From NCBI GenBank assembly GCA_014860585.1, contig JACZJL010000023.1, positions 1 to 64,000 of the forward strand: DNA of 64,000 nt, read 5' to 3'. The notes beneath the pieces were generated by a model. It saw only the letters and a list, made by a program, of their open reading frames with translations. It made no database searches and was not told where the DNA came from. This document shows, one piece after another, positions 1 to 64,000 of this stretch (position 1 is its first letter; the number at the start of each line of letters is the position of its first letter). Origin of the DNA: Bacteroidales bacterium. GTDB taxonomy: Bacteria > Bacteroidota > Bacteroidia > Bacteroidales > 4484-276. The translations under genes and the position numbers were made by a program.

Positions 1-78
1 ATTGTTGCATTTGCTGCAGACAAACTTATCGTTTGGAGAAACTTTCTTTTTATCCTCTTTACAGCGCTTTTCTGCCAT
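1..78 (-). CDS. small Cys-containing protein, partial (cut by window edge)
   Basis: An open frame starts with ATG at 78 and runs without a stop off the left edge. The 26 visible residues are strongly basic and charged (MAEKRCKEDKKK at the start) and end in a CxxC pair (VCSKCNN), the beginning of a possible zinc-ribbon. Short proteins starting this way, with a KFVCxKC segment, occur in Bacteroidota and Desulfobacterota as uncharacterised proteins; that resemblance is from memory. Function is unknown. The composition and CxxC favour a real gene, but only the N-terminus is present. Confidence 0.5.
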   Translation of the reverse strand, partial: MAEKRCKEDKKKVSPNDKFVCSKCNN

Positions 79-385
79 GTGGGAGTATCTTATTTTTTAA
101 TCTCTTGCTTTTTTTGGCAGAATTTTCTGTCGAAGGCATCCATAGGAAAATGACAAATGTCAAATGACAAAAAAATACCAAATTTAAAAATTCAATTACC
201 CAAACTAATCCACATTCAGTGTTGCTTTAGGTGTTTGAATTTTTGATCCTTTGTACATTGTCCGAAGGACTCCTGTGGAGAATTTTATTTGTCCATAGGA
301 CTCATATTGAGAGATTTGTTTATTGTATTTTGTAATTTCTGATTTATCTAAATTAGGTAAAATGAGCTAATTGAACATCATGGAT
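79..385. other. intergenic region with short palindromes
   Basis: These 307 bases hold no convincing gene. The stretch is AT-rich and contains the string gacaaatgtcaaatgacaaa around 151. The only clear structure is the cluster of four short palindromes at 260-311, listed separately. Since genes on both sides are on the minus strand, it is the downstream region of the kinase-RapZ gene and the upstream region of the small Cys protein. Confidence 0.6.
260..311. repeat. cluster of four tandem mini-palindromes (REP-like)
   Basis: Four perfect palindromes of 4-bp arms and 3-nt loops lie in two composite copies: GTCCGAAGGAC (260-270) sharing its last base with CTCCTGTGGAG (270-280), then GTCCATAGGAC (291-301) sharing its last base with CTCATATTGAG (301-311). 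Each copy therefore has the form GTCC-n3-GGAC followed by CTCn-n3-nGAG. This resembles extragenic palindromic repeat units; whether it is repeated elsewhere in the genome cannot be seen here. Confidence 0.5.
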
Positions 386-1801
386 TTATTCTTGTTCACG
401 GTGTCGGAGCTGAACATCAACACCGGAAGTGCCCGTCAGTTTTTCTGAGAGCTTATCAGCACAATAGACCGAGCGATGCCGGCCACCGGTACAGCCAAAA
501 TTTACCATCAGATTGGTGAAGCCCCGCTCAGAGTAAACATCCACAGCCTGTTTTACCATCTGGTAAGCGCTTTCGATGAAATCAGTCACCTCCGGGTAAT
601 TTTGCAGAAAATCTCTCACCGGCTGGTCTATTCCGGTCAGGTGGACATATTCAGCATAACGACCAGGATTTGGCAGCGCTCTGCAATCGAAAACAAACCC
701 ACCGCCATTTCCGGATAAGTCAGCCGGAATCCCACGTTTGTAGGAAAAACTGTTGATTTGAAGGGTTAGCGAAGGATGTGTCATTTGTCTGAGGGTTTTA
801 CTTTCGAGGGTGGCCAACAAGCAGCGTTTGATTTCCGGAAGCTCATCCGGAATTTTGTTGTTTTCTAGCAGCCACCTGACATTGTTCAAAGCCAGGGGAA
901 TGCTCTCGAGAAAATGGCGCTTCCGCTCATGCAACCCCCTGAAGCCGTAAGCACCAAGTGTTTGCAAAACGCGAATCATTGCGAAGTTGTAAAAATGCGT
1001 ACGGAAATCTTTTACACTTTCGGGCTCAATTTTTCCGGCCTGCAAAATGTAATGATCAATTAACTCCTCCCTTACCTCTAAAGGAATTTCAGCCCGTGCC
1101 TGAAACAAAAGAGAAGCTACATCATAGTGCAGCGCTCCTTTCCGGCCTCCCTGGTAATCAATAAAATAAAGCTGTTTTTCTTTTAACATGATATTACGGG
1201 ACTGAAAATCGCGGTACACAAAAAAAGAATGATCGGCGGAAAGAAGGAGTTCGGTTAACTTGTGAAAATTCTGTTCAAGGCAAAACTCATCAAACGGGAT
1301 ATTGGCCAGTTTCAGGAAGTTGTATTTGAAATAATTGAGATCCCAGAGATAGGCTTGTGCATCAAATACCGGCGCCGGATGGCTGAGGGAAAAATCAATT
1401 GTTTTTCCCGCAATCATCTGAAAGCGGATCAGTTCGTCGAGAATCTGTTTATAGGTTTCTTTCATTTCATCGCCAAATCCTGCTTTTTGCCGGATTTCAT
1501 TCAGATGATCGAATAAAATTTTATCCCCTAAATCCTCCAAAAGGTAGCATGTATAATCTTCATTCACCAGGTAAATTTCAGGAACACTTAACCCAAAATC
1601 AAAAAAGTGCTGCGTAAAAGAAATGAATGCCCTGTTTTCGGCTAACTGATCATAATAGGCGCCGATTGCGGTTTTGCCTCTGCCGGTCATCCTGAAATAG
1701 CGCCGGTAGGAGCCGGATTGCTGCAAAGGAGTGACCTGTTCGGGTTCAATACCCGACCATTGATGAAACAAACGACTTAAATTTTCGATAATCTGGTTCA
1801 T
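386..1801 (-). CDS. APH-family (AmgK-like) kinase fused to RapZ C-terminal domain
   Basis: This 471-residue protein has two parts. Residues about 1-335 are an aminoglycoside/choline-phosphotransferase-type kinase fold, with the catalytic loop YRDFQSRN (Asp198, Asn203) and metal-binding IDYQ (Asp215); the family includes AmgK, which phosphorylates N-acetylmuramate/N-acetylglucosamine at the anomeric carbon. Residues about 345-468 match the C-terminal domain of the RNase adapter RapZ, with GCTGGRHRSV at 436-445 and a terminal RHRE. The RapZ N-terminal P-loop kinase domain is absent. The frame is open to 1954, but homology begins only at Met 1801 and upstream residues look non-coding. A role in cell-wall sugar recycling or sensing is an inference from both domains; substrate is unknown. 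The stop is followed by the palindrome-rich gap. Confidence 0.85.
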   Translation of the reverse strand: MNQIIENLSRLFHQWSGIEPEQVTPLQQSGSYRRYFRMTGRGKTAIGAYYDQLAENRAFISFTQHFFDFGLSVPEIYLVNEDYTCYLLEDLGDKILFDHLNEIRQKAGFGDEMKETYKQILDELIRFQMIAGKTIDFSLSHPAPVFDAQAYLWDLNYFKYNFLKLANIPFDEFCLEQNFHKLTELLLSADHSFFVYRDFQSRNIMLKEKQLYFIDYQGGRKGALHYDVASLLFQARAEIPLEVREELIDHYILQAGKIEPESVKDFRTHFYNFAMIRVLQTLGAYGFRGLHERKRHFLESIPLALNNVRWLLENNKIPDELPEIKRCLLATLESKTLRQMTHPSLTLQINSFSYKRGIPADLSGNGGGFVFDCRALPNPGRYAEYVHLTGIDQPVRDFLQNYPEVTDFIESAYQMVKQAVDVYSERGFTNLMVNFGCTGGRHRSVYCADKLSEKLTGTSGVDVQLRHREQE

Positions 1802-2005
1802 TGATGAGTAGCTGAAAACTTCCAAAGAAAATTGCCCTGACAAATTGTTAGAGTGAATTCTACCATAATTGGTTTCAAAAAAATATCTGTAAAAGCATGG
1901 TTCAAAACACTTTTGGCAAAAATAGTTTAAAATTGCAGAGCGCTGATCAAACATTTGTCAGATAAAATCATAACTAGCTGAAAAAAAAACACTTACAATT
2001 TAAAC

Positions 2006-2032
2006 TTTGAAGGAAATTTAATTCTACATTTG
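2006..2032 (+). promoter_or_regulatory. candidate Bacteroidota promoter for the 2074 gene
   Basis: TACATTTG at 2025-2032 fits the TAnnTTTG -7 consensus, with TTTG at 2006-2009 upstream. The 15-nt gap is shorter than the usual 19, so the -33 assignment is uncertain. Start codon is 42 nt downstream of the -7 box. Confidence 0.35.
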
Positions 2033-2073
2033 TAAATTCTTTCACTTCCATAATTTTCAAAAAACACTCAAAA

Positions 2074-3465
2074 ATGAAAAAATTAAACCTTTTCCTGCTC
2101 ATGCTTCTGCTTGTAACCTTTTCCACTACATTGTCGGCGCAATGGCTTTACTCACTCCCGCAGCCATTTACCGATTCACCCTCACACAAAGCAAATGCGC
2201 ACCTGGGATATGCCTATGGACTTGGTTGGATTGTTTTGTGGGAGCAATACACTGACACTACTTCAACAGCCATTTGGTACAAAAAATACCTTACGGGCGA
2301 TGACCCCGTTGAATTAATCGCCGAGCCTGGAATACATTTCAGGCGACCAACTTTGATTTCAAATTGGAATGATAACTCAGCTTTGGTAATTTTTGAAAAA
2401 GTCAGCAATGGTAAAAGTCAGCTTTATACCATCGAAGTTGGCAACAACGGCTATCAGTCTGATACCATACCATTTTGGACATCAGGTTACCAAAATCACG
2501 AACTCACCACCACAGAATATTTTTGGGTAGCCTGGAATTCGGATGAATATCTTCTTGCATCCAAAAAGATTTATGTTAACGGGGTATGGACATTTTCTGC
2601 TCCCGACACCGTTGCTTTTGGCGAAATCAGCCAACCTAATTTCGAAATATCGAACTGGAGGTTATACTGGATTGAAAAGGATTCGCTGGAGGATCATATA
2701 GCGTACGCACTATATTCATATTCATCAGGTTGGGGGGCGCCTCAAACATTAATCGCTGAACCGGAGATTAGCAAAAAAAATACACGATGGACGCATGATG
2801 GTGTGGTATCATGGTCTTACAAAAATGACGAACAATGGCAAATCAACAATTATCAGTATGATTACAATTCCGGGGAGTTTTATCCATTAAATCTGATCGA
2901 AGATGAACCTTTTGACTTTGCTGTTTGGTCAGCGCCAGCTATTAGTAAATCAGACATTTTTGAACTGAACTTTTACACATTGGCCTATCCAAAAGTGGTG
3001 GGCGACTACAAAGAATTATTCGCTTATGAACATTGGTGGGGAAGCGGAGAATCCTACCAGTTAAGTTTTTTAAACACCGAATGCCGGAACCCTTCATATC
3101 ATGACGGAGAACCTGAATCAGACTATGCCATTTATGTTTATCTGATTTGGGAAGCCGAAATCGAAGGCTTTTGGCAATTGTATTATTCCCGGTTTTCTTT
3201 TGGCTGGAGTAATGTTGAAGAACATCAGTTGTTATCTGAGGTAACCATCTCGCCAAATCCTGCAGCCAGCCATATTTTCATTCAAAATCAAAAAGAAATT
3301 CCGATTTTAATCAGTATTTATGATACTAAAGGAATCCTGATTTATGAAAATCAAAGTAGTTCAATTGAGGCGTCCGTCCCGGTTCATAATTGGCCAAGAG
3401 GACTTTACGTTGTCAACATCCTCAGCGGCAGCAGTCAGCTTTCCAAAAAAATAGTCCTGAAATAA
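2074..3465 (+). CDS. T9SS-sorted secreted protein of unknown function
   Basis: The 463-residue product starts with a classical signal peptide (basic MKK, hydrophobic run, cleavage near LSA-QW at about residue 23) and ends with a type IX secretion Por sorting domain of about 75 residues: ISPNPA near residue 391, a YDTKG turn, an RGLYVV strand and the final KKIVLK. The middle 300 residues are rich in Trp and Tyr and carry short recurring strands, consistent with an all-beta, possibly propeller-like fold, but no named domain is recognisable. It should be exported across the outer membrane and retained on the surface or released. It stands alone between a divergent kinase gene and a lipoprotein gene with its own promoter. 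Confidence 0.85.
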   Translation: MKKLNLFLLMLLLVTFSTTLSAQWLYSLPQPFTDSPSHKANAHLGYAYGLGWIVLWEQYTDTTSTAIWYKKYLTGDDPVELIAEPGIHFRRPTLISNWNDNSALVIFEKVSNGKSQLYTIEVGNNGYQSDTIPFWTSGYQNHELTTTEYFWVAWNSDEYLLASKKIYVNGVWTFSAPDTVAFGEISQPNFEISNWRLYWIEKDSLEDHIAYALYSYSSGWGAPQTLIAEPEISKKNTRWTHDGVVSWSYKNDEQWQINNYQYDYNSGEFYPLNLIEDEPFDFAVWSAPAISKSDIFELNFYTLAYPKVVGDYKELFAYEHWWGSGESYQLSFLNTECRNPSYHDGEPESDYAIYVYLIWEAEIEGFWQLYYSRFSFGWSNVEEHQLLSEVTISPNPAASHIFIQNQKEIPILISIYDTKGILIYENQSSSIEASVPVHNWPRGLYVVNILSGSSQLSKKIVLK

Positions 3466-3558
3466 TTTCCTTTTCGGAAAATCGGTCAAAAGGTTGACGT
3501 AACAAAAAACCTGAGGGGATTGAATTTTATCCTGACAGGTTAAAAATGGCTTCTTTCG

Positions 3559-3592
3559 TTGCAAAGTGGTTTAGGAGAAATTCCTAATTTTG
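3559..3592 (+). promoter_or_regulatory. candidate promoter for the thioredoxin-like lipoprotein gene
   Basis: TAATTTTG at 3585-3592 is a perfect match to the Bacteroidota -7 consensus. TTG at 3559-3561 lies 23 nt upstream as a possible -33 element. The start codon follows 39 nt downstream. Confidence 0.5.
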
Positions 3593-3631
3593 CCGAAATT
3601 TTAAATGTGAATCTTAATCAATAAGTAAATT

Positions 3632-4363
3632 ATGAAAAGTATCTCAAATTATTTGATAATCATTGCAATTGCTGCCATGTTTGCTGCATGCGCCGGTGAA
3701 AGCAAACCGGTCGGCGAACAAGCAGCTACTCAGGAGCAAGCGCCCAATCAAACTATTGTTGCTGAGAAACAAATACAATCTGCTGAACAGCAAACCCAGG
3801 CTTTGCCGGGCACACAGCCACAGGCTACTGCATCAGCTCAGACACCGCAAACAACCATTACCCAGCCTCCACAAAATCAAACTGCCTCCGGCAGCACTTC
3901 TGGCGAAATTATCATTGGTAACGAAATTGGCAACGACCTTGGCGATTTTGTGAATTACAGCCCCGACAGCACATTGCTGAAGTTGAGCAGTCTGCGTGGA
4001 AAACTTGTGATGGTTGTGCTCTGGAACTCACTTTGTCATCACTGCGTTGTTGACAATGAAAAACTTCGTGAGAGCTACAACAAGTTCAACAATAAAAATT
4101 TTAAGCATGGGAAAGGTTTCGAGATTTATACCATAGGACTTGACAAAGAGCGCGAAACATGGATCCAGGCTTTGAATGAAAAGAAATATCCCTGGAAAAA
4201 CAATGTGTATGTGATTGATAGCTGGAAAGACCGTGATGTCCGCTTTTTCGGGATTAAAAACCTGCCGGGCTATTTTCTCATTGACCGTGATGGAATTGTT
4301 GTCAATAAAATGTTCACGGCTGATGAACTGGACGGGATTCTTCAGGGTTATCTGGTGAATTAG
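3632..4363 (+). CDS. thioredoxin-like (TlpA/AhpC-TSA-type) lipoprotein
   Basis: A 243-residue lipoprotein: hydrophobic signal followed by a lipobox ending at Cys20 (MFAAC). Residues about 21-90 form a Gln/Thr/Pro/Ala-rich low-complexity linker. From about residue 92 it has a thioredoxin-fold domain of the TlpA/ResA type with the redox pair CHHC at 135-138 preceded by LWNSL, and the cis-proline-type segment LPGYFLID near 225. It is likely anchored in the inner or outer membrane facing the periplasm and acts as a thiol-disulfide oxidoreductase. The active-site dipeptide HH is unlike the CPPC or CEPC of many TlpA/ResA proteins, and His-His would predict a more oxidising redox couple, as in DsbA-type CPHC; this is inference. 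It is monocistronic between two promoters. Confidence 0.85.
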   Translation: MKSISNYLIIIAIAAMFAACAGESKPVGEQAATQEQAPNQTIVAEKQIQSAEQQTQALPGTQPQATASAQTPQTTITQPPQNQTASGSTSGEIIIGNEIGNDLGDFVNYSPDSTLLKLSSLRGKLVMVVLWNSLCHHCVVDNEKLRESYNKFNNKNFKHGKGFEIYTIGLDKERETWIQALNEKKYPWKNNVYVIDSWKDRDVRFFGIKNLPGYFLIDRDGIVVNKMFTADELDGILQGYLVN

Positions 4364-4385
4364 AATTATTTTAATTGATCAGTTG

Positions 4386-4415
4386 TTGTTTAATAAAAAA
4401 ACAATTGTACTTTTG
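4386..4415 (+). promoter_or_regulatory. promoter of rpsT
   Basis: TTG at 4386-4388, a 19-nt gap, and TACTTTTG at 4408-4415 give an essentially ideal Bacteroidota -33/-7 promoter. The start codon of rpsT lies 70 nt downstream, leaving a leader of about 65 nt. Confidence 0.65.
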
Positions 4416-4485
4416 CAGCCCAATTTTTTCGTGTGAAAAATAGAGTAAACTAATTTAACGTACTGAATTTAAATTTTTTAGATAG

Positions 4486-4746
4486 ATGGCAAATCATAAA
4501 TCCGCTTTAAAAAGAATCAGGGCAAACAAGATCAAGCAAATGCGCAATCGCTACCATGCCAAGACCATGCGCAATGCAATTAAGAAATTCAGATCGCTTA
4601 ACGATCCTGAAGCAGCTAAAGAACAATTCCCAAAGCTGGTTTCGATCATTGACAAGAACGCCAAGCGTAACATTATTCACAAGAACAAAGCTTCCAACCT
4701 GAAATCGAAGTTGTCGAAAAAATTGGTTGTTACTGTTGCTGAGTAA
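4486..4746 (+). CDS. rpsT: 30S ribosomal protein S20
   Basis: The 86-residue basic protein begins MANHKSALKRIRANKIK and matches bacterial S20 along its full length, which is the normal size. S20 binds the 5' domain of 16S rRNA early in 30S assembly. Its own promoter lies upstream and a clear hairpin terminator follows, so it is a single-gene transcript. Confidence 0.97.
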   Translation: MANHKSALKRIRANKIKQMRNRYHAKTMRNAIKKFRSLNDPEAAKEQFPKLVSIIDKNAKRNIIHKNKASNLKSKLSKKLVVTVAE

Positions 4747-4769
4747 AAACAAAATCAACATATTGACCA

Positions 4770-4802
4770 GCCTCTATTGTTTCGGCATTAGAGGCTTTTT
4801 TT
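4770..4802 (+). terminator. intrinsic terminator after rpsT
   Basis: GCCTCTA at 4770-4776 pairs with TAGAGGC at 4789-4795, extended inside by a TG/CA pair, and is followed by seven T residues (4796-4802). Confidence 0.85.
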
Positions 4803-4831
4803 GTTTTAGTTAATCATTAACAACCATCCTC

Positions 4832-5530
4832 ATGGACGAAAACACCCAAAGAGCCTCCATCAAAAATTGGTCGGAAGACGACCGGCCACGGGAGAAGCTG
4901 CTCCTGAAAGGTAAAGGATCGCTAAGCGATGCTGAATTGATCGCTATTTTGATTGCTTCAGGAAACAAGGATGAATCGGCGGTTGACCTCTCCAAACGAA
5001 TATTGAAAAGCGTTGACAATAACCTGATCGAACTGTCAAAGCTGACCGTGAATGACCTGAAGAAATTTAAGGGAATAGGTGAAGCCAAAGCCATAACCAT
5101 AGCTGCAGCGATGGAACTTGGCAATCGTCGCCGAGGCGCCGAAGTAATGGACAGGAAAAGAATCATAACCAGCCACGACGCCTTTGAAGTAATGCAGATG
5201 CACATTGGCGATCCAAACTACGAGTACTTTTTTGTGATCTTGCTCAATCAGGCCGGAAAGATCATCAGAACGCTGAACATCAGCGAAGGCGGGATTACAG
5301 GAACTGTAGTTGATCCGAAAAAAGTATTTAAACTTGCTATCGAAAACAATGCTACTTCAATCATACTCGGACATAATCACCCCTCCGGGAGTGTTTTGCC
5401 AAGCGAACAGGATAAAAAACTGACCATTAAAATTAAGGAAGCAGGAAAGTTTCTTGAAATCGCTGTACTCGACCATGTCATCATTGGTTCAGAACAATAC
5501 TATTCTTTTGCCGACAGCGGTGAAATGTAA
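4832..5530 (+). CDS. radC: RadC/MPN+ JAB-domain protein
   Basis: A full-length 232-residue RadC. The N-terminal part has a helix-hairpin-helix segment (LKKFKGIGEAKAITI, about residues 70-85). The C-terminal JAB/MPN+ domain has the metal motif GHNHPSG...D around residues 182-200. The family was once called a DNA repair protein, but its biochemical role is unsettled. The SIKNWSEDDRPREKLL start is typical. It sits between the rpsT terminator and a convergent deacetylase-like gene 14 nt away. Confidence 0.95.
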   Translation: MDENTQRASIKNWSEDDRPREKLLLKGKGSLSDAELIAILIASGNKDESAVDLSKRILKSVDNNLIELSKLTVNDLKKFKGIGEAKAITIAAAMELGNRRRGAEVMDRKRIITSHDAFEVMQMHIGDPNYEYFFVILLNQAGKIIRTLNISEGGITGTVVDPKKVFKLAIENNATSIILGHNHPSGSVLPSEQDKKLTIKIKEAGKFLEIAVLDHVIIGSEQYYSFADSGEM

Positions 5531-5544
5531 GGCTCAGGCAAGAC

Positions 5545-6852
5545 TCAGCCAACAGCGTACCTGATCATTTCCACATACAACGCCTGCCACCCCTCCCATC
5601 GTTTCAGATCATTGAGTGACTCGTTGTGCCACAGACTGATAAATGTTCCATCCACCGCCTTTACTTCATCAATGATTTCGCGGATGATTTCCAGTGATTC
5701 TGCCGGTTCCTTTTGCACGTAATCTTTCAATGTACCATCCATCACAGCAAAGGGGTGCACGCGAAGCATGGTTTCGGTTTCCAGATCAAGATCATAAAAA
5801 TAATACGTATCACAGATGCCGGCACGGAAGCCGGGCAGCGAGGCATAACCCATGGTGTAATCATCGGTAATATCAGCTTGAATCAGGTTTCGGTAGGTTA
5901 CCGGAAAGTTAAGCCTGAGAAAGTGTTGCCGGCTTTTGGTAATCTCGCGGTTCAGTATGCCCGAAAGACGGTTTACCTCTGTGTTGAGGCGCTGAAAACT
6001 TGTATTGGCGCCGAATGAAGGATGAATCCCAACTTCAGCATAATCAGCCAACGATTTGATCAGTCGTTGAAAGTTGGCATTGTTCACTGGCAAATTCTTG
6101 TCAAATTCACCATAATCAGCCATCAAAATAAAATATATCGGGTGCAGGTGAAACTCCTTTTGAAGAGAAAGTTGAAAGTCGTACGTATCAAAAGGGTCTT
6201 CCTGTCGCCCGACCAGCACCCTGAAACGTTCTTTGATTTCTTTAAAATCAAGGTTAAAAATATTACGCCCGGTAGCGGCAACATTCCTTACGACACCTTT
6301 GTGTAAAAATGCGTAAGCCGAATCAATGTCAAGGGTTGGCCTGAAACGAAACTGGCGTTTCCTGAACCTGAGTCCGGGAAATTTTTCTTTTAACAAATCT
6401 CTGATCTGATAAGCCCAAATGTTGATCAAAGGCTTTTGCAGAAAGTCGTTTTTAGCCGAAAAACTTTCGATGGCATCAAACCGGCCAAAACGATCCTTTT
6501 TGTAAGGAAGATACTCCTCGTAACGGGTCACAAGGTAAAATGCCGCCGCAAAGGGATCGAACGGGAAAACGGATGTATGATCATGAACGGGGTAAAAAGC
6601 TTTGATCCCATTGTACGTAAAGACGCTCAATTCCTGGCCTTCGATGCCCGTCTTGAAGAGTAATTCGGCAGGAAAAAAATGAAGGCAGCCTTCAGCATGT
6701 TCTTTTGAATAATTGATTTTGGCGCCATGGAATGACCGGAATGTTTCCATGTTCGAAGTCATCTCATAGTTAGTGGCCAGTATCTGATCAAAATAGAGTT
6801 TAAAAATGTAGCCTATCCTCTTGGTGATTCGTGGTGTATAGACAAGGATCAT
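5545..6852 (-). CDS. polysaccharide deacetylase-like protein
   Basis: The product (435 residues from Met 6852; the frame opens at 6909) matches a Bacteroidota family annotated as polysaccharide deacetylase family protein with a family-specific N-terminal domain. The N-terminal 170 residues are that conserved extension; the NodB-like part starts near RPTLDIDSAYAF, where the two Asp are candidate metal/catalytic residues, followed by GIHPSFG and, near the C-terminus, SLWHNESL. No signal peptide is visible, so it is probably cytoplasmic. The substrate is unknown; a carbohydrate amide or ester is likely from the fold. I prefer the second Met because the first 19 residues are unconserved-looking and the upstream gap then has room for divergent promoters. 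Confidence 0.75.
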   Translation of the reverse strand: MILVYTPRITKRIGYIFKLYFDQILATNYEMTSNMETFRSFHGAKINYSKEHAEGCLHFFPAELLFKTGIEGQELSVFTYNGIKAFYPVHDHTSVFPFDPFAAAFYLVTRYEEYLPYKKDRFGRFDAIESFSAKNDFLQKPLINIWAYQIRDLLKEKFPGLRFRKRQFRFRPTLDIDSAYAFLHKGVVRNVAATGRNIFNLDFKEIKERFRVLVGRQEDPFDTYDFQLSLQKEFHLHPIYFILMADYGEFDKNLPVNNANFQRLIKSLADYAEVGIHPSFGANTSFQRLNTEVNRLSGILNREITKSRQHFLRLNFPVTYRNLIQADITDDYTMGYASLPGFRAGICDTYYFYDLDLETETMLRVHPFAVMDGTLKDYVQKEPAESLEIIREIIDEVKAVDGTFISLWHNESLNDLKRWEGWQALYVEMIRYAVG

Positions 6853-6951
6853 TTGAATGTGTTTTCCGGACAAAAATAATTCATTTTTTTCACCACCCGA
6901 TCGTATCACTCCCGGCGATGCTATTGGTAAATCACTTTGCCCAAAAATAAC

Positions 6952-6959
6952 TACTTTTG
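6952..6959 (+). promoter_or_regulatory. candidate -7 box upstream of dnaX
   Basis: TACTTTTG at 6952-6959 matches the -7 consensus and lies 23 nt before the dnaX start. No well-spaced -33 TTTG is seen; TTG at 6924-6926 is 25 nt away. Confidence 0.45.
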
Positions 6960-6982
6960 GGCTTTCAATTTCAAGTTATTAA

Positions 6983-8755
6983 ATGGACAACTTCATTGTA
7001 TCTGCCCGAAAATACAGGCCTGCCACCTTCGATACCGTGGTTGGACAGGATCATATTACTACCACCCTGAAAAACGCCATCCGTAACCAGCAGTTGGCCC
7101 AGGCTTTTTTATTCACCGGACCGAGAGGTGTAGGAAAAACCACATGCGCCCGCATTTTTGCAAAGACCATCAACTGCCTGAACCTGGACGAAAACATAGA
7201 ACCTTGCAATGCCTGCGACTCCTGTCTTTCTTTTAACCGCAGTGCTTCGTTTAATATTTTTGAACTGGATGCCGCCTCAAACAATTCAGTGGAGGACATT
7301 CGCAGCCTGGTTGACCAGGTCAGGATTCCACCGCAATCGGTACGCTACAAGGTCTATATCATTGATGAGGTACACATGTTGTCGTCGCAGGCTTTCAATG
7401 CTTTTCTGAAAACTTTGGAAGAGCCGCCTGAATATGCGAAATTCATCCTTGCCACCACCGAAAAGCACAAGATTATCCCGACCATCCTCTCCCGTTGCCA
7501 GATTTACGACTTCAAACGGATTACGGTGAAGGACATCGCCCGTCATCTCGCTTTTGTGGCCAGCAAAGAAGGCGTACAGGCCGAAGAAGAAGCGTTGCAG
7601 GTGATTGCCTACAAAGCCGATGGCGCCCTGCGCGACGCCCTTTCAATTTTCGATCAGCTGGTCAGTTTTGCTGGTAAGGAATTGCACTATGAGCTAGTTG
7701 TGGAGCATCTCAACGTACTGGATTACGATTACTATTTCAAGGTTACCGATTTTCTGCTCCAGGGAAATATTTTTGAAAGTCTGCTCACCTTTAATAAAGT
7801 GATCGAATCGGGTTTCGACGGGCAGCATTTTATTTCCGGACTGGGAGCCCACCTTCGCGATCTGCTGGTTTGTACGGATAAAAAAACCATTGAACTGCTT
7901 GAAGTTGGCGAAAAAATCAAAGAGCGCTACCTGGCCCAAGCTTCAAAATGTTCTCCCACCTTCCTGATCAAGGCACTCGACATCATTCAGAAAACAGATT
8001 TTGGTTACAAAATGAGCAACAGCAAGCGGCTACACATCGAAATCGCGCTGATGCAACTGGCTTCGATTAATGACCTGGACCTTGCGAACAACAGACCTTT
8101 GCAGGCAGTTGCACCACCGGAAAAAAAAACTGAAGTAATTTCCGCTCAGTTAAAACCCACCCAACCACCGCCACCCAAACCTTCTTTGCAAGCAGTAACG
8201 ACTAACCCTGCAATTGCTCCTGAAGTTCCAGCAAACCCTGCAAATCAAAACAAAGTTAATGAACCGGCTAAACCAACATTTATCCCCTCCACTATTTCGA
8301 TTAAGGATGATGTGAGCCAAACCAAAGACAGCCCGGAAAGTGAAGAAATTGAAACCTTTGATTTCGAATCAGAGGAATTTTTGAATGCTCGGAAAATCCA
8401 ACCCGAACAACTACAGCAAACGTGGACAGAATATGCCAATAAGATTGCTCCCAGCCATCCAAATCTGTATAGCACCCTGATTGCTGCCAAACCCGAAATC
8501 AGCGATGATTTTGAGATCACTTTCGAGGTGAGCAACTCGTTACAGCAAAGAGAAATTTATGCACAAAAGATGGACTTAATCACATTTCTTCGTGAAGAAC
8601 TCAACAACAATTTTGTCAGGATTAAGGTGAATGTGAATGCCATCGCTGTGCAGGTGAGGCCTTACAAGCCGGAAGAAGTTTATCAGCATTTTGTCGAAAA
8701 GAATCCTGTGGTAGGAGAACTGAAACAGAAATTTGGGCTGACACTTGAATATTGA
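6983..8755 (+). CDS. dnaX: DNA polymerase III subunit gamma/tau
   Basis: This 590-residue protein is the clamp-loader ATPase. It has Walker A GPRGVGKT at residues 46-53, the four-Cys zinc site (Cys65, 75, 78, 81), Walker B IIDEVHML near 125 and a sensor-1 segment around LATTEKHK. The AAA+ and lid domains end near residue 365. They are followed by a Pro/Ala/Gln-rich tether (about 370-460) and a C-terminal tau-like domain that would contact the polymerase and DnaB. The tether has no obvious slippery run for programmed frameshifting, so a shorter gamma form is not predicted. It converges on the transporter gene at 8816. Confidence 0.96.
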   Translation: MDNFIVSARKYRPATFDTVVGQDHITTTLKNAIRNQQLAQAFLFTGPRGVGKTTCARIFAKTINCLNLDENIEPCNACDSCLSFNRSASFNIFELDAASNNSVEDIRSLVDQVRIPPQSVRYKVYIIDEVHMLSSQAFNAFLKTLEEPPEYAKFILATTEKHKIIPTILSRCQIYDFKRITVKDIARHLAFVASKEGVQAEEEALQVIAYKADGALRDALSIFDQLVSFAGKELHYELVVEHLNVLDYDYYFKVTDFLLQGNIFESLLTFNKVIESGFDGQHFISGLGAHLRDLLVCTDKKTIELLEVGEKIKERYLAQASKCSPTFLIKALDIIQKTDFGYKMSNSKRLHIEIALMQLASINDLDLANNRPLQAVAPPEKKTEVISAQLKPTQPPPPKPSLQAVTTNPAIAPEVPANPANQNKVNEPAKPTFIPSTISIKDDVSQTKDSPESEEIETFDFESEEFLNARKIQPEQLQQTWTEYANKIAPSHPNLYSTLIAAKPEISDDFEITFEVSNSLQQREIYAQKMDLITFLREELNNNFVRIKVNVNAIAVQVRPYKPEEVYQHFVEKNPVVGELKQKFGLTLEY

Positions 8756-8815
8756 TTCGATAATGGGAAAAAAACCCTGGATCATCTCTCTAATTTTTAG
8801 ATTTCGTCTTTAGAT

Positions 8816-10330
8816 TTAGCCGCTAAAAATAGCCCAATCCGGCATCGCACTCAAGTCAATATCAAATACCCAAATCCCGAGCAGATACGTCATCAGTGTG
8901 ATGATCACCGCTCCGATAAGATTGAGGAAAAGTCCCGCTTTGACCATATCCAACACACGCAACCGGTTGGTGGCGAAGATGATGGCGTTTGGAGGTGTGG
9001 CCACCGGCAGCATAAAAGCCATGGATGCAGACAGGGTGGCGGGGATCATCAACAGCAAAGGATTGATACCGGCCGAAATACTAATGCCGGCAAGGATGGG
9101 GAGAATCATTTCGGTGGTGGCAGTGTTGGAAGTAAGCTCGGTTAAAAAGGTCATCAGTAAGGCGATGAACAGGATCACAGCCAGAATATGGTAATCGGCC
9201 ACCCAGATCAACTGCCCGCCAATCCAGCCCGACAAGCCGGATTCTTTAAAACCGGAAGCGAGCGCAAAGCCACCTCCAAACAACAAAATGATATTCCAGG
9301 GGATATCTTCGGCAGTTTTCCAGTTCATGATCCTTGTGGAGCCATCCGTTTTTGATGGTAAAACGAAAAGAAGTATGGCAATAAAAATAGCCACGGTTCC
9401 ATCGGTGATGTAATTGCTGAAAGGCAACAGCCTGCTCCACCCGGGAATGATCAAACGGCCAAAGTCGATATCAGCCCTGAATAGCCATAGAACTGCCACA
9501 GCTATAAAATTGACCAGTACAACTTTTTCCTCAAAACGCATGGGGCCGATTTCTTTTAGCTGACCGCGCAGTGTTTGCCTGTCAAGCCCGGTCAAACTCT
9601 CACTTTTTGGTTTATAGATCAGGTAAATATAAAGCCAGGCTACCATAAAGATAACTAAAACAATAGGAAGTGCAAACATGAGCCATCGTGAGAAAGAGAT
9701 TTCGGGGGCTTCTGGAAAATAGATATGGAAAATACTTACAAACAGGGGATTTGGGGGTGTTCCGACTAATGTGGCCATTCCACCTATCGAAGCGCTATAG
9801 GCAACACCAAGTAGGAGTCCGATACTGTATTTTTTTACGCTGTCATCGCAGGAGGTTTCCTCCATTTTATTGGTAATCGAAAGGAGGATTGGAACCATCA
9901 TCATGGTAGTTGCAGTGTTTGAAATCCACATCGACAAAAAAGCAGTGGCAAGCATAAAACCAAGCAAAATCCTTCCAGGCCCCATCCCGGTGATAGCCAA
10001 TATTCTCAGTGCAATTCTCCGGTGAAGATTCCACCGTTGCATGGCAAGAGCAAGGATAAACCCTCCCAAAAAGAGGAAAATAACATCATTAAAATAAACC
10101 AGCGACACAGCTTTTCCGCTCATAATCCCAAGCAATGGGTAAAGCACAACCGGGATGAGTGATGTTACGGCAAGTGGAACCACTTCTGTAATCCACCAGA
10201 CGGCCATCAGCAACGCTATTGCAAGGGTGGCTGTGACCAAAGGATTGCCCGGGTCAAGTTCAATAAAAAAGATCAGGTAAAGTGAAATCAGCGGTGCAAT
10301 TACAAAACTAATAAACGACTTCATTTTCAT
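8816..10330 (-). CDS. SLC13/DASS-family anion (dicarboxylate) symporter
   Basis: The protein (504 residues from ATG 10330) is a polytopic membrane carrier with about 11-12 hydrophobic segments. It has the two SNT motifs of the divalent anion:sodium symporter family, in WISNTATTMMM and in TSNTATTEMILP, which form the sodium/substrate sites. Likely substrates are C4-dicarboxylates, citrate or sulfate; the sequence does not decide. The open frame extends to a TTG at 10363, but a TACATTTG -7 box overlaps that codon (10361-10368, minus strand), so translation should begin at 10330 or the ATG at 10324. It is transcribed alone. Confidence 0.88.
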   Translation of the reverse strand: MKMKSFISFVIAPLISLYLIFFIELDPGNPLVTATLAIALLMAVWWITEVVPLAVTSLIPVVLYPLLGIMSGKAVSLVYFNDVIFLFLGGFILALAMQRWNLHRRIALRILAITGMGPGRILLGFMLATAFLSMWISNTATTMMMVPILLSITNKMEETSCDDSVKKYSIGLLLGVAYSASIGGMATLVGTPPNPLFVSIFHIYFPEAPEISFSRWLMFALPIVLVIFMVAWLYIYLIYKPKSESLTGLDRQTLRGQLKEIGPMRFEEKVVLVNFIAVAVLWLFRADIDFGRLIIPGWSRLLPFSNYITDGTVAIFIAILLFVLPSKTDGSTRIMNWKTAEDIPWNIILLFGGGFALASGFKESGLSGWIGGQLIWVADYHILAVILFIALLMTFLTELTSNTATTEMILPILAGISISAGINPLLLMIPATLSASMAFMLPVATPPNAIIFATNRLRVLDMVKAGLFLNLIGAVIITLMTYLLGIWVFDIDLSAMPDWAIFSG

Positions 10331-10360
10331 CGGTGATGAATGTTTATGAGAATTAGAAAT

Positions 10361-10368
10361 CAAATGTA
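10361..10368 (-). promoter_or_regulatory. candidate -7 box of the DASS transporter gene
   Basis: Read on the minus strand, 10368-10361 is TACATTTG, a match to TAnnTTTG, about 30 nt before the ATG at 10330. No clear -33 element was found. The position argues against the TTG start at 10363. Confidence 0.45.
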
Positions 10369-10395
10369 CCTAAAATCTAACATCTGCTAACTCTT

Positions 10396-10523
10396 ATACC
10401 AATTGTAATTATAAAATGGTCCAAACCATTTTATAATTTTACAATGGTAAATGCCGATGCTACTTGAAAATAGTACAATGAGACGAAGTCGAAATTGGAC
10501 TATATTGAAAGTGCAATCGGTAT
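10396..10523. repeat. MITE-like element with internal hairpin
   Basis: Terminal inverted repeats ATACCAATTG (10396-10405) and CAATCGGTAT (10514-10523) differ at one position. Inside the left end is a perfect 14-bp inverted repeat with a 4-nt loop (10407-10420 and 10425-10438), which extends with small bulges to 10397-10449, giving a hairpin of about 53 nt. The flanks carry GCTAA (10386-10390) and TTAGC (10524-10528 region). Total length is 128 bp and no protein is encoded. It lies in the gap between divergent transporter and carbamate kinase genes. Confidence 0.5.
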
Positions 10524-10533
10524 TAGCTGTTTG

Positions 10534-10567
10534 TTGGCGTTGAATAGGGGGATTTTGCTTAATTTTG
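10534..10567 (+). promoter_or_regulatory. promoter of the carbamate kinase gene
   Basis: TAATTTTG at 10560-10567 is a perfect -7 box; TTG at 10540-10542 (17-nt gap) or 10534-10536 (23-nt gap) can serve as the -33 element. The start codon is 31 nt downstream. The right end of the MITE-like repeat abuts the -33 region. Confidence 0.55.
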
Positions 10568-10598
10568 CGGCAAATTTTCTATTACTAAATTAACGGAT

Positions 10599-11546
10599 AT
10601 GAAGAAATTAGCAGTTGTAGCATTTGGCGGAAATGCACTCCAACAGGGAGGACAGGTTGGCACCATTGATGAACAGGAACAAAACGCGTTCGAAACCTGT
10701 GAAAAACTGGTTACCCTGATCCAGGAAAAAAATTATAACCTCGTAATTACCCATGGCAACGGGCCGCAGGTGGGTAATCTCTTATTGAATAACATTGCCG
10801 GCAACAAACTTTATGGCCTGCCCGAAATGCCACTCGACATTTGCGTGGCCTACTCGCAGGGATTTATCGGATATGTAATTGAGCAGCAGCTTAAAAACGT
10901 ACTGATGTATAACGATCTTGACCGGGATATCATAACCATCATCACCCAGGTGCTGGTTGATAAGGATGATCCGGCATTTCAAAAGCCGACCAAACCGATA
11001 GGCCCATATTATTCAAAAGATGAAGCCGATAAAATTACTTCCGAAACAGGATCAGTATTTGCTGAAGACCCGCGTGGCAGGGGTTGGAGAAAAGTGGTAG
11101 CGTCACCCAAACCTCTTGTAATCAACAATAAAAAATCCATTGAGAAAATTGCCAGGGAAGGCACCATCGTGGTTGCCGTTGGTGGTGGCGGCATCCCGAT
11201 TTTCTATGCCAAAGAGAATAAACTCCAGGGAATTGATGCGGTAATTGATAAAGACCTGGCTTCAGCATTGCTCGCGGCTCAGATCAATGCAGATAAATTT
11301 TTCATCCTTACCGATGTACCAAAAGTTTGCCTGAACTTCAACACGCCGCAGGAAAAAACCCTCGACCGCCTTTCCATCTCCGATGCAAAGAGATATCTTG
11401 CTGAAGGTCATTTCGCCGAAGGAAGCATGGCGCCAAAAATCAGGGCTGCTATCTATTTTGTGGAACACAGCGGAAAAGATGCCATCATCACAAAAACTAC
11501 CAAACTCGGAATTGACAATGGCGGAACAAGGGTTGTGATGGTTTAA
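10599..11546 (+). CDS. arcC: carbamate kinase
   Basis: The 315-residue protein has the amino-acid-kinase fold with the opening VAFGGNALQQ, the HGNGPQVG loop near residue 55, and VVAVGGGGIP near residue 192, all diagnostic of carbamate kinase. It interconverts carbamoyl phosphate + ADP with ATP + carbamate/CO2 + NH3. Length is normal. It is followed 176 nt later by ornithine carbamoyltransferase in the same direction, so the pair can run the last two steps of the arginine deiminase pathway or the reverse. No arginine deiminase (arcA) is in the window. Confidence 0.95.
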   Translation: MKKLAVVAFGGNALQQGGQVGTIDEQEQNAFETCEKLVTLIQEKNYNLVITHGNGPQVGNLLLNNIAGNKLYGLPEMPLDICVAYSQGFIGYVIEQQLKNVLMYNDLDRDIITIITQVLVDKDDPAFQKPTKPIGPYYSKDEADKITSETGSVFAEDPRGRGWRKVVASPKPLVINNKKSIEKIAREGTIVVAVGGGGIPIFYAKENKLQGIDAVIDKDLASALLAAQINADKFFILTDVPKVCLNFNTPQEKTLDRLSISDAKRYLAEGHFAEGSMAPKIRAAIYFVEHSGKDAIITKTTKLGIDNGGTRVVMV

Positions 11547-11722
11547 CTCAAATCACAAGTTTCAAAAAAACAAGCACCAAACAAATCCTAATATTGAAAA
11601 TCAAAATCCGAAACTGTTTAAATTCTTGAGATTGGAACTTCGGAATTATTTGAGTTTTGTATTTTGGTTTTTGATATTTCAAATTGATAATCAATATTTT
11701 TAACACACTAAATAAATATTTT

Positions 11723-12724
11723 ATGGCATTCAATTTAAGAAACAGGAATTTTTTGAAGTTACTTGACTTTACTCCACAGGAGATTAGATTTTTACTTGAC
11801 CTTTCTTCAGATTTAAAAAAGGCAAAATATGCCGGTACCGAGCAGCAGCGCCTCAAAGGTAAAAACATCGTGTTGCTGTTTGCCAAAGATTCAACCCGCA
11901 CACGCTGTGCCTTTGAGGTTGCAGCCTTTGACCAGGGCGCCCAGATTACTTACCTGGGACCTGCCGGTTCACAGATGGGTAAAAAAGAATCAATGAAGGA
12001 CACCGCCAGGGTGCTGGGAAGAATGTACGATGGCATCGAATACCGTGGCTACGGCCAGGATATCGTCGAAGAACTGGGAAAATTTGCAGGTGTACCGGTT
12101 TGGAACGGACTTACCAACGAATTTCATCCAACCCAGATTTTGGCCGACTTCCTCACCATGCGTGAGCATTCTGACAAGCCTTTGCACCAAGTTTCATTTG
12201 CTTACTTGGGCGATGCAAGGAATAATATGGGCAACTCGCTGATGGTTGGCGCTGCAAAAATGGGAATGGACTTCCGCGCTGTGGCTCCAAAAGAACTCTT
12301 CCCGGATGCCAAGCTGGTTGAAACTTGCCGTGCCATTGCCAAAGAGACAGGAGCCAAAATCACCCTAACCGATAATGTTACTGAAGGGGTGAAAGGGGTT
12401 GACTTTTTATACACTGACGTATGGGTGTCGATGGGCGAACCTGCCGAGGAATGGAACCGCCGGATTAAAATGATGACTCCTTACCAGGTGAACATGGATA
12501 TGGTGAAAAAGACCGGGAATCCTGATGTAAAATTTATGCACTGCCTTCCAGCTTTCCACAACCGCGAAACAGAAGTTGGAGAGGAAATTTTCCAGAAATT
12601 CGGCCTGCCTGAGATGGAAGTCTCAGAAGAAGTATTTGAATCCCCGCACTCCATCGTTTTCGACCAGGCCGAAAACAGGCTGCATACCATTAAGGCTGTG
12701 ATGGTTGCTACACTTGGAAGCTAA
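11723..12724 (+). CDS. arcB: ornithine carbamoyltransferase
   Basis: From ATG 11723 the product is 333 residues, the usual size; the frame is open from 11684 but the extra N-terminus is AT-rich leader. It has the carbamoyl-phosphate loop STRTR, the HPTQ motif and [14 protein letters not shown], the ornithine-binding HCLP. It catalyses ornithine + carbamoyl phosphate to citrulline + Pi, or the reverse. Full-length similarity to ArcB/ArgF-type enzymes of about 335 residues and the adjacent arcC suggest a catabolic OTC, though an anabolic role cannot be excluded. Cytoplasmic. Confidence 0.93.
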
Positions 12725-12760
12725 GGCTTTTTATTAGTGCCAGAAAGAAAACCCCTGAAG

Positions 12761-12866
12761 TTGAAAATCAATGAGTGCCCCAACCCTCCCGAAGTCTCGG
12801 GATAAATTCCGGGAGCATTGATTTTCAACGATTTACTCCCTTTAGGGTGGGGTAATTAAATCGTTG
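12761..12866. repeat. compound inverted-repeat element downstream of arcB
   Basis: Nested inverted repeats fill this stretch. TTGAAAATCAATG (12761-12773) pairs with CATTGATTTTCAA (12816-12828); inside is the perfect hairpin TCCCGA-AGTC-TCGGGA (12788-12803); CAACGATTTA (12826-12835) pairs with TAAATCGTTG (12857-12866); and CCCCAACCCT (12780-12789 region) is nearly complementary to AGGGTGGGG (12844-12852). The whole looks like a non-coding extragenic repeat of a type frequent in Bacteroidota intergenic DNA (CCCCnnCCCT...AGGGnGGGG). Confidence 0.5.
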
Positions 12867-12920
12867 AAAAACAAATTTGTAAAGTTTTCTTGCTGGCAGT
12901 AATTAAAACTCTCTATTAAC

Positions 12921-12954
12921 AAAAAAGCCGCCCTAGAATCAGGAGCGGCTTTTT
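12921..12954. terminator. bidirectional intrinsic terminator
   Basis: AAAAAGCCGC (12922-12931) and GCGGCTTTTT (12945-12954) form a symmetric hairpin with A/T tracts on both sides. It lies between the convergent arcB and the FN3-like T9SS gene and can serve both. Confidence 0.8.
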
Positions 12955-12972
12955 ATATGTTATGCTATCAGG

Positions 12973-14460
12973 TTATTTACTGATAATGATCTTGTTTGTA
13001 TAAATCTGATCATCTTTCACCAATTTGATCAGGTAAATGCCATTGGAAATATCGCCAAGTAATAATTCTGATTGGTTAAAGCCTGCATTCAAAGAAAGGT
13101 TTCTTTTAAACACTGCTTGTCCCAGTAAATCATAAATTGCCAGTTCCACGTCAGTCCGCTGGTTTGTATTGATCTGAATATTGATGACATCATGGGCCGG
13201 ATTGGGGAAAATGGCCAGTTCTGAATCTTTGAAATATTCAGGAACACCAACGGGAGAAGAAGTAGTAAATGTCCATACAGGGCTGAAATCACTGGTATCA
13301 ATAGCACTCATGGCCCTCACCCTCCAATAGTACAAAGTGCTTGATTCGAGATCGGTATTTACGTTCAGAAGGGGGATTTCATCATCGCTTGCATCCTTGT
13401 AATAGATTTTGGAGTCGAGCATTTCGAGGTCTTTGCAATAATTGATCTCGTACTTGATCGTTCCTTTGATCTGGTCCCAGCGCAGCTGAGGACGAAGGAC
13501 CACACCAGTATCACCATTTGCAGGACTGGTCAGAACCGGAGTTGTGAAAGTAGTAAAATTCCATACCAGCGACCAATCTGTGGTATCCACTTCATGGCGG
13601 CCTCTCATTCTCCAAAAATACTGCGTTCCATACATCAGATTTTTGGCAGGTTCGATGATGTTTTCAGTCAATTCAACATCAGGCGAGGCAAATTCAGCAT
13701 TATCATCCACCTGGTATTCAAACTTGGTTAATCCTGAAATATCATCCCACCTCAAATTCACATTTAAATGATTATTTACACTATTATTATCCGGTTTTTT
13801 GAGATCAATAATATTAAGTGTTGTAAAATTTCTCACGTCGCTCCAGCCTGAAATATCATTTGTGTGTCCTGCTCTGGCTCTCCAGAAATACTTTACACCA
13901 AAGTACAAATTAGCCATTGGCTTATTAAAAGTTGTACCCGTAACCATAAACTCCTGAAGATTTGGTGAGTCAAATGTGTTTACTGTATCAATTTGAACGT
14001 CAAAAAAAGTAACTCCTGAAATTAAAATCTGGCCAACCCTGTCGCGCCATTGAAGGTTAATATCCGGAACCTGTTTAACAGCATCATTATTTGGCCTGAA
14101 CAGATCAAACTTCGTGAAAGTAGTAAATGACCAGACTGCCGACCACTCTGAAGTGCTGTTACCTTCATAAATTGCTCTGACACGCCAGTGATGCTGGAGG
14201 CTAAATTTAAGCAAACTAGTTTTGACAGCTGTAAGGTCAGTGATTGAATCAAAAACAATGGCTGTGAAGTCAGCATTTTCGCTCAATTGCAACTCATAAT
14301 TTATCGCCCCGATTACTGCATTCCAATCAAGCAATACATCAGGCATTTGGTTGGTTGCATTATTTGCCGGTGTTACAAGAACAGGCGGTTCCACTTTGAT
14401 TTGTGCCATCGTGAAAGAGGCAACCAGGAAAAACACCGCGGTAACTAAATATTTTTTCAT
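12973..14460 (-). CDS. T9SS-sorted protein with FN3-like repeats
   Basis: The 495-residue product has a signal peptide (MKKYLVTAVFFLVASFTMA-Q), then four tandem repeats of about 95 residues with the pattern: LxxPxNxxxxxxxxxxxxW...Y..Q........F...L.....Y.WRxRAxxxxxxSxWSxxWxFTT. This is the fibronectin-type-III-like arrangement common in Bacteroidota surface proteins. A Por sorting domain (IFPNPAHD near residue 413 to the terminal NKIIISK) closes it. It is probably a surface adhesive or binding protein; no catalytic motif is seen. It starts 33 nt after the larger T9SS gene upstream, so both are likely one transcript. Confidence 0.88.
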   Translation of the reverse strand: MKKYLVTAVFFLVASFTMAQIKVEPPVLVTPANNATNQMPDVLLDWNAVIGAINYELQLSENADFTAIVFDSITDLTAVKTSLLKFSLQHHWRVRAIYEGNSTSEWSAVWSFTTFTKFDLFRPNNDAVKQVPDINLQWRDRVGQILISGVTFFDVQIDTVNTFDSPNLQEFMVTGTTFNKPMANLYFGVKYFWRARAGHTNDISGWSDVRNFTTLNIIDLKKPDNNSVNNHLNVNLRWDDISGLTKFEYQVDDNAEFASPDVELTENIIEPAKNLMYGTQYFWRMRGRHEVDTTDWSLVWNFTTFTTPVLTSPANGDTGVVLRPQLRWDQIKGTIKYEINYCKDLEMLDSKIYYKDASDDEIPLLNVNTDLESSTLYYWRVRAMSAIDTSDFSPVWTFTTSSPVGVPEYFKDSELAIFPNPAHDVINIQINTNQRTDVELAIYDLLGQAVFKRNLSLNAGFNQSELLLGDISNGIYLIKLVKDDQIYTNKIIISK

Positions 14461-14493
14461 AGGATTATCTTTTTTCTTGTTACAGTAATTAAA

Positions 14494-17400
14494 TTAACGA
14501 ACTATCATTTTTGCAGTGAGCATTTCATTTCCGGCATCAATCCTGGCAACATAAGCGCCACCTGGTAAATCGGAGCAATCAAGTGTTACATCAAATGATC
14601 CTGATGACACCGTTCCTGCATTAAATTCCTTCACGATCATTCCGTTGAGATTGTAAAGAGTAATCCTGACATTGCTGCTGCTTATGAGGTCGAATGTGAA
14701 TGTAGCAGTTGTATGCACAGGATTAGGATAAATTGAGAAGGTTGAAATATTTGCATTGACAGGCATTTCCGGGTCATTAATACCAACAATTTCATAGCTG
14801 TCATCTCTGAAAACACCTCTTCCGTAAGTAGCCATGTAAATTGTGCCCCAGTTGTCAACTCTTGGATAAATCAGTGGAGGAGTAGTCGGGTCTTCACTGT
14901 AAATGATGAATTCATCCTTGAAAATTGTTTGCTGCTTAATCTGGAATACCGGGATAATTCCTACACCTTCACTATCGGGAACCCAACTTACAGCACCATT
15001 TCCAATGTCTGAAGAGGTGTAAACACCAAGTTCGGTTCCAATTATGGCAATGTTTGAATTGTTCATTTCAATAATGGAAGAATAAACCGGCATTTTCGGA
15101 AGATCACCCGTGATACTCATGAAGTTAATACCTGTTGAAGGAGATGCCAACGCATTGGTTGAACGGTAAACATAATCCTCATTTCCATAATTTCCTAAAG
15201 TTACAATCAAGTTGTTATCGTTGTTCGGATCAAATGCAATTGATGTGATAAATCTTCCCTGGAAAGCAGGATACTGAATAATGTCCGCAGAAACAATGCA
15301 GTACGGGCTTCTTATGTCAGCTCTTTCGTAATCGTAAGCAAGGGCAAGGTTAGATATCCTCATGATTGTTCCGGTTCTGGTACCAATAAACAGGTAGTTT
15401 GCATCTTTTGAATAAGCTATGCAGGTTGGTGCTCCGTTTGCTGCGGCTACAAGGGCAATCTGCCACCATTCAGTGTCTTTACTGAATTTCACGGCATCTT
15501 TGGTCATATAAACTGTATTGTGTGTAGCAATAAAAAGCTTGGACTGGATGATATCCTTGATTCGCAATGAGTCGCCTTCGGAAAGGGATTCCTCTAAAGT
15601 ATAGGTGAAAGGATAACCAGCATCAAGACCAAATCCGGGGTTTGCACTACGGCAAATTATAACTTCACCTTCACTGTAGTTGGTTGTTGCTTTAAATGTG
15701 ACTGAATCGCGCGAGTTCTCGCTCTCAAAATCTTCCCACAAAGCAATCGGGGTCATGAAAAGGTTCGAAGTTGGCGCATTGAAATTAAAGGATGTGTTTT
15801 GCCCTTCATCGTCTGAGCGCTCAATGACTCCTGTACTTGTACTATAAACGAATGCATTTGGGTTAATCTTTGAAATTTCGCAAAAGCCTCCATTGGAAGC
15901 TTCAATTTTTTCTCCGTTTTCTGTTGTATTGCCCTGACCGCTGATGAACCAGGTTCCATCGCCCTGTGTTCCTGTAACTGCTTTTCTTTTCAGGCCTCCA
16001 ATACCAATTGTATAGCTTTGGGTAATAGATAGCGTACGATTAATTCTGTTAAAGTCTGTTGAACCGGTAGTAACAGTTCCGTAGGAAATACCTCTGTTAG
16101 TGGCAACCGCCAATTTGTTAACTGTTCCTGGTTGGAAAGCATAAACATGATGGCCCGCAGGTAAAAATGCAGTAATTGGTCCAAGTCCCCAGTCAAAATA
16201 ACCGTTTGTTCCTTCAATCCGCTGGCCTAACCACATGGTAAGACCTCCAAGCAAAACTTTATAGGGGTTATCAGGAAATACTTCAAAAACATTGTTGTAA
16301 CAGGCTGAACCATTGAATGGTCTTAGTGTTGTTGAACCGCCGGGGAAAATCACATGCCATGTTTCGCCTTTATCTTCTGAAAGATAAACATTATAAAGGA
16401 ATCCGGCTTGTGTACTGACAGCGTAAATAATATTACCGGTTGGGTCGGAGGGAGCAAATGCTACCTGGGACCTTCCGGGATTATTTGCCAACGGACTTGG
16501 ACGCCCAAGGGCAGGATCGGGAACATAATTGGTTAGCTGATTGAATGCAACAGTACGATTGGCTGAATTACCAAGTGTATCAACTGCAATTAAAGTAGTT
16601 GTGTAATCCCTGTCTTCTCGGGTAATTAATTTTGGATTGGAAGGTGTACCGGATTTATTGGTGAAAACAAGATTGCTACCTGGTGTTGCAATGTGCACCA
16701 TATCGCCAAAAGTAGCCACAACGGTTCCATCATTTCCAACCTCTACATCAGAACAGTTAATCTTACCAAATTCCATAATTTGACGTTCTGGCGCAAGGGC
16801 AGTTTTCTGATAATTGGTTGTATCAACAACAGCCTTATTGAACTGCGGGTTTTGCATAATTATGGTATTCCCAACCACTTCATAACTGTCGCACTGGACC
16901 GTTGAATCTATTGCAAGTGCAACCTCGTATGTGAGAGTATCATGATAATATTGATTTGCTTTCATCCAACCGGAATTTCCATTGTCCGAATACCACAGAC
17001 CTGCATTAGTGGCAGCATAAACTCTTCCTGAGTTTTTATCTATGGCAATTTTGTTGATGTATGCCCATTCAACAGTATCATTATCAGCAGTTATTGTAGG
17101 TGTGGTTTCAGTGATTAAGGTGAAAGTATCGCCATCCGTTGATTTAAACATTCCCTGACCTACCAACCCTCCGATATAGGTTTCTGCCTCGGTACAAAAG
17201 TATTCGCCTGTACCGGCATAAATGGTTCCGTCAGCAGCCTGGGCCATACAGGTAACATAAAGATTCTGATTTGCTGTATTGATCTTGCTCCAGGTAGATC
17301 CAAGATTTGTTGTTTTCCACAAACCACCTGTAACCCCTGCAGTTATCAACGTTTTTGCAGTTTGATCTTTATTATCGAAAATGAGCGCTCTTACACGTCC

Positions 17401-17691
17401 CGGAGCATTATCCGGACCAACAAAAGACCAGTTCAGCCCAAGCGAGTTACCCGATTTCAACTGTCGCTTTTCGGCTTGCTCCCTTGCAAGAAGTACATCA
17501 TTTGAGTTGACTTCGCCGGTAATCTGGTTGCTCCTGATCTGATGAAGGTACTCCGCTGCATCGACTATTTCTAAATTGTCGCTCCTCTTTGAAGAAGGAT
17601 GATCTGAACCAACAAAGCCAGATGCAACAATGAGCCCGGTCAACCCAAGAATAAACGTTAATAAGCTCAATTGTAAAAGTTTACGTTTCAT
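14494..17691 (-). CDS. large T9SS-sorted BNR/sortilin-type beta-propeller protein
   Basis: A 1065-residue secreted protein. It has an N-terminal signal segment, then a region rich in BNR/VPS10-like repeats: GVTGGLWKTTNLGSTWSK near residue 95, GMFKSTDGDTFTLI, YNVYLSEDKGETWHVIF, and further partial copies with S/T-x-D-x-G-x-x-W cores. Such repeats build beta-propellers in glycosidases and Bacteroidota cell-surface proteins. The sialidase arginine triad is not recognisable, so enzymatic activity is not claimed. The last 75 residues are a Por sorting domain (IYPNPVH ... TAKMIVR). It is the first gene of a two-gene unit with the FN3-like protein. Confidence 0.88.
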   Translation of the reverse strand: MKRKLLQLSLLTFILGLTGLIVASGFVGSDHPSSKRSDNLEIVDAAEYLHQIRSNQITGEVNSNDVLLAREQAEKRQLKSGNSLGLNWSFVGPDNAPGRVRALIFDNKDQTAKTLITAGVTGGLWKTTNLGSTWSKINTANQNLYVTCMAQAADGTIYAGTGEYFCTEAETYIGGLVGQGMFKSTDGDTFTLITETTPTITADNDTVEWAYINKIAIDKNSGRVYAATNAGLWYSDNGNSGWMKANQYYHDTLTYEVALAIDSTVQCDSYEVVGNTIIMQNPQFNKAVVDTTNYQKTALAPERQIMEFGKINCSDVEVGNDGTVVATFGDMVHIATPGSNLVFTNKSGTPSNPKLITREDRDYTTTLIAVDTLGNSANRTVAFNQLTNYVPDPALGRPSPLANNPGRSQVAFAPSDPTGNIIYAVSTQAGFLYNVYLSEDKGETWHVIFPGGSTTLRPFNGSACYNNVFEVFPDNPYKVLLGGLTMWLGQRIEGTNGYFDWGLGPITAFLPAGHHVYAFQPGTVNKLAVATNRGISYGTVTTGSTDFNRINRTLSITQSYTIGIGGLKRKAVTGTQGDGTWFISGQGNTTENGEKIEASNGGFCEISKINPNAFVYSTSTGVIERSDDEGQNTSFNFNAPTSNLFMTPIALWEDFESENSRDSVTFKATTNYSEGEVIICRSANPGFGLDAGYPFTYTLEESLSEGDSLRIKDIIQSKLFIATHNTVYMTKDAVKFSKDTEWWQIALVAAANGAPTCIAYSKDANYLFIGTRTGTIMRISNLALAYDYERADIRSPYCIVSADIIQYPAFQGRFITSIAFDPNNDNNLIVTLGNYGNEDYVYRSTNALASPSTGINFMSITGDLPKMPVYSSIIEMNNSNIAIIGTELGVYTSSDIGNGAVSWVPDSEGVGIIPVFQIKQQTIFKDEFIIYSEDPTTPPLIYPRVDNWGTIYMATYGRGVFRDDSYEIVGINDPEMPVNANISTFSIYPNPVHTTATFTFDLISSSNVRITLYNLNGMIVKEFNAGTVSSGSFDVTLDCSDLPGGAYVARIDAGNEMLTAKMIVR

Positions 17692-17834
17692 GTTATGAAA
17701 ATTTGATTAGTATAATTTTTTATTTTTTAAATTCAACTCATCAGTAAAAAACGTGCCACTAAAATACTGCTTTTAATTAAACCTGCTGATTTTTGTTCCT
17801 TCTCGGTAGGTTCGATCTCAGCTATTTAACCAAA

Positions 17835-17842
17835 CAAAATTA
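17835..17842 (-). promoter_or_regulatory. candidate -7 box of the T9SS operon
   Basis: On the minus strand 17842-17835 reads TAATTTTG, a perfect -7 match, giving a leader of roughly 135 nt. No -33 TTG is found at normal spacing, which together with the upstream direct repeat may mean activator dependence (inference). Confidence 0.35.
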
Positions 17843-18166
17843 AAACTCTGATTCAGACAGCTAAATGAAAATCAGTTTAAGGCTAATCGAAATCAGTTTA
17901 CGGTGCACTGTTTCAGCATAAAAACACGCTTTAAAAACTGAATAATAGCTGAAAAAATCGATGAACAAAATTGAAAAAAAAACTCGTACCACAAACACTT
18001 TTAACTTAATATAAATTGATTTTAAATAGCAGTACATGAAAATCATGAGTTGGTGTATTCCGTTCGAGCTCCTAAATACAACAAACTGTTTGGTTTATAG
18101 ACATTCAATGACTTATTTTCAATTTTTCCCTATGTAATCATTTGAAATTTGAATCCTTGCACAATT

Positions 18167-18200
18167 TTTGGTAATCAATCCCTTTTAAGTACTACTTTTG
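18167..18200 (+). promoter_or_regulatory. promoter of the papain-fold gene
   Basis: TTTG at 18167-18170 and TACTTTTG at 18193-18200 are separated by 22 nt. The start codon at 18256 leaves a leader of about 50 nt. Confidence 0.5.
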
Positions 18201-18255
18201 CAATTGATATTAAAATCTCAGGCGAATTCATTAAAAATCACAATCAAATAACCGT

Positions 18256-19395
18256 ATGAAAAACAAATTGAAAGTTTTACTCCTGGCCGTTGCTTTAATC
18301 GGCATTTCCAATGTTGCTATTTGTCAACAAAAGTATTACGACCTTCAGACAATCAAACAAGTGAAAACAGCACCCGCCAAAGATCTTCAACGCCCGGGAT
18401 CTTGCTGGAGTAATGCCGGCACTGCATTGATTGAGGCAGAATGGATAAAAAACGGAAGAACAGAAATTGATCTTTCGGAGATGACTTTTATCCGGAATGC
18501 TTACGAATTGAAAGCCTTTGCTTACCTGAATTCAAAGGGAGCTACCAGGTTGGATGAAAGATTATTGGCCTCCGATGTTTTCCCTTTAATGGTTGAATAT
18601 GGTATGGCTCCGGAAGAAATGTTTATGAAAACCGTTGACAAACCGAGGGATGCCAGCTCTGGTGAAATGGACGCTATTTTACGTGGTACGATGCAGATGG
18701 TAATGGAAAAAGAAGGCGGCAATTTCACCGAAAGATGGCAAAGCACTTTTAATGCAGCCCTTTCACGCTACCTTGGCGAAACCCGTATTGCATTTAATTA
18801 CAACAATACGGAGTACACTCCAAAATCCTTTGCCGAAACTTCCGGTATTAATGCTACCGATTATATTGTTTTAACCTCCGACTCAAGAAACACTCCAGAT
18901 AGCAAAATTGAACTTCCTGCAAGAAATAACTGGAACAAAACACAGGCCTACAACGTTTCAGCTGATAACCTGCAAAGCACCATTCGTAACGCCGTAAACT
19001 CGGGTTACACAGTAATTTGGTACGGTAATCTCGCCGAAGAAATGATTTTTCCTGAAGAAATGGTTGCTATTGTACCTGCCGGAAAAATTGCAGACTTAAC
19101 CAAACCCAAAGAAGGGGTCGAAACAACTTACGAACCTCTCGCCGAAAAAGCAGTATCACCCGCCGACCGTCAAGCTAACTTTGAAGCCTCAGTTGGAAAA
19201 GAGCTTGATTACCTGATGATTTTTGGAACAAGTAAGGATAAAAATGGGAATGAGTATGTGATGGCAAAGAAAGTTTGCGAAGCAGGGAACAAAACAATTC
19301 ATCTTTCCCCTTCTTTCGTCAAACTGAACACTGGTTATGTATTACTGAACAAAAAAGGGCTGCCTGGAGATTTAAAATCGAAACTTAGCCTTTAA
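18256..19395 (+). CDS. degenerate C1B (bleomycin hydrolase/PepC-like) peptidase homologue
   Basis: The 379-residue product has a signal peptide (cleavage near residue 23, ICQ-QKYY) and matches Bacteroidota C1 family aminopeptidase C proteins throughout: QRPGSCWSNAG with the nucleophile-position Cys50, DLSEM at 72-76, the YTPKSFAE segment at 187-194, YTVIWYGNL near 251 and a PGDLKSKLSL ending. However the histidine loop, normally DHGMLITG, reads ELDYLMIFG (about 316-324), and the KNSWG asparagine loop reads AKKVCEAG (about 337-344). Catalytic His and Asn are therefore replaced, by Asp/Tyr and Lys. The Cys and fold remain, so it may be a non-peptidase binding or inhibitory protein of the periplasm or surface. 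Confidence 0.8.
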   Translation: MKNKLKVLLLAVALIGISNVAICQQKYYDLQTIKQVKTAPAKDLQRPGSCWSNAGTALIEAEWIKNGRTEIDLSEMTFIRNAYELKAFAYLNSKGATRLDERLLASDVFPLMVEYGMAPEEMFMKTVDKPRDASSGEMDAILRGTMQMVMEKEGGNFTERWQSTFNAALSRYLGETRIAFNYNNTEYTPKSFAETSGINATDYIVLTSDSRNTPDSKIELPARNNWNKTQAYNVSADNLQSTIRNAVNSGYTVIWYGNLAEEMIFPEEMVAIVPAGKIADLTKPKEGVETTYEPLAEKAVSPADRQANFEASVGKELDYLMIFGTSKDKNGNEYVMAKKVCEAGNKTIHLSPSFVKLNTGYVLLNKKGLPGDLKSKLSL

Positions 19396-19402
19396 ATTTA
19401 TT

Positions 19403-19431
19403 AAGCCGTTCATTTGCGAGCGGCTTTTTTT
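19403..19431. terminator. intrinsic terminator between convergent genes
   Basis: AAGCCG (19403-19408) pairs with CGGCTT (19421-19426), followed by a T run to 19431. It terminates the papain-fold gene and overlaps the last codons/stop of batE on the other strand. Confidence 0.7.
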
Positions 19432-20182
19432 ATATCCTTCTAAAATCACTCTCCCTGATCCAGCCCTTACTTCCATCAGGTATCCGGATTTCAAACCACT
19501 CCCCCACCTGGTTCGTGATTTGCACTTTGATGCCTTCGTGAATTACAAAAATATCGGTGCTATTATCTCTTGGAGAGCTTTTAACCGTGACTGTCGGTGT
19601 AAAAACGATGGCCTCCGCCTGTTTCCTAAATTGAATGTAGCGTTGGTTTGCCAGGGTAAATGAGCCGGCAAACACGACAATCAGCACAATTCCCATCCAA
19701 AAACCAAATTTCCTAAGCCAAATAACCCTCGAAAGGAGGAAGATAAGAATCATCAGCAGTATGAATAAAAAACAAATCACACTGATAGTTGCCCATTGAT
19801 CGAGAGAGCGACTATTCACGAGCAATTTCCACCATGTAAAAATAAAAAATTCGGGCAGTGGCTCAATTTTGTCAACAATACGGCTATTGGCTAATTCAAG
19901 ATTAAAGAGAATATCAGGATCGTATGGGGTTATTTTTTTGGCTCTTTCAAAGTTAAGAATTGCCATGGGAAGGTTATTGACTTTGAAGTAAGCATTTCCC
20001 AGGTTAAAGTAAAGTGCTGATGATTCAAAACCGCTATTCAAAATCGTTTCGTAAGTTTCGATGGCAGGAATAAAATCGCCTTCGTTATAAAATTTGTTCG
20101 CCTGTTCCATAAGAATAAGCTTGTCGTCTGCCTTCGCGTTAAAGGACACCAAAAGGAAAATCAATATCAACAGATGTTTCAT
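19430..20182 (-). CDS. batE: BatE: TPR and SH3-domain membrane protein
   Basis: From ATG 20182 the product is 250 residues (an upstream in-frame TTG at 20191 is less likely). It has a signal peptide, two to three TPR units (ALYFNLGNAYFKVNNLPMAI and neighbours, about residues 20-95), two transmembrane helices (about 125-150 and 160-180) and a C-terminal bacterial SH3 domain (VTVKSSPRDNSTDIFV ... GSKGWIRESDF). This is the BatE architecture of the Bacteroides aerotolerance operon. It is the last gene of the operon, 12 nt after batD. Confidence 0.85.
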   Translation of the reverse strand: MKHLLILIFLLVSFNAKADDKLILMEQANKFYNEGDFIPAIETYETILNSGFESSALYFNLGNAYFKVNNLPMAILNFERAKKITPYDPDILFNLELANSRIVDKIEPLPEFFIFTWWKLLVNSRSLDQWATISVICFLFILLMILIFLLSRVIWLRKFGFWMGIVLIVVFAGSFTLANQRYIQFRKQAEAIVFTPTVTVKSSPRDNSTDIFVIHEGIKVQITNQVGEWFEIRIPDGSKGWIRESDFRRI

Positions 20183-20194
20183 GGTAAGCAATGA

Positions 20195-22051
20195 TTATTT
20201 AAGTTCCTTTTCTAATTTTGTAATGATCTCAAGTGCACCAGTATAGACCTTCTCCATATTGTCTGTTTTGCTGCCGGGAGCAAAACGTGCAAATTCGGTC
20301 TGATTCAATGTTTCGATAAACTGGTTGATGGTTTCCTCATTCGTGTTTTTTGAAGTCAACCTGGTTCTCACATTGTCCATCGAAAGTTCGGATACCGGAA
20401 TACTCAGTTTATCACTAAGATACCCCCATGATGCCCTTGAAATTTCGATATAGAATTCGCTCTCTTTGCTGTTTTTCATGAATTCATGTGCCAATTTCAG
20501 CCGTTTGCGTGCAATCTTTGTAGCCCGCAAATTCTTCATCAATTCTGCATTTCCTCTTTTTTTCATTTGCTTGCTCCATACCACCAGAACAAGGATAAGC
20601 AGGATCAAGGGGATGATTAGGAAAAGGAAGTAGCTTTGAGAGCGGAAGAAGTAAGTACCGACCGGCCGAAAACTATATGGTGGCAACTTAATATGCCTGA
20701 TGTCCGACCCGATGATCTGAATGCCTTCCTGACGAACGGTTCCGCTGTAAGTAACCACTGAGGATGCTCCATCTCCTCTCTCGACGGTAATATTGTATTC
20801 CGGAGTTCTTTCGGAGATGTAAACGTTCTGACCCAAATCAAAATGAGAAAACTCAATGGGTCTGATCTTGAAATTACCCGGATTACGAGGTATTACGAGG
20901 TATTCAAAAGTGCGTGTTCCGGAAACCCCGGATGGGGTGACCTTAATGTCAGATTTAATTTCCGGGTCAAAGACTTCGAAATCAGGAGGGAATGCAATCT
21001 TTGGAAGGTCAAATAGCTCTATGTTTCCGCTGCCCTGGACTGTGAGTTTTATCGAAATGGGTTCATTGGCTTTCACTTCTGTTTTGTCGATCTGTGAGCG
21101 AAGCGTAAATTTACCTACGGCGCCGCTGAAATCAGCAGGCCTTTCTTTGGTCGGAAGTGGCTTAACATCGACGGTAATGCTGTTTGAAAGCAGGTTTTTC
21201 GTGACATCCTTTGAGCGGCTGCTAAAGAAAGGATCGTTAAAGAAGCTGTCGAAGAATGGATCGGATGTCCGGCGCTTGGCGTCAGTTCTTAGCAGCACAG
21301 TGAGTTCAGTTTCGCCCGGGCTGATGTCAATTTTCCCGGTTCTCTGAGGGAACAGGGCAAAACGACGCACTTCTGCTACGTTATATTGTTTTCCCTTTAT
21401 TGTTTCGGTTGCAGTAGGGATTTCTCTTTGATTCGGGAACAGATTTTTCACCCAAAAACCGGGAAATGAAGAGATTTTCTGAAACCCGTCATGACCGGCT
21501 ATCTGGTTGTTAAAATATAGTTTATAAGAGATGATGATTTGTTCGCCGAGATAGGGCGCAGTATTACTTACTTCAGCACGAAGAAAAACATCGACGGCTT
21601 CGTCGCTACCCTGCTGCTGTGACCCTTGACCCGAAGGTGCTGTTTGCCCGCCACTCTTAACCTGAACAGTCACTGAATTGGATGTGTATTTTTTCCCTGC
21701 ATAGTTGATTGTGGCCGGTGGTATGGTGAAGGTTCCTTCTTTTGTGGATGCAAGTATGTAAGTAAAAGTGTAAGATACTTCGCGGGTCACATTTCCTCCT
21801 ACAATCTGGACACTGGAACTGGTAGAAGTGTTAGGGCCATTCAATACGTTAAAATCAACAATATTAGGACCTTTAAACCCTGTTCCTTCAGCATTGATCC
21901 TATATTGTAACTGGAATCTTTCACCTAAAGTCACCACAGATTTGGCAACCCCGGAAAACTCAACCTGCTGTGCTGACAGCCAAACAGGCAACACAAACAG
22001 GAGGGCCGTAATCATCAACATCATCCTGCGTTTTAGCTTCTTCATTTTCAT
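20195..22051 (-). CDS. batD: BatD: oxygen-tolerance protein
   Basis: About 618 residues from ATG 22051 (ATG 22075 is an alternative that adds eight residues). It has a signal peptide ending near LSA-QQVEF, a periplasmic region of repeated beta domains with PPATINYAGKKYTSN and the FDSFFNDPFF segment typical of BatD, one transmembrane helix near residue 455 (FLFLIIPLILLILVLVVW), and a cytoplasmic helical tail. Bat proteins are linked to aerotolerance in Bacteroides fragilis and to stress survival in Leptospira; the molecular role is unproven. It probably scaffolds BatA/BatB in the envelope. Confidence 0.9.
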   Translation of the reverse strand: MKMKKLKRRMMLMITALLFVLPVWLSAQQVEFSGVAKSVVTLGERFQLQYRINAEGTGFKGPNIVDFNVLNGPNTSTSSSVQIVGGNVTREVSYTFTYILASTKEGTFTIPPATINYAGKKYTSNSVTVQVKSGGQTAPSGQGSQQQGSDEAVDVFLRAEVSNTAPYLGEQIIISYKLYFNNQIAGHDGFQKISSFPGFWVKNLFPNQREIPTATETIKGKQYNVAEVRRFALFPQRTGKIDISPGETELTVLLRTDAKRRTSDPFFDSFFNDPFFSSRSKDVTKNLLSNSITVDVKPLPTKERPADFSGAVGKFTLRSQIDKTEVKANEPISIKLTVQGSGNIELFDLPKIAFPPDFEVFDPEIKSDIKVTPSGVSGTRTFEYLVIPRNPGNFKIRPIEFSHFDLGQNVYISERTPEYNITVERGDGASSVVTYSGTVRQEGIQIIGSDIRHIKLPPYSFRPVGTYFFRSQSYFLFLIIPLILLILVLVVWSKQMKKRGNAELMKNLRATKIARKRLKLAHEFMKNSKESEFYIEISRASWGYLSDKLSIPVSELSMDNVRTRLTSKNTNEETINQFIETLNQTEFARFAPGSKTDNMEKVYTGALEIITKLEKELK

Positions 22052-22097
22052 TATCGGGTTATAAGTCCTTTCCATTTCTTTTGTCTAAAAGCAAAAC

Positions 22098-22865
22098 CTA
22101 CCAGTCTTTTTCAGTTGTAACTCGCTTGGCATTTTTAAATTCTTCCATTTTCAATTTTTCCATAGTCCGGCGTTCGCGTTCCTGCATGGCCTGCAGCATA
22201 CGTTCGGCATCTTCTTTAGAAATTTGTCTTGGTTGTGCCTGATTTTGTTGTTGTTGAGCATCTTTCTGCGAATCCTGCTGCTGTGATTCCTGTTGTTGTT
22301 GCTCCTGGTTTTGCTCCTGTTGCTGGTTTTGCTCCTGGTCTTGCTGTTGATCTTCCTTCTGATCCTGGTTTTGATCTTGATTTTCCTGCTGCTCCTGTTG
22401 TTGCTGCTGCTGATTGCGAAGCATTTGCTGGGCGTACAAGAGATTGTATTTAGTGTCTAAATCATCTGGGTTTAATCTCAAAGCATTTTTGTACGCTTCG
22501 ATGGCCTGATCATATTGTTGCAAATTAACCATTGAATTGCCGAGATTGTGAAAAGACTTTGCACGTTGATCATCAGAGACATTACGACGGGAAAGATTAT
22601 CGAAAATAGAGGCTGACTCTTCATAATTTTCCTGCTGAAAAAGCGCCCCTCCAAGATTGAATTCACCCACTTCTGACTTTGCGTTCTTTTCCAATGCTTT
22701 CTGGTAATCCACCTCAGCTTCCTTGTAGTCTCCACGCTCAAAAGCATTATTACCTCGTCGGATAAATTTGTTTTCGCTCTGAGCAAATGCACTCATATCG
22801 GAGATTAAAACAGCAACGGTTAAAAAAAATCCCAAATAAAATATTTTTCTTTCTATTAAATCCAT
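22098..22865 (-). CDS. batC: BatC: TPR protein with Gln-rich tail
   Basis: The product is 255 residues from ATG 22865; the frame is open to 22958 but that part overlaps batB. It has a signal peptide (cleavage near MSAFA-QSE), three TPR motifs (about residues 30-150, including SFHNLGNSMVNLQQYDQAIEAYKNAL-type repeats), then a very Gln/Glu/Asp-rich stretch of about 65 residues (roughly 157-222) and a charged C-terminus. The Gln tract is encoded by imperfect CAG/CAA repeats. It lies between batB and batD with 19- and 46-nt gaps. Confidence 0.88.
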   Translation of the reverse strand: MDLIERKIFYLGFFLTVAVLISDMSAFAQSENKFIRRGNNAFERGDYKEAEVDYQKALEKNAKSEVGEFNLGGALFQQENYEESASIFDNLSRRNVSDDQRAKSFHNLGNSMVNLQQYDQAIEAYKNALRLNPDDLDTKYNLLYAQQMLRNQQQQQQEQQENQDQNQDQKEDQQQDQEQNQQQEQNQEQQQQESQQQDSQKDAQQQQNQAQPRQISKEDAERMLQAMQERERRTMEKLKMEEFKNAKRVTTEKDW

Positions 22866-22884
22866 AGTTTTTTCATCCTGATAT

Positions 22885-23931
22885 TTAAAGTTTATTTTCC
22901 CCAAAAATATTAACCCTCCGGAATCTGCTGCTTCTCCGCTCAAAAATGAGAAATTCAAGCAGTAAAATCAGAAGCGCAGGAGCCAGGAAATACTGGAAAC
23001 GGTCTTCATAGTCTGTAAACATCCGCGACTCAAATTCAGTTTTTTCGAGTTGTGAGATTTCTTCAAAAATAATACGCAAGCCGACTTGAGTATTATTTGC
23101 CCGCACGTATTGCCCGTTGCCTGCCGAAGCAATTTCTTTGAGCATGTTTTCATCGAGCCGGGAGATTACCGTGTTGTTGCTGCGATCCTTTTTAAAACCC
23201 TGCTGGTTACCTGCACGGTCAACGATCGGAATGGGAGCTCCTTCGGGTAATCCCATGCCAACGGTAAAAATCCTGATGTTCTTTTCGACTGCATTTTGTG
23301 CTGCTTCTTTCACATCACCTTCATGATCTTCTCCGTCAGTTATTATGATTATGGCTTTTTCAGTTTCACTCTCATCAAAAAGATCAATTGAAAGGTTGAT
23401 TGCATCAGCAATTGCAGTACCCTGAACAGGAACACTTTCTGTACTGATATTTGAGACAAATAGTCTAACGGCTGCATAGTCAGTAGTGATTGGTAACTGC
23501 GTGTACGCTCTTCCGGCAAAAACTACAATTCCGATCCTGTCATTACCCAATTCATCAACAAGCCTGGTGATGGCCTGCCTTGCACGCTGCAGCCGGTTGG
23601 GTTTGATATCCTGAGCAAGCATGCTTTCTGACACATCGACAGCAATAACCAGGTCAATTCCTTTACGGTCAATTTTTTCGAGTTTTGAACCGATCTGAGG
23701 ATTGGCGAGGCCAATAATGATGAGTGTAAAAGCAAGCATAGAAAGTACAAATTTGAAAACCAGTCGATTTTTTGACATGTCAGGCATCAGGATACGGATG
23801 AGATGAGTATCGCCAAATCGTTTGATAGCAGCCTTTTTCCAATATATCATCAGTACAAAAATGACTATGAAAAGGGGGATAAGCAGCAATGCCCAAAAGA
23901 AATCCGGATTTGCAAATTTAAAAACCTGCAT
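22885..23931 (-). CDS. batB: BatB: von Willebrand factor A membrane protein
   Basis: From ATG 23931 the product has 348 residues: two N-terminal transmembrane helices (about 10-30 and 58-77), a VWA domain (about 92-300) with an intact MIDAS motif DVSES at 99-103 and TDGEDHEGDV further on, and a C-terminal helix. BatA and BatB form paired VWA subunits on the periplasmic face and are usually served by the MoxR ATPase. The frame extends to a TTG at 23940, which would add only three residues. Confidence 0.92.
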   Translation of the reverse strand: MQVFKFANPDFFWALLLIPLFIVIFVLMIYWKKAAIKRFGDTHLIRILMPDMSKNRLVFKFVLSMLAFTLIIIGLANPQIGSKLEKIDRKGIDLVIAVDVSESMLAQDIKPNRLQRARQAITRLVDELGNDRIGIVVFAGRAYTQLPITTDYAAVRLFVSNISTESVPVQGTAIADAINLSIDLFDESETEKAIIIITDGEDHEGDVKEAAQNAVEKNIRIFTVGMGLPEGAPIPIVDRAGNQQGFKKDRSNNTVISRLDENMLKEIASAGNGQYVRANNTQVGLRIIFEEISQLEKTEFESRMFTDYEDRFQYFLAPALLILLLEFLIFERRSSRFRRVNIFGENKL

Positions 23932-23952
23932 AGTATTCAAATTTTCACTTCG

Positions 23953-24948
23953 TTAAGGTGTTGTTCTGAAAAATGTATACTTCATTATCAATTCGATAAC
24001 AAAAAATAGCAAAGCGATCAAAGCAAATGGAAGAAATTCCTCGTGCTTTTTATAAAACTCTGTTACATCAATTTTTGATTTCTCTAATTTATCTATTTCG
24101 GCATAAACCTCCTGAAGTTTTGTATTACTCGTTGCGCGAAAGTATTTACCATCGGTTTCATTCGATATATTGATCAGCAACTCCTCATCAATTTCAACGG
24201 GAATGTTCTGATACCGTATACCAAAAGGAGTTTGCACCGGATAAGGCGCTGTTCCCAGACTTCCAATTCCAACACCATAGACGCGAATCTTATTCAGTTT
24301 AGCGATTTCGGCAGCAGAAAGCGGGTCAACCGCCCCCATATTGTTGACGCCATCGGTGAGCAAAATAATAACTTTACTCACAGCATCGCTTTCGGCAAGC
24401 CGTGCAACCCCTGTGGCAAGCCCATCGCCAATGGCGGTTCCGTCTTCGATCATCCCGGTTTTGATTTTCCTGAACATCTCAGTCAGCACTTTATGATCGG
24501 TTGTCAGCGGCACCTGCGTAAATGCTTCACCGGCAAATACAACAAGTCCAATTCTGTCGCCTGGTCGGCCACTGATAAATTCGATGGCCAATTCTTTTGC
24601 CGCATCTATGCGGTTTGGTCTAAAATCTTCAGCAAGCATACTTCCCGAAATATCCACAGCAATGACAATGTCAATGCCTTCGATGGTAACATCCTGGCTG
24701 CTTGAGGTGGATTGTGGCCTTGCCAAAGCAACCACCAATAGAGCGATTGCTAAAATTCTAAAAACAAATAGCAGGTGATAAAGATAAAGCTTGTACGTAG
24801 TTTTTACAGCAGCAAAAGGGAGTGTTGTAGAGATTTTAATCTCCGCCTTGCTCCTTTTATTTTTGAACCAATACCAGGCAATCATCACCGGGATGATGAG
24901 CAATACCCAAAAGTATTCAGGATAGGCATATTCAAATTCCTTAAACAT
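23953..24948 (-). CDS. batA: BatA: von Willebrand factor A membrane protein
   Basis: A 331-residue protein with the same plan as BatB: transmembrane helices at about 11-28 and 56-76, VWA domain with MIDAS DISGS at 99-103 and TDGVNNMG, and a final transmembrane helix near 310-325. The two proteins are paralogues. It follows the DUF4381-like gene by 15 nt and precedes batB by about 21 nt, in one operon. Confidence 0.92.
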   Translation of the reverse strand: MFKEFEYAYPEYFWVLLIIPVMIAWYWFKNKRSKAEIKISTTLPFAAVKTTYKLYLYHLLFVFRILAIALLVVALARPQSTSSSQDVTIEGIDIVIAVDISGSMLAEDFRPNRIDAAKELAIEFISGRPGDRIGLVVFAGEAFTQVPLTTDHKVLTEMFRKIKTGMIEDGTAIGDGLATGVARLAESDAVSKVIILLTDGVNNMGAVDPLSAAEIAKLNKIRVYGVGIGSLGTAPYPVQTPFGIRYQNIPVEIDEELLINISNETDGKYFRATSNTKLQEVYAEIDKLEKSKIDVTEFYKKHEEFLPFALIALLFFVIELIMKYTFFRTTP

Positions 24949-24963
24949 CTCTGTATCCCTAAT

Positions 24964-25995
24964 TTATTGGTTTAACGTATCATTTTTATCTGAATCTTCG
25001 ATTTTGCTCTCAGAGGTCATTGCGTCATGATTTATCTCCTCCTTCACTGCCGGAGCTGTATTTCGTACAAAACTAAAAGCAATGTTCATACTGTGATCAT
25101 GCTCTGACGGTAAAGGCTTTGCCTTTGCAAATTTTACCAGATCGGAGAGATCCAACAATTCCTGGAGTATTTTTATTGATTCTGCTGAAACAGGTTTTTT
25201 TCTGATAAAAAGTATTGTTTCGTAAGTAGTTGACTCAATGGCCGGAATGTCAAACCGCTCTTCAATGTATTCACGAACAATACCTGAGAGCCTGCTGTAA
25301 TAATCCTTGATCAGTCCCTGCTGCCAAAGTTTTTCTTTTTGGAGTTTTTCTAATTCATCGAGAGCTCTGATGTGTGAAGGCTGTTTTGGCCTGGGCTTGA
25401 AAATAGTGAGCGGGATAGCTTTCTTTTTCCGCTTTACAAAATAAAGCACAAGACCTGCAATAATAAAAATCAGCAATATCCAGGGTAAAAGTTCAGAAAA
25501 AGTAATCGGAACAGCGATGGGCCCTTTTATGGGTTTGATGGGTTGATTCAAATCTACCGGAATAGAAAAGACATTGAGCAAAAAAGGCTCTGATTCCACA
25601 AACATTTGATCCATCGCCTTTTCATTTTCAAGGTATTGCACTTTGAATGGAGGGATTACATAGTAACCGGTATCGAAAGAAGTAATGGTAAAAACCTGAC
25701 TTACATCGATCATACCACTGCCAAGGTGCAAAGTATCGACATTTGATCTGTTAAGTATTTCAACATGACCGGTCAATGTGTCAGCAAAAAGTGGCCACTC
25801 GAACCGGTAATTGTCCGGGATGAGCAGATGAAGACGGTAGGCTACCCGGTCTCCAACAAGGATGCTATTTGTATCAAGCGAAGCATTGAGCCTTATCTGC
25901 TGTGCCGGGGCACTCAAAATCCCAATGACCATCAATAACAATGCGAATACGATTGCTTTAGTTCCTGACACTTTCCTTTTTCTCCTTTTATCCAT
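24964..25995 (-). CDS. BatD-like/DUF4381-like membrane protein of the bat operon
   Basis: The 343-residue product has an N-terminal signal/anchor segment (FALLLMVIGILSAPAQ), a periplasmic beta-rich domain of about 130 residues, a transmembrane helix near residue 170-190 (LLPWILLIFIIAGLVLYF), and a cytoplasmic helical domain with DYYSRLSGIVREYIEERF, the signature also seen in BatD tails and DUF4381 proteins. In Bacteroidota this gene regularly lies between the DUF58 gene and batA. It is probably part of the same membrane complex. Specific function is unknown. Confidence 0.75.
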   Translation of the reverse strand: MDKRRKRKVSGTKAIVFALLLMVIGILSAPAQQIRLNASLDTNSILVGDRVAYRLHLLIPDNYRFEWPLFADTLTGHVEILNRSNVDTLHLGSGMIDVSQVFTITSFDTGYYVIPPFKVQYLENEKAMDQMFVESEPFLLNVFSIPVDLNQPIKPIKGPIAVPITFSELLPWILLIFIIAGLVLYFVKRKKKAIPLTIFKPRPKQPSHIRALDELEKLQKEKLWQQGLIKDYYSRLSGIVREYIEERFDIPAIESTTYETILFIRKKPVSAESIKILQELLDLSDLVKFAKAKPLPSEHDHSMNIAFSFVRNTAPAVKEEINHDAMTSESKIEDSDKNDTLNQ

Positions 25996-26002
25996 CTGAT
26001 TG

Positions 26003-26878
26003 TTAAAATCTTGACTCTCTTTTTTTAAACATACCCACTAAAGGTTTTACATAATCTTCATCTGTTCTGATATGGGCAGCATCAACCCCACTTTTTGTGA
26101 AGGCCCACTTCACAAACTTTTCGTTATTTTTATACCAATCTTTGTATAATTGCCTGGTTGTCGCACTCGATGTATCAACCCAAAGATTTTGTCCTGTTTC
26201 TGCATCTTTGAATTTTGTCATCCCCATATTGGGTAACTCCATTTCGCGCGGGTCGTAAACCCTTACAGCCATTACATCATGCTTGCTATTGGCAATTTGC
26301 AGGGCATCTGCAAATTTCTTATCCACAAAATCCGAAATAACAAAGGCAGTGCATTTTTTCTTTACTGCGTTGGTAAGAAACTTCAGCGATTCACTGATGT
26401 CAGTACCCTGGTTTTCTGTTTTAAAATCTACCAGTTCACGAATAATCCTGAGGATATGTGATGAACCTTTTTTTGGAGGAATAAATTTTTCAATTTTATT
26501 ACTGAAGAAGATCACGCCCACCTTGTCGTTGTTCTGTATAGCCGAAAAAGCAATAACAGCAGCGATTTCGGTGATTAAATCTTCTTTCATGCTGGTTTTT
26601 GTACCAAACTGGTTCGAACCACTCACGTCAATGAGAAGGATCACAGTGAGTTCGCGTTCCTCTTCAAAAATCTTTATAAAAGGATGGTTGAAGCGCGCTG
26701 TAACATTCCAGTCAATGCTACGCACGTCATCGCCATACTGGTACTCACGTACTTCGCTGAAGGCCATACCCCGCCCTTTGAAAGAGCTATGATAATGCCC
26801 GGAAAATATCTGATTGGATAATCCTCGGGTTTTAATTTCTATTTTTCTGACCTTTTTAAAAATTTCTGTTGCGTTCAT
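26003..26878 (-). CDS. DUF58 protein of the moxR-bat operon
   Basis: From ATG 26878 the product is 291 residues, normal for short DUF58 proteins. The signature GRGMAFSEVREYQYGDDVRSIDWN is at about residues 36-60 (given here as landmarks GRGM and YGDDVRSIDWN), followed by a VWA-like half with VILLIDVSGSNQF containing a MIDAS-type DxSGS. DUF58 proteins are consistent partners of MoxR ATPases. The frame opens further upstream at 26914 but the extra residues are not family-like. It lies 78 nt downstream of moxR. Confidence 0.9.
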   Translation of the reverse strand: MNATEIFKKVRKIEIKTRGLSNQIFSGHYHSSFKGRGMAFSEVREYQYGDDVRSIDWNVTARFNHPFIKIFEEERELTVILLIDVSGSNQFGTKTSMKEDLITEIAAVIAFSAIQNNDKVGVIFFSNKIEKFIPPKKGSSHILRIIRELVDFKTENQGTDISESLKFLTNAVKKKCTAFVISDFVDKKFADALQIANSKHDVMAVRVYDPREMELPNMGMTKFKDAETGQNLWVDTSSATTRQLYKDWYKNNEKFVKWAFTKSGVDAAHIRTDEDYVKPLVGMFKKRESRF

Positions 26879-26956
26879 GCAAAAGGAAATAGTGCGATGA
26901 GTTGAGTTAGACAAAAAGTTTGATGAACATCTGATAAATGAAAACCAATATCAGTA

Positions 26957-27949
26957 CTATGGAACTTCGATGGTGTTCAGCACTTCATTGACCACATCTT
27001 CCGTAGTAATATTTTCAGCTTCAGCTTCGTAAGTGAGGCCGATACGATGGCGCATTACATCGTGTGCCACTGCCCTGATGTCTTCAGGGATAACATAACC
27101 GCGCCGCTTGATGAATGCATAAGCTTTCCCTGCAAGTGCCAGGTTGATGGAGGCACGCGGAGAAGCGCCATAGCTGATCATTCCCAGGAATTTCTTAAGC
27201 TTGTACTCTGCAGGGAATCGGGTGGAAAAGACAATATCGGTGATGTAATTCTCTATTTTTTCATCAAGATAGACCTGTCGAACCACCGAGCGGGCTTTCA
27301 TAATGTCAGCAGGTGATACTATTTTGCTTGTTGTGGGTTGTATTCCGCTGATATTCTGCCGCATGATGAGCTTTTCCTCCTCCTTTTCGGGATAGGTAAT
27401 GACCACTTTCATCATGAAACGGTCCACCTGAGCTTCGGGCAGCGGATAGGTTCCCTCCTGTTCTATCGGGTTTTGTGTGGCCATAACAAGGAATGGTTCC
27501 TGCAGCTTGAAGGTTTGATCACCAATAGTGACCTGCCTTTCCTGCATGGCTTCCAACAGGGCGCTTTGCACTTTTGCCGGTGAACGGTTAATTTCGTCAG
27601 CAAGAATGAAATTGGAGAAAATCGGTCCCTGCCTTACAACAAACTCCTCTTTCTTCTGGCTGTAAATAAGCGTTCCTATAAGGTCGGCAGGCAAAAGGTC
27701 AGGTGTAAATTGTATCCGGTTGTATTTGGCCTGAATGATATTTGCCAGCGATTTAATAGCCAGTGTTTTAGCCAGACCGGGAACACCTTCAAGCAAAATA
27801 TGACCATCTGCAAGCAACCCGATTAAAAGCCGTTCGATCATTTGCTTCTGGCCAACAATCACTTTATTCATTTCAAGCGTAACCAGGTCAATAAAGGAAC
27901 TTTCCTGGTGAATGCGTTCGTTTAATTCTCTGATATTTGTTTCTATCAT
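26957..27949 (-). CDS. moxR: MoxR-family AAA+ ATPase
   Basis: A full-length 330-residue MoxR protein: Walker A GVPGLAKT at 55-62, Walker B ILADEINR at 115-122, sensor motif ATQNPIEQEGTYPLPEAQ and the arginine-bearing GASPRASI near 260. MoxR ATPases act as chaperones that insert metal cofactors or remodel VWA-domain partners, here presumably BatA/BatB and the DUF58 protein. It is the first gene of an eight-gene operon (moxR to batE). Confidence 0.95.
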   Translation of the reverse strand: MIETNIRELNERIHQESSFIDLVTLEMNKVIVGQKQMIERLLIGLLADGHILLEGVPGLAKTLAIKSLANIIQAKYNRIQFTPDLLPADLIGTLIYSQKKEEFVVRQGPIFSNFILADEINRSPAKVQSALLEAMQERQVTIGDQTFKLQEPFLVMATQNPIEQEGTYPLPEAQVDRFMMKVVITYPEKEEEKLIMRQNISGIQPTTSKIVSPADIMKARSVVRQVYLDEKIENYITDIVFSTRFPAEYKLKKFLGMISYGASPRASINLALAGKAYAFIKRRGYVIPEDIRAVAHDVMRHRIGLTYEAEAENITTEDVVNEVLNTIEVP

Positions 27950-28134
27950 TGTTTGTTGAATTTTTAAGACCGATAAAATAACTCGATGAGAAATTTTTAA
28001 TTATTTCAGGTGGCGTTAAATATTGTTAAGCAGTAATCTTTGAAATTCTTGTCTGGATTCTTATCTAAGAATTTGTAATTCAATTTTTTTGTTTAATAAA
28101 TAGCGTTTTATGTGCAATATCATTGGTAAAAACT

Positions 28135-28165
28135 AAAAGAGCGGCCAGTGATAAGCCGCTCTTTT
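28135..28165 (-). terminator. intrinsic terminator at the end of the rpoBC operon
   Basis: AAAAGAGCGGC (28135-28145) and GCCGCTCTTTT (28155-28165) form an 11-bp perfect stem with a 9-nt loop. On the minus strand it is followed by TTTTAGTTTTTA. It lies 15 nt after the DUF3467 stop. Confidence 0.85.
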
Positions 28166-28180
28166 CCAGTTCATTTTGTC

Positions 28181-28495
28181 TCAGGCCTGAGCATTTGGGC
28201 CAAACAAATTGTATGGCATCTGGTCCTGATCGGTATCTTTTAATTCGCCGTGCATAGACTCAAATTTGCGGATGTTATCCTGCAATGCTTTGAGTAGCCG
28301 TTTGGCATGCTGCGGAGTGAGTATAATCCTTGATTTGACTTTTGCTTTCGGAATTCCGGGCAGCATCTTCACAAAGTCGATGATGAACTCCGACCTGGAA
28401 TGGGTTATAATCGCCAGGTTTGAGTAAACGCCTTCAGCAACTTCTTCACTCAGCTCGATGTTTAGCTTGTTTTGGTTTGCTTGTTTGGGATCCAT
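28181..28495 (-). CDS. DUF3467 protein
   Basis: The 104-residue protein matches the DUF3467 family: IELSEEVAEGVYSNLAIITHSRSEFIIDFVKMLPG followed by the AKVKSRIILTPQHAKRLL segment (quoted as landmarks only in part). The gene is regularly found directly after rpoC in Bacteroidota. It is small, soluble and acidic; function is unknown. It lies 86 nt downstream of rpoC and upstream of the operon terminator, so it is co-transcribed with RNA polymerase genes. Confidence 0.9.
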   Translation of the reverse strand: MDPKQANQNKLNIELSEEVAEGVYSNLAIITHSRSEFIIDFVKMLPGIPKAKVKSRIILTPQHAKRLLKALQDNIRKFESMHGELKDTDQDQMPYNLFGPNAQA

Positions 28496-28581
28496 AATTT
28501 CTTGTGTTTAATGTTTTATCAAAACTGAAAAACAACCGGTAGATCCCGATTGTTTTCCAGTACTTTTTAAATAATTTCAAA

Positions 28582-31500
28582 TTAGTAATCCTGTCTTCCT
28601 CTGGGCTGAGTGAGCAATTCATAGTCGTCTCTCGAGCCAACGATAATATCCTCGTATTCTCTCAAACCAGTACCGGCAGGGATTTTATGACCTACGATCA
28701 CATTTTCTTTCAACCCCATTAATTGGTCTGTTTTAGCATTGATAGCTGCGTTTGTCAGCACCTTGGTAGTTTCCTGGAACGATGCAGCAGAGATAAAACT
28801 GGTTGTTTGCAGAGAGGCGCGTGTAATACCCTGTAATACCTGACGTCCTGTTGCGGGCTGTGCATCCCGTGCTTCTACCAGTTTTTTGTCGCGGCGTTTT
28901 AACATAGAGTTTTCATCTCTGAGTTTCCGTGCCGAAACGATCTGACCTGCTTTAAAAGTAGCTGAGTCGCCCGGATCAATAATGACTTTTTTACCAAAGA
29001 TCCAATCGTTCTCTTCCTGGAAATCAATTTTATTTACCAGTTCGCTTTCAAGGAATTTGGTGTCGCCCTGGTCTTCTACTTCTACTTTACGCATCATTTG
29101 GCGAACAATGGTTTCAAAGTGTTTGTCATTGATTTTAACACCCTGCAACCGATAAACTTCCTGAATCTCGTTTACGATATACTCCTGGACTTTCATCGGA
29201 CCTTTAATAGCAAGAATGTCAGCAGGCGTGAGTGCACCTTCAGAGAGCGGGGTTCCGGCTTTAACAAAGTCGTTTTCCTGGGCAAGAATTTGCTTGGTAG
29301 TTGGGATAAGATATCTCTTTTCTTCACCACTCTTTGATGTAATAATGACTTCTTTGTTACCTCTCTTAAGTTTTTTACCAAATGATACAACACCGTCAAT
29401 TTCAGCAACCTTTGCAGGGTCGGATGGATTCCTGGCCTCAAACAACTCGGTCACACGTGGCAAACCTCCGGTGATGTCACCGGCTTTACCTATGGCACGA
29501 GGGATTTTGATCAATGTATCACCGGCTTTTACTTCCTGTCCGTCGTCAACGGCAATGTGAGACCCAACCGGTAAGTCATAGGACCTCAGCACTTCACCAT
29601 CACTATTGACTACATCAATCGAAGGATTCTTCACCTTTTGACGGGCTTCGATAATTACTTTTTCATAGTAACCGGTCTGTTCATCCGACTCAACCCTAAA
29701 GGTTTTTCCTTCTTCGATGTTGATGAAGTTGAGTGTTCCGGAAACTTCTGAAATAATGACTGCATTGTAGGGATCCCACGTGCAAATCACGTCACCTTTT
29801 TTCACTTCATCGCCATCTTTGAAAAAGAGGCTGGAACCGTAAGGTATGTTATGCGAAGCAAGGAATATTCCTGTATTTTGGTCGATAATCCTCATTTCGG
29901 CTGAACGTCCGATGACAGTCTGGTAAGATTTTCCTTCTTTTCCTGTCGTAGGAACTGATCTTAATTCTTCGATATGGATCACTCCATCATATTTAGCTTC
30001 GATTCTTGACTGGGCCGAAATATTTCCTCCAGCCACACCACCAACGTGGAATGTACGAAGTGTAAGCTGTGTACCAGGCTCACCAATAGACTGTGCAGCG
30101 ATAACACCAACAGCTTCGCCTTTCTGTACCATGCGTCCGTTGGCTAAATTACGTCCGTAACATTTCGCGCAAACTCCCATTTTTGATTCGCAGGTCAAAA
30201 CCGAGCGGATTTCAACAGCATCAATAGGTGAGTCTTCAATTAGCTGCGCAAAAGGTTCAGTAATTTCTTCACCTGCTGATACAATCAAACTGCCTGACTG
30301 GGGATGATAAATATCATGCAGGGCTGTACGACCAAGAATACGATCATAAAGAGTTTCAACAACCTCCTCGTTCTTTTTCAACGCTGTAGTTGTGAGACCG
30401 CGGAGTGTTCCGCAGTCTTCCTCCGAAATGATCACATCCTGCGATACGTCAACCAGACGACGGGTAAGGTAACCGGCATCAGCAGTCTTCAGCGCTGTAT
30501 CGGCCAAACCTTTACGTGCACCGTGGGTAGAGATGAAATACTCTAAAACCGAAAGACCTTCTTTAAAGTTCGAAAGAATCGGGTTTTCAATGATCTCACC
30601 ACCGGTTGCTCCTGATTTTTGAGGTTTAGCCATCAATCCGCGCATTCCGGAAAGCTGCCTGATTTGTTCCTTGCTACCACGGGCGCCTGAATCAAGCATC
30701 ATATAAACGGCATTAAACCCTTGCTTATCCTTTGAAACCTGGTCCATCAGAATTTTGGTCAGACGCGAATTGGTGTGTGTCCAGATATCAATGATCTGGT
30801 TGTATTTTTCGTTGTGGGTAATAAAGCCCATATTATAACTATTCAGCACTTCGGTTACTTCTTCATGTGCCTGTGTGATCAATGCTTCCTTTTCAGCAGG
30901 AATAATAACATCGCCAAGGTTAAAGGACAGACCGCCGCGGAAAGCCATTTTAAATCCAAGGTCTTTTATGTCGTCAAGAAATCTTGCAGTGGTAGCAGTA
31001 TCAGTTTTTTTCAATACACCGCCGATAATATCACGCAGTGATTTCTTTGTCAATAATTCATTAATGTATCCGTATTCAGCTGGTACAACCTGATTAAAGA
31101 GTACTCTTCCCACCGTTGTTTCAGTGAGTTTATAGACTGTTTCGCCATTTACCTGAAATGGTAAACGTACATGAATAATTGCATGGAGATCAACTTTGTT
31201 CTCGTTATAGGCGATGATGACTTCCTGGGGTGAATAGAATTTATATCCTTCACCCCTTACAGGGTTTTCTGGGATACTTCTGCGTTCTTTTGTAATGTAA
31301 TAGAGTCCGAGAACCATGTCCTGTGAGGGCACTGCAATGGGCGCCCCGTTGGCAGGATTCAGGATGTTATGCGAAGCCAGCATAAGAATCTGGGCTTCAA
31401 GAATTGCTGCGTTACCAAGGGGGACGTGGACGGCCATCTGGTCGCCGTCGAAGTCAGCATTGAATGCTGTACATACGAGCGGGTGAAGTTGAATGGCTTT

Positions 31501-32877
31501 ACCTTCGATCAGTTTGGGCTGAAATGCCTGTATGCCAAGGCGGTGAAGCGTAGGAGCACGGTTGAGCATGACAGGATGGCCTTTCATGATATTTTCAAGG
31601 ATATCCCAAACAACCGGGTCTTTACGATCAACAATTTTCTTGGCAGATTTCACTGTTTTGACAATACCGCGTTCGAGCATCTTGCGGATGATAAAAGGTT
31701 TGAACAGCTCTGAAGCCATCTCTTTCGGAATACCACACTCGTTGAGTTTCAATTCGGGGCCAACTACGATTACCGAACGGCCTGAGTAGTCAACTCGTTT
31801 ACCAAGAAGGTTTTGACGGAATCGTCCCTGCTTACCTTTAAGGCTATCGCTAAGTGATTTCAATGCCCTGTTGGATTCTGTTTTGACTGCATTTGCTTTT
31901 CTTGAATTATCAAACAGCGAGTCAACTGCTTCCTGGAGCATGCGCTTTTCGTTGCGCATGATTACATCAGGTGCTTTAATCTCAATCAATCGTTTAAGCC
32001 TGTTATTGCGAATGATTACCCTGCGGTAAAGATCGTTGAGATCGGAAGTGGCAAAACGACCACCATCGAGTGGAACCAGGGGTCTGAGTTCAGGTGGAAT
32101 AACCGGGACAACCTTTACAATCATCCATTCAGGACGATTTTCGATACGGTTGCGTGCATCCCTGAAAGCTTCGACTACCTGCAGACGTTTGAGGGCATCT
32201 GCTTTTCTCTGCTGGGAAGTTTCAATATGTGCCTTGTGGCGAAGATCGTAGGAAAGTTCATCCAGGTCTAACCGGGCCAGCAGATCATGCAAGGCCTCGG
32301 CGCCCATTTTTGCGATAAACTTGTTTGGATCTTTGTCATCAAGATACTGATTTTCCACCGGAATGGTTTCCATGATATCGAAGTATTCCTCTTCAGATAG
32401 AAAATCAAGATAATTCAACCCGTCATCTGCTTTGATTCCGGGATTGATGACCACATATTTTTCATAATAAATAATTGCCTCCAGTTTTTTGGTTTGTAAC
32501 CCCAGGAGAGCACCTATTTTATTTGGCAAAGATTTAAAAAACCAGATATGTGCAACAGGGACAACGAGTTGAATGTGTCCGGAACGTTCTCTGCGCACTT
32601 TTTTCTCGGTTACTTCAACACCGCAGCGGTCGCAAACGATTCCTTTGTAACGAATGCGCTTGTACTTGCCACAGTGGCATTCCCAATCTTTTACAGGACC
32701 GAAAATCCGTTCACAGAACAAACCATCCCTCTCGGGTTTATAAGTTCTGTAATTGATGGTTTCGGGTTTCAGCACTTCACCGTAGGATCTCTCAAGGATG
32801 GTTTCGGGCGAAGCCAGGCTTATAGTAATCTGCGAAAATTCTGTTTTAACGATGTTACTATCTTTTCTAAAAGCCAT
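28582..32877 (-). CDS. rpoC: DNA-directed RNA polymerase subunit beta'
   Basis: The 1431-residue protein is full length for Bacteroidota. Visible landmarks: the N-terminal zinc site CHCGKYKR...CDRCGVEV (about residues 65-85), the catalytic NADFDGDQM near 473-481 whose three Asp bind Mg2+, the second zinc cluster [15 protein letters not shown], and the trigger-loop/bridge-helix region around [16 protein letters not shown]. It starts 60 nt after rpoB. Confidence 0.99.
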
Positions 32878-32937
32878 TAATGGATTGTATTTAGTTTAAA
32901 TTTTAATAGGAAAAACAAAAGCTGCAAAACACTTTCA

Positions 32938-35900
32938 TTAATCGAAAGTGATGTTCAGGCCAAGGCCGCGCAGTTCATGAACCAATACATTGAATGATTC
33001 AGGAATACCCGGTTTGGGCATGTTTTCACCTTTCACAATATTTTCGTATGCTTTGGCACGGCCAATCACGTCATCTGACTTAACAGTGAGTATTTCCTGC
33101 AGTATATTTGAAGCGCCGAAGGCTTCGAGCGCCCAGACTTCCATCTCTCCAAACCGCTGACCACCAAATTGTGCTTTACCACCAAGTGGTTGCTGGGTAA
33201 TCAGTGAGTATGGGCCGATGGAACGTGCGTGCATCTTATCATCCACCATGTGATGCAACTTCAGAATATAAATGTATCCAACCGTTGCAGGCTGATGAAA
33301 ACGTTCGCCGGTGCCACCATCGTAAAGGTAAACCTTACCATTTTCAGGTAAATTTGCCTTTATAAGATATTGGTTGATTTGGTCAACTGATGCTCCGTCG
33401 AAAATCGGTGTGGCAAATTTTAGTCCAAGACGTTTACCAGCCCAACCGAGCACAGTTTCATAAATCTGACCAAGGTTCATACGGGAAGGCACACCAAGGG
33501 GGTTCAGAACGACATCAACCGGAGTTCCGTCTTCGAGGAAAGGCATATCTTCTTCACGAACGATCTTGGCAACAATCCCTTTATTTCCATGGCGACCTGC
33601 CATTTTATCCCCTACTTTCAATTTGCGTTTTTTGGCCACATATACTTTTGCCATTTTCACAATCCCGTTGGGTAGTTCATCTCCTACCGTTGCAACGAAT
33701 TTCTTCCGGTTGTAAACACCAAGAATCTCTTTGTACTTGATGATGAAGTTGTTGATTACTTCAGCAATCAACTGGTTCTTTTGTTTGTCTGTTGTCCATT
33801 TATGAGGATTAACCGTGAGGTAGTCCACGCCCAGAAGCATCTTTTGAACAAACTTGACTTTCTTCGGTACAATCTCTTCTTTGAAATTATTGTAAACACC
33901 CTGCGAAACCTTACCACTCACCAGGATCATCAGCTTGTCCACAAGTTTATTCTTGAGTGCGGCAGTTTGTTTGTTAAATTCTTTTTCCAGTACCTCAATG
34001 ATATCTTTTTCCTTGCTTTTGGCAACGCGGTCTTTAATGACCCGTGAGAAAAGTTTTTTCTCAATTACCACGCCTTTCATCGAGGGTGGAGCTTTCAATG
34101 AAGCATCCTTCACATCACCGGCCTTGTCGCCAAAAATTGCACGAAGTAGTTTTTCTTCGGGAGTAGGATCAGACTCTCCTTTAGGAGTAATTTTCCCGAT
34201 CAATATATCTCCTTCATTCACTTCAGCGCCAATTCTGATCAGACCATTTTCGTCCAAATCTTTTGTGGCTTCTGCTGAAACATTTGGAATATCATTGGTT
34301 AACTCCTCAACGCCACGCTTTGTATCTCTTACCTCGAGCACAAATTCTTCGATATGCAGTGAAGTAAAAAGATCTTCCTTTACAACCTTTTCGGAAATCA
34401 CAATGGCATCCTCGAAGTTGTAACCTTTCCAGGGCATGAATGCCACCATAAGGTTCCGGCCGAGAGCAAGTTCACCATTTTGAGTGGCATAACCTTCACA
34501 AAGAGTCTGTCCTTTTGTAACCTTTTGTCCTTTGCGGACGATGGGTTTCAGGTTGACGGATGTATTCTGGTTTGTTCTTGTGAACTTAATCAGCTTATAG
34601 GTTTTCACATCATCATCAAAACTTACAAGCCGCTCGTTTTCCATCCTTGTGTAACGAATGGTAATTTCATTGGCGTCAACATATTCTACAATACCATCAC
34701 CCTCAGCCATGATCAACACCCTCGAATCACGTGCAACCGGACCTTCAATTCCAGTACCCACGATTGGTGCCTCGGCTTTAAGCAGGGGCACAGCCTGACG
34801 CATCATGTTGGATCCCATCAACGCACGGTTGGCATCATCATGCTCAAGGAAGGGGATGAGTGAAGCTGCAATTGAGGCAATCTGGTTTGGCGCCATATCA
34901 ATAAAGTGGACATTATTCCGATCCTCAATCGGATAGTCAGCCAGATGCCTTACTTTTACCTGCTGATCAGAAAATGTTCCATCTTTATCCAGCGGAGTGT
35001 TGGCCTGGGCAATAATTTTATCTTCCTCTTCCTCAGCATTTAGGAAAACTTCCTCAGATGCAAGATTTACTCTACCACTCTCAACATGCTTATAGGGTGT
35101 TTCAATGAAACCAAGTTTATTTATCCGGGCAAACACACAAAGCGAAGAAATCAATCCGATATTGGGACCTTCAGGAGTTTCAATTGTACACAGACGTCCA
35201 TAGTGAGTATAGTGTACGTCACGAACTTCAAAACCTGCTCTTTCTCTTGAAAGACCGCCTGGCCCCAAAGCTGAAACCCTTCGTTTATGAGTCAACTCGG
35301 ATAGCGGGTTGGTTTGATCCATAAACTGTGAAAGCTGGTTGGTACCAAAAAAAGAGTTGATAACCGAGGACAATGTTTTGGCGTTAATTAGATCCATGGG
35401 TGTAAAAACCTCGTTATCACGCACGTTCATACGCTCACGGATTGTGCGGGCCATGCGGGCTAATCCAACACCAAACTGTGCATACAACTGTTCTCCAACG
35501 GTTCTTACACGGCGGTTGCTAAGGTGGTCAATATCATCTACTTCACGCTTGCCGTTAACCATTTCGATCAGATACCTGATAATCGAAATGATGTCTTCTT
35601 TTGTCAATACTTTAATCTCGTTTGGAACGGTCAGTGCCAGTTTCTTGTTAATCCTGTAGCGACCGACGTCTCCCAGGTCGTATCGTTTGTCTGAGAAGAA
35701 CAGTTTCTCAATTATTCCGCGGGCAGTCTCCTCATCCGGAGGTTCAGCATTACGCAATTGCCTGTAAATGTATTCAACCGCCTCTTTTTCAGTATTAGTT
35801 GTATCTTTTTGAAGCGTATTAAAGATGATGCTGTAGTCAATGTTATCATGCTCATCCTTGTGTAAAAGAATTGTATCCACACCTGAATCGATGATCTGAT

Positions 35901-36744
35901 CGATATGATCATTTTCAAGCACGGTTTCTCGGTCAATAATGACCTCAGCACGCTCGATTGAGACCACTTCACCTGTATCTTCATCCACAAAATCCTCAAT
36001 CCAGGCTCTCACAACACGGGCGGCAAGTTTTCTGCCGATAAGCTTTTTGAGGTTGGCTTTTGTGGCCTTTACCTCCTGTGCAAGGTCAAAAATCTCGAGA
36101 ATGTCTTTATCACTCTCAAAACCTATGGCACGTAAAAGTGTAGTTACTGGTAATTTTTTCTTCCGGTCGATGTATGCATACATCACATTGTTGATGTCGG
36201 TTGTAAACTCCATCCATGATCCCTTGAATGGAATGATACGAGCCGAGAAAAGTTGTTGTCCGTTAGCATGGAAACTTGTTCCGAAAAAAGCACCGGGAGA
36301 GCGGTGTAACTGAGATACAATAACGCGCTCGGCGCCGTTGATCACAAAGGTGCCTTTAGGTGTCATGTAAGGGATTTGTCCAAGATAAACGTCCTGGATA
36401 ATGGTTTCGAAGTCCTCGTGTTCGGGATCGGTGCAGTAAAGTTTAAGCTTAGCTTTAAGCGGAACGCTGTAGGAGAGGCCTCTTTCTATACATTCGTCAA
36501 TGGAATACCGGGGTGGATCTATGAAATAATCCAGGAATTCCAGTACAAAGTTGTTTCGGGCATCAGTGATGGGGAAGTTTTCACTAAAAACTTTGTAAAG
36601 CCCTTCGTTAACGCGGTTTTCAGGGTTTGTTTCCAACTGGAAAAAATCCTGAAAGGATTTGAGTTGGATGTCCAGAAAGTCCGGATAACTCGATTTAATT
36701 TTAGTTCTTGAAAAACTAATTCTTTCAGTATTTTCCTGAGCCAA
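32938..36744 (-). CDS. rpoB: DNA-directed RNA polymerase subunit beta
   Basis: The 1268-residue protein is full length. The rifampicin region ([19 protein letters not shown] ... [13 protein letters not shown], about residues 455-500) has the sensitive-type residues Gln, Asp, His and Arg in place. The C-terminal [10 protein letters not shown] and the [11 protein letters not shown] segments are present. The only N-terminal start compatible with homology is a TTG at 36744 (MAQENTER when read as Met); no in-frame ATG lies nearby upstream. A strong hairpin separates it from rplL. Confidence 0.98.
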
Positions 36745-36805
36745 TGTGGTAATGTTTTGGTTATGAAACTATTATGAAAAACAAAGAACAAAAGTTCACT
36801 ATACA

Positions 36806-36854
36806 AAGAAATATAGACGCTACACAGGAAGCCTGGCAGCCGTCTATATTTCTT
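36806..36854 (-). other. long hairpin between rplL and rpoB
   Basis: AAGAAATATAGACG (36806-36819) and CGTCTATATTTCTT (36841-36854) are perfectly complementary over 14 bp. The inner 21 nt can add CAGG/CCTG pairing (36825-36828 with 36832-36835) and a CT/AG pair. The transcript would carry a stem of about 20 bp just after rplL and about 60 nt before rpoB. There is no strong U tract, so a processing or attenuation site is more likely than a full terminator. Confidence 0.7.
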
Positions 36855-36875
36855 CAGATGTAAAAATTGTCAAAC

Positions 36876-37253
36876 CTATTTAATCTCAACTTCTGCACCT
36901 GCTTCCTCAAGTTGACTCTTGAGCGCTTCGGCTTCGTCTTTTGTTACACCTGTTTTTAATGCTTTAGGTGCAGCGTCACACAGTTCTTTGGCTTCTTTCA
37001 GGCCAAGGCTGGTGAGCTCTTTAACAAGTTTAACAACAGCCAGTTTTGATTGACCGGCATGTTTAATGATTACATCAAATGTGGATTTTTCTTCTACCTC
37101 TGCATCAGCAGCGGCAGCTACAGGACCTGCAACAACCGTTGCAGCGGCTGCGGGCTCAATCCCATACTCTACTTTCAAAATTTGCGCAAGCTCATTAACC
37201 TCTTTTACGGTTAAGCTAACTAGTTGTTCTGCAAAAGCTTTTAAATCTGCCAT
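36876..37253 (-). CDS. rplL: 50S ribosomal protein L7/L12
   Basis: A 125-residue acidic protein with the N-terminal dimerisation helix region, an Ala/Gly-rich hinge (about residues 33-50) and the C-terminal factor-binding domain [20 protein letters not shown] ... [14 protein letters not shown]. It forms the stalk that recruits translation GTPases. It lies 47 nt after rplJ. Confidence 0.98.
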
Positions 37254-37300
37254 TTTATTATTTGTTTTAAAATTATTCTGATAAAATTAATTCGATAGTT

Positions 37301-37828
37301 CTATGATTCCTTTTCTGATAGAGTCTTGAGAATACCCGAAAGCTTGTGACCTCCTGATTGCAATGCTGAAATAACATTCTTGGCAGGTGATTGCAGCAAG
37401 GCAATGACTTCTCCGATGACTTCATTCTTCGATTTGATGTTTTCCAGAGCATCGAGCTTGTCTTCACCCACAAAAATTGATTCTTCCACGTAAGCTCCTT
37501 TCAGAATCGGCTTATCTGTTTTGAACTTCTTACGAAATTCTTTGATCAATTTTGCAGGTAAATTGGCTGTACTGGTGAACATAATTGATGTTGGACCGAC
37601 AAGAGCCGGATAGAGCTCCGAAAAGTCCTTTTCTGATCCTTCCATTGCTTTATGCAGCAATGTGTTCTTCACTACTTTGAGTTTTATATCATTCTTGAAA
37701 CATGTCCGTCTCAATTCGTTTGTCGTTTCTACAGTCAGGCTGGCCGTATTGGTCAGGTAGAAATTCGACGCTTCGTTGAGCTGTTTGGACAACGATTCAA
37801 TGATCTGGGTTTTTTCCGCTTTAGTCAT
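37301..37828 (-). CDS. rplJ: 50S ribosomal protein L10
   Basis: A 175-residue L10, typical length, with the rRNA-binding N-terminal domain (TNTASLTVETTNELRR, KVVKNTLLHKAM) and C-terminal helices that carry L7/L12 dimers. The gap to rplA is only 32 nt, so a long L10 leader of the E. coli type is not present here. Confidence 0.98.
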   Translation of the reverse strand: MTKAEKTQIIESLSKQLNEASNFYLTNTASLTVETTNELRRTCFKNDIKLKVVKNTLLHKAMEGSEKDFSELYPALVGPTSIMFTSTANLPAKLIKEFRKKFKTDKPILKGAYVEESIFVGEDKLDALENIKSKNEVIGEVIALLQSPAKNVISALQSGGHKLSGILKTLSEKES

Positions 37829-37860
37829 ATTTTCTTATCTCCTCTTTTTACGGAAGTTAA

Positions 37861-38553
37861 TTAACTTACTGATTTCGGATCAACCTGTATTCCAAAGCTC
37901 ATCGTACTCGACATAAAAATGCTTTTGACGTAAGTACCTTTAGCCGCAGAAGGTTTCAGTTTGATGACGGTTTGAATAAACTCTCTTGCATTATCGAGAA
38001 TCATGTCCTTTTCAAACGACACTTTAGCGACAGATGCATGAATAATACCGGTTTTATCAACCTTGAAATCAATTTTACCTGCTTTCACTTCTTTGACAGC
38101 TTTTTCAACTTCCATTGTAACGGTACCGGTTTTTGGGTTGGGCATCAGGCCACGTGGACCTAATATCCTTCCTAATGGTCCAACCTTGGGCATTACGTTA
38201 GGTGTAGTAATAACCACATCAACGTCAGTCCAGCCTCCTTTGATTTTTTCTATATAATCGTCAAGGCCAACGTATTCAGCTCCGGCATTTTTAGCTTCCT
38301 GCTCCTTGTCGGGAGTACAAAGCACAAGCACACGGACATTTTTGCCGCTGCCATGAGGGAGTGTAACGCTACCGCGAACCATTTGATTGGCTTTACGCGG
38401 ATCAACGCCTAAACGAATATCGAGATCAACCGAAGAGTCGAACTTGGTGAAGGTTATCTTTTTTACTACCTGAATTGCGTCTGCCAAAGAGTAAGTAGCA
38501 TTTTTATCGAATTTCGCTAAAGCTTCTTTTCTGTTTTTGGTCAATTTTCCCAT
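37861..38553 (-). CDS. rplA: 50S ribosomal protein L1
   Basis: A 230-residue L1 with the conserved [18 protein letters not shown] segment near residues 128-145 and [12 protein letters not shown]1 binds 23S rRNA at the L1 stalk and often represses its own operon by binding a mRNA mimic; no such site was identified. It follows rplK by 42 nt. Confidence 0.98.
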
Positions 38554-38595
38554 TGCGAATCCTTAATTTTCTGGTTTGAAATGCTATTGATTTAT

Positions 38596-39042
38596 TTAGT
38601 TTTCAGCAAACGGAGGTGTTCCTTTTACCGTAATTCCCATACTTCTGGCAGTTCCAGCAACCATTTTCATAGCCGACTCAATTGTAAAGCAATTTAAGTC
38701 GTTCATCTTGTTTTGGGCAATGTCCTTCACCTGGTCCCACGTAACTGCGGCGACCTTTTTCCTGTTGGGTTCAGCCGAACCTGACTTTTGCTTTGTCGCT
38801 TCGAGAAGCTGCACAGCAACAGGTGGTGATTTGATGATGAAATCAAAGGATTTGTCTCTGTAAACTGTAATGATCACTGGAATGAGCTTTCCAGCTGAAT
38901 CCTGCGTACGACCATTGAATTGTTTACAAAACTCCATAATGTTCACCCCCTTGGCGCCCAATGCGGGCCCAACTGGAGGAGATGGATTGGCAGCAGCTCC
39001 CTTGATCTGCAATTTGATTATTCCGCTTACTTCTTTTGCCAT
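38596..39042 (-). CDS. rplK: 50S ribosomal protein L11
   Basis: A 148-residue L11 with the N-terminal [21 protein letters not shown] (here cited from its start) and the C-terminal rRNA-binding domain ending [13 protein letters not shown]. It organises the GTPase-associated centre. It follows nusG by 62 nt. Confidence 0.98.
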
Positions 39043-39104
39043 TTGCTTTATTACTTAATAGTAGATTTATTGATTGCCAGCATGAATACAATTAAGTGCG
39101 GTAC

Positions 39105-39644
39105 TTACTCCTTTTCAACCTGCATGAAACCAAGTTCTAATGGTGTTTTACGTCCGAAGATTTTTACCATTACTTTCAACTTCTTTTTATCTTCGTTAAT
39201 CTCTTCGATTACACCGCTAAAACTGTTAAAAGGGCCATCAATTACTGTAACGGTTTCTCCAACAATAAAAGGAACATTCACCTCTTCGCCCTGCTCAGCC
39301 AACTCATCAACTTTCCCAAGAATTCGCTTCACTTCCGATTCACGCATGGAATCGGGTTCACCGCGAGTCCCAAGAAAGCCAATTACGTTGGGGATATTCT
39401 TTATGATGTGAGGAATTTCACCAACGAGTGAAGCCTCAATCAATACGTATCCCGGGAAATAATTCCTTTCTTTACTGACTTTTTTACCTTTACGTACCTG
39501 ATAAACCTTTTCGGTAGGAATAAGAACCTGACTCACGTAGTCCTGCAATTCAAGGCGTTTTATCTCACTCTCGATATACTCCTTAACCTTCTTCTCTTTG
39601 CCACTGATTGACCTGACTACGTACCACTTTTTTTCGTTACTCAT
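39105..39644 (-). CDS. nusG: transcription termination/antitermination protein NusG
   Basis: From ATG 39644 the product is 179 residues, the usual NusG size; the frame is open to 39692 but the family starts with KKWYVVRSISGKEKKV. The NGN domain (residues about 1-110, ending around PNVIGFLG) is followed by a KOW domain with GETVTVIDGPFNSFSG near 130. It couples RNA polymerase to Rho or the ribosome. It lies between secE and rplK. Confidence 0.97.
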   Translation of the reverse strand: MSNEKKWYVVRSISGKEKKVKEYIESEIKRLELQDYVSQVLIPTEKVYQVRKGKKVSKERNYFPGYVLIEASLVGEIPHIIKNIPNVIGFLGTRGEPDSMRESEVKRILGKVDELAEQGEEVNVPFIVGETVTVIDGPFNSFSGVIEEINEDKKKLKVMVKIFGRKTPLELGFMQVEKE

Positions 39645-39700
39645 ACCGACTGGTTTTTTGCTTGGTTTACAAAAGAATTCAATACCAGACACAACTCCAA

Positions 39701-39898
39701 TCAGAACCAGGTATAAATACCATCCAGAAGTTTGCTGAAAGAAAAATCCATCAGGAAAACCGCAAAAGCGATAATCAGGGAAGCAATGGATACTACTACA
39801 GCACTACTTTGGAGTTCGCTCCATGTTGGCCAGGAAACTTTTTGTAACAGCTCATCGTAACTTTCCTTGGCGTAATTAACTATACTAAATTTTGCCAT
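39701..39898 (-). CDS. secE: preprotein translocase subunit SecE
   Basis: From ATG 39898 the product is 65 residues with the SecE signature KESYDELLQKVSWPTWSELQ followed by one transmembrane helix and a short tail; this is the short one-helix form normal in Bacteroidota. The longer frame to 39943 overlaps the tRNA-Trp gene and is not translated. It forms the Sec channel with SecY and SecG. Confidence 0.95.
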   Translation of the reverse strand: MAKFSIVNYAKESYDELLQKVSWPTWSELQSSAVVVSIASLIIAFAVFLMDFSFSKLLDGIYTWF

Positions 39899-39918
39899 TG
39901 GTAATTGTCTATGTTTTG

Positions 39919-39991
39919 CACGGGAGGTAGGAATCGAACCCACAGCCTACGGTTTTGGAGACCGTCGCTCTACCAATTGAGCTACACCCGT
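39919..39991 (-). tRNA. tRNA-Trp (CCA)
   Basis: On the minus strand a 73-nt cloverleaf starts ACGGGTGTAGCTC; anticodon loop CTCCAAA gives CCA; T arm GTGGG-TTCGATT-CCTAC; acceptor closes with CTCCCGT and discriminator G. The 6th acceptor pair is a mismatch. CCA is not encoded. It lies between tuf and secE, the normal Bacteroidota position. Confidence 0.95.
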
Positions 39992-40072
39992 ATCAACCAT
40001 TATCAATAAAGGAGTCCCCGAAGCATTATCAGGGACGCCTCTGATTGTATAACCAAACACCTATTTAAATTC

Positions 40073-41260
40073 CTAATCAAGGATTTCGGTAACCTGACCA
40101 GCACCTACAGTACGTCCACCTTCGCGGATAGCAAAACGCAGGTTCTTGGCCATTGCAATTTCAACAATCAATTGTACTTCAATTGTGAGGTTATCACCAG
40201 GCATTACCATTTCTACTCCCTGGGGAAGAATGATTTCACCTGTTACGTCGGTAGTTCTGAAATAGAACTGGGGACGGTATTTATTGTGGAACGGAGTGTG
40301 ACGTCCGCCTTCTTCTTTTTTCAAGATGTACACCTCAGCTTTGAATTTCTTGTGAGGCTTAATTGAACCTGGAGCTGCGATAACCATACCACGCGTGATC
40401 TCTTTTTTATCGATACCACGTAAAAGGATACCTGCATTGTCACCTGCTTGTCCGCGGTCAAGTATTTTGCGGAACATTTCAACTCCAGTAACTACTGATT
40501 TGAGTTTTTCAGCACCCATACCAATGATTTCGACTGGGTCTCCAGTGTTAATGATACCGGTCTCAATACGACCAGTAGCAACTGTTCCACGGCCGGTGAT
40601 TGAGAATACGTCCTCAACCGGCATTAGGAATGGTTTATCCTGATCACGGTCCGGAAGCGGAATCCATTCATCACAAGCGTCCATCAGTTCAAATACTTTT
40701 TCAACCCATTTTGGTTCCTTGTTCAAGGCGCCAAGAGCTGAACCTCTAATAACAGGAGAATTATCACCGTCAAACTTGTAGAATGTGAGTAACTCACGGA
40801 TTTCCATTTCAACCAGGTCGAGCAATTCTTCATCGTCAACAAGGTCAACTTTATTCATAAAAACAACCAGTCTTGGTACGCCAACCTGACGAGCCAAAAG
40901 GATGTGCTCACGGGTTTGGGGCATCGGGCCATCGGTCGCAGCAACAACGATGATGGCTCCGTCCATCTGGGCAGCACCAGTAACCATGTTTTTCACGTAG
41001 TCAGCGTGACCAGGACAGTCAACGTGGGCATAGTGCCTTTTTTCTGTCTGGTATTCTATGTGCGCTGTATTAATAGTAATACCTCTTTCTTTTTCTTCAG
41101 GTGCATTATCGATTGAATCGAATGATGCGAATGTTGCAAGACCTTTGTCCTGAAGGTTCAGGGTAATTGCTGCTGTCAAAGTAGTCTTGCCGTGGTCAAC
41201 GTGACCAATGGTTCCAATGTTCACGTGTGGTTTGGAACGATCAAATTTTTCTTTTGCCAT
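40073..41260 (-). CDS. tuf: translation elongation factor Tu
   Basis: A 395-residue EF-Tu with G1 [10 protein letters not shown] (about 18-27), the switch-[18 protein letters not shown], and NKVD near 136. It delivers aminoacyl-tRNA to the ribosome. It is located between tRNA-Thr(GGT) and tRNA-Trp in a mixed tRNA/protein transcript. Confidence 0.99.
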
Positions 41261-41309
41261 TGTAAAAAGTTATTAATTAGGTGTTTAAAATTAAGGTTAT
41301 TAAAATTCG

Positions 41310-41381
41310 AGCCAATGACGAGAATTGAACTCGTGACCCCTTCCTTACCAAGGAAGTGCTCTACCCCTGAGCTACATTGGC
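41310..41381 (-). tRNA. tRNA-Thr (GGT)
   Basis: 72-nt cloverleaf on the minus strand: acceptor GCCAATG/CATTGGC, D arm GCTC-AGGGGTA-GAGC, anticodon arm CTTCC-TTGGTAA-GGAAG giving anticodon GGT, T arm closing around GTTCAATT. CCA is not encoded. Confidence 0.96.
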
Positions 41382-41390
41382 TTGCAACGG

Positions 41391-41463
41391 AGCGGAAGAC
41401 GGGGCTCGAACCCGCTACCTACAGCTTGGAAGGCTGTCGCTCTACCAGATGAGCTACTTCCGC
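41391..41463 (-). tRNA. tRNA-Gly (TCC)
   Basis: 73-nt cloverleaf: acceptor GCGGAAG/CTTCCGC, anticodon arm ACAGC-CTTCCAA-GCTGT giving TCC, T arm GCGGG-TTCGAGC-CCCGT, discriminator T as expected for Gly. It lies 9 nt upstream of tRNA-Thr(GGT). Confidence 0.96.
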
Positions 41464-41547
41464 AGTTCGTTTCAAATACAAAAAAAGGATTTCATCACCT
41501 CTGAAATCCTCTTTCCGGGATTTACACCAAGTCGAATGAACTCTTGG

Positions 41548-41629
41548 TGGGGAGAGGAGGATTCGAACCTCCGAAGGCTTCGCCAACAGATTTACAGTCT
41601 GCCCCATTTGACCGCTCTGGTATCTCCCC
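41548..41629 (-). tRNA. tRNA-Tyr (GTA)
   Basis: 82-nt class II tRNA with long variable arm: acceptor GGGGAGA/TCTCCCC, anticodon arm GCAGA-CTGTAAA-TCTGT giving GTA, variable stem around GGCGAAGCC, T arm GGAGG-TTCGAAT-CCTCC, discriminator A. Confidence 0.96.
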
Positions 41630-41666
41630 AGTTTTTTACATTTGTATAGACTCCTGCAATAACAGG

Positions 41667-41739
41667 AGCCGATGGACGGACTCGAACCGCCGACCGGCTG
41701 ATTACAAATCAGCTGCTCTACCAACTGAGCTACATCGGC
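41667..41739 (-). tRNA. tRNA-Thr (TGT)
   Basis: 73-nt cloverleaf: acceptor GCCGATG/CATCGGC, anticodon arm GCTGA-TTTGTAA-TCAGC giving TGT, T arm GGCGG-TTCGAGT-CCGTC. First gene of the tRNA-tuf-rpo transcript, about 55-60 nt downstream of its promoter. Confidence 0.96.
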
Positions 41740-41763
41740 TAATTATCAATAAGTTAAAGACCT

Positions 41764-41799
41764 AAAAAAATGCAGCCCTTTTTTTGAAAAAGGACTGCA
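41764..41799 (-). terminator. intrinsic terminator of hpf overlapping the start of the tRNA-tuf transcript
   Basis: TGCAGCCCTTTTT (41771-41783) and AAAAAGGACTGCA (41787-41799) form a 13-bp stem with one G-U pair in the minus-strand RNA, followed by seven U residues (41770-41764). It lies 57 nt after the hpf stop. Its upstream arm begins inside the -7 box of the next promoter. Confidence 0.75.
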
Positions 41800-41829
41800 A
41801 AAGTATAACTGTTTCTTGAACTGACAAAA
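41798..41829 (-). promoter_or_regulatory. promoter of the tRNA-tuf-secE-nusG-rpl-rpo operon
   Basis: On the minus strand TTTTG (41829-41825), a gap of exactly 19 nt, and TACTTTTG (41805-41798) give a consensus Bacteroidota promoter. The predicted start point near 41792 is about 52 nt before tRNA-Thr(TGT). Confidence 0.8.
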
Positions 41830-41855
41830 CTTTTTTAAAATAATTTGAAAAAAAG

Positions 41856-42155
41856 TTAATTTCGCCGCTGTTTTTCCTTGTAACGTACGATTTGCTTACG
41901 CAGCGCTTCTGCAGCGCTATCAACGGATTCCTCAAAAGATTTGCTCTGCTTTTTGGCAATCAGATCACTGCCTCTTACATTGAGCATAATTTCTGCAATC
42001 TTATTCTCAGCACTGTCATTATTATCTAATTTAAGAGAAACATCGGCGCTTAATACACCATCGTAAAACTGCGACAGCTTTTCTATTTTATCTTTTATAA
42101 AATCTTCCAACTTCCTGTCTGCTTTAAAATGAATTGACCTAATCTCTATTTGCAT
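41856..42155 (-). CDS. hpf: ribosome hibernation-promoting factor, HPF/RaiA family
   Basis: A 99-residue short-form HPF/YfiA protein: IEIRSIHFKADRKLEDFIKDKI start, beta-strand SADVSLKLDNND, and a basic C-terminus KQIVRYKEKQRRN. It lacks the long-HPF dimerisation domain. Such proteins bind the 30S decoding region in stationary phase. It lies 15 nt after the recombinase gene and is probably co-transcribed with it. Confidence 0.92.
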   Translation of the reverse strand: MQIEIRSIHFKADRKLEDFIKDKIEKLSQFYDGVLSADVSLKLDNNDSAENKIAEIMLNVRGSDLIAKKQSKSFEESVDSAAEALRKQIVRYKEKQRRN

Positions 42156-42170
42156 AGTCTTACCTCCTGA

Positions 42171-43067
42171 TTATTTTGCTCGCGGATGAGCTTGTTTATA
42201 AATAGATTTCAAATTTTCGCTGGTGTTGTGTGTGTAAACCTGGGTAGCCTGCAAATTGGCATGACCCAAAATTTCTTTAATCACATTGATGTCGGCACCA
42301 TTGTTTAGCAAACTGGTTGCAAAACTGTGCCTCAAAATATGGGGATTTTTCTTTGAATTTGTTGATACATAATTAAGGTGTTTGGTGACGGTTCGGTAAA
42401 TAAGTCCCGGGTAGGTTTGTTTACCTTTTGATGTAATAAAAAGATATGGGGATTGCTCATTTATTTCATTCAAAGCACACTGTCGTTCCAGAAGATAATC
42501 CACGATCAGAGGTTTAGTATGCTGTGCAAGCGGTACTATCCGATGTTTGTTCCCTTTACCAATGACTTTGATGATCGTCTTCGTCATGTCAATTTCGCTA
42601 ACCTTGAGATTAAGCAGTTCCGAACGCCGGATTCCAGTTGTGTATAACAATTCGATAATTAATTTATTTCTTAAGCCTTCAAAGTCATTTCCAAAATCAT
42701 GTCTTACCAATAAGTCCTCCATTTCGCTATTTCGGATAAATGAAGGAAGCTGAACGTTAATTTTCGGTGAAATGACTTTTTGCACCGGGTTACTTGTGAT
42801 CACCTTATTTCTGATAAGATGTTTGTAATATGAACTGAGTGAAGCAAGTTTCCTTCTAATACTCCTGGTTGATACTTTGGTTTCTATCAGAGCCACGATC
42901 CATGAGCGAATTTGGTGATGACTGGCATGTTCAGGTTTTAGGTGGTCGAAATGGCTATTTAAAAAGTCAGAAAATTGTTCAAGATCATTACAGTAAGCTG
43001 ATACTGTGTGATTTGAATATCTTCGTTCGAACTGCAAATAAGTAAGGAAACTCTCAGTTACATGCAT
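42171..43067 (-). CDS. xerC: Xer-type tyrosine recombinase
   Basis: A 298-residue tyrosine recombinase with a SAM-like N-terminal core-binding domain (about 1-85) and a complete catalytic set: Arg147 in TGIRRSE, Lys171 in IGKGNKHR, His243 and Arg246 in PHILRHSF, His269 in LGHAN and Tyr278 in QVYTH. Size and motifs fit XerC/XerD-type resolvases acting on chromosome dimers at dif. The setting between rpsU and hpf, a conserved housekeeping position in Bacteroidota, argues against a phage or transposon integrase. XerC versus XerD cannot be settled here. Confidence 0.88.
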   Translation of the reverse strand: MHVTESFLTYLQFERRYSNHTVSAYCNDLEQFSDFLNSHFDHLKPEHASHHQIRSWIVALIETKVSTRSIRRKLASLSSYYKHLIRNKVITSNPVQKVISPKINVQLPSFIRNSEMEDLLVRHDFGNDFEGLRNKLIIELLYTTGIRRSELLNLKVSEIDMTKTIIKVIGKGNKHRIVPLAQHTKPLIVDYLLERQCALNEINEQSPYLFITSKGKQTYPGLIYRTVTKHLNYVSTNSKKNPHILRHSFATSLLNNGADINVIKEILGHANLQATQVYTHNTSENLKSIYKQAHPRAK

Positions 43068-43152
43068 AAAAATAGAAAAACTTAAGTTTTCAAAGATAAT
43101 TGTATTTATCCAGAAAACAAAAGTTTTCCTGAAAAAAAATTTTGAACAACTT

Positions 43153-43350
43153 TTAGGACGACTCTTCCTGATCCCTAAGTTGCTGTATGTAAATAGCTTT
43201 CAATCTTGCTTCACGATTTTTAACCGAGGGCTTTGTAAATTTCTGTCTCTCACGCAATTCCCTTACAACGCCTGTTTTTTCAAATTTACGTTTGTATTTT
43301 TTTAATGCTCTGTCAATGTTTTCGCCTTCTTTTACTGGTACAATGATCAT
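43153..43350 (-). CDS. rpsU: 30S ribosomal protein S21
   Basis: From ATG 43350 the product is 65 residues and begins MIIVPVKEGENIDRALKKYK, the normal S21 start; the frame is open to 43428 but the promoter lies in that part. S21 in Bacteroidota contacts the anti-Shine-Dalgarno tail of 16S rRNA and helps explain why SD sequences are rarely used. It precedes the recombinase gene by 85 nt. Confidence 0.95.
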   Translation of the reverse strand: MIIVPVKEGENIDRALKKYKRKFEKTGVVRELRERQKFTKPSVKNREARLKAIYIQQLRDQEESS

Positions 43351-43395
43351 AAAATTGTAGAATAATTTGATTATTAAATGTTTTTGTTTGGGGCG

Positions 43396-43425
43396 CAAAA
43401 GTAGTTTTATTTTTTTGATCAAAAA
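43396..43425 (-). promoter_or_regulatory. promoter of rpsU
   Basis: On the minus strand TACTTTTG (43403-43396) is a -7 match and TTTTTG (43425-43420) lies 16 nt upstream. The start codon at 43350 follows about 45 nt later, excluding the longer rpsU frame. Confidence 0.55.
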
Positions 43426-43563
43426 CAATTTCGATGAAATAATTTATGAATATTCCTCAATTTTAACTTTTTAGAGTTTTTTTTATCTGGAGTATTGTCA
43501 TTTCAATAAAAAGTGCGTTCTTTGCACCCCGATTTTAGAAATTAATCCGAAAAAATAGAAAAA

Positions 43564-43803
43564 ATGGCACGTACTTGCGATATTACAGGAAAAAAGATGA
43601 TGGTTGGGCATAAAGTTTCACACTCTAACAAAAAGAGTCTCAGAAGGTTTTACCCTAATCTGCAAACAAAGAAATTTTACCTCCCCGAAGAGGATCGTTG
43701 GATAACTCTGAAGGTTTCAACTTCGGTACTGAGGACCATCAATAAAAACGGAATTGATGCCGTTTTGAAAGAATACAGGGCAAAAGGGATTTGCATTGTT
43801 TAA
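43564..43803 (+). CDS. rpmB: 50S ribosomal protein L28
   Basis: The 79-residue protein starts [21 protein letters not shown] and matches L28; it has Cys5 only, so it is the zinc-free form. It faces rpsU divergently and is followed by a hairpin terminator. rpmG, often adjacent in Bacteroidota, is absent from this spot. Confidence 0.96.
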
Positions 43804-43829
43804 TTTCACATTTGACAATTTGCCTGAAG

Positions 43830-43864
43830 ATGCTGCTGAAAGAAATACTTCGGCAGCATTTTTT
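43830..43864 (+). terminator. intrinsic terminator after rpmB
   Basis: ATGCTGC (43830-43836) pairs with GCAGCAT (43853-43859), extended by TGA/TCG, followed by T5-6. Confidence 0.8.
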
Positions 43865-43968
43865 GTTAGTGGGCAATAGATATCAACAATCCGGCAATTG
43901 GAAATAAATTTGCTTTAGTTCCGTTCTAAAACTCTTTAATTTTACGGACAAAATGTAATCACGCTCCG

Positions 43969-44622
43969 ATGAAGTTGGCCTTGATGATAGTTATAACTTC
44001 AGGTATGCTCACTCTGGTCTCAGTGAATGCTTTTTCGCAGAAAGCTTTTAATGATTCAGATGTTATTCAATTTTCAGGCGTGATTATTAAAGCAGACGAT
44101 CTCACATCAGTACCATACACAACAGTGCGGATAAAGAACACCCGAAGAGGCACGATCAGCGACTATAATGGTTACTTTTCCATTGTCGCCACGAAAAAAG
44201 ATACACTCACCTTCTCAGCCATAGGTTTTAAGGAAAATGCCTTCATTATTCCAGATACAATCACACAGAAGAGATATTCATTGATTCATGTTATGAATGC
44301 TGACACCATCATGTTAACACCCACAGTGATTTATCCCTGGCCAACAGTTGAGGATTTCCAAAAGGCATTTATTGAACTCAACATCCCTGATGATGATTTG
44401 GAAATAGCAAGGAAAAATCTTGCCTTTGCTGAAATGAGAGAGCGTAGTAAAAATCTTAAGATGGATGGTAGCATGAACTACAGAAATTACATTGATCAAC
44501 AAATAAGTAGAAACTACTACGTAGGGCAAACACAACCCATCTCGATATTCAATCCATTTGCCTGGGCTCAGTTTATTCAGGCATGGAAAGAAGGAAAATT
44601 CAAACAAAATAAAGATAATTAG
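43969..44622 (+). CDS. carboxypeptidase-regulatory-like domain protein
   Basis: A 217-residue exported protein with a signal peptide (cleavage near NAFS-QKAF at 23) and one CarboxypepD_reg-like beta-sandwich domain (about 33-115): FSGVIIKADDLTSVPYTTVRI ... GTISDYNGYFSI ... LTFSAIGFKE (landmarks in separate pieces). The C-terminal 100 residues are charged and helical, with no named domain. Short proteins of this form are common beside TonB-dependent receptors, and the receptor gene starts 11 nt downstream. It is likely a periplasmic or outer-membrane accessory protein. Confidence 0.75.
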   Translation: MKLALMIVITSGMLTLVSVNAFSQKAFNDSDVIQFSGVIIKADDLTSVPYTTVRIKNTRRGTISDYNGYFSIVATKKDTLTFSAIGFKENAFIIPDTITQKRYSLIHVMNADTIMLTPTVIYPWPTVEDFQKAFIELNIPDDDLEIARKNLAFAEMRERSKNLKMDGSMNYRNYIDQQISRNYYVGQTQPISIFNPFAWAQFIQAWKEGKFKQNKDN

Positions 44623-44633
44623 ACCTCAACAAA

Positions 44634-47207
44634 TTGAAACTTCAACTTCATACAGAGACTGAAAAAAGCAACTTTTGTCAGCTTGTGCTTTACACCTTAT
44701 TATTAATGATTTTTCCCTCACCATTTGCATTCAGCCAACATGCAGGAAATGCCTTAATAAAAGGTCAGGTGGTTGATCAAAAGAACAAGCCTTTGGAGTT
44801 GGTGAATGTTTCAGTATTAGGTATTCCCGGGGGTACTGTTTCTGATAGGAATGGAAATTTTGAAATTGGAATCCCTGCTGATACTAATGTTTTAGTTGTT
44901 TTTTCATTTATCGGTTATGAAAAACAAGAGTTTCGGTTAAACCTGAAAAGTGGTGAGGTTAAACCGATCAATCTAAAAATGACTGAATCTACGGAGATGC
45001 TTCCCGATATAGTGATTCAGGATGAAAGAATCAGGACCACGAATCTACAGCGTATTGATCCGAAAGGTGTATCTGCAATACCATCCGTTACCGGCAGCAT
45101 CGAATCGCTAATCAAAACGTTACCAGGAGTAGCTTCAACCAGTGAATTAAGTTCACAATATTCGGTTAGAGGAGGAAATTTCGATGAGAACCTCGTTTAT
45201 GTAAATGATATTGAAATTTACCGCCCATTGTTGATAAGGTCCGGGCAACAGGAGGGGCTCAGTTTTCTCAACTCTGATCTAACTTCTTCCATATTGTTTT
45301 CTTCCGGTGGTTTTGACGCCAAGTATGGAGATAAAATGTCGTCTGTACTTGATATTCAGTACAGAACGCCCGTTGAATATGCAGGATCACTTTCCTTAAG
45401 TTTACTCGGTGCTTCCGGACACTTCGAAGGCATTTCAACGAACAGAAAATTTTCACATATTACTGGTGTTCGATACAAAACGAATCAGTATCTGCTTAAT
45501 GCACTCGAAACAAAAGGGGATTATCAACCTTCATTTCTTGACATACAAACACTGTTGCGTTACAAGCTGACCAGCAAAACTGAGGTATCTTTTCTTGGCA
45601 ACATTGCCGACAACAAATACAAATTTATTCCCCAGACCCGCGAAACCAGTTTTGGCACGCTGAGCCAGGTAAAAAGGCTTACGATCTATTTCGACGGCCA
45701 GGAGGTTGATCGATATCAAACGCTTATGGGTGCTTTAAAGCTTACCTATAAACCCATGAAGAATCTTCAACTCAAATTCATTGCTTCGGCATTCAACAGC
45801 GATGAACAGGAAACTTTCGATATTCAGGGGCAATATTATATAGGTGAAGTTGAAACCGGGCTTGGAAGCAGTAGTTTCGGAGAGGAAGTGGGGACAATTG
45901 GTGTCGGTACTTTTCTCGATCATGCCCGAAACTACCTGAATGCTACCGTTTTCGCTGCTGAGCACAAAGGTTCCTACGAGTCTACTATGAATTTTCTTAC
46001 CTGGGGTGTGAAATATCAACATGAATGGATTGATGACCAGCTTCATGAATGGGACTTGATTGACTCAGCAGGATACACTCTGCCCCGTCCTCCTGACCAG
46101 ATTAACAGTCAAAACCCACCTGTTCTTCCTTTAAATCTGGATTATTTTACCAAAACCAAGATCAATCTTAGCACTAACCGATACGAAGGTTTTCTTCAAA
46201 ATTCATGGAACTTTGATAAAGATGAGGATGATTTTACGGTCACAGCCGGTATCAGAGCCAATTATTGGGATTATAATAATCAGTTTTTATTGAGTCCCCG
46301 TGCCTCGCTTTCCTATCATCCAAACTGGAAAAATGACCTCCTCTTTCGTTTAGCTGCCGGTTACTATTTTCAGCCTCCTTTCTATCGTGAATTAAGAGAC
46401 TTCAGTGGAAATCTCGTACCCGAGCAAGCGGCTCAAAAATCAATTCATTTCGTTGCGGGAACCGACTGGAACCTCACCATCTGGAGCCGACCTTTTAAGT
46501 TTACTACAGAGGTTTATTATAAGATTCTCGACGACCTGATTCCATACGAAGTGGACAATGTAAGGATCCGCTACTATGCCAACGAACGGGCAAAAGGTTA
46601 TGCCACAGGCCTTGATATGAAGATTAATGGTGAATTCGTTCCCGGAGTTGAAAGCTGGGCAAGTATGTCGTTCATGAAAACGGAGGAAGACGTTTATGGC
46701 GATTATTATTTTGAGTATTACAATGAAGAAGGAGTTCGCGTAGGAACCGGGCCGGAAGAAAATCCAGATGCGGCTTTGAACAAAAAAGTCGAACCTGGCT
46801 ATATTCCGCGTCCTACCGACCAGCGATTCAGGTTCAGCATGTTTTTCCAGGATTACCTGCCCATGAATCCTACCTACAAGATGCACCTTGCGCTTTATTA
46901 TGGCAGCAGCCTTCCATTTGGTCCACCAAAATCAGCACGTTACCAGCAAACCCTCAGGATGCCACCTTACCGGCGTGTTGACATCGGTTTTTCGAAACAA
47001 ATTATAGGCGAAAGGGTAACTTTCCCCAAATCCAACCCCTTCATGAGAGTGAGTTCACTTTGGGTTAGCCTCGAAGTATTCAATCTTCTACAGGTGAACA
47101 ACACTATTTCCTACATCTGGGTAACCGACGTTTCAGGCGTACAATATGCCGTACCCAACTACCTCACACCACGCCAGTTAAATATCAAACTGGTTGCACA
47201 GTTCTAA
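44634..47207 (+). CDS. TonB-dependent outer-membrane receptor with CarboxypepD_reg domain
   Basis: An 857-residue receptor: signal peptide, CarboxypepD_reg-like domain (about 42-120: IKGQVVDQKNKPLELVNVS ... GGTVSDRNGNF), plug domain (about 145-240, with LPGVASTSELSSQYSVRGG and the VYVNDIEIYRP segment), then a beta-barrel of some 600 residues ending in an aromatic residue (LVAQF). Initiation appears to be TTG at 44634, because the first in-frame ATG (residue 25) would remove half of the signal peptide. No SusD-like partner is adjacent, so a polysaccharide-utilisation role is not supported. The substrate is unknown. Confidence 0.9.
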   Translation: MKLQLHTETEKSNFCQLVLYTLLLMIFPSPFAFSQHAGNALIKGQVVDQKNKPLELVNVSVLGIPGGTVSDRNGNFEIGIPADTNVLVVFSFIGYEKQEFRLNLKSGEVKPINLKMTESTEMLPDIVIQDERIRTTNLQRIDPKGVSAIPSVTGSIESLIKTLPGVASTSELSSQYSVRGGNFDENLVYVNDIEIYRPLLIRSGQQEGLSFLNSDLTSSILFSSGGFDAKYGDKMSSVLDIQYRTPVEYAGSLSLSLLGASGHFEGISTNRKFSHITGVRYKTNQYLLNALETKGDYQPSFLDIQTLLRYKLTSKTEVSFLGNIADNKYKFIPQTRETSFGTLSQVKRLTIYFDGQEVDRYQTLMGALKLTYKPMKNLQLKFIASAFNSDEQETFDIQGQYYIGEVETGLGSSSFGEEVGTIGVGTFLDHARNYLNATVFAAEHKGSYESTMNFLTWGVKYQHEWIDDQLHEWDLIDSAGYTLPRPPDQINSQNPPVLPLNLDYFTKTKINLSTNRYEGFLQNSWNFDKDEDDFTVTAGIRANYWDYNNQFLLSPRASLSYHPNWKNDLLFRLAAGYYFQPPFYRELRDFSGNLVPEQAAQKSIHFVAGTDWNLTIWSRPFKFTTEVYYKILDDLIPYEVDNVRIRYYANERAKGYATGLDMKINGEFVPGVESWASMSFMKTEEDVYGDYYFEYYNEEGVRVGTGPEENPDAALNKKVEPGYIPRPTDQRFRFSMFFQDYLPMNPTYKMHLALYYGSSLPFGPPKSARYQQTLRMPPYRRVDIGFSKQIIGERVTFPKSNPFMRVSSLWVSLEVFNLLQVNNTISYIWVTDVSGVQYAVPNYLTPRQLNIKLVAQF

Positions 47208-47241
47208 TAAAAATTTCATCCGCAATCTCCTGCAGGCCTCT

Positions 47242-47294
47242 GATTGTTTAACTTTTGTTAAAAATAGTAAAAAAGCCGCGCCGGTTAAACAATC
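47242..47294. repeat. 11-bp inverted repeat upstream of sod
   Basis: GATTGTTTAAC (47242-47252) and GTTAAACAATC (47284-47294) are perfect inverted copies with a 31-nt loop containing an A-rich tract. It lies between the receptor stop and the superoxide dismutase start, so it could be a terminator stem or an operator; no T tract follows the right arm. Confidence 0.45.
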
Positions 47295-47344
47295 GCCATC
47301 CAAGCATGTTTAATAAGCAATAATCGAACTCTAAACAAAAAAAC

Positions 47345-47971
47345 ATGCTTAACTTAAAAGTAAAAGAATTGCAGTTTCCCGAACTGCCTTATCAATATAG
47401 TGCACTTGAGCCTTATATTGATGCAATGACAATGGAAATTCATCACTCAAAACATCACAAGGCATATTACGACAAGTTTATGGCAGCAGTAAAAGGGTCA
47501 GATAACGAAAACCTTGCTTTCGGTGATCTGATTGCTGGAATTTCCAAATCTCCCATGGGTGTTCGCAACAATGGCGGTGGATTTCTGAATCATGATCTCT
47601 TTTGGAAAATAATGACGAAAAATGGCGGTGGACAACCAGAGGGTGACCTCAACAAGGCTATCATCGAAGCATTTGGCTCATTTGATAAATTTAAGGAATT
47701 ATTCAGCGATGCAGCGGCCAACCGCTTTGGTAGCGGATGGGCATGGCTCGTTGTTGATCAGTCAAAAAACCTGAAAGTGACATCAACTCCTAACCAGGAT
47801 AGCCCTTTGATGGACATAGCTGAAGTGAAAGGTGTTCCGATCCTTGCACTAGATATTTGGGAACATGCCTACTATCTAAAATATCAGAACCGCAGACCGG
47901 AATACATCGCTGCATTCTGGAATGTAGTGAACTGGGAAGAGGTTGGTAAGAACTTCAAACTGGCGCAATAG
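47345..47971 (+). CDS. sodA: superoxide dismutase (Fe/Mn family)
   Basis: The 208-residue enzyme has all four metal ligands: His33, His83 (FLNHDLFW), Asp170 and His174 (DIWEHAYY). Residues around the metal (RNNGGGFLNH with Gly, and NQDSP with Gln151) follow the manganese-type or cambialistic pattern rather than the classical iron type. It dismutates superoxide in the cytoplasm. It is a single-gene unit with its own terminator, and fits with the Bat aerotolerance locus in this genome segment. Confidence 0.93.
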   Translation: MLNLKVKELQFPELPYQYSALEPYIDAMTMEIHHSKHHKAYYDKFMAAVKGSDNENLAFGDLIAGISKSPMGVRNNGGGFLNHDLFWKIMTKNGGGQPEGDLNKAIIEAFGSFDKFKELFSDAAANRFGSGWAWLVVDQSKNLKVTSTPNQDSPLMDIAEVKGVPILALDIWEHAYYLKYQNRRPEYIAAFWNVVNWEEVGKNFKLAQ

Positions 47972-48021
47972 CAATAAAGAGTAAGTAATTTTTTCATAGC
48001 TCACTAATTTGGTTAATAGCA

Positions 48022-48052
48022 AAAAAGCCGCTCCCCCTTGGGACGGCTTTTT
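48022..48052. terminator. bidirectional intrinsic terminator between sod and ornithine aminotransferase
   Basis: AAAAAGCCG (48022-48030) and CGGCTTTTT (48044-48052) flank an inner TCCC/GGGA pairing, with A/T tracts on both sides. The two genes converge on it. Confidence 0.85.
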
Positions 48053-48074
48053 GTTTTGTGCACTATAGAAAGGA

Positions 48075-49298
48075 TTAACTCAAGCTAAAAATAGCAGCTT
48101 TGATAATTTCTACGGCTTCCATCAATTGCTCCTCAGTAATCACCAGAGGAGGCGCAAAGCGGATGATATGTTGATGAGTTGGTTTGGCAAGTAAGCCAAG
48201 TTCAGCCATTTTTACGCAAACATCCCAGGCCTCCTTACCGTTTTTAGGACGGACGATGATAGCATTCAGCAATCCTTTACCGCGCACCAGTTCGATCATA
48301 TCCGAATCAATTTTCCTCATCTCTTCACGGAATATTTTTCCGAGCTTCTCAGCGCGTTCGGCCAGTTTTTCATCTTTCACCACCTGTAAAGCTGCCATTG
48401 CAACTTTGGCTGCAATCGGGTTGCCACCAAAAGTTGATCCATGTTGCCCGGGTTTTATAACGAGCATTATGGAGTCATCGGCCAGCACAGCAGATACAGG
48501 GAATACACCACCTGAAAGGGCTTTTCCCAAAATTAAAATATCCGGGCGGACACCTTCATGGTCACAGGCCAGTAGTTTTCCGGTGCGGGCAATGCCGGTC
48601 TGCACTTCATCAGCAATGAACAACACATTTTTTGCTTTACACAGATCATAAGATTTTCGCAGGTAACCATCATCCGGGACATAAACACCAGCCTCACCCT
48701 GGATAGGCTCGACCAGGAAACCGGCCACATTCGGATCTTCCAGGGCTTTTGCCAAAGCATCCAAATTATTGTAAGGCACCACTTCAAAGCCGGGAGTGTA
48801 AGGGCCAAAGCCTCCGCGAGCATCCGGGTCAGTACTCATTGATATGATAGTGGTAGTTCTGCCATGAAAATTTCCTTCACAAACAATGATTTTAGCCTGG
48901 TTTGCGGGAATACCTTTGACATCGTATGCCCATTTGCGGCAAAGTTTTATTGCCGTTTCATCTGCTTCGGCGCCAGAGTTCATTGGCAATACTTTATCAT
49001 AACCGAAATATTCGGTCACATATTTTTCGTAAGGGCCAAGGCAATCGTTGTAAAAAGCCCTTGAAGTTAAAGTGAGCGTTCTGGCCTGATCTACCATGGC
49101 TTCAATGATTCGCGGGTGACAATGCCCCTGGTTTACGGCTGAATAGGCCGACAAAAAATCAAAAAAACGTTTTCCTTCGGCATTCCAGAGGTAAACACCT
49201 TCACCTCTTGACAATACTACCGGTAGCGGATGATAGTTATGCGCACCGTATTTGTCTTCCAATTCAATCGCCATCTGCGAAGTGATCTTTTCTGACAT
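48075..49298 (-). CDS. rocD: ornithine--oxo-acid aminotransferase
   Basis: A 407-residue class III PLP aminotransferase closest to ornithine aminotransferases: start region [34 protein letters not shown] (PLP phosphate), [20 protein letters not shown], and the PLP lysine in LGKALSGGV, with HGSTFGGNP. It converts ornithine + 2-oxoglutarate to glutamate-5-semialdehyde + glutamate. With the OTC and carbamate kinase at 10.6-12.7 kb it gives the cell two routes out of ornithine. Confidence 0.94.
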
Positions 49299-49356
49299 AA
49301 CTTTTTAATGTTTTGAAATTGAATAAATATTGATTTGGTGTATGATAAAATCGCTG

Positions 49357-49364
49357 CAAAAGTA
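49357..49364 (-). promoter_or_regulatory. candidate -7 box of rocD
   Basis: On the minus strand 49364-49357 reads TACTTTTG, a consensus -7 box, about 60 nt before the rocD start. The -33 element is unclear. Confidence 0.45.
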
Positions 49365-49511
49365 CAACTCTAAACCAAAGGAAAAAATCTAATTGTTAAC
49401 CAGTTAACATGAATTGCTTTAACCTATTGAATATCAATACTCAAAAAGTAGAATTCCGGTTTCACAGTTTTCTTACAAACTTTTACAAGCAAAACAAATA
49501 TGAAGAAAATA

Positions 49512-49540
49512 TTTTGCCTGATAAACTTTTCCTATTTTTG
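49512..49540 (+). promoter_or_regulatory. promoter of the 49572 membrane-protein gene
   Basis: TTTTG at 49512-49516 and TATTTTTG at 49533-49540 are 16 nt apart. The position favours translation from ATG 49572 over the upstream ATG at 49500, which would lie ahead of the transcript. Confidence 0.5.
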
Positions 49541-49571
49541 CCAAACGGTAAAACAAAAATCATTTCTGACT

Positions 49572-50081
49572 ATGAAAAATACGATCGCTTTAACACGCAA
49601 CCCTTTGAATGTTAAAACTGTGCTGATAGACCTTTCGGCACTTGCATTTATCTATTTTGTTCCTGCCCTTTCACACTTACTGGCACTACCGGTTTACTTT
49701 ATTGAACCGATGCGTCTGATGCTGATTATTGCCATCGCCCATACCTCGCAAAAGAACGCATTCATAATCGCAGCCACACTTCCATTGTTTTCATTCCTGA
49801 TTTCAGCCCATCCACATTTGATTAAGATGTTGCTAATCACTGCTGAACTTATGCTGAACGCCTGGTTGTTCTATTTCATACTAAAAAAATCGGGCAATGC
49901 ATTGGTGAGCATGATCTCAGCTATTGTGATCAGCAAAGCAGCCTACTACCTTTTAAAATTCGGTCTGATCAGTACACTGCTGATCTCAGGTAGCCTGGTT
50001 TCAACTCCCTTGATTATTCAGCTTATTACAACATTGGCCTTTAGCGGGTACCTGTTTTTCATTTTCAGAAACAAAGCCTAA
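49572..50081 (+). CDS. small polytopic membrane protein, possibly ECF-transporter S-component-like
   Basis: From ATG 49572 the product is 169 residues with five or six hydrophobic helices. The segment FIEPMRLMLIIAIAHTSQKNA followed by an LPLFSFLIS helix resembles membrane proteins annotated in Bacteroidota as ECF transporter S component, but no family signature is decisive. No ATPase or EcfT subunit is nearby. It lies 42 nt upstream of gldH and may share its transcript. Confidence 0.6.
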   Translation: MKNTIALTRNPLNVKTVLIDLSALAFIYFVPALSHLLALPVYFIEPMRLMLIIAIAHTSQKNAFIIAATLPLFSFLISAHPHLIKMLLITAELMLNAWLFYFILKKSGNALVSMISAIVISKAAYYLLKFGLISTLLISGSLVSTPLIIQLITTLAFSGYLFFIFRNKA

Positions 50082-50123
50082 AACAGCCCTTAAACAACTT
50101 TTCTTATATTTTAACCCGGAACT

Positions 50124-50594
50124 GTGAGGAAATTTCCCATCTTCTTTCTTTTACCTTTATTGATGACCATCGCCCTCTCGTGCGACCGAAACCGATTTTA
50201 CGACCGTTCAGTCAGCATCCCCGGCAATGGCTGGCACAAAGACTCTACAGCACTTTTTAATGTTGATGTAAAAGATACTGTTGGGCTATACAGGGTCTTG
50301 ATCAATTTACGTAATAACAATGATTATTTGTACAACAACTTTTACCTGTTTCTTAATTCTACTCTGCCAAACGGAGATTTAGCCAGAGATACCATTGAAT
50401 TAATCCTTGCTGACCGCACCGGAAAATGGCTGGGGAGAGGGTTTGGCAGAATTAAGGACAACCAGGTAGAAGTTCGCTATGGTTTAAGGTTTCCTCAAAA
50501 AGGAAATTATACTTTTGAAATTGAACAGGCAATGCGAGATACCATCCTAGCAGGGATTGTTAACGTTGGGATAAGGATTGAGAAAAGAGATTAG
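50124..50594 (+). CDS. gldH: gliding motility lipoprotein GldH
   Basis: A 156-residue lipoprotein with lipobox ALSC (Cys20) and the GldH features: DRNRFYDRSVSIPGNGWHKD, NLRNNNDYLYNNFYLF, DTIELILADRTGKWLGRG (quoted in part). Start is GTG at 50124, since the next Met (residue 14) lies in the signal peptide. GldH is needed for gliding in Flavobacterium and also occurs in non-gliding Bacteroidota; here it agrees with the T9SS cargo proteins. It precedes the PBP gene, a common arrangement. Confidence 0.88.
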   Translation: MRKFPIFFLLPLLMTIALSCDRNRFYDRSVSIPGNGWHKDSTALFNVDVKDTVGLYRVLINLRNNNDYLYNNFYLFLNSTLPNGDLARDTIELILADRTGKWLGRGFGRIKDNQVEVRYGLRFPQKGNYTFEIEQAMRDTILAGIVNVGIRIEKRD

Positions 50595-51016
50595 ATTCAA
50601 TCCCGGACAGGAGCCTTTGGTAATATCTACGATAATTGGAGCAATATTGATCAATCAATCTCAAAAGTTTGTGCAGGCCTTTGAAGCAGAGATTTGTGAT
50701 TTTTCGGAATGAGCCAGAATCATAGACCATAATGGTAATTGGGAAAATAAATTTAACAGTCATGAAATGAACAGTGCTGTTCAAAGGTTTGAGGTAATCG
50801 CATTGAGCATGAAATGGTTTACGGAGTTGATCACCTCTACAATTTTTAATACAACAGCATTGAGATGAATACTTTTCGATATGAGTTGTTGAATTTTCAT
50901 TCGCATCTCATAAAAACGATGATTCTTTCGACGAGTTTGTTCTTGGGGTCTATATTAAATCAGAGGCATCATCGTTTGGTAATTAATTTAATTTTACCGC
51001 CATTTGAAAAAAGAAA
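50595..51016. other. intergenic region gldH - PBP
   Basis: These 422 bases contain no convincing gene. A 10-bp perfect inverted repeat, AAACGATGAT (50914-50923) and ATCATCGTTT (50968-50977), lies 40-100 nt before the PBP start. A promoter for the PBP gene is expected, with weak candidates (TTTG at 50975 and TTAATTTTA near 50990) but no clear match. Confidence 0.5.
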
Positions 51017-53467
51017 ATGGAAAAAGATCAAAAAGATAATCCGGTAAATTCGGACAAGAAAAGCCATTACGAATCGTCCGGCTATGGGAAATCACATGAA
51101 ATGGAACATTCATTTGAAAGACACCCGAATCGGGCAGAACTGAGAAATAAATACGGATTGTTTTCTAACACTCCTAAATCCAGATCAGAATTACTGCAGG
51201 ATGAGGGTAACACAAATCAACAGTTCAGGAAATATCTGCGGCTTTTTTGGGGTATTGTATTGGCTGGCCTATTTGGGATATTTTTTCTGTTCCTTGGTAT
51301 TTCAATGGGTTGGTTTGGTTTTATGCCCAGCTTTGAGGAACTTGAGGATCCACAAACTTTTCTTGCATCAGAAATCTACTCCCATGATGGTGAAATGTTT
51401 GGCACCTATTACATCGAAAACCGGAGCAAAAGTTATTATGGAGAGATATCTCCATACCTGGTGAATGCGCTGATTGCCACCGAGGATGTAAGATTTTACA
51501 AACATTCAGGTATCGATGCAAAAGCCCTGCTTCGTGTCTTTTATGGAGGGGTTACAGGTCAGGATAAAGGAGGGGGGAGTACACTCACCCAGCAACTGGC
51601 TAAAAACCTGTTCCCCCGCGAATACAATCAGTCGTTCCTACAGCTTACTTTTCGGAAGTTCAAGGAATGGGTGATAGCCATAAAACTTGAATCCCGATAC
51701 AGCAAGGATGAGATTATTACAATGTACCTTGACAAATTTGATTTCCTAAACCTTGCTGTGGGAATAAAAACTGCTTCCCGTGTTTACTTTGACACCACCC
51801 CTGCTGATCTTGATATTGTTCAATCAGCACTTCTGGTTGGAATGGTCAAAAATCCATCCCTTTACAACCCTGTGCGTCGTCCCGAATTGGCCTTACAACG
51901 CCGTAATGTTGTATTATCCCAGATGGTTAAATATGGCTATCTTGATCAAAAAATGGCAGATAGCCTGAAACTTGAACCTTTGGGACTAAACTTCCAGCGT
52001 GTGGATCATAATGTCGGCATAGGCACGTATTTTAAGGAGTATCTGCGCGGGCAAATGATGGAATGGTGCCGGAATAATTTCAAAGCTGATGGCACACCCT
52101 ACGATCTTTATCGTGATGGCCTTAAAATTTTTACGACGATTGATGCACGAATGCAACTACATGCTGAAGAGGCAGTTGCTGAGCACCTTGGACTTGATCT
52201 GCAACCGGCATTCTTTAGCCACTGGAAAGGTCATAAATATGCACCATTTGTTTTTGAGCCTGATGAAATGAAAGACCAGACTGAAAAGATCATGGATCAG
52301 GCGATGAAACGCAGTGACCGATACAGGTCACTCATACGTGAAGGCGTATCGCAGGATTCGATCAGGATTAATTTCAATACCCCTGCCGAAATGACTGTTT
52401 TCTCATGGAAAGGTGAGATTGACACGGTAATGACACCACTGGATTCGATAAAGTATTTCAAATTTTTTCTCCGTGCCGGATTGATGGCGGTTGATCCTCC
52501 TACGGGTGAGGTTCGCGCCTACGTTGGTGGACCTGACTATCGTTATTTCAAATTTGACCAGGTGACGCAAGCCCGCCGTCAGGTTGGCTCCACCTTCAAA
52601 CCATTTCTTTATACGCTTGCCATGCAGGAAGGTGCTGCAACAGGAGAATTTTCTCCCTGTACACAAGTGCCCAATATACCGGTAAGTATTGAACTACCTG
52701 ATGGAAACTACTGGACCCCCCGCAATTCATCACGCGATATGGAGGGCGAAATGGTTACGCTAAAATGGGCGCTTGCACATTCGGTTAACTGGGTTTCGGC
52801 TTACCTCATCAAGCGCTTTTCACCTATGGCGGTGATTCAAATGGCACGGAGAATGGGCGTAACCTCAGAAATTGACCCGGTACCGGCCATCGCTCTTGGC
52901 ACACCCGACATTTCGGTGTATGAGATGGTGGGCGCCATGAATACCTATGCCAATCAGGGTATTTATATGAAACCCTATTTTGTAACACGGATAGAAGATA
53001 AATACGGCAATACGATAGCCTCATTTGTACCGGAGTCCAATGAAGCAATGAACGAAGAAACAGCGTACCTGATGCTAAGCTTGATGCAAGGGGTGGTGGA
53101 AACAGGAACAGGCATCCGTCTGAAATATAAATATGGTTTCCGAAACGAAATTGCCGGTAAGACCGGAACCACACAAAATCAATCCGATGGTTGGTTTATG
53201 GGTATTGTCCCACAGCTCACCACAGGGGTATGGGTAGGATGCGAAGACCGTGCAGCACACTTCAGATCCATATCACTCGGTCAGGGGGCAAACATGGCAC
53301 TTCCGATCTGGGCACTTTTCATGCAAAAGGTATATGATGACCCCGAACTGAGTATTACCAAAGATCCTTTTCCATTGCCATCAAAACCGCTTACCGTGCA
53401 AATTGATTGTGAGAAATTTGATCACCCCGCTCAAGACGAGGAATACATTAATTCTGACGACTTCTAA
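51017..53467 (+). CDS. bifunctional penicillin-binding protein 1A-type (GT51 + transpeptidase)
   Basis: An 816-residue class A PBP. A charged cytoplasmic N-terminus of about 75 residues precedes one transmembrane helix (about 78-102). The GT51 transglycosylase domain has EDVRFYKHSGID with catalytic Glu156 and GGSTLTQQLAKNLF. The transpeptidase domain has the acyl-Ser525 in GSTFKPF, SVNW, and KTGTTQNQSDGWF. It polymerises and cross-links peptidoglycan. In Bacteroidota this gene is regularly found next to gldH, as here. Confidence 0.95.
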   Translation: MEKDQKDNPVNSDKKSHYESSGYGKSHEMEHSFERHPNRAELRNKYGLFSNTPKSRSELLQDEGNTNQQFRKYLRLFWGIVLAGLFGIFFLFLGISMGWFGFMPSFEELEDPQTFLASEIYSHDGEMFGTYYIENRSKSYYGEISPYLVNALIATEDVRFYKHSGIDAKALLRVFYGGVTGQDKGGGSTLTQQLAKNLFPREYNQSFLQLTFRKFKEWVIAIKLESRYSKDEIITMYLDKFDFLNLAVGIKTASRVYFDTTPADLDIVQSALLVGMVKNPSLYNPVRRPELALQRRNVVLSQMVKYGYLDQKMADSLKLEPLGLNFQRVDHNVGIGTYFKEYLRGQMMEWCRNNFKADGTPYDLYRDGLKIFTTIDARMQLHAEEAVAEHLGLDLQPAFFSHWKGHKYAPFVFEPDEMKDQTEKIMDQAMKRSDRYRSLIREGVSQDSIRINFNTPAEMTVFSWKGEIDTVMTPLDSIKYFKFFLRAGLMAVDPPTGEVRAYVGGPDYRYFKFDQVTQARRQVGSTFKPFLYTLAMQEGAATGEFSPCTQVPNIPVSIELPDGNYWTPRNSSRDMEGEMVTLKWALAHSVNWVSAYLIKRFSPMAVIQMARRMGVTSEIDPVPAIALGTPDISVYEMVGAMNTYANQGIYMKPYFVTRIEDKYGNTIASFVPESNEAMNEETAYLMLSLMQGVVETGTGIRLKYKYGFRNEIAGKTGTTQNQSDGWFMGIVPQLTTGVWVGCEDRAAHFRSISLGQGANMALPIWALFMQKVYDDPELSITKDPFPLPSKPLTVQIDCEKFDHPAQDEEYINSDDF

Positions 53468-53471
53468 TGAT

Positions 53472-54332
53472 CTAATAAGCGTCGAAGTCTATGCTCATAA
53501 ATTTAAAATGACTGGCATCAGGTATCCTGTTTTTGCCGGTCAAATCTTTGAAAATCAAATTTAATGGCGAGGGTTTAAGGTGATCAGGGAAATTAAAAAA
53601 CAACTTCCCCTGCCAGTTCAGTTGATCATCAAGTCCCATCCAGATGTTAGCCGGGTTAATTCCCCGGCGGGAAGGTAGTGATAGCATTTCAGGGAACGAC
53701 GATAATGGGAAAATACCGATTACTGCCCTGATTCCATATTTTCCGGTTGGAGCAAATACTATAAAATGGGTATTTGTCTTTTTAATTTCATATTTCAACT
53801 TCGGATTGGCCAACCGCCATTTCAGCGAATCCTTATCCCAGTGCCGGGAATAGTCAGCAGCCAAAGTTTTTCCAATATTGGGGGCGCCAATTCCAAATTT
53901 TACATCGAGTGGGCAGATCAGGCTGAACCCGAGATTTTTGAGGAAACCAGGCGTGCTGTTGGCATTGGCAACACCGATTACAAATTCATATCCGAGTTCC
54001 AATCCGCGCTCATAGGTTTTATCAGCCAGGATCGTAAAAAGCTTTTTGCCCCTGTGATTGGCATGTGTGGCTGTATTTAGGGAAAGGAGACCCCTGGTTT
54101 TTTTTCCTTCGAAATCAGCAACCAATGGTTGGGTTACATAATGGGCGGCCAACACCTCTCCCATCCAGGCATTGAATCCGACTGCCTTACCTGTTGGGTT
54201 CTGGTTGTATTCCCAATCAATAAAGGACGGGGAAAGCCCGGCTGTAGGGCCAAACACAGAAGTCAGCAAATCTGAGGTTTCGCGGATTCCTTTTTCGGAA
54301 AGATCTATGGTCTCAAAGCGGTATTCACTCAT
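53472..54332 (-). CDS. GNAT-family N-acetyltransferase
   Basis: The 286-residue protein has a GNAT fold in its N-terminal half: LLSLNTATHANHRGKKLFTIL (acetyl-CoA loop, about 83-103, with RGKKLF replacing the R/QxxGxG/A consensus), followed by FVIGVANANSTPGFLKNLGF. The C-terminal half is a second alpha/beta region of unknown role. Similar proteins occur in glycan loci of Bacteroidota. Acetyl acceptor unknown. It converges with the PBP gene, 4 nt apart. Confidence 0.75.
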   Translation of the reverse strand: MSEYRFETIDLSEKGIRETSDLLTSVFGPTAGLSPSFIDWEYNQNPTGKAVGFNAWMGEVLAAHYVTQPLVADFEGKKTRGLLSLNTATHANHRGKKLFTILADKTYERGLELGYEFVIGVANANSTPGFLKNLGFSLICPLDVKFGIGAPNIGKTLAADYSRHWDKDSLKWRLANPKLKYEIKKTNTHFIVFAPTGKYGIRAVIGIFPLSSFPEMLSLPSRRGINPANIWMGLDDQLNWQGKLFFNFPDHLKPSPLNLIFKDLTGKNRIPDASHFKFMSIDFDAY

Positions 54333-54437
54333 TTTGTCAGATTTTAGTCATAAAAAGCTCTACTTTATTGCACGGCATCCAAAAACATTCCTGAAAAATC
54401 TACAACGCAGCCATTTTGATGGTGCCATTCAGGCTGG

Positions 54438-54445
54438 CAAAAGTA
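54438..54445 (-). promoter_or_regulatory. candidate -7 box of the GNAT gene
   Basis: On the minus strand 54445-54438 reads TACTTTTG, a consensus -7 box, about 105 nt before the GNAT start. A TTG lies 24 nt upstream (54472-54470). Confidence 0.45.
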
Positions 54446-54526
54446 ATTGAAATCAAAAAACACGAAACGCAACATTTTTCATGGTTTTACCGTCCTAACT
54501 GGCAAGATAAAACTTCAGGATAAACT

Positions 54527-54534
54527 TATCTTTG
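54527..54534 (+). promoter_or_regulatory. candidate -7 box of the 54552 glycosyltransferase gene
   Basis: TATCTTTG at 54527-54534 fits TAnnTTTG, 17 nt before ATG 54552. It argues against the longer frame that opens at 54447. No -33 element is evident. Confidence 0.4.
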
Positions 54535-54551
54535 CCGAAAAATCACAATTC

Positions 54552-55934
54552 ATGAACTTCAGAAAGTTTGGCATTTCAGGTTTTGCAATCGTTCTGGTTG
54601 CCATCATCGTGTTATCAATAGATAATAATCTGGGTCGCTGGAAAGCCGAGCAGGGGATAATCGTGCATGATGTCTATCCTTTTTATGCTTATTTACCTGC
54701 AACTTTTATTTACCATGACCTTGGGCTGGATTTTGTTGATGGAGGCACGCACAACGGTCAGTTTATTTTATGGCCGAAAATCACTCCCGAAGGCAAAAAG
54801 GTCATTACGGCATCAATGGGAATGTCAGTACTCTATTTCCCGTTCTTTTTGCCGGCCCATGTTTATGCAGTATGCAGCAGCTATCCCCCTGACGGTTACA
54901 GCGCTCCTTATAAGGTTGCCCTGATGCTTTCATCCGCCTTTTTCCTGATTTTAGGATTGATTTACCTGCGGAAACTTCTTCGAAAATACTTTTCCGACCT
55001 TGTAACCGCCATTGTCCTTTTTATCATACCGATAGCTACCAACATACTGTGGTACACCGTGGTAGAGTCGGCTATGTCGCATGTGTACAATTTTGCCCTG
55101 ATTTCAATATTTCTCTATCACACCGATCGCTGGCACGAAGAGATTACACTGAAGCGCAGCATTATCATCGGGTTGCTGGCCGGGTTAATCGCTCTGATCA
55201 GACCGACCAACATCCTGGTGCTGATCCTGTTTTTCTTTTGGGATGTCAAATCCTGGAACGAGGCCGGAAAGCGGGTTATCTTTTTTCTGCATAAGTGGCG
55301 TCACGTGTTGCTGATGATCATTGCTTTTGTATTGGTTTGGATTCCCCAGTTTCTATACTGGAAAATGCAAACCGGGCAATATCTTTACTATTCTTATCCC
55401 GACGACCAGGGATTCTTTTTTGGAAATCCCCAAATCTGGAATAGCCTGTTTTCGTGGCGGAAAGGGTGGTTACTTTACACACCGGTGATGATTTTTGCGG
55501 TTGCCGGAATAGCGGCTATGCGCAAAAACCATCCAAAGCTTTTCTTACCTGTACTAATTTATACACTGGTTACCATTTATGTAATTTCGTCCTGGTGGGA
55601 CTGGTGGTACGGCGGAGGTTTCGGGCTGAGAGCCTACATTGACATGTACGGTGTGTTTGCACTCCCTATGGCTGCTTCATTAACCTGGATTATCAACAGA
55701 AAAATGGTGATCAAATATGCGCTGATCTTAATTTTTCTGCTGCTGACCGCCAGAAGCCTTTTTCATCATGTTCAATATCATTACGGAGCCATCCATTGGT
55801 TTAGCATGACACGGGAGGCCTATTTGGATTCATTTTTCAGGATCAGGCCTTCAGACCGGTTTCCGGAATTAATCAAAAACCCGGATTATACCCTGGCGCG
55901 AAAAGGGATTTATAAATATGAAGGCGAAGAGTAA
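54552..55934 (+). CDS. polytopic membrane protein, probable GT-C type glycosyltransferase
   Basis: From ATG 54552 the product is 460 residues with about ten transmembrane helices. The first periplasmic loop has VHDVYPFYAYLPATFIYHD, with acidic residues in the position of the GT-C catalytic loop; another loop has SSWWDWWYGGGFGLRAYIDMYG, a pattern shared by Bacteroidota proteins of the dolichyl-phosphate-mannose mannosyltransferase type. Lipid-linked sugar would be the donor. It is the first of a same-strand run of glycan genes reaching the window end. Substrates are unknown. Confidence 0.65.
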   Translation: MNFRKFGISGFAIVLVAIIVLSIDNNLGRWKAEQGIIVHDVYPFYAYLPATFIYHDLGLDFVDGGTHNGQFILWPKITPEGKKVITASMGMSVLYFPFFLPAHVYAVCSSYPPDGYSAPYKVALMLSSAFFLILGLIYLRKLLRKYFSDLVTAIVLFIIPIATNILWYTVVESAMSHVYNFALISIFLYHTDRWHEEITLKRSIIIGLLAGLIALIRPTNILVLILFFFWDVKSWNEAGKRVIFFLHKWRHVLLMIIAFVLVWIPQFLYWKMQTGQYLYYSYPDDQGFFFGNPQIWNSLFSWRKGWLLYTPVMIFAVAGIAAMRKNHPKLFLPVLIYTLVTIYVISSWWDWWYGGGFGLRAYIDMYGVFALPMAASLTWIINRKMVIKYALILIFLLLTARSLFHHVQYHYGAIHWFSMTREAYLDSFFRIRPSDRFPELIKNPDYTLARKGIYKYEGEE

Positions 55935-55972
55935 ATATTTCTTTGTTTAATTTTCAACCTGAAAGAAAGCAA

Positions 55973-56917
55973 ATGTTTAAAAATAAGAAAACAGCCGTAG
56001 TAATTCCAACCTACAAAGCCGCTGCACACCTGGAAGATGTAATCCGGGGGCTTCCGGAGATGATTGATCACATCATTGTAGTGGATGATAAATGTCCGCA
56101 AAACACGGGAAAGATTGCCGTCGAGATGCAAAAAACTGACCCCCGGCTTGTCATACTTTTTCATGAAGCGAACCAGGGTGTGGGTGGAGCAGTCGTCACG
56201 GGTTACAAAAAAGCGTTGGAACTGGGATGCGAAATCGTGGTAAAGATGGACAGCGACGACCAGATGGACCCGGTCTATCTGCCCGGCCTGATCAGCCCGA
56301 TAGTAGAAGGCCAGGCCGGGTACACCAAAGGTAATCGCTTCGTGGATTTCAAAGCCCTGCGTGCAATGCCGGGTTTCAGGCTGTTTGGTAACAGTGTCCT
56401 CTCTTTCCTCGTGAAAGCATGTTCGGGTTACTGGAACCTGATGGATCCAACCAATGGATACACTGCAATCAGCAGCAGTTCGCTACAAAAAATCAACCTT
56501 GATAAACTTGCTAAACGGTTCTTCTTCGAAACCGATATGCTGATCCGGTTAAATATTCAAAATACAGTGATAAAAGATGTGCCAATTCCCGCCAGGTACG
56601 GCAGCGAACAGAGCACCCTGAGTATCCGCAATACGATGGTCAGATTTCCTTTTCTCCTCATAAAAGGCCTGACCAAACGCTTCATCCTGAAATACCTGAT
56701 TTACGACTTCAATATGGCTTCCGTTTACATTCTTACCGGGATGCCCATGCTGCTTTGGGGGATTTTTTATGGTCTTTTCAAATGGATTGAAAATACGATC
56801 AATCATGTAGCCACTCCAACCGGAACTATCATGCTGTCGGTTTTACCGCTGATCCTTGGAACCCAGTTTGTTATTGCTGCTATTAACATAGATATCAATT
56901 CTACACCAAAAAACTGA
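55973..56917 (+). CDS. GT2 glycosyltransferase, polyprenyl-phosphate type (ArnC/DPM1-like)
   Basis: From ATG 55973 the product is 314 residues (an upstream TTG at 55943 is unlikely). GT-A domain: TAVVIPTYKAAAHLEDVI, IIVVDDKCPQNTG, and the metal-binding DSDDQMDP. Two C-terminal transmembrane helices (about 255-275 and 285-305) fit polyprenyl-phosphate glycosyltransferases, which load a sugar onto undecaprenyl phosphate at the inner face of the membrane. It begins a tight cluster: the next gene starts 2 nt after its stop. Confidence 0.85.
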   Translation: MFKNKKTAVVIPTYKAAAHLEDVIRGLPEMIDHIIVVDDKCPQNTGKIAVEMQKTDPRLVILFHEANQGVGGAVVTGYKKALELGCEIVVKMDSDDQMDPVYLPGLISPIVEGQAGYTKGNRFVDFKALRAMPGFRLFGNSVLSFLVKACSGYWNLMDPTNGYTAISSSSLQKINLDKLAKRFFFETDMLIRLNIQNTVIKDVPIPARYGSEQSTLSIRNTMVRFPFLLIKGLTKRFILKYLIYDFNMASVYILTGMPMLLWGIFYGLFKWIENTINHVATPTGTIMLSVLPLILGTQFVIAAINIDINSTPKN

Positions 56918-56919
56918 TT

Positions 56920-57288
56920 ATGATCAAAGTAGTCGTCCTCTCTGTTCTCACTACGTTGCTGATCACCTCGGGACAGGTGCTCTGGAAAGTTGGAATACAA
57001 AAAGCCGGCGGGTTTTATTTGCCGGAGCAAAGCATTTTTGAAAATGTGTTCCGCATCCTGCTCAACGGTTGGGTATTTTCGGGCTTTGTAGTTTATGCAT
57101 TGGCCACCGGATTTTTTATGTGGCTCATCTCCAAGTTCGATATCAGCCTGATTATCCCGATCACAAGCGTTGCCTTTATTTATTCATTACTGGCAGGCTA
57201 TTTTATTTTTCACGAGCAAATCAGCCTGGTCAGGGTGTTTGGAGTGCTGCTGATCATTGCCGGAGTATTTTTTGTGGTAAAAAATTAA
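56920..57288 (+). CDS. SMR/EamA-type small membrane protein, possible lipid-sugar flippase (ArnE/F-like)
   Basis: A 122-residue protein with four transmembrane helices: VVVLSVLTTLLITSGQVLWKVG, the FSGFVVYALATGFFMWLISK segment, IIPITSVAFIYSLLAGYFIF and VFGVLLIIAGVFFVV. This is the size and layout of the DMT/SMR class that includes ArnE/ArnF, which flip undecaprenyl-phosphate-Ara4N. The SMR multidrug glutamate in helix 1 is absent, which favours a flippase over a drug pump. It is embedded between a GT2 and a deacetylase gene with gaps of 2 and 9 nt. Confidence 0.75.
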   Translation: MIKVVVLSVLTTLLITSGQVLWKVGIQKAGGFYLPEQSIFENVFRILLNGWVFSGFVVYALATGFFMWLISKFDISLIIPITSVAFIYSLLAGYFIFHEQISLVRVFGVLLIIAGVFFVVKN

Positions 57289-57297
57289 TCAGGAAAA

Positions 57298-58158
57298 ATG
57301 GAACCCAGCACGCCGAATAATTTTGTCACTTTTGATATCGAGGAATGGTACTCAGCCAACTTCACCAGCCTGGATTTAAACCTGATTGATGACAACACTA
57401 ACCATCTGGAAAAAAATGTTGACCGGCTGTTGGATATTTGCACTGCACATTCGATCAAAGCCACCCATTTTATTGTTGGCGACATTGCAGTGAACAAGCC
57501 GCACGTTATAAAGAAAATACACAGCGCCGGGCATGAAGTAGCTTCGCACAGCCATCGCCACGAAATGATTTACATGATGACTCCTGAACTATTCCGGGAA
57601 GACCTGCGGATTTCGTGCGACCGTCTCGAGCAGATCACCGGAGAAAAGGTGTATGGCTTTAGGGCGCCCTCGTGGTCGGTGAAAGAGGAGACTTTGCCAT
57701 GGTTTTACGAAATTCTTCACGGGCAGGGAATCATCTATTCATCATCGGTATTCCCGGGAAAAACATTTTTATACGGCATTCCCGGTTTTCCGGAAACCAT
57801 TCACCAGCCTGTGATTGACGGAGTTAAACAGCAGGTCTGGGAAATCCCGCAAACGCTGTTTTCATTTTTAAGTAAAAAATTCGGATTCAGCGGCGGGTTC
57901 TATATGCGGGCGCTGCCGGGATGGTTTATCACGCGAATGATTAAAGCCAAAAACAATGAGGGTAAAAGTGTCTTTCTTTACCTCCATCCCCGCGAAATTG
58001 ATCCCCAATCGCCCAGGTTGAAACTCCCGTTGTTGGAACGCTTCATTCATTATTACGGGGTAAATGGCTGCGAGGAAAAATTCCAAAAACTCATAGGAAA
58101 ATTTAATGGCTCTTTTATTAGAATGGATGATTTTATAAAATCTTTAAACCCGGCATGA
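57298..58158 (+). CDS. NodB-fold polysaccharide deacetylase
   Basis: A 286-residue enzyme with VTFDIEEWY near residue 10 (catalytic/metal Asp13), the zinc motif SHSHRHE (His84, His88), the FRAPSWS motif (121-127), and LYLHPREIDP near the end. The FDIEEWY start and the tail resemble the exopolysaccharide-associated DUF3473 deacetylases. No signal peptide, so it should act on a cytoplasmic or inner-face substrate such as a lipid-linked N-acyl sugar, parallel to ArnD. Its last four bases overlap the start of the next gene. Confidence 0.87.
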   Translation: MEPSTPNNFVTFDIEEWYSANFTSLDLNLIDDNTNHLEKNVDRLLDICTAHSIKATHFIVGDIAVNKPHVIKKIHSAGHEVASHSHRHEMIYMMTPELFREDLRISCDRLEQITGEKVYGFRAPSWSVKEETLPWFYEILHGQGIIYSSSVFPGKTFLYGIPGFPETIHQPVIDGVKQQVWEIPQTLFSFLSKKFGFSGGFYMRALPGWFITRMIKAKNNEGKSVFLYLHPREIDPQSPRLKLPLLERFIHYYGVNGCEEKFQKLIGKFNGSFIRMDDFIKSLNPA

Positions 58159-59615
58159 AGATCATGAAACATCAATGGCTGAAAGGATATTACCACGAGC
58201 TGATATTACTTATTGTGATCATCGCTTTGATTGTCATAAAATTGCCCCATCTCTATCTTCCCTATTATGGCGATGAAGGATTTGCATTCGGACCGGCTGT
58301 TCACCTGATGTACCAGAATGGTCCAACCATACTTCCCGGTGGACTCGAACCCGACTATTCCTATGGCCACCCGCTGTTGTTTCATTTTCTTGTTGCCTCC
58401 TGGATGAAAATTTTTGGTGAAAGCATTCTCGTGGCGAAGTCCTTTGCCCTCCTTGTATCAATACTGCTGCTTATCGCCATTTTTTTTACAGGAAAAACAT
58501 TCTTTAATAAAGACGCCGGATTGCTGGCTGCCATCCTGTTGTTTTTTCAACCCATTTTTCTTGCACAGTCATCATTTGTACTGCTTGAAGCTTTTTTGGC
58601 ATTGCTCGGCTTGCTCACGATTCTATTCTTTTTCCAAAAAAAATGGTTGCTCTATGCCCTGACAGCATCGGCACTGGTGATGACCAAAGAATCAGGACTT
58701 TTTCTTGTATTTGCTCTTTGTATCTGGCAATTGATGGATGTTTTTCTGGAAAAAGAAAATCACTATTCTGCCCGTAAAATGATTTATTCCTACCTGATTA
58801 TCCTGGTTCCGGCGATGGTGTTTGGCCTTTTTCTCATTCAGCAAAAGCTCACCTGGGGCTGGTTCTTATTTCCGGGCCGCATGAATGACATGCAAATGAC
58901 CTATGACATCATTTCCCGCAACCTCGGACACATCCGGAAAATCATCTTTTTTATCCATGGCCGCAACTGGCTGGTGATTGGATTGCTGGTTTCACTGGTG
59001 GGTTATTATTTTATCCCGGGAAAGCGTTTTACCGGGCATCAATGGAAATTGATCTGGTTCATAACACTTTTTATTGGGATTTTCTGGTTCATGAGTTCTC
59101 TCAATTTTATTTCGAACCGCTACTTCCTGATTGTGATCACCATACTGGTTTTATTAATCGCTTCCATCACCGTTCAGGCTTTTCAAGTTAAAAAATGGCT
59201 GCTTTACCCGGTGATGATAGCGCTGGTTGTTTCTCAATCCATTTTTGCATTTCGGCATTACTCAACCGGAGACGACAATCTGGGATTTACCGACGTGGCC
59301 AAAGTCCACCGGGAGGCCATCCATTTTATGGAAGAGCATAACATGCAAGATGCCTCTGTGTATGCACATTTTCTGATGCTTATCAACCTGCAACATCCAT
59401 TGGCAGGCTACCTGAGCGATGGCATAGTGTTTACCAGAATTAAAGGTTTATACACCGACAGCGTGGATTATGCGGTTATTTCGAATGTCGAGCTGAGCCG
59501 GGAACTTGATAGCATTCGCGGACTTCCTCACCTTGAGTTAATGAAGCGGGTTGAAATAGGACTAGCCTGGACAGAAATTTACAGAAACACATTAAAAATC
59601 AACAGCCAGGAATAA
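58155..59615 (+). CDS. ArnT/GT39-like GT-C glycosyltransferase
   Basis: A 486-residue membrane protein with about 11 transmembrane helices and the GT-C catalytic loop LPYYGDEGFAFGPA (Asp40-Glu41), as in ArnT and protein O-mannosyltransferases. HPLLFHFLVASWMKIFGES and FQPIFLAQSSF follow as in ArnT family members. It would move a sugar from a polyprenyl phosphate onto lipid A, glycan or protein on the periplasmic face. It overlaps the deacetylase by ATGA; a second ATG at 58164 is also possible. Confidence 0.8.
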   Translation: MKIMKHQWLKGYYHELILLIVIIALIVIKLPHLYLPYYGDEGFAFGPAVHLMYQNGPTILPGGLEPDYSYGHPLLFHFLVASWMKIFGESILVAKSFALLVSILLLIAIFFTGKTFFNKDAGLLAAILLFFQPIFLAQSSFVLLEAFLALLGLLTILFFFQKKWLLYALTASALVMTKESGLFLVFALCIWQLMDVFLEKENHYSARKMIYSYLIILVPAMVFGLFLIQQKLTWGWFLFPGRMNDMQMTYDIISRNLGHIRKIIFFIHGRNWLVIGLLVSLVGYYFIPGKRFTGHQWKLIWFITLFIGIFWFMSSLNFISNRYFLIVITILVLLIASITVQAFQVKKWLLYPVMIALVVSQSIFAFRHYSTGDDNLGFTDVAKVHREAIHFMEEHNMQDASVYAHFLMLINLQHPLAGYLSDGIVFTRIKGLYTDSVDYAVISNVELSRELDSIRGLPHLELMKRVEIGLAWTEIYRNTLKINSQE

Positions 59616-59620
59616 GCGAA

Positions 59621-59628
59621 TAAATTTG
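59621..59628 (+). promoter_or_regulatory. candidate -7 box before the 2,3-dehydratase gene
   Basis: TAAATTTG at 59621-59628 fits TAnnTTTG and lies 28 nt before the start codon at 59657. No -33 element at normal spacing, so read-through from the upstream gene (41-nt gap) may also supply transcription. Confidence 0.4.
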
Positions 59629-59656
59629 TACCCTCAAACTAAAGGCAAACAACAGC

Positions 59657-61093
59657 ATGGAAACCAAAGAAAAAAATATCGCTTTTCTCAAATCAGCACT
59701 TACCACCGAAAGCACAATGATGCCTTCAGAAGGTTTCATTGCCTGGATGAAAGCAAAAAACGAGCAGGTGCATGTGAAGATCAATCAAATTCCATTTTCG
59801 GAGATGAGGCTCTGGCACTTTGATGGAAACACCGGCAACCTGGTTCATCAGAGCGGGAAGTTTTTTTCGATCGAGGGAATCAGGGTGAAAACAAACTGGG
59901 GAAAGGTTTCCGAGTGGGAACAACCGATCATCAATCAGCCGGAAGTTGGATTTCTGGGAATCATCACAAAAAAGTTCGATGGGATCCTGTATTTTTTGAT
60001 GCAGGCGAAGATTGAACCGGGCAATCTGAATGTTGTGCAACTCTCCCCCACCCTGCAGGCCACGCGCAGCAACTATTCGCAGGTGCATAAAGGAAAGCGG
60101 CCGCTCTATCTCGAATATTTTAACGGCGAAAAACCGGTAAAAATCCTCCTCGACCAGCTTCAGTCAGAGCAAGGCGCCCGCTTTTTGAGAAAGCGCAACC
60201 GCAACATCATTGTCGAAATTGCAGAAAACGAAAAAATTGAAGTTTTTGAAAATTTCTGCTGGCTCACTTTAGGGCAGATCAAGTCGTTTTTACAGTACGA
60301 CAACCTGGTGAATATGGACACCCGGACGGTGATTTCAGGAATCCCATTTGGAGAGTACCCTCCCGATGTGCTCGATTTTTATGAAACCCTGAAATTTACC
60401 AGCGAGCAAAAGACCCGAGAAAACGGGCTGCTGATCTCGATGCTCGACGACAAAAGACATCTCCACGATGTGGATGAGATCATTTCGTGGATGACCCGCC
60501 AAAAAGCATTTTATGATCTCGAAGTGGAAAGAATCCCGCTGAAATCGGTAAAAGATTGGGTAATCTCCGGAGATGAGATTTACCATCAAAACCGGAAGTA
60601 CTTTTCAGTGATTGGCGTACATGTTGAAATTGGCAACCGCGAAGTCCAGGCCTGGGATCAGCCGCTGATCAAAGCAGCGCAGGAAGGGATCATTGCATTT
60701 ATTGTAAAAAAAATCAACGGCATTTACCATTTCCTGGTGCAGGCCAAGCTCGAAGCGGGCAATTTCGACATCATCGAACTGGCGCCCACCGTGCAATGTT
60801 TAACCGGGAATTACCGCAAAGGTCAGAACGAATACGACGTCATGTTCCTCGATGAGGCGCTCAATGCCAAACCGGAGCAAATCTGGTTTTCAAGTTATCA
60901 AAGTGAGGAGGGCGGACGATTTTTCAAAGAACAGAACAAAAATATGATCATCGAAGCCGGTGATAATTTCCCGGTAGAAGTACCTGAAAATTACATCTGG
61001 ATGACGCTCAACCAGTTGAAGGTATTCATTAAATACAACAATTACTTGAACATAGCAGCAAGGAGTTTGATCGCAGCGGTGAAATTTATCTAA
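59657..61093 (+). CDS. NDP-hexose 2,3-dehydratase
   Basis: The 478-residue protein is two tandem homologous halves (about 1-230 and 231-478). Each half carries MRLWHFDGNTGNLVHQSGKFFSIEG or a version of it, a WEQP/WDQP-IxxxxxxGxxxxI strand, FLMQAKIEPGN / FLVQAKLEAGN, L(S/A)PTLQATxSNY or PTVQCLTGNY, and an SEQGARF/SEEGGRF turn. This is the EvaA/TylX3/SpnO/OleV family, which removes water from dTDP-4-keto-6-deoxyglucose to start 2-deoxysugar formation. The family is best known from actinomycete antibiotic clusters. The Gfo/Idh/MocA oxidoreductase that follows is the usual next enzyme. Confidence 0.9.
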   Translation: METKEKNIAFLKSALTTESTMMPSEGFIAWMKAKNEQVHVKINQIPFSEMRLWHFDGNTGNLVHQSGKFFSIEGIRVKTNWGKVSEWEQPIINQPEVGFLGIITKKFDGILYFLMQAKIEPGNLNVVQLSPTLQATRSNYSQVHKGKRPLYLEYFNGEKPVKILLDQLQSEQGARFLRKRNRNIIVEIAENEKIEVFENFCWLTLGQIKSFLQYDNLVNMDTRTVISGIPFGEYPPDVLDFYETLKFTSEQKTRENGLLISMLDDKRHLHDVDEIISWMTRQKAFYDLEVERIPLKSVKDWVISGDEIYHQNRKYFSVIGVHVEIGNREVQAWDQPLIKAAQEGIIAFIVKKINGIYHFLVQAKLEAGNFDIIELAPTVQCLTGNYRKGQNEYDVMFLDEALNAKPEQIWFSSYQSEEGGRFFKEQNKNMIIEAGDNFPVEVPENYIWMTLNQLKVFIKYNNYLNIAARSLIAAVKFI

Positions 61094-61126
61094 ACGACTA
61101 GGAGTTGCCGAATTAAATAATTAAGC

Positions 61127-62116
61127 ATGAAGAAATTGAACATAGCAATCATGGGATGCGCGGGAATTGCGCAGCGCTCAATGATCCCGGCTATCAAAGC
61201 AGTTCCGGAGTGGAATTTGGTTGCGGTGGCCAGCCGTTCAAAGGCGAAGGCTGAGAGATTTGCCGGTCAGTTTGACTGTGAAGCGGTGGTTGGTTATGAA
61301 AATCTCCTTAACCGCAGCGACATTGACGCCATTTACATGCCGCTGCCCACCGGCCTGCATCATGAGTGGATCACAAAATGCCTGAAGGCGGAAAAACATG
61401 TTTTAGCAGAAAAATCCATTGCTTACGATTATGCTTCGGCAGTGGAAATGGTGAACACCGCCAAAGCAAATTCGCTGGTACTGATGGAGGATTTCATGTT
61501 TCAATACCACAGCCAGCATCAGTTTGTGTTTGATTTATTGCGAAAAGGGGAGATGGGTGAAATTCGCGTTTTCAGGGCAAATTTTGCTTTTCCCCCGATG
61601 CCCAAAACCAACTTCAGGTATGACGATCATATCGGAGGCGGCGCACTGCTCGATGCTGCGGGCTACACGGTGCGGGCAGTACATTTTATGATGGGCGATA
61701 AGTTCGTGGTAAAGGCGGCCAATCTTTACATCGACCCCGAAACCGGAACCAATATTTATGGCGGCGCTTTCCTGGATAATGGCAAAGGAGTGAGCGCCCA
61801 GATTGCTTTTGGGATGGATCACTATTACCAATGCAACTACGAAATCTGGGGGAGCAAAGGAAAAATTACCGCCGACCGCGCTTTTACCCCAAAACCCGAC
61901 TTCAGCCCTATGATCATTTTCGAAAAACAGGGAGAACGCAAAGAACACCAGATGCCGCCCGACAATCATTTTATCGGCTCCATCAAAGAGTTTTACCGGG
62001 CCATTGCAACCGGCGATGTTGAAAAACATCACCACGACGTGCTGCTGCAAAGCAAAACGCTCGATGATATCAGAAGACTATCGGGGAATCAGAACGAAAA
62101 AATTAGTTTGGAATAA
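61127..62116 (+). CDS. Gfo/Idh/MocA-family oxidoreductase, probable NDP-sugar 3-ketoreductase
   Basis: The 329-residue enzyme has an N-terminal Rossmann motif (IMGCAGIAQRS, residues 7-17), the MPLPTGLHHEW loop, LAEKSIAYDY at the position of the family EKP motif (Pro replaced by Ser), and the GGGALLDAAGYTVRA segment near 180. TylC1, SpnN and OleW, which reduce the 3-keto group left by 2,3-dehydratases, belong to this family. Adjacency (33 nt) to the dehydratase supports that role; direct evidence of substrate is lacking. Confidence 0.82.
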   Translation: MKKLNIAIMGCAGIAQRSMIPAIKAVPEWNLVAVASRSKAKAERFAGQFDCEAVVGYENLLNRSDIDAIYMPLPTGLHHEWITKCLKAEKHVLAEKSIAYDYASAVEMVNTAKANSLVLMEDFMFQYHSQHQFVFDLLRKGEMGEIRVFRANFAFPPMPKTNFRYDDHIGGGALLDAAGYTVRAVHFMMGDKFVVKAANLYIDPETGTNIYGGAFLDNGKGVSAQIAFGMDHYYQCNYEIWGSKGKITADRAFTPKPDFSPMIIFEKQGERKEHQMPPDNHFIGSIKEFYRAIATGDVEKHHHDVLLQSKTLDDIRRLSGNQNEKISLE

Positions 62117-62120
62117 CCAT

Positions 62121-62143
62121 CGTTCCGAGCGCAGCGAGGAATC
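62121..62143. repeat. dispersed-repeat fragment
   Basis: CGTTCCGAGCGCAGCGAGGA followed by ATC is close to a sequence (TTCCGAGCGnAGCGAGGAAT) found many times in intergenic DNA of Bacteroidota genomes. It is itself partly palindromic (TTCC...GGAA). Only this single copy is in the window. Confidence 0.4.
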
Positions 62144-62191
62144 CGTTATTTGTCCGTTGACTACTTTTTTTAAATTCAAATAAACGTAACA

Positions 62192-62323
62192 ATGTTTAAA
62201 CAGGAATACGAAACCCTAATTTTTCAATTCAGAGGTTTGTCTACAGGATATATGTCTGAACTTACTAAGAATGAGAAAGATGAACTTGTCGCAAATTGTG
62301 ACCGGTTGGCTGCGCTATTATAA
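62192..62323 (+). CDS. possible small protein, unknown function
   Basis: An ATG-initiated frame of 43 codons: MFKQEYETLIFQFRGLSTGY then MSELTKNEKDELVANCDRL and a short hydrophobic end. The composition is protein-like (balanced, helical, acidic-basic pattern) and unlike random AT-rich DNA. No homologue is recognised and no promoter is clear. It may be a small orphan gene or the remnant of a longer one. Confidence 0.35.
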   Translation: MFKQEYETLIFQFRGLSTGYMSELTKNEKDELVANCDRLAALL

Positions 62324-62390
62324 AAGGTTTAAGGTGTCAACCTAACTACTTTCCCCAACTCACTGATTTAATTGAAGTTGATCAAGTATT

Positions 62391-62490
62391 CTCTGTGAAA
62401 CTCTGTGCCTTCTTCGTGTTACTCTGTGCTAAAGCTCTAAATATTGTTGCACAACGGTTTACAAAGCAAACACAAAGTTTTACAAAGTTT
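62391..62490. repeat. two opposed 10-nt-period degenerate arrays
   Basis: ctctgtgaaa, ctctgtgcct, tcttcgtgtt, actctgtgct run from 62391 to 62430 with a 10-nt period. From 62461 to 62490, acaaagcaaa, cacaaagttt, tacaaagttt repeat the reverse-complement theme (actttgtg) with the same period. The two arrays can pair imperfectly into a long hairpin. Confidence 0.4.
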
Positions 62491-62543
62491 GGTCACTATC
62501 ATCATAAACATATTCCTACTTTCCATTGTCAGTAAAATAAAAG

Positions 62544-62551
62544 TAAATTTG
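62544..62551 (+). promoter_or_regulatory. candidate -7 box of the MNT nucleotidyltransferase gene
   Basis: TAAATTTG at 62544-62551 fits TAnnTTTG, with TTG at 62526-62528 (15-nt gap, short). The start codon lies 23-24 nt downstream. Confidence 0.4.
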
Positions 62552-62574
62552 CATTGAATTTTAGTTTTTAAGTG

Positions 62575-62895
62575 ATGATAAACCAGCAGAAAATTGATGA
62601 AGTAGTTTCGAGGATTACAAAAAGGTTTGATCCTGAGAAAATAATTTTATTCGGTTCCCTTGCCAGTCAAAATCAGACTTCGGACAGTGACCTGGATTTA
62701 CTGATCGTTAAAGAAACAAAACTTCCTGTTCATCAGCGAAGTAACGAAATTCGCTCTCACTTGTTAGGATTAAAGATACCGATGGATATTCTCGTTTACA
62801 CCAGCGATGAGTTTGATAAAGAAAAAAACGTCAGGTTTTCTTTCCTAAATGGAGCACTAAAAAACTCAATAGTACTTTATGAGCGAACAAACTGA
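62575..62895 (+). CDS. MNT-type nucleotidyltransferase (HEPN/MNT antitoxin family)
   Basis: The 106-residue protein from ATG 62575 (GTG 62572 also in frame) is a minimal nucleotidyltransferase: LFGSLASQN (Gly27-Ser28) and SDSDLDLLIV with catalytic Asp39 and Asp41, then a third strand with MDILVY supplying the third Asp. MNT proteins act as antitoxins by adenylylating HEPN RNase toxins. The expected HEPN partner overlaps its 3' end but is only 18 codons long here. The length and active site look intact. Confidence 0.85.
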   Translation: MINQQKIDEVVSRITKRFDPEKIILFGSLASQNQTSDSDLDLLIVKETKLPVHQRSNEIRSHLLGLKIPMDILVYTSDEFDKEKNVRFSFLNGALKNSIVLYERTN

Positions 62896-62935
62896 TCTGA
62901 TTAATGCCTGGGTTAAAATCATCAACAAACCCTGA
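62879..62935 (+). pseudogene. truncated HEPN-domain gene (remnant of HEPN/MNT pair)
   Basis: ATG at 62879 lies inside the last codons of the MNT gene, the normal overlap for this pair. The frame reads MSEQTDLINAWVKIINKP then stops. HEPN proteins of this family typically begin with the same M-x-x-x-x-DLI-x-AW-x-K-K pattern and continue for some 120 residues with an RxxxxxH RNase motif. Here the rest is missing and the next glycosyltransferase gene starts 14 nt later, so a deletion is likely. Confidence 0.65.
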
Positions 62936-62949
62936 ATTTAATTTTCAAG

Positions 62950-63903
62950 ATGCAATCCAATCCACACATTTCTATTGTCAGTCCGGTTTACGGCGCCTCA
63001 GGATTGCTTGAGGAGCTGGTCAGGCGGATCAAGGAGTCGGTTAGTAAAATAACTGAGAATTACGAAATCATTCTTGTTGAAGACCACGGCCCGGACGATT
63101 CGTGGCAAAAGATCAAAGCGATTTGTGAAAAAGACAAACGGGTAACCGGCATCCGCCACAGCCGCAATTTCGGTCAGCAGTATGCCCTCAACTGCGGTCT
63201 GGATCATGCCCGCGGAGAATGGGTGGTCACGCTCGACTGCGATTTACAAGACCGTCCGGAAGAGATCATCAACCTTTACAACAAAGCGCAGGAAGGATAC
63301 GACATCGTGCTGGCAAGCCGCCAGAATCGCAGGGATGATTTTTTAAAAAAACTGTTTTCTAAAATGTTTTACCGTCTCCTCAGCTACCTCACCGACACCT
63401 ACCAGGATGCTTCGCTGGCCAACTTTTCGCTCTACCACCGCAATGTGGTCGAGGCGCTCAAAAGCATGAACGATTACTCGCGATACTACCCGACGATGAT
63501 TCACTGGGTAGGATTTCGGCTGGCAAAACTCGAGATACAGCACGCCAGCCGCGAAGATGGAAAAAAATCATCTTACAGTTTCAAAAAACGACTTGCTCTG
63601 GCCTTTGACACCATCGTTTCGTTTTCAAACAAACCCTTGCGCCTGACCGTAAAACTGGGCATCCTCATTCTTGTCATTGCCACCCTGCTCGCCATTGCAT
63701 TGGTGATCCGCTATTTACTGGTGGATACTTCAGTAACCGGCTGGACAAGTACGTTTTTATCACTCTGGTTTTTATCCGGTATAATCATCACCATTTTGGG
63801 AATGATCGGTATTTATGTCGGTAAAATCTTTGAAACCGTGAAAAGACGGCCATCCTACATTGTCGGGGAAAAGCTTAATTATCAAGATCAAACTGCTGAG
63901 TAA
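62950..63903 (+). CDS. GT2 polyprenyl-phosphate glycosyltransferase (GtrB-like)
   Basis: A 317-residue enzyme: GT-A start ISIVSPVYGASGLLEELV, VEDHGPDDSW, RHSRNFGQQYALNCGLDHA, and the metal motif DCDLQDRPEE. The C-terminus has two transmembrane helices (about 232-257 and 268-292) and a KRRPSYIV tail, the GtrB/YfdH plan. It should load a sugar onto undecaprenyl phosphate. It shows no close similarity to the GT2 at 55973 beyond the fold. Its stop overlaps the start of the next gene (TAATG). Confidence 0.88.
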   Translation: MQSNPHISIVSPVYGASGLLEELVRRIKESVSKITENYEIILVEDHGPDDSWQKIKAICEKDKRVTGIRHSRNFGQQYALNCGLDHARGEWVVTLDCDLQDRPEEIINLYNKAQEGYDIVLASRQNRRDDFLKKLFSKMFYRLLSYLTDTYQDASLANFSLYHRNVVEALKSMNDYSRYYPTMIHWVGFRLAKLEIQHASREDGKKSSYSFKKRLALAFDTIVSFSNKPLRLTVKLGILILVIATLLAIALVIRYLLVDTSVTGWTSTFLSLWFLSGIIITILGMIGIYVGKIFETVKRRPSYIVGEKLNYQDQTAE

Positions 63904-64000
63904 TGATTAAATCAATCACCATTGGAAGCAACGGTTACCTGGGCAGGCACCTGGTCCATTTTCTTCAAATCGCAGGGTTTAAAAACAGCAATTACGACAT
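63903..64000 (+). CDS. NAD-dependent epimerase/dehydratase family protein, partial
   Basis: Only the first 32 codons are present before the right edge. The start MIKSITIGSNGYLGRHLVHF carries the GxxGxxG dinucleotide-binding motif of extended short-chain dehydrogenases. In context it may be the 4-ketoreductase or epimerase that finishes the deoxysugar. It overlaps the GT2 stop by one base, indicating translational coupling. Confidence 0.75.
   Translation, partial: MIKSITIGSNGYLGRHLVHFLQIAGFKNSNYD

Follow-up and report, generated by a model that had tools for sequence, protein, structure and literature searches.

Which genes in a dense run of lipid-linked sugar functions form one pathway, and what would that pathway make? 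The window analyzed here is a 64,000-nt stretch of contig JACZJL010000023.1 from an uncultured Bacteroidales bacterium. The initial annotation had read four of its genes, encoding a GT2, a small EamA/SMR protein, a deacetylase and an ArnT-like GT-C, as a self-contained Arn/Flm-like module. By our analysis the cassette unites two kinds of system that are already known, and its initial assignment to an Arn-type lipid A system does not hold. In our preferred reading, to which we give an even chance, a three-component glycosylation system (GT2, small flippase, GT-C) is combined with an N-deacetylase/N-acyltransferase pair that would exchange the sugar's acyl group. A testable five-gene unit thus replaces a misfiled Arn-like one. 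The features are as follows.

53472..54332, minus strand: GNAT-fold N-acyltransferase, the proposed re-acylating enzyme (PF13527; tandem GNAT by model)
54552..55934, plus strand: GT-C of the recurring set (ATG at 54552; open reading frame listed from a TTG at 54447)
55973..56917, plus strand: GT2, probable polyprenyl-phosphate sugar synthase, AglJ/PpgS/DPMS-like (PF00535; two C-terminal hydrophobic stretches)
56920..57288, plus strand: small EamA/SMR-type membrane protein, proposed flippase (PF00892)
57298..58158, plus strand: DUF3473/TIGR03006-type N-deacetylase without signal peptide (PF01522 and PF11959, DUF3473)
58155..59615, plus strand: second GT-C, PMT_2 (PF13231, PF02366), placed by conservation with the downstream block
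59657-61093, plus strand: NDP-hexose 2,3-dehydratase, downstream block (PF03559, 1.2e-157)
61127-62116, plus strand: Gfo/Idh/MocA oxidoreductase, downstream block (PF01408)
62950..63903, plus strand: ArnC homolog of the locus, downstream block (33% over 302 aa to E. coli ArnC, 7e-56)

The four reading frames first described, and their spacing, stand: all lie on the plus strand, with 2 nt between the GT2 and small-protein genes, 9 nt before the deacetylase gene and a 4-nt overlap with the second GT-C gene. That description left out the GNAT gene (53472-54332, minus strand) and the upstream GT-C gene (54552-55934), the latter directly 5' of the GT2 gene. GC content runs without a break, at 0.435-0.459 in the set, 0.446 in the PBP gene, 0.429 in the second GT-C gene and 0.422 over the whole window.

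The recurring gene set

Judged by gene conservation, the conserved set is the GNAT gene (53472), the upstream GT-C gene (54552) and the GT2, small EamA/SMR and deacetylase genes. Like the window, two other Bacteroidota (L098 and L099) have all five side by side, though in rearranged order. Identity to the window is 68-77% for the GT2, SMR protein and deacetylase, 63-64% for the GNAT and 45-49% for the GT-C (45% in L098, 49% in L099; the copy in L106 reaches 69%). In all three loci the GNAT gene is transcribed away from the other set genes. A genome of the same genus, G568, also has all five, split over two contigs. On one (C210) the GNAT gene lies 51 nt from the contig end, behind a PBP gene 80% identical to the window's, and by eye the aminotransferase and GldH-like genes match those of the window; the other (C65) carries the remaining four, its end cutting the deacetylase gene. 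In total, only four genomes were found to carry the complete set.

In L098 the set forms an islet, flanked by cysS on one side and an RNase R-type gene on the other, with no aminotransferase, Wbp-type or other sugar-nucleotide gene inside. Because this copy stands between housekeeping genes without an internal sugar-nucleotide gene, the set likely encodes a self-contained route for a lipid-linked (amino) sugar. Indeed, the combination noted initially, that of a polyprenyl-phosphate-sugar type GT2 and a GT-C with a small flippase-like protein and a deacetylase lacking a signal peptide, does recur. The GT-C that travels with the GT2, SMR and deacetylase genes, however, is the upstream one and not that at 58155.

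Searches with the 58155 GT-C found nothing at 1e-3 in the stretches of L098 and L099 examined, nor at 1e-5 in G568, the draft genome from the same genus. Among 247 genomes of the order, it occurs in 20 and the deacetylase in 34; both occur in 4, against 2.75 expected by chance, and the two share a contig in this genome only. G466, of the same family, has the block of GT-C, Gfo/Idh, ArnC-like and epimerase genes (73% identity for the oxidoreductase, 75% for the ArnC homolog; the epimerase gene of our locus lies at the contig end), with no match to the NDP-hexose 2,3-dehydratase, whereas deacetylase and GNAT are absent. By conservation, then, the 58155 GT-C appears to belong with the downstream block despite the overlap of its gene with the deacetylase gene. 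Because it follows another block, we reject the exact four-gene unit; co-occurrence in related genomes holds for the GT2, SMR and deacetylase genes but not for this GT-C. Its description as ArnT-like is sound at the level of the PMT/GT-C superfamily but fails for ArnT itself, since E. coli ArnT gives a BLAST E of 0.16 for the 58155 GT-C. The corresponding value for the upstream GT-C is 0.86, and its LA3751-type NCBIfam match (2e-08) is far under cut-off. Because the window runs on into the second GT-C, the acceptor step is ambiguous.

Families of the component proteins

The deacetylase is a DUF3473/TIGR03006-type enzyme and not an ArnD-family one, though both folds are alike. It scores 106.9 bits against DUF3473 (Pfam), 215.8 against TIGR03006 (NCBIfam; curated cut-off 276.2) and 17.6 against the ArnD family NF011923 (cut-off 382). 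Comparison with E. coli ArnD gives a BLAST E of 0.03, and profile comparison finds a CE4 domain in common. The AF2 model (pLDDT 94.8) has the CE4 fold; its ten best fold matches include HP0310, PuuE and ArnD, the last at rank 10 (E 5e-10, TM 0.62/0.65). D13, E15, H84, H88, R122 and H230 are invariant in an alignment of 59. The first modeled strand (residues 8-14) already carries the first catalytic motif, which leaves no space for a signal peptide, in agreement with the initial annotation. That annotation had counted grouping with secreted exopolysaccharide deacetylases against itself: the family, TIGR03006, is indeed theirs, but the signal peptide is absent. A phylum survey found the deacetylase in 36 of 395 genomes. 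With flanks of 1.5 kb, too short for the purpose, 29 deacetylase loci gave no match at 1e-3 to any of the eight remaining locus proteins. Our literature search found no paper treating DUF3473 together with polysaccharide deacetylase.

At the family level, and with every model under its cut-off, the GT2 is by sequence of the polyprenyl-phosphate sugar synthase type. TIGR04182 (AglJ) gives 77 bits over the full length and PpgS 34 bits, and the best PDB match is the dolichol-phosphate-mannose synthase 5mlz. Against the ArnC model it scores 21.2 bits (cut-off 529); the 62950 gene is nearer at 187 bits, also under the cut-off. The two C-terminal transmembrane helices assigned to it correspond to two hydrophobic stretches read from the sequence. 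This type of GT2 adjoins the deacetylase also in L112 and L188, while for relatives at 44-45% identity (G165, G346, G056) the neighboring stretches examined contain no deacetylase. In Pseudomonas asturiensis, a GT2 (45% identical), an EamA protein and a GT39 make up the three-gene base system without the acyl-exchange pair.

The small protein matches PF00892 (29.8 bits, cut-off 28.2), which bears out its SMR/EamA assignment; its four transmembrane helices lean on size and ArnE kinship, as our crude hydropathy script over-counts them. The NCBIfam models score 25.6 bits for ArnE (cut-off 92) and 26 for ArnF (cut-off 99), and hhalign gives probabilities of 87.5 to ArnE and 3.7 to ArnF. This detectable ArnE kinship argues that the protein is not an unrelated EamA fragment, a possibility raised when the locus was first described.

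A proposed acyl-exchange route and its relatives

In the route that we propose, the GT2 would load undecaprenyl phosphate at the cytoplasmic face with a common N-acetyl-hexosamine taken from UDP, the DUF3473 deacetylase would strip the acetyl group from the lipid-linked sugar, and the GNAT would provide the freed amine with another acyl (or aminoacyl) group. The EamA/SMR protein would flip the lipid-linked sugar, and the upstream GT-C, by analogy acting outside the cytoplasm, would attach it to a glycan, lipid A or protein of the envelope. Function is inferred throughout, including all substrates, the sequence of the steps, and the acyl donor and acceptor.

It is useful to contrast this route with known systems. 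First, three-component systems use a polyprenyl-phosphate sugar synthase, a flippase and a GT-C to add one sugar outside the cytoplasm (PMC11127046). Like the GtrA/GtrB/Gtr type and the pentofuranose systems, the set has a GT2, a small flippase-type protein and a GT-C; unlike them, it adds a deacetylase and an acyltransferase, neither word occurring in the main text of PMC11127046. Second, VimE and VimA, a CE4 deacetylase and a GNAT/FemAB-type transferase, are proposed to exchange the N-acyl group of an amino sugar (PMC7468200). As with VimE/VimA of Porphyromonas gingivalis and Tannerella forsythia, a deacetylase and a GNAT-type transferase are encoded together in the set. The Wbp/Vim substrate, a di-N-acetyl uronic acid, is the product of Wbp enzymes, and its incorporation into a pyrophosphate-linked oligosaccharide has been proposed (PMC13086638), whereas the islet copy lacks a Wbp-type gene and the set would use a monosaccharide-phosphate/GT-C route. 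VimA has a reported TIGR03019 match, unlike the window's GNAT, which matches no NCBIfam model at 0.01. The vim genes stand in the order recA-vimA-vimE, and a search for this order with E. coli RecA found no match in the deacetylase loci examined.

Other systems resemble the set in part. GpgSDF, which serves glucosaminyl-phosphatidylglycerol, likewise comprises a glycosyltransferase, a deacetylase and a predicted flippase, encoded in one predicted operon, but as described there the enzyme is of GT4 type and acts on phosphatidylglycerol, the deacetylase is COG3233, the flippase is of YbhN type and the operon has no GT-C (PMC12713373). The XrtA/PEP-CTERM-associated TIGR03006 and TIGR03019 proteins share the deacetylase family, and TIGR03019 partners over cut-off stand beside the deacetylase relatives L113 and L133. 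An XrtA system is ruled out by the sub-threshold TIGR03006 score and by the lack of a nearby exosortase, there being none in the window and two over cut-off elsewhere in the genome. We found no paper joining PEP-CTERM, exosortase, FemAB and deacetylase.

Acyltransferase partners and alternative readings

The GNAT matches PF13527 (4.4e-06, 27.2 bits, cut-off 25), and its AF2 model, of moderate confidence (pLDDT 78.7), leads in Foldseek to N-myristoyltransferases and Eis-like tandem GNATs. It adjoins the set in L098 and L099 and the deacetylase in L100; in four genomes compared, GNAT and deacetylase are both present (G000, G568, G511) or both missing (G466). Also in favor of acyl exchange, L101, L107 and L152 have genes for a KAS III and a short-chain reductase in the neighborhood of this pair, the reductase of L152 being identified by eye. 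A GNAT or FemAB protein lies within 1 kb of the deacetylase in 10 of the 15 best relatives (L098-L112), and a partner lies within three genes in 38 of 74 scored loci (14 formyltransferases, 12 GNATs, 12 FemABs), counts that are partly circular, as their profiles were seeded from deacetylase neighbors. An independent Pfam count of the gene directly upstream gave Formyl_trans_N in 12/71 and Acetyltransf_9 in 7/71, against at most 2/57 each five genes upstream; Acetyltransf_1 appeared in 4/71 next to the deacetylase and in 2/57 at the control position. Two kinds of partner within three genes occurred in none of the 74 loci, against 5.7 expected by shuffling that ignores kinship, although L151 pairs an adjacent GNAT with a FemAB four genes upstream, beyond that limit. 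No partner was seen in 36 of the 74, including four Campylobacterota of the window's own deacetylase clade. We hypothesize that many DUF3473 deacetylases may prepare sugars for re-acylation and not for a free amine, in which case the chemistry of unassigned glycan loci would become predictable.

Might the product nevertheless be a free, positively charged amino sugar on undecaprenyl phosphate, destined for lipid A or another acceptor, with the GNAT a mere neighbor? Arn (ArnC/D/E/F/T), Lgm and FlmF2/NaxD/FlmK share its component types (lipid-linked amino sugar, deacylase, flippase, GT-C), and the CE4 fold of ArnD and the weak ArnE kinship point the same way. Deletion of the Bordetella lgm locus, moreover, removes glucosamine from lipid A (PMC11895810). 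We consider this outcome unlikely, however. The matching NCBIfam Arn models all fall far under cut-off, the GT2 and deacetylase belong to other NCBIfam families, and the ArnC homolog of the locus is a different gene (62950). On these scores and the comparison to E. coli Arn proteins we reject Arn or NaxD-type membership. The reported absence of ArnA and ArnB holds for the nine locus proteins compared, none of which significantly matches the E. coli enzymes. In the four genomes compared the acyltransferase is present or missing together with the deacetylase, and elsewhere it stands beside it; this suggests that the amine is re-capped and not left free as first proposed.

A rather improbable extension of re-acylation is that the set serves type IX secretion as an alternative source of its linking sugar: on the undecaprenyl-phosphate-borne amino sugar, acetyl would give way to an amino acid or a different acyl group, the GT-C would cap a surface glycan with it, and PorU-type sortases would gain a cargo acceptor. 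More broadly, DUF3473 deacetylases would form the constant part of an N-acyl-exchange unit, with a formyltransferase, GNAT or FemAB as the interchangeable partner. VimE/VimA are a precedent for such a sugar (PMC7468200), and Prevotella intermedia carries linker alanine without VimA and VimE, its route reported as unknown (PMC11969387). Type IX C-terminal domains number at least 150 in the genome itself (150 of 302 candidates scored), which also has a pair of PorU-type sortases above cut-off and one TIGR03006 match, with no TIGR03019 match at 0.001. Against this, the same-family G466 has neither GNAT nor deacetylase, the GNAT-deacetylase pairs of Dysgonomonas fall outside the window's supported deacetylase clade, and the L098 set has no internal Wbp-type gene. 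Deacetylase relatives are also spread over many phyla that, to our knowledge, lack type IX secretion. No paper found combined polysaccharide deacetylase, formyltransferase, acetyltransferase and type IX secretion. If true, the set would be a candidate for linker pathways outside Porphyromonas and Tannerella.

That surface-glycan genes were simply shuffled together, with the deacetylase serving a separate polysaccharide and the run not forming one pathway, is highly improbable: the deacetylase's neighbors do include many sugar-nucleotide and glycosyltransferase families, and GT2, GT-C and deacetylase each also occur apart, but the same five genes recur in two other genomes in different order and place, once isolated. 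The Arn system formylates an amine with ArnA and deformylates the same amine with ArnD; slimmer still is the prospect that the GNAT likewise acetylates a nucleotide amino sugar and the deacetylase removes the group after lipid transfer, since, despite this precedent and the upstream formyltransferases, FemAB-type partners do not fit a protecting role and the lack of an aminotransferase or sugar-nucleotide gene inside the L098 set makes a ready N-acetyl sugar the simpler substrate.

The recurring set and its base system

The initial annotation described a four-gene, Arn-like unit. All four open reading frames were found again, the first three separated by 2 and 9 nt and the last overlapping its neighbour by 4 nt, and Pfam places them as GT2, EamA, Polysacc_deac_1 with DUF3473, and PMT_2. 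The recurring set shares three of these genes:

53472-54332, minus strand, GNAT
54552-55934, plus strand, upstream GT-C
55973-56917, plus strand, GT2
56920-57288, plus strand, small EamA/SMR protein
57298-58158, plus strand, DUF3473 deacetylase
58155-59615, plus strand, second GT-C, outside the recurring set

Scanning 84,980 species genomes yielded 550 confirmed relatives of the deacetylase, and the loci of the best 80 of these 550 were searched with nine proteins of the window locus. Within these 80, the three relatives with at least 66% identity were L098, L099 and L106. In L098 and L099, from two other Bacteroidota, the order is GNAT (minus strand), SMR, deacetylase, GT-C, GT2; in the window it is GNAT (minus), GT-C, GT2, SMR, deacetylase. 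The L098 set is flanked by cysteinyl-tRNA synthetase and RNB-domain genes. L106 is a 3,574-base contig, carrying GT-C, GT2, SMR and a deacetylase cut by the contig end; its length and matches identify it as contig C65 of G568, a genome of the window's genus. The GNAT of G568 is on contig C210, 51 nt from the contig end, preceded by a PBP gene that shares 80% identity with its window counterpart and accompanied, by eye, by the same aminotransferase and GldH-like genes. This layout is consistent with the assembly having broken between the GNAT and GT-C genes. The full set was observed in four genomes, and profile counts in the best 80 of 550 loci (SMR protein in 5, the window GT2 type in 7) indicate that it is rare. 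At 50124-50594 the window carries a GldH lipoprotein gene (PF14109); G568 has a similar gene in a matching neighbourhood, by eye.

Three-component systems, consisting of a polyprenyl-phosphate-sugar synthase, a flippase and a GT-C, are already known (PMC11127046, in excerpt). The window set has counterparts of all three; its proposed acyl-exchange pair is an addition. A Pseudomonas asturiensis plasmid encodes a GT2 with 45% identity to that of the window, together with EamA and GT39 proteins and no deacetylase among the genes listed near the GT2; for two further plasmid GT2 relatives, no small EamA gene is among the adjacent genes listed. Another genome, G165, has a 45% identical GT2 with a small EamA-like ORF three genes further on, and no deacetylase in the stretch examined around that GT2. 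We infer the mechanism throughout, and give about even chances to the set being a three-component glycosylation set plus an acyl-exchange pair like VimE and VimA, the proposed deacetylase and acyltransferase of Porphyromonas gingivalis and Tannerella forsythia.

Acyltransferase genes near DUF3473 deacetylases

A GNAT (L098-L101, L107, L112) or FemAB-type protein (L108-L111) lies within 1 kb of the deacetylase in 10 of the 15 best relatives; the other five are four Campylobacterota loci (L102-L105) and the cut contig L106. Across L098-L177, these deacetylases are often near a formyltransferase, GNAT or FemAB, three unrelated N-acyltransferase kinds. Within three genes, the 74 loci scored have a formyltransferase in 14 cases, a GNAT in 12 and a FemAB in 12, and in none of the 74 do two kinds occur together; in L151 a second kind lies four genes away. 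Shuffling gave a mean of 5.7 overlaps and zero overlaps in 0.03% of trials, with loci treated as unrelated and kinship uncorrected.

Because the partner profiles were seeded from deacetylase neighbours, Pfam families were counted as an additional check. Immediately upstream of the deacetylase (n=71), Formyl_trans_N occurs 12 times and Acetyltransf_9 7 times; at the fifth gene upstream, the 25 families listed (lowest listed count 2/57) include neither of them. Acetyltransf_1 is found in 2/57 at that distance versus 4/71 immediately upstream. Mapping GNAT presence onto the tree of deacetylases requires 7 changes, 5 of these forced by well-supported branches, so the pairing was gained or lost several times; the label also clusters more tightly than in all 500 shuffles.

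In L101, L107 and L152 (genomes of an Omnitrophica, a Deltaproteobacteria-labelled organism and a Bacteroidales), GNAT and deacetylase have genes for KAS III and a short-chain reductase in their neighbourhood, and the acyl donor is possibly made on site. In L102 and L103 (Sulfuricurvum), the deacetylase is near genes for an aromatic amino acid lyase (by Pfam in L102) and a short-chain reductase, a neighbourhood that we take to resemble an aryl-polyene type cluster. L109, L110 and L111, whose genomes include an Aminicenantes and a Paceibacterota-labelled one, have runs of GT2, DUF2304-type protein, in some cases SMR, FemAB-type protein and deacetylase; DUF2304 may be a further flippase-type partner.

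Arn likeness and the downstream block

The proposed likeness of the deacetylase to ArnD holds at the level of fold and fails at that of family: it reaches 216 bits against TIGR03006 (cut-off 276) and 18 bits against the ArnD model. In a Foldseek search with its confident predicted structure (pLDDT 94.8), a mycobacterial deacetylase and Helicobacter HP0310 came first, followed by one Burkholderia and one Bacillus protein, with PuuE at rank 9 and ArnD at rank 10 (E 5e-10, TM 0.62/0.65). Residues D13, E15, H84, H88, R122 and H230 are invariant in a 59-sequence alignment. The small protein bears a weak likeness to ArnE. The GT2 is not the ArnC of the locus: it scores 21 bits with the ArnC model, and the ArnC homolog is the gene at 62950 (33% identity over 302 aa). 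The closest solved relative of the GT2 is a dolichol-phosphate-mannose synthase. The GT2 can be aligned from end to end with AglJ (TIGR04182, 77 bits) and partially with PpgS, the polyprenyl-phosphate-GalNAc synthase (34 bits), though neither score comes near its cut-off. By sequence, neither the upstream GT-C nor that at 58155 is ArnT. For the window GNAT, the predicted structure (pLDDT 78.7) is similar to N-myristoyltransferase and to tandem GNATs of the Eis-like kind.

The exact four-gene unit also gives way, since the GT-C at 58155 belongs by conservation to another block. In the same-family genome G466, a GT-C 47% identical to it stands ahead of genes for Gfo/Idh (73%), ArnC-like (75%) and epimerase (62%) proteins; the window dehydratase has no match in that neighbourhood, and searches of G466 found neither deacetylase nor GNAT. 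Among 247 genomes of the order, 20 match the GT-C (1e-5) and 34 the deacetylase (1e-12). Both are matched in four, namely the window's own, G414, G425 and G496, on separate contigs in the last three and on a single contig in the window alone. The draft genome G568 has no match to this GT-C. From these comparisons, the four-gene unit is judged to span the junction of two blocks. The 4-nt overlap suggests that deacetylase and GT-C are transcribed together in the window.

The second glycan block (59657-63903 and L038) encodes an NDP-hexose 2,3-dehydratase whose domain occurs twice, a Gfo/Idh oxidoreductase, an ArnC-type GT2 and an epimerase. Its content suggests that a deoxysugar is placed on undecaprenyl phosphate and then used by the 58155 GT-C. 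Inside it, at 62572-62895, lies a small MntA-like nucleotidyltransferase gene (score below cut-off) with a GC of 0.36, under that of its neighbours. The contig stops 1,893 bases past the window, which truncates the glycan locus.

Vim precedent and type IX secretion

According to excerpts of PMC7468200, serine or glycine replaces an acetyl group on the sugar linking type IX cargo in P. gingivalis and T. forsythia; removal of the acetyl by VimE and addition of the amino acid by VimA are proposed there, and swapping vimA swapped the attached amino acid. The same excerpts report vimA/vimE-like neighbours also in bacteria lacking type IX secretion. Prevotella intermedia, as excerpted from PMC11969387, has a different linker and neither VimA nor VimE. 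The window genome has no match to TIGR03019; it encodes at least 150 type IX C-terminal domains, two PorU-type sortases and one TIGR03006 match. By analogy with the Vim precedent, and given these domains, sortases and the TIGR03006 match, it is possible that the set makes a type IX linking sugar. The two sortases are full length (L192 and L193; 1345 and 1262 bits) and adjoin on contig C28 of the window genome, at 12345-19505.
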